Assembly (NCBI GenBank): GCA_023701285.1
Contig: JAMPXH010000037.1
Location: 1-32,659 of the forward strand
DNA: 32,659 bases
DNA from: Candidatus Didemnitutus sp.
GTDB lineage: Bacteria; Verrucomicrobiota; Verrucomicrobiia; Opitutales; Opitutaceae
Direction: 5' to 3'
Within the stretch, counting starts at the first letter, position 1. Each line of letters opens with the position of its first letter. Below the pieces are notes generated by a model. The model did no database searches. It was not told the origin of the DNA and saw only the letters and a list, made by a program, of their open reading frames with translations. This document shows, piece by piece, positions 1 through 32,659 of the stretch. Both the position numbers and the translations under genes were made by a program.

Positions 1-368
<368 letters not shown>

Positions 369-435
369 GAATCAGAGAGTCACGAATCCTAGTGATTCAT
401 GAACTACTAAACAACGACTTGCATCGCTGTTTATC

Positions 436-458
436 GACGCGAGAATGAATCTCGCGTC
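436..458 (-). promoter_or_regulatory. rRNA leader hairpin 1
   Basis: Perfect 8-bp inverted repeat GACGCGAG / CTCGCGTC with a 7-nt loop, about 70 nt upstream of the 16S 5' end. It would fold in the pre-rRNA leader. A role in 16S processing or folding is plausible from position only. Confidence 0.55.
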
Positions 459-466
459 TGGAATTT

Positions 467-487
467 TTGATTGGGGGTCCCAATCAA
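467..487 (-). promoter_or_regulatory. rRNA leader hairpin 2
   Basis: Perfect 9-bp inverted repeat TTGATTGGG / CCCAATCAA with a 3-nt loop, 8 bp beyond hairpin 1. It has no U-run after it on the minus strand, so it is more likely a leader structure than a terminator. Confidence 0.55.
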
Positions 488-500
488 TCGCACAAAGTAA

Positions 501-514
501 ATTTCAAAGAACCG
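501..514 (-). promoter_or_regulatory. boxA-like antitermination element
   Basis: The minus strand reads CGGTTCTTTGAAAT, resembling the boxA core (GCTCTTTGA) found in bacterial rRNA leaders, where it recruits NusB/NusE. It sits about 130 nt upstream of the 16S gene, a usual distance. The match is to the core only, so confidence is moderate. Confidence 0.45.
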
Positions 515-860
515 CTTCCTTTTTAGGGGAAAGGTTTCCAAGAAGACACTTGGATTTTCGCTCGTCAATACTTTTCCGTATTTTTTTGGAAAAATTTTGA
601 AGGAACGACTTCGATTTCTCGAAGCCCCTTTCGAACTCTACTTTGCCTTTCGGCGAAGCTGTTGTTTCAGAAGGGACGGCGAACCATGCAAGTGCGGTAA
701 AGTGATTCAAGTTTTTTTTGCTAAGAAAATCTTATTGTTTCGCAAGTGTTTTATAATAAATAGAATAGAAATCTTAAATTCGCCAATGGCGACACCGCCC
801 GGCAGGATGGAAATGCGCTTTGCGGTTAAACGGATTTTTGTATTAGGCTAGTCGATACAG

Positions 861-1394
861 AGAGAGCTTCGGCTGCCAGCAATTACACCACTCCCGCACA
901 TGCTACCAACCTCGCCCGCAGCGGCACCAGCAGGCATCACTAAGCGACCATAGTTCTTATTACCGCAGCCGCAGCTACGCGAAGCGCAATCCAGCGGAGT
1001 CTTTCAGAGCGGCACATGCAAGGTAGGTGCGAAGCAGGCGGCCTCGGAGGCATTACGAGGGAAGCGAATCTACTCCGCCACCTCCATACCTCAAGCCGCA
1101 GCAGCAGAGTGCGCAGATCCCCATCCCCGTCAGCCACAGACGCAAAGCCCCTGCTACGCCGTGCAGCCCAATTCGCGGAAACCTGCGCCATGCGCCGCCT
1201 GAGACGCACTCGACCGGTTTCCTCCGCGCGGGCTGCGCCACTTTGAATGTTGAACACGCACACCCTATGCTTGGTCGCGCAGCGGCAAGAGGCGATGCCT
1301 CTGCGTGCGCACGACACGCCAGCGTCGAATCCCACAAATTGATCGGCATAAGCGTTACTCCGACAAGCTGCCGTGATGTCACGCAACACCGTCC
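861..1394. other. Stretch without recognisable gene
   Basis: Both strands have open frames here (the longest is about 149 codons on the minus strand), but the predicted peptides overlap each other, are rich in Arg, Ser and Ala, and match no family I recognise. The block lies between the rRNA promoter region and a decayed transposase, so it may be more of the same mobile-element debris. No tRNA, repeat array or clear promoter was seen. Confidence 0.5.
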
Positions 1395-2370
1395 CGTTTT
1401 TTGCCAGAAGCAGAGCTGGGCCGCTTAGCGCAATGGGTTCGTCCCGGGGCTACGCAGCAGCACATGCTATTGCGCGCGGATCAGCCGTAGCGCGGCACTG
1501 GGGCAGTCCGACAGAGTGATAACCGCCGAGCTAGCGGTCCGACGCGAGACCGTCGCGCTGTGACGCGGAGAGAGCGGGAGGACAGTATCGCCTACGGTTG
1601 GGAGAATTGCGCCCCATCGAGGAGCAACCCGCGCTGAGGTGCAGCGCGGGTTTGCCGGCGGATAAAGACCATCCCAAAGACCACGTTGGCCGGGCGCGAT
1701 CCGTTGCAGCACGCGCACGCTCAAGCGCACACAAGGCGCAGCAAGAGCACAATTCGCAGGGTTGGCAGGCCAACGGGTTGACGCCGCGGCTGACCAATAC
1801 CTTCAGGCTCCCTCGCGATCAGTGCTACCTAGAGAAACTCACTGGTTTGGTCGGCGTTCATCTGCCCCCAGAACACCGTGGTCTTCTGCGTCGACGAGGA
1901 AGAGCCAGATTCAAGCTTTGGACCGCACCCGGCCTGCCGCTCAGGCTCACTCGCTGCGGCACGGCACCACCCTGCTCGCCGCACGGCAAGCCACCGAAGG
2001 TCTAGGCATCGACCAATGCTATCCACGCACCCGCACCGGGAGTTCCCGAGGTTCTTGCGCCGCCTCGCTGACGATTTCCCTAGCAACAATCCCCTCGTTA
2101 ATTACGCCGCGCGACCATCCCCGAGGGCTGCGCCCATCCCCAGTGCCGCACTTCATCCCCACCAGCGCCAGTTGCTGGACCTGATCGAACGCTAGTTCGC
2201 TGAACTCGAACAGCAGGCGGTGTCCCGTGCGGCGTTTTGCAGCGTTCCTGAATTGCAGCGGGGCGATCATCGCCCCCTTGGCTGCATGGAACACTCAACC
2301 CGCTCCCTTCGTCAGGACCGCCAGCGTCGAGCGTATCCTCAAAAAGGCAAACTGCGCCCGGAAGCGCTGC
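1395..2370 (+). pseudogene. Decayed IS630-family transposase
   Basis: Pieces of one IS630-type transposase can be read in order, but in alternating frames. An N-terminal part contains ELGRLAQWV and then a helix-turn-helix-like ITAELAVRRETVAL, ending in TGA at 1561 where the family usually has Trp. Next come NGLTPRLTNTFRLPRD and LVGVHLPPEH, then FCVDE with KSQIQALDRTRP in the next frame. RHGTTLLAA, QCYPRTR and HREFPRFLRRL follow, then PLVNYAA (compare VDNYATH) and FIPTSAS. After that is LIER-stop-FAEL, where TAG replaces the usual Trp, and finally APFVRTASVERILKK. There are at least five frame changes and two in-frame stops, so the gene is dead. The DDE residues of the first two motifs are partly recognisable. 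Boundaries are approximate and no terminal inverted repeats were identified. Confidence 0.8.
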
Positions 2371-2637
2371 AGACAAAGCAAACTAGGCCTCACTCGTCCC
2401 ATTCGATCGCGAGGTCATAGGTCATATGCCGAGCTAATTCCAGAGCACCAGACTGGCCTTTCCGCGTGTAAGTAGTGCCAAAGCACTGGGCACAGCCCCG
2501 CATTCGAAGCTTCTTTCAAGCGATTCTGTGGCTGTTTTGTTCCGATAAAGAAGCCGAACTTCTGGCATTTTACGTTTTTTAACAAATGGCCGAATGCGAC
2601 CGCCAAACAAAAGGTTGTAACAACCTGGAAACTACTT

Positions 2638-3195
2638 TTGAACGCCAAGCCTAACCCAGCAACTAACTCCCAGCTGACCAAACTCAACCAAGGCGAACCG
2701 TTGGACCTAAAGCAAATTAAGCTGATTGTGGACCTGATGAAGCGCTCGGACCTCACCGAGTTCGAAGTGGAAGAGGAAGGCTTCAAGATTAAGATCAAGC
2801 GCAACTCCGCCGAAGGAGCCGCCGCTCAAACGACGTTCTCCGCGCATCCGTTCCCGCCCGGCGTCACCGTTGAGCAACCCCGAAGCGCAGCCCCGGCCCC
2901 TGCTTTGCTGCCCGCCAGCCCGGCGAGCAACACTCCCGCTGGCGACGAAGTGGGCTACACCTACGTCAAATCTCCGATGGTAGGCACTTTCTACCGCTCT
3001 CCCTCACCCGACAGCCCCGCCTTCGTCGACGTCAACAGCAAGGTCGATGAAAAATCCGTCGTCTGCATCATCGAGGCCATGAAAATCATGAATGAGATTC
3101 AGGCCGAGGTGAAGGGCACCGTAGTCGAAGTCCTCGTCGAGAACGGTCAGCCGGTCGAATACGGCCAGCGACTCTACAAGGTCAAGGTGGCCTGA
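2638..3195 (+). CDS. accB: Acetyl-CoA carboxylase biotin carboxyl carrier protein
   Basis: This is the biotin carrier subunit of acetyl-CoA carboxylase, which makes malonyl-CoA for fatty-acid synthesis. The 185-residue product has an N-terminal [16 protein letters not shown] helix region, a Pro/Ala-rich linker (about residues 75-100) and a C-terminal biotinyl domain. The domain has [18 protein letters not shown] and the biotinylation motif EAMKIMNE, with the acceptor Lys near residue 149. The start is uncertain. TTG at 2638 has GGA 8 bp upstream. TTG at 2701 has AAGG 7 bp upstream and would give the canonical N-terminus MDLKQIK. No ATG start fits. A short palindrome AGGTTG-TAA-CAACCT lies at 2612-2626, just upstream. 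accC follows 58 bp downstream, the usual order. Confidence 0.95.
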
Positions 3196-3214
3196 CCACC
3201 GCTCAGATCACGCC

Positions 3215-3246
3215 GGCCGGGCAGAGCACTGTCCGGCCTATTTTTA
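3215..3246 (+). terminator. Intrinsic-terminator-like hairpin between accB and accC
   Basis: GGCCGGGCAG (3215-3224), loop AGCA, CTGTCCGGCC (3229-3238) form a 10-bp stem with a single G-U pair. TATTTTTA follows. It has every feature of an intrinsic terminator yet ends only 7 nt before the accC ATG, so it would partly uncouple accC from accB and could occlude the accC translation start. Confidence 0.75.
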
Positions 3247-3253
3247 TCCGCAC

Positions 3254-4615
3254 ATGATTCAAAAGGTCCTCATCGCCAATCGTGGAGAGATTGCGCTTCG
3301 CATCATCCGCGCCTGTCGCGAACTCGGCATCAAGACGCTGGCCGTCTACTCCGAAGCCGACGTCCAGTCCTTGCACGTCCAACTGGCTGACGAAGCCATC
3401 TGCATCGGCGGCCCCAAAAGCACCGACAGCTACCTGCGCGCCGATCGCATCATCAGCGCCGCGGAGATCGCCGATGTGGACGCCATCCACCCGGGCTACG
3501 GTTTTCTTTCCGAAAACGCCAAATTCGCCGAACAGTGCGAATCGTGTAACATCAAGTTCATCGGCCCCAAGTCCAAGAGCATCAGAATCATGGGCGATAA
3601 GGCCATCGCCAAGGACACCGTCCGTAAAGCCGGCGTGCCCACCGTTCCCGGATCGGACGGCCCGGTCGAATCCGAGGCGGAAGCCGTCAAAATCGCGCGC
3701 AAAATCGGCTACCCGGTCATCATCAAGGCTGTAGCTGGCGGCGGTGGCCGCGGCATGCGCATCGCGCACAACGACGTCTCCTTCGCCAAGGAATACCATG
3801 TCGCCCGCAACGAAGCCGAGAAGGCCTTCGGCAACGGCGCGGTTTACATCGAGAAATACATCCAGAATCCGCGCCACATCGAGTTCCAGATCTTGGCCGA
3901 CAGTCACGGCAAGGTGCTGCACTTGGGCGAGCGCGATTGCTCGGTCCAACGGCGGCATCAGAAGCTGATCGAGGAGGCACCCTCGCCCTTCCTGAACGCC
4001 GACCTGCGCAAGAAAATGGGCAAGGCCGCCATCCGTGCCGCCGAAGCGGCCGAATACCAGAACGCGGGCACCATCGAGTTCCTCGTCGATCCGAAAGGCA
4101 ATTACTACTTCATCGAGATGAACACGCGCATCCAAGTCGAGCACCCGGTGACCGAGGAAGTCACCGGAATCGACCTGATCAAGCAGCAGATCCGCGTGGC
4201 CAACGGCGAAAAACTGGATCTCGACCAGAGCGATATCACGTGGACCAAGCACGCCATCGAATGTCGCATCAACGCCGAGGATCCGGCGCGCAACTTCACC
4301 CCCTCCCCCGGCACGATCTCGCTTTACTACGCCCCGGGCGGCCACGGTGTCAGAGTGGACTCCCACGTTTACAGCGGCTACACCATCCCGCCGTATTACG
4401 ATTCGATGATCGGCAAGCTCATCTGCTACGGTTCGACTCGTAAGATTGCCCTCCAGCGCTCCTACCGAGCCCTCAGCGAATACCTCGTCCGCGGCATCAA
4501 GACCACCATCCCGCTGCACAAGGCCATCATGAGCGACCCGACCTTCATCGAAGGCAAGGCGACCACCGCCTACATGGAGGACTTCATGTCGCGCACGCCT
4601 CCGGATCTGTTCTGA
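3254..4615 (+). CDS. accC: Acetyl-CoA carboxylase, biotin carboxylase subunit
   Basis: This subunit carboxylates the biotin on AccB using ATP and bicarbonate, the first half-reaction of acetyl-CoA carboxylase in the cytoplasm. The 453-residue length is typical of the family (about 450). Visible features are the N-terminal [19 protein letters not shown], the Gly-rich ATP-grasp loop [11 protein letters not shown], the catalytic [18 protein letters not shown] segment, and the C-terminal biotin carboxylase domain starting around ECRINAEDP. The ATG at 3254 gives the standard N-terminus ([16 protein letters not shown]). No Shine-Dalgarno sequence is visible because the preceding bases are the U-run of a hairpin. 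No accA or accD is nearby. Confidence 0.98.
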
Positions 4616-4645
4616 GCCACGTCCCGCAATCCCTTCTCCATTTCG

Positions 4646-4671
4646 AGCCGCGCCAGCCCGCGCGGCTTTTT
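4646..4671 (+). terminator. Intrinsic terminator after accC
   Basis: AGCCGCGC, a 6-nt loop and GCGCGGCT form a perfect 8-bp stem, followed by TTTTT. It lies 30 bp after the accC stop and ends the acc operon before the next gene. Confidence 0.85.
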
Positions 4672-4831
4672 CGTGCTCAGCTCGGCTTGAGCACCCGATT
4701 CCAGCCGCGTCGCACATCACCGGGCCCGGACTCACCCGCCATCCGTGTTTGCGCCGGCACCACCTTCGCTCATCGTTCCGGACTGATGCGCCCCCGCTGC
4801 CATCGCAGCAGGGATTGAGCACCGTTTCTCC

Positions 4832-7800
4832 ATGAAGCTCTCCTCTGCCCCCCTGCTCGCCGCCCTCGCGGTCGTGATTGTGAGCGGTTGGCTGGCTTAC
4901 GCCCCGATTAGCGCGCCGGACTCGCTGCGCCGAGCCACGACACAGGCACAAGTGACCCCGCCCAGCCTTCCGCAGGCTCCCGCCCCTGTGCAACCCACTG
5001 TCGCAGCGGCTCCGCTCATCCGCCGCCCTGCAGCGGCCACGCTCGGGCAAGACGCACCGCTCACCTTGGCCCGCCTTCCCGAAAGCCAGCTTAAAGCCAT
5101 CCTGATCGGCCTCACGCCTGCCGCCCAAGCCCAAGCCCTGAACCAGCTCACGCGCCTGCAAGTGCCCGTCAGCGACCTTGCCTCCTTGCTGGCCGATTCC
5201 ACCGGTCAGCTCTACTACGCCTGCCACCTCACGCCCCCTATCGACGGCGGCCCAAACCCCACCCTCTTCGCCCAGGCAGCCGACGGCAGGCTTGTAGGCC
5301 CGCAGATCAAAGCCGTCAGTGCTGCCGGCGATTTCGCGGTTTCCGTGCCCAATTCCTCCCCACCCTTGCGGCAAAGCCGCCCCGGCTCCGCGAACGTCAT
5401 CTACCTCGACTTCAACGGCCACACCGTCACCGGCACCGCTTGGAACACCACCGCCGGCGCCCCGGCCGCCTACGTCTGCATCCCTTACGACACCGACGGC
5501 AATGCCAGCTCCTTCTCCCCCGAGGAACAAGCCGCCATCGTCAACATCTGGGCGCGCATCGCCGAGGATTACCGCTCCTTCGACGTCAACGTCACCACCG
5601 AGGCGCCCGCCGTTTTCAACAACCGCACGGCCCGCGTCCTTTTCACCCGCAAAACCGACGCCAACGGCATTCCCAACCCCAGCTCCGCCACCGCCAGCGG
5701 CGTCGCTTACGTCGGCGTCTTCGGCTCCGGCAGTTTCGCCGCCACCTACTCCGTCTCCTTCGTCTATCACGACGGCTACACCGACGGTTTTGTCGCCGCC
5801 GTCGCTTCCCACGAAGTCGGTCACAACCTCGGCCTCTCCCACGACGGCACCCTCAAGGCCGACGGCACCAAGGACGCCGAATACTACAGCGGCCACGGCA
5901 CTGGCGCCACCTCCTGGTCGCCGATCATGGGGTCCGGCTCCGGCCAGATCATCCAATGGTCCCGCGGCGAGTATTTTCGCGCCAACAACCCCCAGGACGA
6001 CCTCGCCATCATCACCTCGGCCCTCTCCGGGCGCGCCGACGACCACGCCAACAGCTCCCTCACGTCGACACCCCTCCTCGCCAACGGCCCCGCCGTCCAG
6101 CACCGCGGCATCATCACCAGCGCCGCCGATCAGGATTGGTTCTCCCTCCAGACCACGGGCGCAATCTCGCTTACCATCGCCCCGCACACCGCCCCCTTCA
6201 GCCTTAACCTCAGCGCCCTCGACGTGCGCGCCGAGCTCTACTCCTCCTCCGGCGTCCTCCTCGCCACCTCAGACCCGGCCCACAGCTCCGCCGCCACCTT
6301 CGACCTCTCGCCCGGCCCGGGCACCTACTATCTCCGCGTCGTCGGCGCCGCGATCGGCACCCCTCTGGCCGACCCGCCCTCCGGCTACACCAATTACGCC
6401 AGCATCGGCGAATACACCATCGCCGGCACCGTCACGCCCCTAGCGACGCCCGCGCTTCCCGCCATCGTCATCCACCCCGACAGCCAATCCATCTTCCCCG
6501 GCAATCCCGCCGCCTTCTCCGTCGTCGCCACCGGCAACCCCGCCACCAGCTACCAGTGGCAACGCTCCCTCGATTCCGGCGGCTCCTGGCAAAACCTCGC
6601 CGACAGCACCAGCCACACCGGCACCACCTCCGCCACCCTCACCGTCACCACCGTGGACGCCGCTATGAACGCCCAGCGCTTCCGCTGCGTCGTCACCAAT
6701 CCCTCCGGCAACGCCACCAGCTCCGCCGCCACGCTCACCGTCCAAACCCCGCCGCCGCCCGTTTTGCCAGCCTTCGACGGCCCACCCGAGCCCAGCTTCG
6801 GCCGCGGCCTGCCCGCCGGCACCAGCCAAAACCTCAACATCGGCCTCCTCGCTGGCACCGACCCTATCACCTACCAATGGCGCCTCAACGGCACCGATAT
6901 CCCCGGCGCCAACGGTCTCTATTACTTCGTCCGCAACTGGCAGGCCGCCGACGCCGGCACCTACACCGTCGTCGCCACCAACGCCCTCGGCAGCGTCGAA
7001 TCCGCGCCCTACACTCAATACCTCCAGCCCGAAGGCGGCTGGACTTGGCGCAACCCCCGCCCCACCGGCAACGGCACCACCCGCGCCGCCTTCCTCAACG
7101 GCCAATTCTTCGTCGGCGGCCTCCGCGGCACGCTCCTCGTTTCCCCCGACGGCCTGAACTGGACCAACCGCACCGTCCCCGCCTCGAACAACCTTTACGG
7201 TTTCCAGCAACTGAACGGCCTCTACGTCGTCCTCGGCAGCCTCGGCGCCGTATTCAGCTCCCCGGATGCCGTCATCTGGACCCCGCGCAACACCGGCACG
7301 CTCCATCAGGATTCCTCCAGCGGCCTCCAGTTCGTCGCCACTAACGGCTCACGCCTCATGGCGGTCGGTATCGGCGGCATCTTCACCACCACCACCGACG
7401 GCATCACCTGGACCTCCGGCACCGTCGGCACCGGCGACGATCTCAACGGCGTCGCCTTCGCCTTCGGCAAATTCCACGCCGTCTCCAACACCAACGGCCG
7501 CATCTACTCCACCACCGACGGCTCCACCTGGGCCTCCGTCGCCTCCTCCGCCGGCAGCCTGCGCTGCATCACGTTCGGCGCCGGCCGCCTCGTCGCCGGC
7601 GGCATCGGCGGCACCCTGACCACCTCGACCGACGGCCTCACGTGGACTCCCGTCTCCAGCGGAGTCTCCGCCTTCATCATCGGCCTCGACTACGTGAACG
7701 GCCGCTTCTTCGCCACCGGCACCGGCGGCACCATCCTCACTTCCACCGACGGCCTGCAATGGACCGCGACCAACACCAACGGCAACACCTCCAGCATCCA

Positions 7801-9631
7801 GAACGTCGCCTACGGCAACGGCCTCTATCTCGCTCCCGCGCAGAGCGGCACCACCGGCCGCGCCATCCTCACCTCCACCGACGGTTTCAACTGGACCCAG
7901 CGCATCACCGGCGCCGGCGCCTTCGGAGCCAACCTCCGCAGCGTCGCCGCCAACACGAGCGCCATCGTCACTGTCGGATTCAACGCCACCAGCAGCGTCA
8001 GCTCCTTTCTCCGCTCGACCGATGGCAACTCGTGGAACTTGAGCGCCAGCTTCAGCGGTCAGCTCAACGACATCGATTTCGGCAACACCCTCTTCCTCGC
8101 CGTCAACAACAGCGGCACGGCCTACACCTCGGCCAACGATGGCGCCACATGGAGCCAATACGCCCTCGCCTCCGGCGAAAACCTAAACGGCGTGCGCTAC
8201 GCCAACGGCCTCTGGATCGTTACCGGTGCCTCGGGCAACAGCGGACGCCTCCGCACTTCGCCCACCGGCCTGTCGGGCAGCTGGACGTCCAGAATCAGCA
8301 GCGGCAACGTGCTGAACAAATCCATCTACGGCGACAGTGCTTTCGTTGCCGTCGGCAACTCCGGCACGATCTGGCGCTCCACCACCGGCGCATCGTGGTC
8401 GGCCGCTTTCTCGGGCACCACGGCCAACCTCAACGACGTCGCCTACGGCTCCGGCCTCTTCGTCGCCGTCGGCGCCGGCGTCGTGCTCACGTCACCAGAC
8501 GGCCTCACGTGGACCAACCGCTCCTTCACGCCCGACACGCTCACCAGTGTCATTTACTCCGGCAGCCACTTCATCGCCACCACCGCGCTCAGCGCCTCGG
8601 GCAATGGCAGCACTTACTACGTTTCATCCGACGGCATTCAGTGGACCGGTCGTTTCACCGGTGCGTTCGACCTCCTCAACGACCTCGTCGCCTTCAACAA
8701 CCAAGTCTACGGCGTCGGCGACAACTCCATCATCCTTTCCGCCGGCGCGCCCGTGCTCAGCACGTCCGGCTCCGTCGTCGCTTCCTCCGGCGCGAGCACC
8801 ACACTCGCGGCCACGGCCGCCGCCTCACCGGTCCCCGTCGCCTACCAATGGCACCGCAACGGCGTGCCCGTGCCCGGCGCCACGCAACTCCGCTTGGCAT
8901 TCTCACCTGTGCACGCCGCCGACTCCGGCAACTACACCCTCGTCGCCACCAACGCCTTCGGCTCCACCACCAGTTCGCCCACCGTCCTCAGCGTCACACC
9001 GGTCGCACAGACGATCGACTTCCCCACGCTCCCCGATCTGCCCTTCGCGCGCACGCCGCTGACGCTCGCAGCCAGTGCCACCTCCGGCCTGCCCGTCAAC
9101 TTCACCTCCGTCTCCGGTCCGGCCACGCTCTCCGGCAACGCCCTCACGCTCACCGGCACCGGCCTCGTGACCGTGCGCGCCACCCAGCCCGGCAACGCCG
9201 ACTTCACTGCCGCCCCGCCGGTCGAACGCACTTTCGCCGTGTTGCCCAACTTCGCCGCCTGGCAAAACGCCCGCTTCAGCGCCGCCCAACTCGCCCAACC
9301 CGCCACCATCGCGCCCAACGCCGTCCTCACCGCCGACGGGCTGGCCAATCTCCTCAAATACGCCCTCGGACTCGATCCGCAGATCGCCGCCACCTCCGGC
9401 TTGCCGGTGATCGGTTCCGAGGACGACGCCTGGACCTTCACCTACACCCGCCCGGAGTCCGTCACCGACGTGATCTACTCGGTGGAGGTTTCCGAGGACC
9501 TGACGTTCTGGACCTCCGCCGGCGTCGAGCATGCCCTGCTCTCCACTGGCGGCGGCACACAGACATGGCGGGCGCGTTACACGCCCGCCGGCACCGGCCG
9601 CCTCTTCTTCCGGCTGAAAGTCAGCCTCTAG
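4832..9631 (+). CDS. Giant secreted metzincin-type protease with Ig and propeller repeats
   Basis: The 1,599-residue product begins with a signal peptide or membrane anchor (about residues 1-28). Around residues 185-400 is a zinc-protease domain with HEVGHNLGLSH (His327, His331, His337) and a likely Met-turn in PIMGSG (Met366), the metzincin signature seen in reprolysin-like enzymes. A pre-peptidase C-terminal-type domain follows (about 420-540, DQDWFSL to GTYYLRVVG). Then come two Ig-like domains (about 542-735) and about 13 units of roughly 40-45 residues with the pattern S-x-DG-x-x-W (about 740-1300), probably forming beta-propellers. A third Ig-like domain (about 1307-1390) precedes an SGLPVNF-type domain, and a C-terminal module contains DGLANLLKYALGLDP. 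The last module resembles C-terminal regions common in large exported Verrucomicrobiota proteins. The substrate is unknown; a role outside the cell or on its surface is inferred. The C-terminus overlaps the convergent prmA by 11 bp. Confidence 0.85.
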   Translation: MKLSSAPLLAALAVVIVSGWLAYAPISAPDSLRRATTQAQVTPPSLPQAPAPVQPTVAAAPLIRRPAAATLGQDAPLTLARLPESQLKAILIGLTPAAQAQALNQLTRLQVPVSDLASLLADSTGQLYYACHLTPPIDGGPNPTLFAQAADGRLVGPQIKAVSAAGDFAVSVPNSSPPLRQSRPGSANVIYLDFNGHTVTGTAWNTTAGAPAAYVCIPYDTDGNASSFSPEEQAAIVNIWARIAEDYRSFDVNVTTEAPAVFNNRTARVLFTRKTDANGIPNPSSATASGVAYVGVFGSGSFAATYSVSFVYHDGYTDGFVAAVASHEVGHNLGLSHDGTLKADGTKDAEYYSGHGTGATSWSPIMGSGSGQIIQWSRGEYFRANNPQDDLAIITSALSGRADDHANSSLTSTPLLANGPAVQHRGIITSAADQDWFSLQTTGAISLTIAPHTAPFSLNLSALDVRAELYSSSGVLLATSDPAHSSAATFDLSPGPGTYYLRVVGAAIGTPLADPPSGYTNYASIGEYTIAGTVTPLATPALPAIVIHPDSQSIFPGNPAAFSVVATGNPATSYQWQRSLDSGGSWQNLADSTSHTGTTSATLTVTTVDAAMNAQRFRCVVTNPSGNATSSAATLTVQTPPPPVLPAFDGPPEPSFGRGLPAGTSQNLNIGLLAGTDPITYQWRLNGTDIPGANGLYYFVRNWQAADAGTYTVVATNALGSVESAPYTQYLQPEGGWTWRNPRPTGNGTTRAAFLNGQFFVGGLRGTLLVSPDGLNWTNRTVPASNNLYGFQQLNGLYVVLGSLGAVFSSPDAVIWTPRNTGTLHQDSSSGLQFVATNGSRLMAVGIGGIFTTTTDGITWTSGTVGTGDDLNGVAFAFGKFHAVSNTNGRIYSTTDGSTWASVASSAGSLRCITFGAGRLVAGGIGGTLTTSTDGLTWTPVSSGVSAFIIGLDYVNGRFFATGTGGTILTSTDGLQWTATNTNGNTSSIQNVAYGNGLYLAPAQSGTTGRAILTSTDGFNWTQRITGAGAFGANLRSVAANTSAIVTVGFNATSSVSSFLRSTDGNSWNLSASFSGQLNDIDFGNTLFLAVNNSGTAYTSANDGATWSQYALASGENLNGVRYANGLWIVTGASGNSGRLRTSPTGLSGSWTSRISSGNVLNKSIYGDSAFVAVGNSGTIWRSTTGASWSAAFSGTTANLNDVAYGSGLFVAVGAGVVLTSPDGLTWTNRSFTPDTLTSVIYSGSHFIATTALSASGNGSTYYVSSDGIQWTGRFTGAFDLLNDLVAFNNQVYGVGDNSIILSAGAPVLSTSGSVVASSGASTTLAATAAASPVPVAYQWHRNGVPVPGATQLRLAFSPVHAADSGNYTLVATNAFGSTTSSPTVLSVTPVAQTIDFPTLPDLPFARTPLTLAASATSGLPVNFTSVSGPATLSGNALTLTGTGLVTVRATQPGNADFTAAPPVERTFAVLPNFAAWQNARFSAAQLAQPATIAPNAVLTADGLANLLKYALGLDPQIAATSGLPVIGSEDDAWTFTYTRPESVTDVIYSVEVSEDLTFWTSAGVEHALLSTGGGTQTWRARYTPAGTGRLFFRLKVSL

Positions 9632-10493
9632 TCAGCGCGACGTCGCTCCACTCGCCCATCACCCGCGTCTCCACGAGCCATCCGGGCGCGGCAGCAGCAA
9701 ACACGTCGCGCACCTGCGCCAGCTCGCGCTCGAGGATGCCGCTCAACACCAGCTGACCACCGGGAGCGACCGCGCCCAGCAACTCGCCGGTGAAATGCAC
9801 AAGCACGTCCGCCTGGATGTTCGCGAGCACGACTTCGGCCTGCCGGCCAGCCAAGCCGCTGACCAGATCGCCGACGAAGAAATCCACGCGCCCGGCCAAC
9901 CCGTTCAACGTCGCATTCTCCTCGCTCACGCGGATCGCCTCGGGGTCGTTGTCGAAGCCCGCCACTTGCGCGAAACCCAGCAACGCCGCCGACAGCGCCA
10001 GGATGCCCGAGCCGCAGCCCGCGTCGATCACGCGCCCCGCCGTGCCCTTGGCCGACGCGAAGCTCACCAGCCGCTCCGCCACTAGCCGTGTCGTCTCGTG
10101 GTTGCCCGTGCCGAAGGCCATGCCCGGATCGAGCCACAGCACCTTCGCCCCCGCTGGTGCCGCAAAAGTCTCGCGCTCCCACACCGGCACCCAGTGCAAC
10201 GGGCCGAAGGCCGAAGCCTTGAAGTGCGCCTTGTAGCTGTCCTTCCACTCGGCATCGGCCAACTCCCGCAGTTCGGGCGCGCCGATGCACCACGCGGCGT
10301 TGAGCGTCACCGCAAAATCGACCCAACTCATCTCCGCCTCCGCGCGGGATTCGAAGTAGCCCGTGATCCAGGCCCGCACCGACGGCTTGTCCTCGAGCAC
10401 CATCAGGTGCTGTTCCTCGCGCTCTGCGAGCAGTTCCTCGATCGCCGGCACGGCGACCGGCGCGATCTCGATTTTGAATTCGTGGATGGGCAT
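9621..10493 (-). CDS. prmA: Ribosomal protein L11 methyltransferase
   Basis: PrmA uses S-adenosylmethionine to methylate ribosomal protein L11. The product (290 residues from the chosen ATG) has an N-terminal recognition domain, then WLDPGMAFGTGNHETTR, the SAM-binding VIDAGCGSGILAL, an acidic ribose-binding position in GFDNDPEA, and the catalytic-region VLANIQADVL (family NI/NPP-like motif). I chose the ATG at 10493, giving MPIHEFKIEI. An in-frame TTG at 10505 would instead overlap the purN stop (TTGA). purN lies only 8 bp upstream, so the two are probably co-transcribed. The 3' end overlaps the convergent giant protease gene by 11 bp. Confidence 0.95.
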   Translation of the reverse strand: MPIHEFKIEIAPVAVPAIEELLAEREEQHLMVLEDKPSVRAWITGYFESRAEAEMSWVDFAVTLNAAWCIGAPELRELADAEWKDSYKAHFKASAFGPLHWVPVWERETFAAPAGAKVLWLDPGMAFGTGNHETTRLVAERLVSFASAKGTAGRVIDAGCGSGILALSAALLGFAQVAGFDNDPEAIRVSEENATLNGLAGRVDFFVGDLVSGLAGRQAEVVLANIQADVLVHFTGELLGAVAPGGQLVLSGILERELAQVRDVFAAAAPGWLVETRVMGEWSDVALTRG

Positions 10494-10501
10494 GGGAAAA
10501 C

Positions 10502-11080
10502 TCAACCGCGCGGCACGCTCAACTCCGCGATCACTCGGGGCAGCAGTTCATGCTCCGCCGCGTGCACTTTTTGCGCGAGCGACTCCAGCGTGTCGCCCGG
10601 CTCCAGCGGCACGCTCGCCTGCGCGATGATCTCGCCCGCGTCGACCTCGAGCGTCACGTAGTGCACCGTGCACCCGGTCTCCTTTACCCCGGCGCGGAAG
10701 GCCTGGCCGATGCCGTCCAACCCCGGGAAGGCCGGCAACAAGCTCGGGTGCAAATTGATGATCTTGCCCGCGAACGCCGTCAGGAACCCCGGTTTCAACA
10801 CCCGCATGAAACCCGCCAGCACCACGAGATCCGGTTCGCACGCGCGCACCGCCGCGATGAACCGCTCCTCGCCCGCCCCTTCGAGCTTCGTCTTGAACGG
10901 CGCCGGATCGACGAATGCCGCCGGCACGCCAAAACGCGGCCCCAACTCCAGCAGCCGCGCCTCGGGCTTGTCCGCGAACAGGTGCACCACCCGGGCGCGC
11001 CCGAGCCGGCCCTCCTGCTGGGCTTGCAAGATCGCCTCGGCATTGCTGCCCCGGCCGGAACCAAGGATCACGACACGCAT
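10502..11080 (-). CDS. purN: Phosphoribosylglycinamide formyltransferase
   Basis: PurN transfers a formyl group from 10-formyltetrahydrofolate to GAR in purine synthesis. The sequence shows the N-terminal VVILGSGRGSNAEAI phosphate-binding loop, the catalytic NLHPSLLPAFPG (Asn and His), and the Asp in VDAGEII, a complete catalytic set. The length (about 192 residues) is normal for the short bacterial form. The ATG at 11080 gives MRVVILGSG; an in-frame GTG at 11095 is an alternative. One oddity is LDGIGQAF, where the family usually has a shorter FPG-to-GVK connection. It is followed directly by prmA. Confidence 0.95.
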   Translation of the reverse strand: MRVVILGSGRGSNAEAILQAQQEGRLGRARVVHLFADKPEARLLELGPRFGVPAAFVDPAPFKTKLEGAGEERFIAAVRACEPDLVVLAGFMRVLKPGFLTAFAGKIINLHPSLLPAFPGLDGIGQAFRAGVKETGCTVHYVTLEVDAGEIIAQASVPLEPGDTLESLAQKVHAAEHELLPRVIAELSVPRG

Positions 11081-11223
11081 GCCGCGCCAGCTCACACGGC
11101 CCGGCGGCCAATGTAAATGCTCCGTTGCGCAGGTTCACCGCTGCTTCCTGACCGATAAGCCACCCTGCATTCCCACCGGGCAACTTTGACTTATCCGCCC
11201 TCCGGTTCAGGCTGTCCGTCCCG

Positions 11224-11973
11224 ATGCCGCCACCCACCGCGCCCTCCGCCGCGACCCTGTCCTCCTCCGGTCAACCGATCTTCCACGTGCGCGGTCTCAC
11301 CAAGATCTACGGCACGGGCGAGACACAGGTGCGCGCCCTCTCCGGCGTCGATCTCGACCTCGGCGCCGGCGAACTCGTCGTGTTGCTCGGCCCCTCCGGC
11401 AGCGGCAAGACCACTCTCCTCAACCAGCTCGGCGGACTCGACCTGCCCACCTCCGGCGCGCTGCGCTACCGCGACATCGAGCTTACGCACGCCACCGAGG
11501 AGCAGCTCACGCTCTACCGCCGCCGGTCCGTCGGATTCATCTTCCAGTTCTACAATCTCATCCCGAGCCTCACCGCGCGCGAGAACGTCGCCCTCATCAC
11601 CGAGATCGCCGAGCACCCGCTCGCGCCCGAGGTCGCGCTTGAGATGGTCGGGCTCGGCGCGCGCATGGATCACTTTCCCGCCCAGCTCTCCGGCGGCGAA
11701 CAACAACGCGTCGCCATCGCCCGCGCCATCGCCAAGCGCCCCGCCGTGCTCCTCTGCGACGAGCCCACCGGCGCCCTCGACGTGAAGACCGGCATCGTCG
11801 TCCTCGAAGCCATCGAGCGCGTGAACCGCGATCTCGGCACCCTCACCGTCATCATCACCCACAACGCCGTCATGGCCGACATGGCCGACCGCGTGATTCA
11901 TTTCATGGACGGCCACGTCGTGCAGGAGCGCCGCAACGCCACCCGCGTCGCACCCTCCACGCTGCGCTGGTAG
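11224..11973 (+). CDS. ABC transporter ATP-binding protein (LolD/MacB/DevA type)
   Basis: This is the ATPase of a three-gene exporter. Motifs are complete: Walker [10 protein letters not shown] (about residues 56-64), the [19 protein letters not shown]-loop region typical of LolD/MacB ATPases, signature [15 protein letters not shown], Walker [12 protein letters not shown], and a switch His in IITHN. The N-terminus begins with a 20-residue Pro/Ser/Ala-rich lead. The permease gene starts 12 bp after its stop and the adaptor gene follows, so the three very probably form one operon. The substrate cannot be read from the sequence; related systems move lipoproteins, glycolipids, peptides or macrolides. 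Confidence 0.93.
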
Positions 11974-11985
11974 CCGCCGCGCTCC

Positions 11986-14352
11986 ATGCTCTCCCACCTC
12001 GACCGCAAGCTGCTGCGCGACCTGCGCCGCCTCAAAGGCCAGGCCACTGCGGTCACGCTCGTGATGGCCTGCGGCCTCGCCATGCTCATCATGGCGCGCA
12101 GCCTCATCAGCTCGCTCGAGACCGCCAGCGCGGACTATTACCAGACGAACCGCTTCGCCGAGATCTTCGTCGCGCTCAAACGCGCCCCCAACGACGTCGC
12201 CGCCCGCATCGCGGCGCTGCCGGGCGTCGCCACCGTCGAGACCAACATCGCCGTGCAAGTCACGCTCGACCTGCCCGGACTCGACGAGCCGGCGAGCGGG
12301 CTCGTGCGCTCCGTGCCCGACCACGGCGAGGCGCAGCTCAATCGCCTCTTCCTCCGCCGCGGCCGCTGGCTGTCGCCCGGCGCGCGCGGCGAGGTGCTCG
12401 TCGGCGAGGCCTTCGCCGCAGCCAACCGCCTGCAGCCGGGCGACCGGCTCACCCTGCTGCTCAACGGCCGGCGGCAGGAATTCGCCATCGCCGGCATCGT
12501 GCTCTCGCCAGAATACGTCTTCGAATCGCGCCCCGGCGCCGCCCTGCCCGACAACCGCACCTACGGCATTTTCTGGATGCCTTACAAGGAGGTCGCCACC
12601 GCCTGGGATCTCTACGGCGCGTTCAACTTCGTCTCGGTCACCCTCGAGCCCGGCGCCGGACGCGAGCCCGTCATCGCCGCGCTCGACGCCCTGCTGTTGC
12701 CCTACGGCGGCCTTGGTGCCTACGGCCGCAAGGACCACCCGTCGCACATCCGCGTCACCGACGAGATCCGCGTGCTGGCGATCCTCTCGATCGGTTTCCC
12801 CGCCGTCTTTCTCAGTGTGGCGGCGTTCATGACGAACTCCGTGCTCACGCGCCTGCTCGCCCTGCAGCGCGAACAGATCGCCATCCTCAAGGCCTTCGGC
12901 TTCACCAACCGCCAGATCGTAACGCACTACCTGAAATTCGCCGCCGTCATCGTCGGCGGCGGCACCACGCTCGGGGCGCTGGGAGGCATCGCCCTCGGCA
13001 CCCGGTTGGTGGACATGTATACGCTCTTCTTCCGCTTCCCGGAGCTGAGCTTCCGGCTTGATCGCACCGCGCTGTTCGTCGCCTTCGCCGTCGGCCTCGG
13101 TGCGGTCGTGGCGGGCGTCTTCCACGCCGTGCGCCGGGCGGCGCGCTTGCCACCGGCGGAAGCCATGCGCCCCGAGCCGCCCACGCATTACCGCGCGTCG
13201 CTGCTCGAACGCTGGGGACTCGGCCGCCTGTTCAGCCACTCGTTCCGCATCGCTGTGCGCAACATCGAGCGCCGTCCCGTGCAGGCGCTCTTCACCGTCG
13301 CCGGCCTGGCGCTCGCCACTGCGCTCCTCATCCTGCCCAACACCTTCAAGGCGGGCATCGCCGAGGTCCTCGATTTCCAGTGGGACGTCGTGCAACGCCA
13401 GGATCTCAACCTCGGCTTCGCCGAGCCCTCCGGCCTCCGCATCCAGCACGAGCTGGCGCAGCTCCCCGGCGTCGTGCACGTCGAGCCGGCGCGCAACGCC
13501 GCCGTGCGCATCCACTTCAACGGCCGCGACCGCCAGATCGGCCTGCGCAGCCTCGAGCCGGACGGCACGCACAGCCGCGCGGTCGATCACCACGGCCGGG
13601 AAATCCTGCCGCCGGAGGAGGGCCTCATCATCTCCGCCAAGCTGGCCGAGGTGCTCGGCGCCCGGCCCGGCGACCTGCTCGTCGTCGAGGCGCTCGAAGG
13701 GCGCCGCCCCGTGCGCGCCGTGCCGCTGGTCGCGCTGGCGGAGGACTTCACCGGCATCGCCGCCTACATGGACCGGCGCGCCATCAACCGCTTCCTCGGC
13801 GAAGGCGATGTCATCACCGGAGCCAGCATCACGCTCGACCGCGCGCAACGCGCGGACTTCCTGCGCGCGTTGAAGGAAATCCCGCGGGTGAGCTGGATCG
13901 CGATCAAGGAGACCATGCGGCAGAGTTTCCGCGAGACAACCGCCCAGAGCATGGGGCTGATTCAGACGATCTACCTCACCTTCGCCGTCATCGTCGCCTT
14001 CGGCGTCATCTACAACAACGCCCGCATCTCGCTCGCCGAGCGCGCGCGCGAACTGGCAACCCTGCGCGTGATCGGCCTGACCCAGCGCGAGGTCGGCGCC
14101 ATCATCGTCATCGAGCTGACCATCCTCGCCCTCCTCGCCTTGCCGCTCGGGCTTTTCCTCGGCACCGGGCTGGCCGCGGGCATCATCCAATCCGTGAACA
14201 CCGAGACCGTGCGCCTGCCCCTCGTGTTCACCGCCTACACCTACACCTTCGCCGTCATCGTCGTGCTGATCGCGTCGGCCTTCTCCGCGTGGGTCGTGCT
14301 CCGCCAACTCAAGCAGCTCGATCTCATCGCCGCGCTGAAGGCGCCCGAATAG
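11986..14352 (+). CDS. FtsX/MacB-type ABC transporter permease, duplicated
   Basis: The 788-residue integral membrane protein has about eight predicted membrane segments: near residues 23-42, 262-290, 318-342, 361-381, 434-451, 658-677, 708-734 and 754-773. It has two copies of a large extracytoplasmic MacB-like domain (about 45-255 and 455-650). Each is followed or preceded by FtsX-type helices, including LQREQIAILKAFGFTNRQI and AERARELATLRVIGLTQRE, the typical cytoplasmic coupling helices. This is the fused, tandem form of a type VII (mechanotransmitting) permease. It lies between its ATPase and adaptor genes. The energised step would be extrusion of a substrate from the outer leaflet or periplasm. 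Confidence 0.92.
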   Translation: MLSHLDRKLLRDLRRLKGQATAVTLVMACGLAMLIMARSLISSLETASADYYQTNRFAEIFVALKRAPNDVAARIAALPGVATVETNIAVQVTLDLPGLDEPASGLVRSVPDHGEAQLNRLFLRRGRWLSPGARGEVLVGEAFAAANRLQPGDRLTLLLNGRRQEFAIAGIVLSPEYVFESRPGAALPDNRTYGIFWMPYKEVATAWDLYGAFNFVSVTLEPGAGREPVIAALDALLLPYGGLGAYGRKDHPSHIRVTDEIRVLAILSIGFPAVFLSVAAFMTNSVLTRLLALQREQIAILKAFGFTNRQIVTHYLKFAAVIVGGGTTLGALGGIALGTRLVDMYTLFFRFPELSFRLDRTALFVAFAVGLGAVVAGVFHAVRRAARLPPAEAMRPEPPTHYRASLLERWGLGRLFSHSFRIAVRNIERRPVQALFTVAGLALATALLILPNTFKAGIAEVLDFQWDVVQRQDLNLGFAEPSGLRIQHELAQLPGVVHVEPARNAAVRIHFNGRDRQIGLRSLEPDGTHSRAVDHHGREILPPEEGLIISAKLAEVLGARPGDLLVVEALEGRRPVRAVPLVALAEDFTGIAAYMDRRAINRFLGEGDVITGASITLDRAQRADFLRALKEIPRVSWIAIKETMRQSFRETTAQSMGLIQTIYLTFAVIVAFGVIYNNARISLAERARELATLRVIGLTQREVGAIIVIELTILALLALPLGLFLGTGLAAGIIQSVNTETVRLPLVFTAYTYTFAVIVVLIASAFSAWVVLRQLKQLDLIAALKAPE

Positions 14353-14378
14353 TCGCTTCTTCACCGTTCCATTCCTCC

Positions 14379-15572
14379 ATGAACCCGTCCGTCCCTCGTC
14401 CCTCCGGCTCCACTCCGCTGCGCCGCGCCCTGCCCTATGTGATCGGCGCCGTCCTGCTCGCGTTGCTCGTGCTCGGCCTGCGCCCGCGACCGACGGCGGT
14501 CGAGACCGCGCTGGTCGCGATCGGCCCGTTGCGCGCCACCGTCAGCGAAGAAGGCAAGACCCGCATCCGCGACCGCTACGTGGTCTCGGCCCCGGTCACG
14601 GGCCAAGTGCGACGCATCCCGTTCAAACCGGGCGCGGAGATTGTCGCGCACGAAACGGTCGTCGCCGTCATCGATCCGCTGCCCGCCTCGCCGCTCGATG
14701 CGCGCAACCAGGCGCTGGCCGAGGCGCGGCGCGATTCCGCGGTCGCAGCTCTGGAAAAAAGCCGCACCGCGCACGAGTTGGCGCGCCGCGAGCTCGCGCG
14801 CATCGAGCAGATGTTCGCCGCCGCCACCGTGTCGCCGCAGGAGCGTGAGACCGCCCAGTTGCGCGAGACCGCGGCCGCCCGCGAGGTCATCGCCGCCGAG
14901 GGCGCGCTGCGTCAGGTCGAGGCGGAACTGATCGGCTTCGTCCCGGCGGGCAGCCGGGCCGCCACGCCGGTCGAAGTCCGCGCGCCCGTGCCCGGGCGGG
15001 TGCTCAAGGTTTTCCAAGAAAGCACCCGCGCTGTCACAGCCGGCACGCCGCTGCTGGAGATCGGCGACCCCGACGACCTCGAGGTCGTCGTCGAGATGCT
15101 TTCGCGCGACGCGGCCGCGATCCCCGCCGGCGCGGAGGTGGAACTCGATCAATGGGGCGGCCCGCGCCCGTTGCAGGGTCGGGTGCGGCTGGTCGAGCCG
15201 GCCGCATTCACGAAGATCTCCGCCCTCGGCGTCGAGGAGCAGCGGGTCAACGTCGTTGTCGATATCGTGACGCCGCCGACGGAGCGCCGGAGCTTGGGGG
15301 ATAATTTCCGCGTCGAGGCCCGCGTCATCCTGTGGGCGGATGCGCAGGCGTTGAAGGTTCCCTCCGCGGGCGTGTTCCGCCGCAGCGACGGCTGGGCGGC
15401 CTACGTAGTGCGCGACGGTCGGGCCGCTTTGACGCCGGTGCAAATCGGACGCGGCTCCGGCGTCGAGGCGCAGGTGCTCGGCGGCCTCAACGCTGGCGAC
15501 GAAGTGATTCTTTACCCGGGCGACCGCGTGGCAGACGGCCAGCGCGTGCGCCCGATCCAGGTGAAACGCTGA
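14379..15572 (+). CDS. HlyD/MacA-type periplasmic adaptor subunit
   Basis: This is the membrane-fusion protein of the exporter. The 397-residue product has one N-terminal membrane segment (about residues 18-36) and then a biotinyl-lipoyl half (VSAPVTGQVRRIPFKPGAEI). A long Ala/Glu/Arg-rich helical hairpin (about 105-190, probable coiled coil) follows. The second lipoyl half is VRAPVPGRVLKVFQES, and beta-barrel and membrane-proximal domains end in GGLNAGDEVILYPGDRV. The ATG at 14379 is 26 bp after the permease stop; the same frame is open much further upstream, but that part is a shadow of the permease gene. No outer-membrane TolC-type channel is encoded nearby. Confidence 0.92.
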   Translation: MNPSVPRPSGSTPLRRALPYVIGAVLLALLVLGLRPRPTAVETALVAIGPLRATVSEEGKTRIRDRYVVSAPVTGQVRRIPFKPGAEIVAHETVVAVIDPLPASPLDARNQALAEARRDSAVAALEKSRTAHELARRELARIEQMFAAATVSPQERETAQLRETAAAREVIAAEGALRQVEAELIGFVPAGSRAATPVEVRAPVPGRVLKVFQESTRAVTAGTPLLEIGDPDDLEVVVEMLSRDAAAIPAGAEVELDQWGGPRPLQGRVRLVEPAAFTKISALGVEEQRVNVVVDIVTPPTERRSLGDNFRVEARVILWADAQALKVPSAGVFRRSDGWAAYVVRDGRAALTPVQIGRGSGVEAQVLGGLNAGDEVILYPGDRVADGQRVRPIQVKR

Positions 15573-15624
15573 AGACGCGCCCCGCCGCGAATTTGTTCTG
15601 GCTGGCGCCCGCCCGGGCGTTGAT

Positions 15625-16050
15625 ATGGCAGCGATGAATCTCGCCGACGCCCGCAGCCTCGTGTCCACCGCCCTCGCGCGCATGAACGGCGCCTACGGCC
15701 AGACCGTGTTCGACGAGTGGGTGCTCGTCTCGATCCGCGCCGATCGCGGCGCCATCCTCGCCTACGAGGGCCCGCGCGCGGAGACCTACAAGAAGCAATT
15801 CACCTTCGACATCGCCTCGATGCTCCGCGAGCTCGCCGGCCAGAAACTCAGCGTGGGGGATTTCGCCTTCGCCGCCGACGCGCACGGCACACACTACGAT
15901 GGCTGCATGCGGCTCGGCGAGAGCAGCTACCTTTTCTGCAACCACACCCAGCGCACCATGCTGGAAATCCGGCAGAGCGCCACCTGGCTCGCCGCACAGA
16001 AGGCATGGGTCGAACTCGGCGCCAAGTTCGCCGGCGATCCGCTGGAGTGA
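15625..16050 (+). CDS. Conserved-looking hypothetical protein
   Basis: The 141-residue soluble protein has no signal peptide or membrane segment. I do not recognise the family. Visible stretches are FDEWVLVSIRADRGAILAYEGPR, FTFDIASMLRELAGQ and SSYLFCNHTQRTMLEIRQSA. The alternating hydrophobic pattern suggests a compact alpha/beta fold. It starts at ATG 15625 (a second ATG at 15634 is possible), 52 bp after the exporter adaptor, so it may be the fourth gene of that operon. Codon use matches its neighbours. Its stop is 22 bp from that of a convergent gene. Confidence 0.75.
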   Translation: MAAMNLADARSLVSTALARMNGAYGQTVFDEWVLVSIRADRGAILAYEGPRAETYKKQFTFDIASMLRELAGQKLSVGDFAFAADAHGTHYDGCMRLGESSYLFCNHTQRTMLEIRQSATWLAAQKAWVELGAKFAGDPLE

Positions 16051-16056
16051 GCCGTC

Positions 16057-16071
16057 GCTCGCCGCGCGAGC
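16057..16071. terminator. Small symmetrical hairpin between convergent genes
   Basis: GCTCGC-CGC-GCGAGC forms a perfect 6-bp stem in the 22-bp gap between two convergent genes. There is no U-run, so termination here is only a guess from position. Confidence 0.35.
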
Positions 16072-16072
16072 C

Positions 16073-17083
16073 TCAGCCCGTCCAACCGGCCCACACGAAC
16101 CACGCGTAGGCCGCGAGGAACACCGCACCCGCCCAGCGCGGCAGCCCGCCCAGCGCGAGCAGCAGCAACGCGTGCACCGCGACCGCCCCGAGCAGCAGCA
16201 GCAGCCCGGTGACGAAGAATGGCGGCACCGCCACCGGCGCCAGCACCGCGAGCAGGCCGACGCAGAGCGGGATGCAGATGTGTCCGTCGCCGACTTGCGA
16301 GCTGTAGACCACCTCCGCGCGCCGTCGCGCCGCCCAGTAGAGTGCGAGCAGCGCGTTCGGCAGCACCATGAGCCAGCCGCTCAACCAGCCGAGATTCGCC
16401 GCGCTGAGGAAACCGTCCTTCTGCGCCGTCAGCCAGCTCACCAGCCAGTCGATGCTCTCGTAGAGCGCCCACGCACACGCCAGCACCAGCAGCAGATCGA
16501 CGTAGAACATCGCGCCGAACGAGATCCGCTGCTGCACGTTGCGCTTCAGCACGTCGAAGACCTGGAACGTCTGCCAGAAAAGGAACAGCCCGATGAGCAG
16601 CAGGCCGTCGGCCCGCGAAAGCTGTCCGTCGTCGGCCAGCAGCCACGTCGCCCCGGTGAAGAACAACACCGCCGCGAGCGTGAGCATGAGCGAGAGCCGG
16701 TTGATCTGCGCGCCGACGAGCGAGTTCGCCGCCTTCTTGCCGCCCTTGCCGCCGCGCCCGGCCGCCGCGTTGGGCAGCACCTCCAGCCCCCACAGCACCG
16801 CAGGCAAGCCGAGCAGGAGCGTGAGGTTGCTGACGTTGTTCACGAGGGCGTTGGTCAGCACCTCCTGCGGCGGTCCGCCGCGCTGCACGACGATGAAGAC
16901 GAAAAGCAGGTTCCCCAGCCCCGAGCAGTAGGGCATCACGATCGTCCCGAGCGCCGTGCCCTCGAGTCCGTGGTCCAGCATCGCCTCCAGCCGCCAGACC
17001 ATCAGCAGCGATACGCCGAGGAAGACCGCGAGGTAGGTCCACGGAGCGTCCAAGCCGAGGGATTCGATGAACGGAGGCAGCAC
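16073..17083 (-). CDS. CaCA-superfamily sodium/calcium exchanger-like membrane protein
   Basis: The 336-residue protein is almost entirely hydrophobic, with about 10 membrane segments and a Gly/Lys-rich cytoplasmic loop in the middle (about residues 108-120). Its two halves each contain an alpha-repeat-like segment: GTALGTIVMPYCSGLGNLL followed by NALVNNVSNLTLLLG, and SGWLMVLPNALLALYWAARR followed by VGDGHICIPLCVGL. This is the cation-exchanger architecture. The Glu normally found in each repeat (PEL context) appears replaced by Asn (about Asn58 and Asn243), so the transported ion is open. The start is GTG at 17083; no better start is visible. It lies 57 bp downstream of an exported-protein gene. 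Confidence 0.7.
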   Translation of the reverse strand: MLPPFIESLGLDAPWTYLAVFLGVSLLMVWRLEAMLDHGLEGTALGTIVMPYCSGLGNLLFVFIVVQRGGPPQEVLTNALVNNVSNLTLLLGLPAVLWGLEVLPNAAAGRGGKGGKKAANSLVGAQINRLSLMLTLAAVLFFTGATWLLADDGQLSRADGLLLIGLFLFWQTFQVFDVLKRNVQQRISFGAMFYVDLLLVLACAWALYESIDWLVSWLTAQKDGFLSAANLGWLSGWLMVLPNALLALYWAARRRAEVVYSSQVGDGHICIPLCVGLLAVLAPVAVPPFFVTGLLLLLGAVAVHALLLLALGGLPRWAGAVFLAAYAWFVWAGWTG

Positions 17084-17088
17084 GACCG

Positions 17089-17120
17089 GATTGAGGGGGC
17101 GCGCGACACGCCGTTCAATC
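17089..17120 (-). other. Intergenic stem-loop
   Basis: GATTGA (17089-17094) pairs with TCAATC (17115-17120), and inner GGCG (17098-17101) pairs with CGCC (17109-17112). It lies just upstream of the exchanger's GTG and has no U-run. It could affect transcript stability or translation of the exchanger. Its function is not known. Confidence 0.35.
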
Positions 17121-17140
17121 CCGAAGCCGGGCGGAGGCGC

Positions 17141-17740
17141 TCAACGCCGGCCGGCCTCGGCGGCGCGGATGCGCTCGTCGATCTGCCGGAACGTCAGCAG
17201 CGAGTCCATGATCAGGTCGTTGACCTTGCCGCGGGTCCGCGCGCGGGTCTCCTCGCTGTCCTTGTCCTGCGTGAAGCCGGTGTCGTCCTGGTAGCTGAAC
17301 TGCCCCACGCGCGTGCCGTCGCGGTAGAACTCCACCTGGATCGTGTCGCGCGTGCGGCTGGTGCCGGGGATCCTCGCGGCGTAGAAGACGAGCAGCGATT
17401 CGAGCCCGAGCACTTCCTCGGGCGAGAGCACGAGGTCGCCGAGCAACTGCTTGCTCACCACGTGCGGCACGAGGTTGCGCACCTCCACCAGGTTGCGGTG
17501 GGCCGTGAGCAGCTTCTCCGCCCCGCCACGGATGAAATACTGCCGCGCGATGCTGCGCGTGCCGGTCACGGAGAAATACTCGATGACGATCGCTTCGTTC
17601 TCCTTCAGCTCCGCGACCATCAACCGCTCATTCGCCCGCGTCGACGCCGCCAAGGCAAAGAACGCGCAGATCCCCGCCAGCAGGCTCCGGAATCCACGGC
17701 GGCCCGACGACGCGGCAGGGAGAAGGTGAGCGGAATTCAT
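17141..17740 (-). CDS. Exported protein of unknown function
   Basis: The 199-residue product has a signal peptide: a basic region with GRRGFRS, then LLAGICAFFALAAS and a probable cleavage site after STRA, near residue 36. The mature part is soluble, with FSVTGTRSIARQYFIRGGAEKLL, SLLVFYAARIPGTSRTRDTIQVEFYRDGTRVG and a C-terminal amphipathic helix with RTRGKVNDLIMDSLLTFRQID. I do not recognise a family. The paired basic residues near the N-terminus resemble but do not prove a Tat signal. It lies between adenine deaminase (52 bp upstream) and the exchanger, all on the minus strand. Confidence 0.8.
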   Translation of the reverse strand: MNSAHLLPAASSGRRGFRSLLAGICAFFALAASTRANERLMVAELKENEAIVIEYFSVTGTRSIARQYFIRGGAEKLLTAHRNLVEVRNLVPHVVSKQLLGDLVLSPEEVLGLESLLVFYAARIPGTSRTRDTIQVEFYRDGTRVGQFSYQDDTGFTQDKDSEETRARTRGKVNDLIMDSLLTFRQIDERIRAAEAGRR

Positions 17741-17792
17741 GCCCCCATTGAAAACGGACCGCCCGCCGGCGCCACTCGTTTTTTTGCCGCGG

Positions 17793-19439
17793 TCAGGTCT
17801 GCACGGGCAGGAAACCCCAGCGGGTCGCCGAGAACAGGCCGCGGTCGCTGAGCTTCAAGTCGGGGATGACGAGCAGCGCCATGAACGACAGCGTCATGAA
17901 CGGCGCATCGAGCCGCGAGCCCAGCCGCTTGGCGAAACGGTCGAGCTCGGTGTAGCGCCGCGCCACCACCGGACCGGGCAGGTCCGACATCAAACCCGCG
18001 ATGGGCAGCGGCAACGCCAGCGAGCGCCCGCGCCCGACGGCGCTCAGGCCGCCGCGGTGCTTGATCACGAGGTTGACCGCCGCCGCCAGCGCTTCGTCGT
18101 CCGCACCGATCGCGACGATGTTGTGTGAATCGTGCGCGACCGACGAGGCGATGGCGCCCGCCTTCAGGCCGAAGCCGCGGATGAAGCCCCGCGCGATCGG
18201 GGCGCGCGCGGCGTAGCGGTTCACGACCGCGATCTTCAGCAGGTCGCGCTTGGGATCGGCCACGAGTTTCCCCTGGCGCAGGGCCGGCGCCTCCGTGAGG
18301 TGACGCGTGATGAGCTGGCCGTTGAGCGCCTCGATGACGTTGAGCTTCGCGGGGCCGTTGGTCGCCGACACCGCGAACTCCGCCGCACGGCGCGGTTGCG
18401 CGCGGAACTGGTTCGGGGTCTTCGCGGCCAGCCGCGGGAACCGGGCGCGGCCGTTCGCCGCGACGAGCCGGCCGTCGAGGTAGGTGCGCAGCACGCGGAA
18501 TTTTTTCCAGCCATCAACGACGACGAAATCCGCCGGATCGCCCGCGCGCAACAGGCCGACGGCGAGGCCGTAGTGCTCCACCGGATTCACACTCGCGCAG
18601 CGCAGCACGTCGAAGCGGTCGGTGCCCGCCGCGAACGCGCGCCGGATGTGCCGGTCGAGATGCCCGCCGACGAGCAGGTCGGGGTGCAGGTCGTCGCAGC
18701 AGAACATCACGCGCTCCGAGTGCGTCCGCAGCAGCGGCGCGAGCGCCGCGAAGTTCCGTGCGGCCGAGCCTTCGCGGATCAGGATCTTCATCCCGGCGGC
18801 GAGCTTGTCCTGCGCCTCCTCCAGCGTGAAGCACTCGTGGTCGGTCGACGGCCCGGCGGCGGCGTAGGCGCGCGCCTGCGCCCCGCGCAACCCGGGCGCG
18901 TGCCCGTCGATCGGCTTTCCGAGCTTGCGCGCGACCTTCATCATGGCGCGCAGCGCGGGATCGCCGCCGAGCACGCCGGGAAAATTCATCACCTCCGCGA
19001 GGTAGCGCACATCCTCGCGCGCGAGCAACCGCGCCACGGCGTTGGCATCGAGCGCGGCGCCGGCGGTCTCGAAGCCCGTCGCCGGCACGCAGGAAGGGGC
19101 CCCGAAGTTGAACTTCAGCGGCGTGCGCCGGCCGTCGGCGATCATGTGGGCCACGCCGCGCGCACCGAGGACGTTGGCGATCTCGTGCGGGTCGGAGACG
19201 GTGGCGACCGTGCCGTGCGCGACGGCCAGCCGCGCGAACTCCGCCGGCGGCAGCAGCGAACTCTCGATGTGGATGTGCGCATCCACGAAGCCCGGCATGA
19301 TCAAGTGCCGCGCGCGCACGCGGTCGTCCGCACGGACGCGCGTGATGCGTCCCTGGCGCCACTCCACGACCCCGGCGAAGATCCGCCGCTGATGCAGGTC
19401 CACGATCTGCCCCGCCAGACGCCCCGAGCTAAGCTTCAT
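17793..19439 (-). CDS. ade: Adenine deaminase
   Basis: This enzyme hydrolyses adenine to hypoxanthine and ammonia for purine salvage. The 548-residue protein belongs to the amidohydrolase-fold Ade family, distinct from adenosine deaminase. Metal-binding and family motifs are PGFVDAHIHIESSLL, the DHECFTLEEA segment, MKILIREGSAARN and CCDDLHPDLL, followed by a C-terminal domain with SSVAHDSHNIVAIGADD and HRGGLSAV. All are intact. I chose ATG 19439 (MKLSSGRLAG); the frame stays open a further 12 codons upstream without an ATG. It is divergent from clpP, with 121 bp between their starts that must contain both promoters; no clear -35/-10 pair was seen there. Confidence 0.95.
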   Translation of the reverse strand: MKLSSGRLAGQIVDLHQRRIFAGVVEWRQGRITRVRADDRVRARHLIMPGFVDAHIHIESSLLPPAEFARLAVAHGTVATVSDPHEIANVLGARGVAHMIADGRRTPLKFNFGAPSCVPATGFETAGAALDANAVARLLAREDVRYLAEVMNFPGVLGGDPALRAMMKVARKLGKPIDGHAPGLRGAQARAYAAAGPSTDHECFTLEEAQDKLAAGMKILIREGSAARNFAALAPLLRTHSERVMFCCDDLHPDLLVGGHLDRHIRRAFAAGTDRFDVLRCASVNPVEHYGLAVGLLRAGDPADFVVVDGWKKFRVLRTYLDGRLVAANGRARFPRLAAKTPNQFRAQPRRAAEFAVSATNGPAKLNVIEALNGQLITRHLTEAPALRQGKLVADPKRDLLKIAVVNRYAARAPIARGFIRGFGLKAGAIASSVAHDSHNIVAIGADDEALAAAVNLVIKHRGGLSAVGRGRSLALPLPIAGLMSDLPGPVVARRYTELDRFAKRLGSRLDAPFMTLSFMALLVIPDLKLSDRGLFSATRWGFLPVQT

Positions 19440-19560
19440 GCCGCACGAGCGTGGCGGATCCCGCCGGCTTGGCAACGCTCCGCGTCACAACTCCATCGTG
19501 CCGTCCCGCCACGCCAAAAACCACTCGCAAAACGCGCCCACCCGTGCACGTTTCGACCCC

Positions 19561-20211
19561 ATGTCCGCCCACCACCTGTTCCGCGATTCCCAGCTTCCGG
19601 TCACGCCGCGCCTGGACGATGACGACGAGCACTCCTGCGAGGAGTCCGTCGGCAAGACGCCCGGCCCCATCGGCGCGCTGATCCAGCGCAAGTTTCTCGC
19701 GCAACGGAAGATCTTCCTCTGGGGCGCGGTGACCGACGAGTCGGCCAAGGACCTGACTGAGAAGCTCCTTTACCTCGAAGCCGTCGGCCCCGGCCAGGAG
19801 ATCCATTTCTACATGAACACGCCCGGCGGCTCCATCACGGCCGGCATGGCGGTCTACGACACGATCAAGCTCATCACCTCGCCCGTGAACATCATCGTCA
19901 CCGGCATGGCCGCCTCGATGGGTTCGATCCTGCTCAGCGCCGCGCAGAAGGGCCGCCGTTTCATTTATCCGCACGCGCGCGTCCTCATCCACCAGCCGCT
20001 CATCACCGGACGCATGGTCGGCCCCGCCTCCGACATCAACATTCAGGCCAAGGAAATGGAAAAACTCCGCGCCGAGCTGAACCAGATCCTCGCCGACGCC
20101 TCCGGCCAGTCGCTCGAGAAGATCACCAAGGACTCCGACCGCGACTTCTACCTGAACGCGGAGGAAGCGATCGCCTACGGCCTCGCCGACAAGATCGTCC
20201 AGAAGCTCTGA
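19561..20211 (+). CDS. clpP: ATP-dependent Clp protease proteolytic subunit
   Basis: ClpP is the serine peptidase that assembles into a two-ring chamber fed by Clp ATPases. The 216-residue protein shows the full triad: Ser119 in GMAASMGS, His144 in VLIHQPL and Asp193 in KDSDRDF. The spacing (25 and 49 residues) equals that of E. coli ClpP. It also has the MNTPGGSITAGMAVYDTI strand. The ATG at 19561 gives an N-terminal extension of about 35 residues, including an acidic DDDDEHS stretch, before the conserved IGALIQRKFLAQRKIFL. No clpX, clpA or tig lies next to it, so it may be one of several ClpP copies. A strong terminator follows. Confidence 0.96.
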   Translation: MSAHHLFRDSQLPVTPRLDDDDEHSCEESVGKTPGPIGALIQRKFLAQRKIFLWGAVTDESAKDLTEKLLYLEAVGPGQEIHFYMNTPGGSITAGMAVYDTIKLITSPVNIIVTGMAASMGSILLSAAQKGRRFIYPHARVLIHQPLITGRMVGPASDINIQAKEMEKLRAELNQILADASGQSLEKITKDSDRDFYLNAEEAIAYGLADKIVQKL

Positions 20212-20261
20212 CCCCGCGGCGCCGGAGCCGGAATCGCCCGCTCCGCCACCTCGCCACTTCC

Positions 20262-20293
20262 GGGCCGGTCGTTTCGACCGGCCTTATTTTTTG
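20262..20293 (+). terminator. Intrinsic terminator after clpP
   Basis: GGCCGGTCG, loop TTT and CGACCGGCC form a perfect 9-bp stem (20263-20283), followed by TTATTTTTT. It overlaps the stop codon of the convergent gene, so the hairpin may also end transcription from the other side. Confidence 0.92.
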
Positions 20294-21981
20294 GTTTCGC
20301 GCGCCTTCGCGGCGGCGGCCTTCTGCACCTCGATTTCGGTCGCCACTTCGCTCGCCATGCGTCCGAACTCCAGCGAACCCGACATATCGCCCACCGTGTC
20401 CGCGACCTTGCGCGCTTCGGCCAACGCGCGCGCGCGGACCTCGAGCGTGGGCGCACCGGCGCGCACCAGAGTGCGGTAGATCGGCAGCGCCTCGCGCGCC
20501 GAACCATGCTGGGCGATGATCTCCGCTCCGGCCCGGGCCAGCGGCCAGTCCGCCGGGGTGAATTCGCGCATCACGGCCAGAAAGCCCAGCATCCTCGCCG
20601 CCTCCTTGGGCCGCTCGTGCATGAGTTCGTAACGCGCACCGGCCAGAGCCAGCGCGAGGCTGGGAAAATCCCGCATGCCCTGCGTGAAGAGCGCCCGCGC
20701 CTCCTTGCCCATGTTCAACTTGTCCAACACCGCCGCCTGCCGCGCGACCACATGCCCCGCCAGCTCGGCCGGCAGGTCGCGCAGCTGTGCGACCTGCTGC
20801 TCAAGCGACACCTTGAACGGCCGGTAAAGCGGATCGCCGATGACGACACTCTGCCATCCGAGCACGGGGGTGGCAAAATACGCCGCATCGCCGAGCGGCG
20901 CGCCCTGCGAGAGCCGGGCCAGCAGCAGATCGGGCCGCGTCGTGAGCTCGAGGTAGGGTTCGTAGACATTGCCGAAGGTGACGGCGACACCCCGCGACAC
21001 GAAAGGCCCGCACCATTGCTCCGTCGTCGAGCGCAGGCTGCCGGCGGAGTAACTGTGGATGTGGAAGGCAATCGCGCCCGGAGGAAACCGGAATCCCGGC
21101 CGCAGAAACGGTCCGTTGACGTTCGCCGCATACCAACCGAAGTAGAGCACCGGTGCATCGAAGCGATCCGCCGCATCGAAGGTTCCCGGCCCGGAGTGCA
21201 CGTCTCCGAAGTAACCGAGATCCACCAACTGGCCGCGCGTGCTCTCCAACCAGCGGTCGCCCGCCGCGTGGGGTCCCTTCAGATCGACGTAATAGCGCCC
21301 GATCAAGCCCTGCTTCTCAGCCGTGAGCGCCGAGGTGACGAGCTGGCGCGCATCCGCGAACGTGGGCCCATCGAGCCGCGCCACCTTGACGATCAGTTCC
21401 TCGGTGATGCGCGCCACCTGGCGCTGGTTGAAGAGCGGGTTGCGCATGAAACCCGTGAGTTGCAGGTTCGGCTGCGGGAGCAGGCTCAGCTCCGCGTCCA
21501 CCGAGGCGCGGTTGGTCTGGAACTGCTCCGTGCCGCGCCGCATGCCCTGCACGACTTCGCCCTCCAGCTTGCCATCGTGCTCGACGCGCAGCGGCGTGCC
21601 GCGGCACACGACGAGGAACGCGAGCCGGTGCCCCGCGATCGCGTTGCGCCGGCGCCCGAGCTCGTCGCGTTGATCGGAGATTTTCCCGTCGAACCAGCCG
21701 CGGCGCAGCAATTCGTCCTGCAAGGGCTGCCAGATCTGGTCGATGAAATCGCGCCGGTTGATCGTCTCGGTCTCCGGCATCGGCAGGGCGATGATGTTGT
21801 CGCGCGGGATGCCGCGCCGCTCCGCGTAGAATTCGCCGAGCTCCACCGAGTCGCGCTGCCGGGCATTCACGAGGATGACCGTGTGCGCCGCCGGATCGTC
21901 CGCCGGGGTCGCGGCCCGCGCGGAGACGGGAGCGAGCACCCAGACGAGCAGGCTGATGCCGATGACGAGACCGAACCTCAT
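20284..21981 (-). CDS. TIGR03790 family exported protein
   Basis: The 565-residue product starts with a signal peptide (MRFGLVIGISLLVWVLAPVSARA). The early motif VILVNARQRDSVELGEFYAERRGIP is the hallmark of the TIGR03790 family, an uncharacterised group found in Verrucomicrobia and some other phyla. Further conserved-looking parts are FLVVCRGTPLR, AIAFHIHSYSAGSLR, WCGPFVSRGVAVTFGNVYEPYLE and GWQSVVIGDPLYRPF. The function is unknown. After about residue 390 an alanine-rich helical region resembling TPR-like repeats continues to the C-terminus. Its ATG overlaps the crcB stop by 4 bp (ATGA), so the genes are probably translationally coupled. Confidence 0.9.
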   Translation of the reverse strand: MRFGLVIGISLLVWVLAPVSARAATPADDPAAHTVILVNARQRDSVELGEFYAERRGIPRDNIIALPMPETETINRRDFIDQIWQPLQDELLRRGWFDGKISDQRDELGRRRNAIAGHRLAFLVVCRGTPLRVEHDGKLEGEVVQGMRRGTEQFQTNRASVDAELSLLPQPNLQLTGFMRNPLFNQRQVARITEELIVKVARLDGPTFADARQLVTSALTAEKQGLIGRYYVDLKGPHAAGDRWLESTRGQLVDLGYFGDVHSGPGTFDAADRFDAPVLYFGWYAANVNGPFLRPGFRFPPGAIAFHIHSYSAGSLRSTTEQWCGPFVSRGVAVTFGNVYEPYLELTTRPDLLLARLSQGAPLGDAAYFATPVLGWQSVVIGDPLYRPFKVSLEQQVAQLRDLPAELAGHVVARQAAVLDKLNMGKEARALFTQGMRDFPSLALALAGARYELMHERPKEAARMLGFLAVMREFTPADWPLARAGAEIIAQHGSAREALPIYRTLVRAGAPTLEVRARALAEARKVADTVGDMSGSLEFGRMASEVATEIEVQKAAAAKARETKK

Positions 21982-22346
21982 GCCTTGCCAAACTTGAAGC
22001 CCAACCAGACCGCGACAAGGCACAACGTCACCGAGAGCAGGATATTCGCCGCCGCCACGCCCCATTGCCCGCGCAGCATCTGGTCGAGCGTCTGCCAGCT
22101 GAAGGTGGAGAAAGTGGTGAATCCCCCGCAAAAACCGACCACGAGGCTCGCCTGCACCCGGGCGGCCTGCGGCGGCTCGAGTGCGCCGAGCCGCGCCATG
22201 AACCAGCCGATGAGCAGGGAGCCCACGACGTTCACGAGCAGCGTGCCCCACGGAAACCGCGCCTGCACCAAGTGCCCGACCAAGGCCCGCAGCACCGAGC
22301 CGAGCGCGCCGCCGAGGGCGATCCAGAGCAACGCGGTGCCGTTCAT
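21978..22346 (-). CDS. crcB: Fluoride ion exporter CrcB/Fluc
   Basis: This 122-residue protein has four membrane helices and the family motifs GGALGSVLRALVG, FPWGTLLVNVVGSLLIGWF and the conserved GFCGGFTTFSTFS, which lines the fluoride pore. Fluc channels work as dimers in the inner membrane to export fluoride; a single copy here implies a homodimer. It overlaps the upstream S1/P1 nuclease gene and the downstream gene by 4 bp each. No fluoride riboswitch is visible upstream of the cluster. Confidence 0.95.
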   Translation of the reverse strand: MNGTALLWIALGGALGSVLRALVGHLVQARFPWGTLLVNVVGSLLIGWFMARLGALEPPQAARVQASLVVGFCGGFTTFSTFSWQTLDQMLRGQWGVAAANILLSVTLCLVAVWLGFKFGKA

Positions 22347-23389
22347 TTCGCGGCCGGAGTCGGAGCGGCGGCGGCCTTCTGCCGGATCAACTGGCCGCGC
22401 AGGTAGGCGTCGGGCGCGGCGGAGCGCCAGGCCGTGAGCCATACGTTGGCCAACATCTGGCCGCCGGTCAGCAGGCGCTGTTCGATGAAGGCCACGGCCT
22501 CGGGATCGGGCGTGTTGCCTTCGAGCTTCAACTTTCCCGCCTGGTGCAGCTGATAGACCGGCTCCACGAACGCAAATTGCGCCTGCAGATAATCCATCAT
22601 GTGCCGGAACATCGGATCGCGTCCCTCGACGGGTGCGGCGAGCGGCAGCGCCACCGCCGGTTGCGCCCGCGCGACGAGCGGCGCGAGATCGAGCCCGCCC
22701 TTCACGATGAAGCCGGAATCGATCCACGCATGGATGCCGCGCCACGTCGTGTAGCCCTGCGGATTGTCGCCGGCCCAGCCGTTGTGGTGGATCGTCGTGT
22801 GCAGCGGCTGCGCGGCGTCGCCGAGGAAGTGCCCCATGATGCCCATCATCTCCACGATGCTGCGCTTCGTCTGGGCGATGTCCTCGGGCGTGCCGAGTTC
22901 CTCGAGCACCTTGAGGCGGGCGAAATTGCCACGCAGCTTGCCGAAATACTCCGTGATCGTCCACGGCAGGAAACCCGGCCACTCGCGCGTGCGGTCGGCG
23001 TTCTGCGCCGGGTCGATCGGACCGTAATTCTCCGGATGCGCGGCGCGGCCGGCGGCGTATTGCACCGCGAATTCGTAGCGGAAACTGCTCACGGTCGCCG
23101 CATCGAGGCCGGCCATGCGGAGGTATTCGAGATCGAGGTAATGGTCGGGCGCGTTGCAATGCCGCGCCGGCAGGTCGGGCGCGCTGCGCCAGCGGTCGGC
23201 CTCGCTCGCCAGCCACGCGATGCGCTCGGCGTTCTCCGCCTCGCGCACGAAGGCCGGAAAGTCCGCGGGCAGCGCCGCGAGCGCGATCTGATTGACGACG
23301 CGGTGGCCTTCGTAATCCCAAGCCAGCGCCGGCAGCGTCAGGGACAGCGCAGCCAGCGGCGCGCCGAGGAAACGAAACAGGGAAGACAT
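22343..23389 (-). CDS. S1/P1-type zinc-dependent nuclease
   Basis: The 348-residue exported protein has a signal peptide ending ALA, so mature Trp24 would be the N-terminal residue that coordinates zinc, as in P1 nuclease. The Trp-x4-His spacing (WDYEGH) equals that of P1. The remaining ligands are visible: Asp in SEADRW, His in APDHYL, then HFLGDAAQPLH (His-x3-Asp-x5-His) and HAWID (His-x3-Asp). All zinc-site residues are therefore present. It cleaves single-stranded nucleic acids in the periplasm or outside, with 3'-nucleotidase activity likely. A Pro/Ala tail ends the protein. The stop overlaps the crcB start. Confidence 0.93.
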   Translation of the reverse strand: MSSLFRFLGAPLAALSLTLPALAWDYEGHRVVNQIALAALPADFPAFVREAENAERIAWLASEADRWRSAPDLPARHCNAPDHYLDLEYLRMAGLDAATVSSFRYEFAVQYAAGRAAHPENYGPIDPAQNADRTREWPGFLPWTITEYFGKLRGNFARLKVLEELGTPEDIAQTKRSIVEMMGIMGHFLGDAAQPLHTTIHHNGWAGDNPQGYTTWRGIHAWIDSGFIVKGGLDLAPLVARAQPAVALPLAAPVEGRDPMFRHMMDYLQAQFAFVEPVYQLHQAGKLKLEGNTPDPEAVAFIEQRLLTGGQMLANVWLTAWRSAAPDAYLRGQLIRQKAAAAPTPAAK

Positions 23390-23476
23390 GACGGCGCGCA
23401 GTCGAACGCTAATCGCCCGCGGAGGCCAGACGGATGTTGAGGCCGGTCGCGGGCCGGCGCGCCGCGGCTTATGATG

Positions 23477-24571
23477 TCACTTCTTGGCCGCGGCGGCGTG
23501 CAACCCGGCCAGCGTCGTGGCGTAGGACTCGACGCCGCGCGCGATGGCCTCGGCGATCTGCTGGCGGAAGGCGGGCGTGCCGACGCGCGCGGCTTCGGCA
23601 TCGTTCGACAGATAGGCCGCTTCGATCAGCGCGGCCGGGCACTGGACGAAACGCAGCACGGCGAAACGCGCGCGCTTGTAGCCGCGATCGGAGGTCTTCA
23701 GGTCGCCGACGATCCGGCGGTGCAGGTGGAAGCCGAGGAGCACGTTGCCCAAGTCGTGCCGGTTGCCCGGGAAGGCGGTGCCGGTCATCTCGTCGGGCTT
23801 CTCGTCGGAGGTGGAAAGCATCGACTGAGGCGTGAGCACATAGGTCTCGGAGCCGGTGACGCGCGCGGCGTCCTTGGGATCGACGGCGTTGAAATGGATG
23901 CTGAGGAACAGGTCCGCGACCGCCTTGTTGGCGAAATCGGCGCGACGCTGCAGGTCGACGATCGGGCTGTTGGCGAAGCGGGTGTCATCCTTGCGCGTGA
24001 GCAACACGCGGAAGCCGCGCGCCTCGAGCAGGGGTTTGAGACGCAGGACGACGTCGAGCGTCATGTCCTTTTCGTGCAGCTTGTGCCGGGTGTTGGATTT
24101 GCCCGGGTCGGTGCCGCCGTGCCCGGCATCAAGCACGATGAGGCGCGGCGGCTGGGGCAGCACGAGGGCCTGCGTGGCCGGGGCGAGGAGCGGGGCGAGC
24201 GTCTTGACCACATCGAGCCGGCTGACCCAAAGGGTGTTGCGGTGGGCGGCAACGCGCTCGCTGAGGAAAATCCGCACGCCGTCGAGGTGACAGTCGCGCT
24301 CGTCCATCTCGAAAACGATCTTCGTGTCGTCGGGGCTGCGCAGGGTCAGCGTGCGACCGGGGACATCCCACTGCGGCTTCCAGCCGAGCTTCGCCGCCAT
24401 GTGCAGGAGATCGACGTAGTCGGCGTTGCGCAGGCGTGTGGTCTCCCACGCGCTGGCGGCCGCCGGACGGGTCGGCGCGGAGCGGACTTGCGCGGCAAGC
24501 GGGAGGTTTGCCGCCGCGGCGAGCAGCAGGACCGCGCCGATGCGGCGCAAGGTTCGCAGCGGCGCCGTCAT
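23477..24571 (-). CDS. N-acetylmuramoyl-L-alanine amidase (Amidase_3)
   Basis: This enzyme cleaves the bond between muramic acid and the peptide stem of peptidoglycan, usually during cell separation. The 364-residue protein has a signal peptide (LRRIGAVLLLAAAANLPLAA). An N-terminal domain follows (about residues 45-125) whose pattern resembles copper-amine-oxidase-N-type stalk domains. The catalytic domain has zinc ligands in VLDAGHGGTDPG, HEKDMTLDV and SIHFNA, and a catalytic Glu in ALIEAAYLSN. All are intact. It starts 15 bp after the infC stop, so it is probably co-transcribed with infC. Confidence 0.95.
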   Translation of the reverse strand: MTAPLRTLRRIGAVLLLAAAANLPLAAQVRSAPTRPAAASAWETTRLRNADYVDLLHMAAKLGWKPQWDVPGRTLTLRSPDDTKIVFEMDERDCHLDGVRIFLSERVAAHRNTLWVSRLDVVKTLAPLLAPATQALVLPQPPRLIVLDAGHGGTDPGKSNTRHKLHEKDMTLDVVLRLKPLLEARGFRVLLTRKDDTRFANSPIVDLQRRADFANKAVADLFLSIHFNAVDPKDAARVTGSETYVLTPQSMLSTSDEKPDEMTGTAFPGNRHDLGNVLLGFHLHRRIVGDLKTSDRGYKRARFAVLRFVQCPAALIEAAYLSNDAEAARVGTPAFRQQIAEAIARGVESYATTLAGLHAAAAKK

Positions 24572-24586
24572 CGCAGGTAGACGGCG

Positions 24587-25243
24587 TCAGTCCTTTGCCG
24601 CGTCAGGCTGGGCCGGGGCGCGGTCGGGGGCTGGTTGCGTCTCGCGGACGAAATACTTCGGCTTGCGCTTGTTCACCGGGTTGGGCGTCAGCATCACGTT
24701 GATCTGCTTGCCGGTGAGCTTCGGCACGGAATCCGGGTGGCCCATGGTCTCGAGTTCCTTGAGCGCGCGCTTCATCACGTCGAAGCCCATCTCGGTGTGC
24801 GCCATCTCGCGGCCGCGGAACTTGAGGCGGAGCTTCACCTTGTTGCCCTCGTCGAGGAACTCCTCGGCGTGGCGGACCTTGGTCATGAAATCGTGCTGCT
24901 CGATGCGCACGGTGAACTCGATCTCCTTCAGCTTCGCGCCGGCCGGCTTGCTGTGCGCGGTCTTCTTCTGTTCCTCGTAGATGTATTTGCCGAAATCCAT
25001 GATGCGGCAAACCGGCGGATTCGCCGTCGAGGCGACCTCCACGAGGTCGAGGTTGAACTGCTGCGCGAGCGCGAGGGCTTTCGGCGTATCGATGATGCCG
25101 AGCTGGCGGCCTTCGGGGCTGATGACGCGGACTTGGGGGGACTTGATCCGCGCGTTACGCCGGATGTGGGCGTAAGGATCGTTATTGCGAGGACCGCCAC
25201 GATTGTAGGGCTGGCGGGCGCCGGAGGAGGAAGGAAGGGCCAT
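24587..25243 (-). CDS. infC: Translation initiation factor IF-3
   Basis: IF-3 binds the 30S subunit and checks initiator tRNA and start codon. The protein shows HIRRNARIKSPQVRVISPEGRQ, the linker-proximal DLVEVASTANPPVCRIMDFGKY, and the C-terminal VKLRLKFRGREMAHTEMGFDV with TGKQINVMLTPN. The ATG at 25243 gives about 218 residues, longer than the usual 180 because of a Gly/Arg/Asn-rich N-terminal tail. The frame is open upstream to a TTG at 25309; no Shine-Dalgarno sequence supports either. Unlike in many bacteria, rpmI and rplT do not follow; an amidase gene does. The C-terminal tail (PAPDRAPAQPDAAKD) is low-complexity. Confidence 0.96.
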   Translation of the reverse strand: MALPSSSGARQPYNRGGPRNNDPYAHIRRNARIKSPQVRVISPEGRQLGIIDTPKALALAQQFNLDLVEVASTANPPVCRIMDFGKYIYEEQKKTAHSKPAGAKLKEIEFTVRIEQHDFMTKVRHAEEFLDEGNKVKLRLKFRGREMAHTEMGFDVMKRALKELETMGHPDSVPKLTGKQINVMLTPNPVNKRKPKYFVRETQPAPDRAPAQPDAAKD

Positions 25244-25310
25244 TAAGGAGGGTTTGCTGATCTGGATTAGGTCAGGCGTGTTTTTTGTCGCGATGTCGGG
25301 TGATGACAAC

Positions 25311-25325
25311 CCCTTTTTGAAAGGG
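25311..25325 (-). promoter_or_regulatory. Leader hairpin upstream of infC
   Basis: CCCTTT-TTG-AAAGGG makes a 6-bp perfect inverted repeat, about 68 bp upstream of the infC ATG and 33 bp after the preceding gene's stop. On the minus strand it is followed by GG rather than a U-run, so a terminator is unlikely. Regulation of infC through its leader is possible but not shown. Confidence 0.35.
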
Positions 25326-25357
25326 TGCCCTCGCCGGTGCCGGGCGCGCCGGCCCGC

Positions 25358-25735
25358 TCACACGCTGAAACTCTCGCCGCAGGAGCAGGAGGCCTTGGCG
25401 TTCGGGTTGGAGAATTTGAAGCCGCCGCCGACCATCTGGTGCGAGTAATCGAGCACCGTGCCCTTGAGATAGAGCGCGGTCTTGGAGTCCACGACCACCG
25501 GCACCCCGGCCGAGCGGACGATGATGTCGCCGCGCCGCGGCTCGCCGGTGAATTTCATCTTGTAGCTCAAGCCGTTGCATCCGCCGCCCGTGATGGCGAT
25601 CCGCAGCAGGTCCCCTTGCCCTTCGCGCGCGATCAGCGCGGCGACCTTCGCGCCCGCGTCGGGCGTGAGGCGCACGAGGTTTTCGTTACCTTCGCGCACG
25701 CCGTCGGGCAAAGTGAGGTGGATCGGCTCGGACAT
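25358..25735 (-). CDS. A-type iron-sulfur carrier (IscA/ErpA/HesB family)
   Basis: The 125-residue protein carries Fe-S clusters to target enzymes. The three conserved cysteines are present: Cys53 in GGGCNGLSY, and Cys117 and Cys119 in CSCGESF. The fold-defining LRIAITGGGC, VVVDSKTALYLKG and LDYS segments are intact. The N-terminus has an extra 18 residues before VRLTPDAGAK. The ATG at 25735 is used. It lies 71 bp downstream of pdxA and 114 bp upstream of infC in the minus-strand run. Assignment to IscA, ErpA or SufA cannot be made from sequence alone, and no isc/suf operon is nearby. Confidence 0.93.
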   Translation of the reverse strand: MSEPIHLTLPDGVREGNENLVRLTPDAGAKVAALIAREGQGDLLRIAITGGGCNGLSYKMKFTGEPRRGDIIVRSAGVPVVVDSKTALYLKGTVLDYSHQMVGGGFKFSNPNAKASCSCGESFSV

Positions 25736-25806
25736 GTGCGGGCAATGAAGGCACAGACCGCCCGCTTGGCAAGCGGCCGGAATATCGGCCCGCGCCGCGT
25801 CGCAGA

Positions 25807-26739
25807 TCAGGCCCGGGCGTGCAAAGCCACCAGGCGCCACGCCACCGCGACCGCGTTGGCGAAGCTGCGCGCGCTGGCCTTCCCCTGCCCCGCGAGCGCG
25901 AACGCCGTGCCGTGGTCCGGACTCGTGCGCACGAACGGCAGGCCGAGCGTGACGTTCACCGCCTCGTCGAAATCCACTGTCTTCAGCGGCGCGAGGCCCT
26001 GATCGTGATACAGCGCGACGACGGCATCGAATTCCCCGCGCAAGGCGCGCGCGAACAGCGTGTCGCCAGGCAGGCAGCCGGCGACCAAGCCGGGAAAATC
26101 CGCGTGCAACCGCGCGAGCGCGGGATTGATGAAATCGATCTCCTCGCGTCCCAACACGCCGTTTTCGCCGGCGTGCGGATTCAGTCCGCATACGCCGATG
26201 CGCGGAGCCGCGATGCCGTCCGCCCGCGCCAGCAAATCGGCCGCCGCCACCGTGCGCTGCAGGAGTTGCGGCCCGAGCAGTTGCGGCACCTCGCAGAGCG
26301 GCACATGCCACGTGGCCAGCGCCACGCGGAGCCGGCCACCGCAAAACGCCATCACCGGATCACCGCCCCAACGCGCCGCGAAAAACTCCGTCTGCCCCGG
26401 ATACGGGTAACCGATCGCCGCCAGACGCTCCTTGCTCACGGGCCCGGTGACGACACCGGCGAACTCGCCGCTCTGCACGCCGCGCGCCGCGCGTTCCATC
26501 GCCGCCCACGCCACGAGCGCGCCGTCCCCGTCGGGCCGGCCCGGCGTCGCGGCAAAATCGTCGAGCCCGACGGGGATCTTCGCCGCCACCGTCGCCGGCA
26601 ACGTCTCAAGCCAGCGCGCGGGTCCGATGACCGCGACGCGTCCGTGCTCCTCCGGCCGGGCGGCGAGCCACGCGGCGATGATTTCCGGGCCAACACCGGC
26701 CGGATCGCCGCAAATGAGAGCGAGAGGCAAGGCGCTCAT
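25807..26739 (-). CDS. pdxA: 4-hydroxythreonine-4-phosphate dehydrogenase
   Basis: PdxA oxidises 4-phosphohydroxy-threonine in the DXP-dependent pyridoxal phosphate pathway. The 310-residue protein has the N-terminal LALICGDPAGVGPEI, the VVTGPVSKERL motif, the YPGQTEFFA segment, and metal ligands in TWHVPLCEV, LNPHAGENG and LYHDQGLAPLK. The C-terminal TSPDHGTAFALAGQGKA is typical. ATG 26739 starts 8 bp after the lpxA stop, consistent with co-transcription. Confidence 0.96.
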   Translation of the reverse strand: MSALPLALICGDPAGVGPEIIAAWLAARPEEHGRVAVIGPARWLETLPATVAAKIPVGLDDFAATPGRPDGDGALVAWAAMERAARGVQSGEFAGVVTGPVSKERLAAIGYPYPGQTEFFAARWGGDPVMAFCGGRLRVALATWHVPLCEVPQLLGPQLLQRTVAAADLLARADGIAAPRIGVCGLNPHAGENGVLGREEIDFINPALARLHADFPGLVAGCLPGDTLFARALRGEFDAVVALYHDQGLAPLKTVDFDEAVNVTLGLPFVRTSPDHGTAFALAGQGKASARSFANAVAVAWRLVALHARA

Positions 26740-26747
26740 GGGGACGC

Positions 26748-27569
26748 TCAAGCCGACGCCACGCCCTCGCTCGCGGAGGCCGCGCCCTCCTTGGCCGCAC
26801 CGCGCAGGGGCCGGGCGAAGCCGCGTTTGCCGCCCGCGAAAAACTCCAGGAATCGCCGCGCCTCCGCGCTCTGCACGCCTTCGGCCAGCGCGGCCTCCGC
26901 GTGCTCGCGCGGATCGCCGCCGGCGAACACGCGCTGGAAGCAGATCTTGAGCTCGTAGATCGTCGCGCGCGGGAAGCCGCGGCGGCGCAGGCCGACGATG
27001 TTCAGGCCGGAGACCTCGTCGCGCTCGGCCACGAGCAGGAACGGCGCAAGGTCCTGCGTGATGCGCGAGATCCCGCCGACCATCACGCTCTCTCCGATGC
27101 GCACGAATTGGTGGATCGCCGCGCCGCCGCCGAGGAAGCAGTTGTTCCCCACGCTGACGTGGCCGGCGAGCATCACGTTGTTGGCCAGCACGACATCGTC
27201 GCCGACCTCGCAATCGTGGCCGGCGTGCGCGTTGGCCATCAGGAAGCAGCGCGCGCCCACGACGGTGGATTTTTCCGGATAGATGGAGCGGTTCAGCGTG
27301 CAGTGTTCGCGGATGACGGTGCCGGCGCCGACGCGCACCCAGCTCGGCGTGGCCGGATCGAATTTCAGGAACTGCGGGTCGCCGCCCACGACGGCGAAGG
27401 GGTGCACGACGACCCCATCGCCGAGGATGGCGTGCCGGGTGACGACGGCGTGCGCGTGGACGGTGCAGCCGGCGCCGAGTTGCGCGCCGGGTTCGATGAT
27501 GGCAGTGGGATGGATCAAGGGATTTTCGGTGTTGCCGGGGCTCGCTGCTCGACGGGTGGAGATCCGCAT
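26748..27569 (-). CDS. lpxA: Acyl-ACP--UDP-N-acetylglucosamine O-acyltransferase
   Basis: LpxA transfers a hydroxyacyl chain to UDP-GlcNAc, the first step of lipid A synthesis. The 273-residue protein is a left-handed beta-helix built of hexapeptide repeats, starting IHPTAIIEPGAQLG. It contains VVGGDPQFLKFD, NAHAGHDCEVGDD with the catalytic His (about His118) and LANNVMLAGHVSVG, followed by the C-terminal GLNIVGLRRRGFPR region. The ATG at 27569 adds 17 residues before the usual N-terminus. A TTG at 27518 would give MIHPTA directly, so that start is a fair alternative. The C-terminal tail (AAKEGAASASEGVASA) is low-complexity. No lpxB, lpxD or fabZ is adjacent. Confidence 0.95.
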   Translation of the reverse strand: MRISTRRAASPGNTENPLIHPTAIIEPGAQLGAGCTVHAHAVVTRHAILGDGVVVHPFAVVGGDPQFLKFDPATPSWVRVGAGTVIREHCTLNRSIYPEKSTVVGARCFLMANAHAGHDCEVGDDVVLANNVMLAGHVSVGNNCFLGGGAAIHQFVRIGESVMVGGISRITQDLAPFLLVAERDEVSGLNIVGLRRRGFPRATIYELKICFQRVFAGGDPREHAEAALAEGVQSAEARRFLEFFAGGKRGFARPLRGAAKEGAASASEGVASA

Positions 27570-27582
27570 CGCGCGGTCGCGC

Positions 27583-28221
27583 TCAGTCCTTGGCGCTGGT
27601 GCGCCGGGGCGAACCGCGCTCGCCCAGCAGGTCCATCTGCGGATCTTGCAGGAGATCGTAGTTCTTCAGCACGCGGATGAGTTGGAGCGTGTCGCTTTTG
27701 CCGTAGTTGCGGTTGAGTTCCACCTTCTCGATCAGGTCGAGCAGCATGGTGCGGAAGGAGATCACGGCATCGACGCCTTTCTCCTTCAGCATCGCGACCG
27801 CCTGCGAACGATACGGCTCCGCGGTGGGCAGGCCGGGCAGCACGAGGATCTTCATCAGGCCGGCGCCGTCCGGGTCCTCGGTCTCCGTCGGGAAGAAGCG
27901 CGAGGCCTCCTTCAGCACGCTCTGCTCGAGGAAGCGGAAAATCTCCGGCTGGTTGCGCAGCGTGCTCGGCGTGAAGCGCCCGGCGGCGTGCCAGCCCTTG
28001 ATGCTCACGATCGCGCGGTGGACGAAGGGAAGCTCGTTGGCGAAGAGGAAGAAATCGGGCTTGCGCGCGCCGCGTTCCCAAGCCGGGTTGAAAACCACGA
28101 GGTCGATCACCTCATCCGCGGCTCCGCGGCGTGCGGTCAGGACGTATTTGCGCGCCTGGCGCACAAAAAAGCCCGCCTGCTCGAAGTATTCGCGAACGAT
28201 GCCCTCGTCGATGGCTGACAT
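27583..28221 (-). CDS. Conserved-looking hypothetical protein between aroB and lpxA
   Basis: The 212-residue soluble protein has no signal peptide. The N-terminal part (IVREYFEQAGFFVRQARKY, then DEVIDLVVFNP and HRAIVSIKGWH) is arranged like the start of restriction-endonuclease-like (PDDEXK) folds: a helix, a GF-V strand, an acidic strand (Asp40) and a strand ending in Lys75. The usual Glu of the E-x-K motif is Ser73 here, so catalysis is doubtful. The C-terminal half (ISFRTMLLDLIEKVELNRNYGKSDTLQLIRVLKNYDLL) is helical. The fold guess is inference. It lies 84 bp after aroB and 13 bp before lpxA in the same direction. Confidence 0.8.
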   Translation of the reverse strand: MSAIDEGIVREYFEQAGFFVRQARKYVLTARRGAADEVIDLVVFNPAWERGARKPDFFLFANELPFVHRAIVSIKGWHAAGRFTPSTLRNQPEIFRFLEQSVLKEASRFFPTETEDPDGAGLMKILVLPGLPTAEPYRSQAVAMLKEKGVDAVISFRTMLLDLIEKVELNRNYGKSDTLQLIRVLKNYDLLQDPQMDLLGERGSPRRTSAKD

Positions 28222-28305
28222 GAGGCGGACAACTTAGCGCGCTCAGGCGGGCGCATGAAGCCTTTTCTGGCCGGCAGGCTCCGACCGCGCGCGCCGCGCT
28301 CGCGA

Positions 28306-29394
28306 TCAGACCGCGCCGAGCTCGCGCCACACCGCCGCGACTTCCTCCACCGGCACGCCGCTGCGGGTAGCGGCCGCCCCCAGCCGCTCGAGCACCACGA
28401 AGCGGATGCCGCCATCGCGGTTCTTCTTGTCGCGCGTCATCGCAGCCAACAGTGCGTCCAGCGCCAGCGGCTCCCGCAGCCGCCCCGGCAACTGGTGGCG
28501 TGCCACGACCGCATCGACGCGCGCCACGTCGGCCGCGCTCAGCGCACCGAGCCGCTGCGAGAGCCTCGCCGCCGCGCCAAGACCCACCGCCACGGCTTCG
28601 CCGTGCAGATAGGAACCGTAACCCGCCACCTGCTCGATGGCGTGACCGAAGGTGTGCCCGAGATTCAGCAGCGCCCGCCCGCCCTCGGCCGCGGTCTCGC
28701 GCTCGTCGGCCTGCACGACGGCGGCCTTCAACTCGCAACAACGCCGCAATACCGTGTGCAGGTCCGCGCTCGCGACCGTGAGCGGCTCGCGCTCGAGTTG
28801 CGCGAACAGCGCCGCGTCGCCCAGCAGACCGTATTTGATGATTTCCGCCGCCCCGGCCGCGAATTCCCGCGGCGGCAGCGTCCGCAGCAACTCCGGGAAA
28901 ATGTGCACCACCCGCGGATGATGGAACGCCCCCGCGAGGTTCTTGCCCGCCGCGAGATTGATGCCCGTCTTCCCACCCACCGAGCTGTCCACCATCGCGA
29001 GCAGCGTCGTCGGCACCTGCACGAAATCGATGCCCCGCAGATACGTGGCCGCCGCGAAGCCGCCGAGGTCGCCGATCACGCCGCCGCCGAAGACCCACAG
29101 CACGGCGCGCCGGTCGAGGCGATTCGCCGCGAGAAACTCCCACACCTGCGCCAATACCGCCGCAGACTTCGTGCTCTCCCCGGCCGGCAACGCCAGCAAC
29201 GGAGCCCCGCCCCACACCTCGCCTAGCACCCCACCCCACGTCGCCGCCAACACTTCATCCGTCAGCACCGCCGGCTTGCGCCCTTGCCCGACAGATTCTG
29301 CGACTTGCGCGGCCAAAATTTTCCCAAGCGGGCCCGCGTGAAAATGAATCGGATAATCCGCCGACGATAGGGACACGCGCAAGCTGTTGTTCAC
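28306..29394 (-). CDS. aroB: 3-dehydroquinate synthase
   Basis: AroB converts DAHP to 3-dehydroquinate, the second step of the shikimate pathway, using NAD and a divalent metal. The 362-residue protein shows VFGGGVIGDLGGFAAATYLRG, VPTTLLAMVDSSVGGKTGIN, AAEIIKYGLL, the metal-binding LNLGHTFGHAIE and LHGEAVAVGL, and MTRDKKNRDG, all typical. The start is GTG at 29394, giving MNNSLRVSLS. It is the first gene of the minus-strand run and is divergent from the TonB receptor, so their control regions share 123 bp that include the two palindromes. Confidence 0.97.
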   Translation of the reverse strand: MNNSLRVSLSSADYPIHFHAGPLGKILAAQVAESVGQGRKPAVLTDEVLAATWGGVLGEVWGGAPLLALPAGESTKSAAVLAQVWEFLAANRLDRRAVLWVFGGGVIGDLGGFAAATYLRGIDFVQVPTTLLAMVDSSVGGKTGINLAAGKNLAGAFHHPRVVHIFPELLRTLPPREFAAGAAEIIKYGLLGDAALFAQLEREPLTVASADLHTVLRRCCELKAAVVQADERETAAEGGRALLNLGHTFGHAIEQVAGYGSYLHGEAVAVGLGAAARLSQRLGALSAADVARVDAVVARHQLPGRLREPLALDALLAAMTRDKKNRDGGIRFVVLERLGAAATRSGVPVEEVAAVWRELGAV

Positions 29395-29449
29395 TCAGTC
29401 ATTAAGGACCAATTACTTGCAGAGGTCAATCTTGCACCCTGTCACGCAG

Positions 29450-29466
29450 ATGAGACAAATTCTCAT
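29450..29466. promoter_or_regulatory. Fur-box-like operator, distal copy
   Basis: ATGAGA-CAAAT-TCTCAT is a perfect palindrome with 6-bp arms. Its 15-bp core TGAGACAAATTCTCA (29451-29465) fits the 7-1-7 Fur pattern TGAGAATnATTCTCA at 12 of 14 positions. It lies in the aroB / TonB-receptor divergent gap, 53 bp before the receptor ATG. The binding protein is inferred from similarity and from the iron-uptake genes. Confidence 0.7.
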
Positions 29467-29480
29467 TTTCTCTATTGACG

Positions 29481-29495
29481 TGAGATTTGGTCTCA
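29481..29495. promoter_or_regulatory. Fur-box-like operator, proximal copy
   Basis: TGAGATTTGGTCTCA has the same TGAGA-N5-TCTCA arms as the distal copy and fits the 7-1-7 Fur pattern at 11 of 14 positions. Its centre is exactly 30 bp from that of the distal copy, close to three helical turns. A TTGACG (29475-29480) directly before it could be a -35 element, with the operator filling the spacer, but no good -10 follows at 17 bp. Confidence 0.7.
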
Positions 29496-29517
29496 TGTGC
29501 ATTGCGACTCACTCTCA

Positions 29518-31749
29518 ATGAAAGCCGTGTCCCTTCACGCCACGCCCCTCGCGCCCACCGCGCTGCGCTCCCTGAGCCAGTGCCTCAACCGCCAAGTCCG
29601 GCGGTGTTGCTGGTGCGGGTTGGCCGCGCTGGCGCTGCCGCACGCCTCTATCCGCGCGCAGGACTTCCAAGGCTCTGTCTCGCCCGAAACCGTCCAGCTG
29701 GCCCAATTCGTCGTGACCGCGGCGGGTTACTCCCAAGCCTTCGTGCAAGCCCCCGCCAGCATCTCAGTCGTGAGCGGAGAGGAGCTCCAGCAGCGCCGCG
29801 TCAACAGCCTCGCCGAAGCTCTCGCCGACATCGAGGGCGTCGATATCGGCGCCACCGCCGGCAAGACGGGCGGCCTCAACATCAGCATCCGCGGCATGCC
29901 GAGCGATTACACGCTGATCCTCGTCGACGGCCGCCGCCAGAACGCCGCCGGCAACGTCACCCCCAACGGCTTCGGCGAAACCTCCACCAGCTTCCTGCCG
30001 CCTCCGACCGCGATCGATCGCATCGAAGTCATCCGCGGCCCCATGTCCACCCTCTACGGCTCCGACGCGATGGGCGGCGTGGTGAACATCATCACGAAGA
30101 AAGTCAGCACCGTCTGGGGCGGCAGCCTCACCGTCGGCGGCACGCTCCAAGGCGACCGCGCCTTCGGCGACTCCGGCACCGCCAACCTCTACCTCAGCGG
30201 TCCGCTCGTGCCCAACAAGCTCGGCCTCACCCTTCGCGGCAGCCTCTTCTCCCGTGCCGCCTCCGACCTCGTCTACACCGACACCAACGGCAACCCGCTC
30301 GACGTCAGCAAGCGTGGCCCGAGCCCCGTCAAGGCCGACATCCACACCGCCGGCGCCCGCCTCGACCTCACCCTGCACCGCGATCACGACCTCTGGCTCG
30401 ACGCCGATTTCTACCGCCAGACCTACGACAACACCGCCGGCCAACTCGGCACGCTCGACACCACCACGACCTTCAACGGCTACGGCCCCGAGCTGAAGTT
30501 CAACCGCGACCAATACACCCTCGCCCACACTTGGCGCATCCCCTCCGGCGTCATCGAGTCCAGCCTCGTCCAGAACCGCACCGAGACCATCGGCCGCACC
30601 ATCCCGCCCGGCACGCCCGGCAAGACGCCCGGCAGCCCCCGCGCCCTCGAGAACGAGAACCTCGTCTTCGACACCAAGGCCGTCCTCACCTTCACCCGGC
30701 ACACCCTCAGCGTCGGCGGCCAGTATTGGGAAGCCGAGATGCTCGACGGCGTCGCACCCGCCCCCTACGAGCAGACCCAGTGGGCGCTCTTCCTGGAGGA
30801 CGAGTGGAAACTCCACCGCGACCTCCGCCTCACCCTTGGCGCCCGTCGCGACGAGCACAGCCAGTTCGGCCACCACGTGAACCCGCGCGCCTACCTCGTC
30901 TGGAACGCCACCTCGCGCTGGTCCTTCAAGGCCGGCGTCAGCCAAGGGTTCAAGGCCCCGCGCCTCGACCAGATCGCCGACGGCATCACCGGCTTCACCG
31001 CCCAAGGCACGCGCCCCACCATCGGCACGCCCAGCCTCCAGCCCGAGACCAGCACCTCCACCGAGCTCGGCCTCATCTTCGACAACGATGCCGGCTTCCG
31101 CTTCCAGCTCACCGCCTTCAACAACGAGTTTCAGGACAAGATCGCCAACGGCCCCGGCCTCCTCAACGCCACCTTCGCCGCCAGCCCCAACCGCCCCGGC
31201 TCCGTCAACTACGGCAACTGGCCCGCCGTCGACACCTTCGCCCAACTCGTGAACGTCGACGAAGCCGTCACCCGCGGCCTCGAGGCCGGCGTGAACTACC
31301 GCTTCGCCCGACACTGGTCGCTCGCCGCCAACTACACCTACACCGACAGCGAGCAGAAGAGCGGCGCCGAGAAGGGCCGGCCCCTCTACGACACGCCCGA
31401 GCACATGGCCAACGCCCGCCTGCGCTGGACGACCACGCCCAAACTCTCCCTCTGGCTCAGCGGCGAATACCGCAGCGAGCGCTACCGTTCGCCCGACACC
31501 GCCACCAGCCTCGCCAAGGCCACCCACGGCGACTACCGCGCCTACGGACTCTTCCACCTCGGCGGCTCCTACCAATTCTCCTCCAACCTCACGCTCAACG
31601 CCACCGTCTACAACGTCCTCGACAAGAACTTCGTCGATTACCGCCCCTACGTCAGCAACACGAACACCGGCGCCATCAGCTACACCAATCTCTATAGCAA
31701 CAACCAGGAGCCGCGCCGCCTCTGGGCCTCCGTCACCCACACGTTCTGA
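29518..31749 (+). CDS. TonB-dependent receptor (FepA/CirA-like)
   Basis: This is an outer-membrane beta-barrel taking up iron chelates or similar ligands with energy from TonB. The 743-residue protein (ATG 29518) has a long signal sequence ending near RAQDF and a TonB-box-like segment (VQLAQFVVTAAG). The plug domain contains ASISVVSGEELQQRR, ISIRGMPSDYTLILVDG and RIEVIRGPMSTLYGSDAMGGVVNIITKK. A barrel of about 570 residues ends in the C-terminal Phe of SVTHTF. A GTG at 29497 is an alternative start but lies inside the operator region. The plug motifs are closest to ferrienterochelin/colicin I receptors. It is followed 31 bp later by a PepSY protein. Two Fur-like operators upstream suggest iron repression. 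The ligand is unknown. Confidence 0.95.
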   Translation: MKAVSLHATPLAPTALRSLSQCLNRQVRRCCWCGLAALALPHASIRAQDFQGSVSPETVQLAQFVVTAAGYSQAFVQAPASISVVSGEELQQRRVNSLAEALADIEGVDIGATAGKTGGLNISIRGMPSDYTLILVDGRRQNAAGNVTPNGFGETSTSFLPPPTAIDRIEVIRGPMSTLYGSDAMGGVVNIITKKVSTVWGGSLTVGGTLQGDRAFGDSGTANLYLSGPLVPNKLGLTLRGSLFSRAASDLVYTDTNGNPLDVSKRGPSPVKADIHTAGARLDLTLHRDHDLWLDADFYRQTYDNTAGQLGTLDTTTTFNGYGPELKFNRDQYTLAHTWRIPSGVIESSLVQNRTETIGRTIPPGTPGKTPGSPRALENENLVFDTKAVLTFTRHTLSVGGQYWEAEMLDGVAPAPYEQTQWALFLEDEWKLHRDLRLTLGARRDEHSQFGHHVNPRAYLVWNATSRWSFKAGVSQGFKAPRLDQIADGITGFTAQGTRPTIGTPSLQPETSTSTELGLIFDNDAGFRFQLTAFNNEFQDKIANGPGLLNATFAASPNRPGSVNYGNWPAVDTFAQLVNVDEAVTRGLEAGVNYRFARHWSLAANYTYTDSEQKSGAEKGRPLYDTPEHMANARLRWTTTPKLSLWLSGEYRSERYRSPDTATSLAKATHGDYRAYGLFHLGGSYQFSSNLTLNATVYNVLDKNFVDYRPYVSNTNTGAISYTNLYSNNQEPRRLWASVTHTF

Positions 31750-31780
31750 GCCACCCGCGCCACCGCCTCCGCTTTTCCTG

Positions 31781-32659
31781 ATGTTCCGCAAGATCGTCTT
31801 CTGGCTCCACTTGGTCGCCGGCCTCATCGCCGGCCTGGCCATTGGCATCATGTGCTTCACGGGCGTCGTGCTCGCGTTCGAGAAGCAACTGGTCGCTTGG
31901 GCCGAGCGTGACGCGCGGCGGATCGAGGCTCCCGCCCCGGACGCCGCGCGTCTCACGCTCACCGAGCTCACCGCACGCGTCCGCACCACCGAGCCCGAGG
32001 CGCGCCCGCAGGCCATCACCGTCTCCGCCGACCCGCGCGACGCCGTCGCGTTTTCCCTCGGCCGCGACAACACCCTCTACGCCCACCCCTTCACCGGCGA
32101 AGTCCGCCGGCCCGCCTCGGAGACGATGCATGACTTCATGCATGTGATGACCGATTGGCACCGCTGGCTCGCGCTCGGCGGCGACCACCGCCCGATCGGC
32201 AAGGCCATCAACGGTGCGGGCAACCTCGCCTTCTTCGCTCTCGCCCTCACCGGACTCTATCTGTGGTGGCCCCGCTCGCTCTCCTGGCGCGGCGTGCGGG
32301 CCGTCGCGCTCTTCAATTGGCGGCTCACCGGCAAGGCGCGCGATTTCAACTGGCACAATTCGCTCGGCCTCTGGGCCGCGCCCGTGCTGATCGTCCTCAC
32401 GCTCACCGCGCTCCCGATTTCCTACCGTTGGGCGGCCAACGGCATCTACCGCCTCACCGGCGAGGAGCCGCCCGCGCAAACCGGCCCCGGCGGCGCACCC
32501 GCCGCACCTGCCTTCGAAATCCAGCGACCGACGCCCGATGCACGCCCGCTCGATCCCGACGCGTTGCTCGCCATCGCGCGCACGCAAGTCCCCGATTGGA
32601 GCACGCTCACGCTCCGCCTCGGCAACGGCCCGCAACGCGGCGCCGCGCCCGCCTCCGCC
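31781..32659 (+). CDS. PepSY-associated membrane protein (partial, cut by window end)
   Basis: The frame starts at ATG 31781 and is still open at the window end, giving 293 residues. The N-terminal membrane helix MFRKIVFWLHLVAGLIAGLAIG and following CFTGVVLAFE are typical of the PepSY_TM / PiuB iron-regulated membrane protein family. HDFMHVMTDWHRWLALGG has His residues that could bind haem or metal. Helices NLAFFALALTGLYLWWPR and WHNSLGLWAAPVLIVLTLTAL follow. Such proteins are often paired with siderophore receptors and may reduce the iron-siderophore complex in the inner membrane. It lies 31 bp after the receptor stop, so an operon is likely. Confidence 0.9.
   Translation, partial: MFRKIVFWLHLVAGLIAGLAIGIMCFTGVVLAFEKQLVAWAERDARRIEAPAPDAARLTLTELTARVRTTEPEARPQAITVSADPRDAVAFSLGRDNTLYAHPFTGEVRRPASETMHDFMHVMTDWHRWLALGGDHRPIGKAINGAGNLAFFALALTGLYLWWPRSLSWRGVRAVALFNWRLTGKARDFNWHNSLGLWAAPVLIVLTLTALPISYRWAANGIYRLTGEEPPAQTGPGGAPAAPAFEIQRPTPDARPLDPDALLAIARTQVPDWSTLTLRLGNGPQRGAAPASA

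Follow-up and report, generated by a model that had tools for sequence, protein, structure and literature searches.

AccB, the biotin carboxyl carrier protein (BCCP), and AccC, the biotin carboxylase, stand at the start of fatty acid synthesis. The structure that we describe here between their genes resembles several kinds of known RNA elements. Intrinsic (Rho-independent) terminators combine a G-C-rich stem and a short loop with a U-rich tail past a coding gene; the accB-accC element shares this build, which is also that of gene ends in its genus, but it is located inside an operon and its U-run mostly begins a few nucleotides away from the stem. Among internal terminators of operons, the ioTTSs of Methanococcus maripaludis, as described in the available portion of the source (PMC10450193), stop transcription between co-transcribed genes and lower the downstream gene, as proposed below for accC. 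They concern an archaeal polymerase and were experimentally mapped, whereas the evidence for the accB-accC element comes from sequence, yet the latter is kept across genera. The protective intercistronic hairpins of programmed mRNA decay in Escherichia coli are likewise stable conserved hairpins past an upstream gene; according to the excerpted text of PMC5927463, however, they have no U-tract, and hairpins that do carry one were set aside in that study as terminators. Among the literature matches listed we found no transcript-end map for the phylum; the two papers matching Verrucomicrobi* together with Term-seq concerned, by title, Na+ riboswitches and Halomonas terminators, and none of the matches listed dealt, by title or abstract start, with accBC termination in Verrucomicrobia. 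The element is real and conserved, of a known kind, and lies at a place without a description among the literature matches listed.

The window, by which we mean the whole analysed stretch of 32,659 nt, carries accB and accC in tandem with a gap of 58 nt (3196-3253) between the accB end at 3195 and the accC ATG at 3254 (Table 1). The arms of the hairpin are GGCCGGGCAG (3215-3224) and CTGTCCGGCC (3229-3238), separated by the loop AGCA and followed by TATTTTTATCC; hairpin and tail together span 3215-3247. With eight G-C pairs, one A-U and one G-U, the 10-bp stem and its 4-nt loop lie within the range of intrinsic terminators, which have short loops and G-C-rich stems of roughly 5-15 bp, and the tail holds 7 T in 10 nt. 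Sequence and fold confirmed these elements as the initial annotation had described them. Its placement 7 nt before the accC start is correct for the end of the U-rich tail (6-8 nt before), but not for the stem, which ends 15 nt before the ATG. Folding of 3195-3262 gave -21.4 kcal/mol (z -2.6), with 3 of 200 shuffles equally good; in the gap of the window, the sense strand folded less well than the antisense strand. The accB frame is without ATG and its start is a TTG, either that at 2638 or possibly that at 2701, the latter being residue 22, where the TIGR00531/BCCP match begins.

Table 1. Coordinates of accB, accC and the elements between and behind them, as positions in the window.
Feature	Position	Strand	Details and basis
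accB (biotin carboxyl carrier protein)	2638..3195	+	ORF; NCBIfam TIGR00531, 168.3 bits, above cut-off
Leader, accB stop codon to stem	3196..3214	+	19 nt; not conserved (sequence, gap alignment)
Hairpin: 10-bp stem, one G-U, AGCA loop	3215..3238	+	Fold, pair counts in 28 gaps, covariance model
U-rich tail TATTTTTAT	3239..3247	+	First U-run 2 nt past last G-C pair (sequence, tail statistics)
accC (biotin carboxylase), ATG, no Shine-Dalgarno (SD) motif	3254..4615	+	ORF; NCBIfam TIGR00514, 732.7 bits, above cut-off; SD test
Hairpin with U-run directly after, 3' of accC; probable operon end	4645..4671	+	Fold, sequence

A loose scan of positions 1-20000 detected 15 terminator-like sites compared with 12.9 ± 3.4 in shuffled sequence and is thus by itself no proof; the accB-accC hairpin had the most stem pairs among the 15. 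When 10 or more pairs, 8 or more G-C and 5 or more T of 8 were required (strict rule), two sites were found in the 32.7-kb window, accB-accC and 20262-20284, vs. 9 in 100 shuffled windows, and shuffling of the gap produced a strict-rule site in 0 of 20,000 cases. The accB-accC hairpin is neither chance nor dispersed sequence. The second strong hairpin, GGCCGGTCG-TTT-CGACCGGCC followed by TTATTTTTT (20262-20292), is located 50 nt past a predicted ORF ending at 20211 and also at the end of a predicted minus-strand ORF; this position at the ends of two predicted ORFs makes an ordinary gene-end terminator the probable reading. A narrower pattern that joins the base of the stem to the tail, GCCGGN4-14CCGGCYTNATTTT, occurred once in each of two genomes: in that of the window (G000) its place was 20264-20290 instead of accB-accC, and in the genus member G007 it was accB-accC. 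Rfam searches over the window returned 16S rRNA only and no family at the hairpin site.

A dispersed repeat or an uptake-sequence terminator was rejected on the following distribution of the motif. The pattern CCGGRCAGN3-6YTGTCCGG gave 11 matches at 10 places in 9 of the 13 genomes of the genus; nine places were directly before accC and one (G007:C1) was elsewhere, with no T-run behind it. Across the family the pattern matched in 32 of 252 genomes, and 30 loci were inspected: 13 were located before accC, all in genera g1 (that of the window) and g61, and 17 elsewhere (L167, L171-L181, L183 and L188-L191), none of the latter being followed by five T in a row. A palindromic DNA operator is also less likely, because the commonest pair at one stem position is G-U (16 of 28 rows), which breaks the symmetry of DNA and keeps an RNA helix. 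In other genera, accB-accC gaps are filled by long palindromes, with ACCGCTAA...TTAGCGGT and CCACTAAT...ATTAGTGG as their types, that recur in different branches (L015, L072, L083, L094, L095, L098, L103, L123 and L124); these may be mobile or repeat-derived. One palindrome type from such gaps, AACCRCTAA...TTAGYGGTT with spacers of 15-45 nt, was found at one place (both strands) in G000 and at none in five other genomes.

An accC query gave matches in 56 of 57 genomes, many of them solely via distant ATP-grasp proteins, and a close accC was present in 11 of the 13 genomes of the window's genus. With 80 further accC loci taken from named records, a rapidly built tree (SH-aLRT, no bootstrap) with 101 distinct accC genes placed the window within a clade of 21 rows (SH-aLRT 96) with gaps of 51-64 nt. 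Outside this clade 73 gaps measured 61-140 nt, three 230-387 nt and one 18 nt, and three were unreadable. Among 18 loci from other families of the order, 13 of the 17 measured accB-accC gaps were shorter than 30 nt and 16 of the 17 folded weaker than -7 kcal/mol. A version of the hairpin was found in 20 of the 21 clade rows and was weak in L078; L097 did not fit the motif and was included in the alignment and pair counts that follow. In genus g61, where accC was found in 16 of 21 genomes, gaps were obtained for 14 of the 16 loci and the remaining two were inspected separately; seven of the g61 gaps were new and extended the alignment to 28 rows. In these, 94.3% of the 280 stem cells were paired, a level reached by 0 of 500 shuffles (a count that gives no probability, since the rows are related), compared with 25-53% for slid control versions of the stem. 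Changes on both sides of a pair were seen in 6 of the 10 stem pairs (13 cells), as expected for a stem that is made and kept in RNA. The sense strand folded better than the antisense strand in 14 of the 21 clade gaps, the window being among the other seven (weak evidence), and in only 15 of 73 gaps in the rest of the family. In a comparison that covered 94 of the 101 loci (in the other seven the gap was missing, below 40 nt or above 160 nt), z was below -2 in 18 of 21 clade gaps and in 34 of 73 gaps in the rest of the family, vs. 6 of 146 stretches inside accC. The same was true for 15 of 47 other same-strand gaps of G007; structured same-strand gaps are thus common.

The tail follows the stem closely. 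In 25 of the 28 rows the 10 nt that follow the stem hold at least 5 T; a run of at least 4 T was present in 22 rows and absent in the other six. The centre of the longest T-run varied less in its distance from the stem (s.d. 1.7 nt) than from the accC ATG (3.1 nt), indicating that tail and stem form one unit. For comparison with gene ends we used 400 kb sampled from G007, with genes called by a home-made hexamer caller (coding fraction 0.765, probably too low), and a terminator rule of 8 pairs, 5 G-C and 5 T of 8. Of the 108 same-strand gene ends 16 carried a site of this kind, as did 9 of the 70 convergent ends but none of the 86 divergent 5' regions, which shows that the rule picks 3' ends. 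At accB-accC, 13 of the 21 clade gaps held such a site; once the added rows and nine bases of accC were taken in, the count was 19 of 28. They also occurred, mostly with abutting U-runs, in 5 of the 47 G007 same-strand gaps that measure 40-130 nt; accBC is thus not alone in having them, although some of these five may be operon ends. Over 25 gene ends the median distance from the last G-C pair to the first TTT was 0 nt (16 of them had 2 nt or less), compared with 4 nt in 19 accB-accC hairpins (5 with 2 nt or less). The rank test (p 0.008) overstates this difference, as the rows are related, and the comparison depends on the home-made gene caller. The U-run of the accB-accC element is thus usually set back by 3-5 nt, with the 2 nt of the window at the short end. 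As the early U's matter most for intrinsic termination, we read this set-back as a probable built-in leak, which would fit the single accC found in G000 (one accC among three query matches, the other match listed being 26% identical), because an essential gene past a full stop would need its own promoter.

To delimit the range of the element, we built a covariance model from the aligned gap rows and ran it with strict filters on 252 family genomes, scoring 20 candidates per genome. One strong match per genome (E at most 1.1e-6) was obtained in 27 of the 252, all in three genera (g1, 11 of 13 genomes; g56, 2; g61, 14 of 21), and 26 of the 27, all except that of G153, were located directly before accC by coordinates. 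These matches are partly circular, since the model was built from many of the matched sequences. Weak matches (E 0.0016-0.0084) were seen in five further genomes. Two of the 16 accC-bearing g61 genomes were without a covariance match: the hairpin is absent in G163, and only the 3' arm and the tail are readable in G160. Conservation in relatives, which the initial annotation had proposed as a check, therefore extends over three genera but not over the rest of the family, where only one of 77 accB-accC gaps fits the terminator rule; to judge from these comparisons, the terminator form is a trait of the three genera and not of the family.

The accC start has no SD motif, and the initial annotation had ascribed this to the U-run occupying its place. 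The cause proved to be wrong: among 98 accC genes from Opitutaceae none has an SD-like 4-mer at -17 to -4, whether there is a U-run or not. Called genes of G007, whose starts are rough, had one in 25 of 258 cases, compared with 93 of 1000 random 14-mers, and the available part of PMC10783764 names Verrucomicrobia bacterium IMCC26134 (L135 in our accC tree) among SD-scarce organisms. Taken together, these results indicate that SD absence is the rule here. In the clade (19 of its 21 rows), codons 2-14 of accC had the lowest synonymous variation of 99 windows, which is what one would expect if an SD-less start needs to stay unstructured. In the branch of L103, L123, L135, L137 and L138, which includes IMCC26134, accC starts with GTG.

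In our view the hairpin is best explained as a conserved leaky intrinsic terminator in the accBC operon that would lower accC relative to accB, and we put the probability of this reading at about 0.58. A polymerase that has passed accB would produce the hairpin and its U-rich tail over the stretch 20-52 nt past the accB stop codon. Since 19 nt separate this codon from the stem, the stem should stay clear of a ribosome that terminates on accB. Some polymerases would leave, giving rise to accB-only mRNAs with a stable 3' end, and the remaining ones would read on into accC, whose translation would begin at a U-rich, SD-less start of its own. The distance of the U-run from the stem should weaken termination. 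The expected outcome is less accC than accB mRNA, and less of the second subunit than of the first. The initial annotation had suggested an intrinsic-terminator hairpin inside the operon that could set a fixed ratio of carrier to carboxylase; conservation, covariation, the stem-anchored U-run and the likeness to gene ends argue for both proposals. Several observations count against a leaky terminator: the rarity of the terminator form in the rest of the family, the missing hairpin of G163 and the misfit of L097, the six rows that have no run of 4 T, the short set-back in the window itself and the better fold of its antisense strand. If true, the conserved weak terminator would be a transcriptional way to balance AccB against AccC. 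The available text of PMC3896788 reports that unbalanced AccB/AccC expression disturbs E. coli. On the ratio the sources differ, and this argument is therefore mixed: PMC3896788 gives two AccC with four AccB and yet states that the subunits have to be equimolar in synthesis, while a figure legend of PMC4495372 gives two AccC and two AccB. More tentatively, and with considerable doubt, one may suppose that SD-scarce bacteria set subunit ratios of operons transcriptionally, by conserved terminators weakened by a U-run 3-5 nt from the stem, because tuning by SD strength is hardly possible in them; accB-accC would then be the first worked case, with BCCP in excess of biotin carboxylase. The sites in 5 of the 47 same-strand gaps of G007 speak for this idea, with the reservations that some may be operon ends and that most have abutting U-runs. 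The set-back U-run would be a simple signature to seek in other operons of such bacteria.

The main rival of a leaky terminator is a block to mRNA decay, in which the hairpin would halt 3'-5' exonucleases after a cut in the downstream mRNA, so that the accB part would live longer with the same effect on the ratio. In E. coli, as far as the excerpt of PMC5927463 goes, stabilised upstream operon segments end just past stable hairpins in 26 of 34 cases, and the gaps elsewhere in the family, often structured without fitting the terminator rule, would suit such a role. The E. coli hairpins are defined there as stable hairpins not followed by a U-tract, however, whereas here a U-rich tail accompanies the stem in nearly all rows and is kept near it, and structured same-strand gaps are common in G007 anyway; we regard a decay block as unlikely, although it deserves to be taken seriously. 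A full terminator would make accB a one-gene unit and, with a single accC found in G000, would need a separate accC promoter, situated in the accB end or the gap, with a transcription start possibly almost at the ATG. The AT-rich tail TATTTTTAT could, to judge from its sequence, accommodate the -10 box of a leaderless accC mRNA, and two thirds of the aligned gaps (19 of 28) fit the gene-end rule. The T-run tracks the stem and not the ATG, though, and synonymous variation in the accB end is not lowered, so that a complete stop appears less probable still. A scan of 2500-4900 for sigma-70-like promoters gave none, including before accB, and is therefore uninformative.

Another reading assigns no importance to termination: hairpin and U-run would keep the SD-less accC start open and supply ribosome protein S1 with a U-rich site. 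It would agree with the lack of SD motifs in all 98 accC genes, with the low synonymous variation of the first accC codons and with the stem ending at a median of 16 nt before the ATG. Against it stand the anchoring of the T-run to the stem rather than to the ATG and the lack of U-richness at the starts of 183 G007 genes called with an ATG, and we consider an aid to translation improbable. A regulated attenuator, also raised by the initial annotation, would switch read-through with fatty-acid demand or biotin state by an antiterminator fold or a bound protein. Regulation as such would not be strange, since the available part of PMC3896788 describes E. coli accBC as autoregulated through AccB, and a protein may bind the conserved stem. 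But no antiterminator fold was detected in folds starting at 2900 to 3180 (up to ~296 nt of accB in front), the stem pair probabilities being 0.98-1.0, and neither the gap alignment nor Rfam revealed a conserved sensor or leader upstream of the stem, where the leader is short (19 nt) and unconserved. Nor was extra synonymous constraint present at the accB end, where synonymous sites varied about as much as the average for accC, or more, in a scan of 19 of the 21 clade rows (two with partly N accB were left out). As neither a competing upstream fold nor lowered synonymous variation at the accB end was seen, the switchable attenuator is not supported and seems very improbable, and a partial stop that stays constant is in our view more likely than a switch.

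The contig opens within a minus-strand 16S rRNA gene (window 1-368), ~2.2 kb before accB, and no evident gene was seen between the two (369-2637). In six relatives (G001, G003, G004, G006, G008 and G010) the accC start is likewise located 1.7-2.5 kb from the contig start, which suggests that accBC may adjoin an rRNA operon across the genus.
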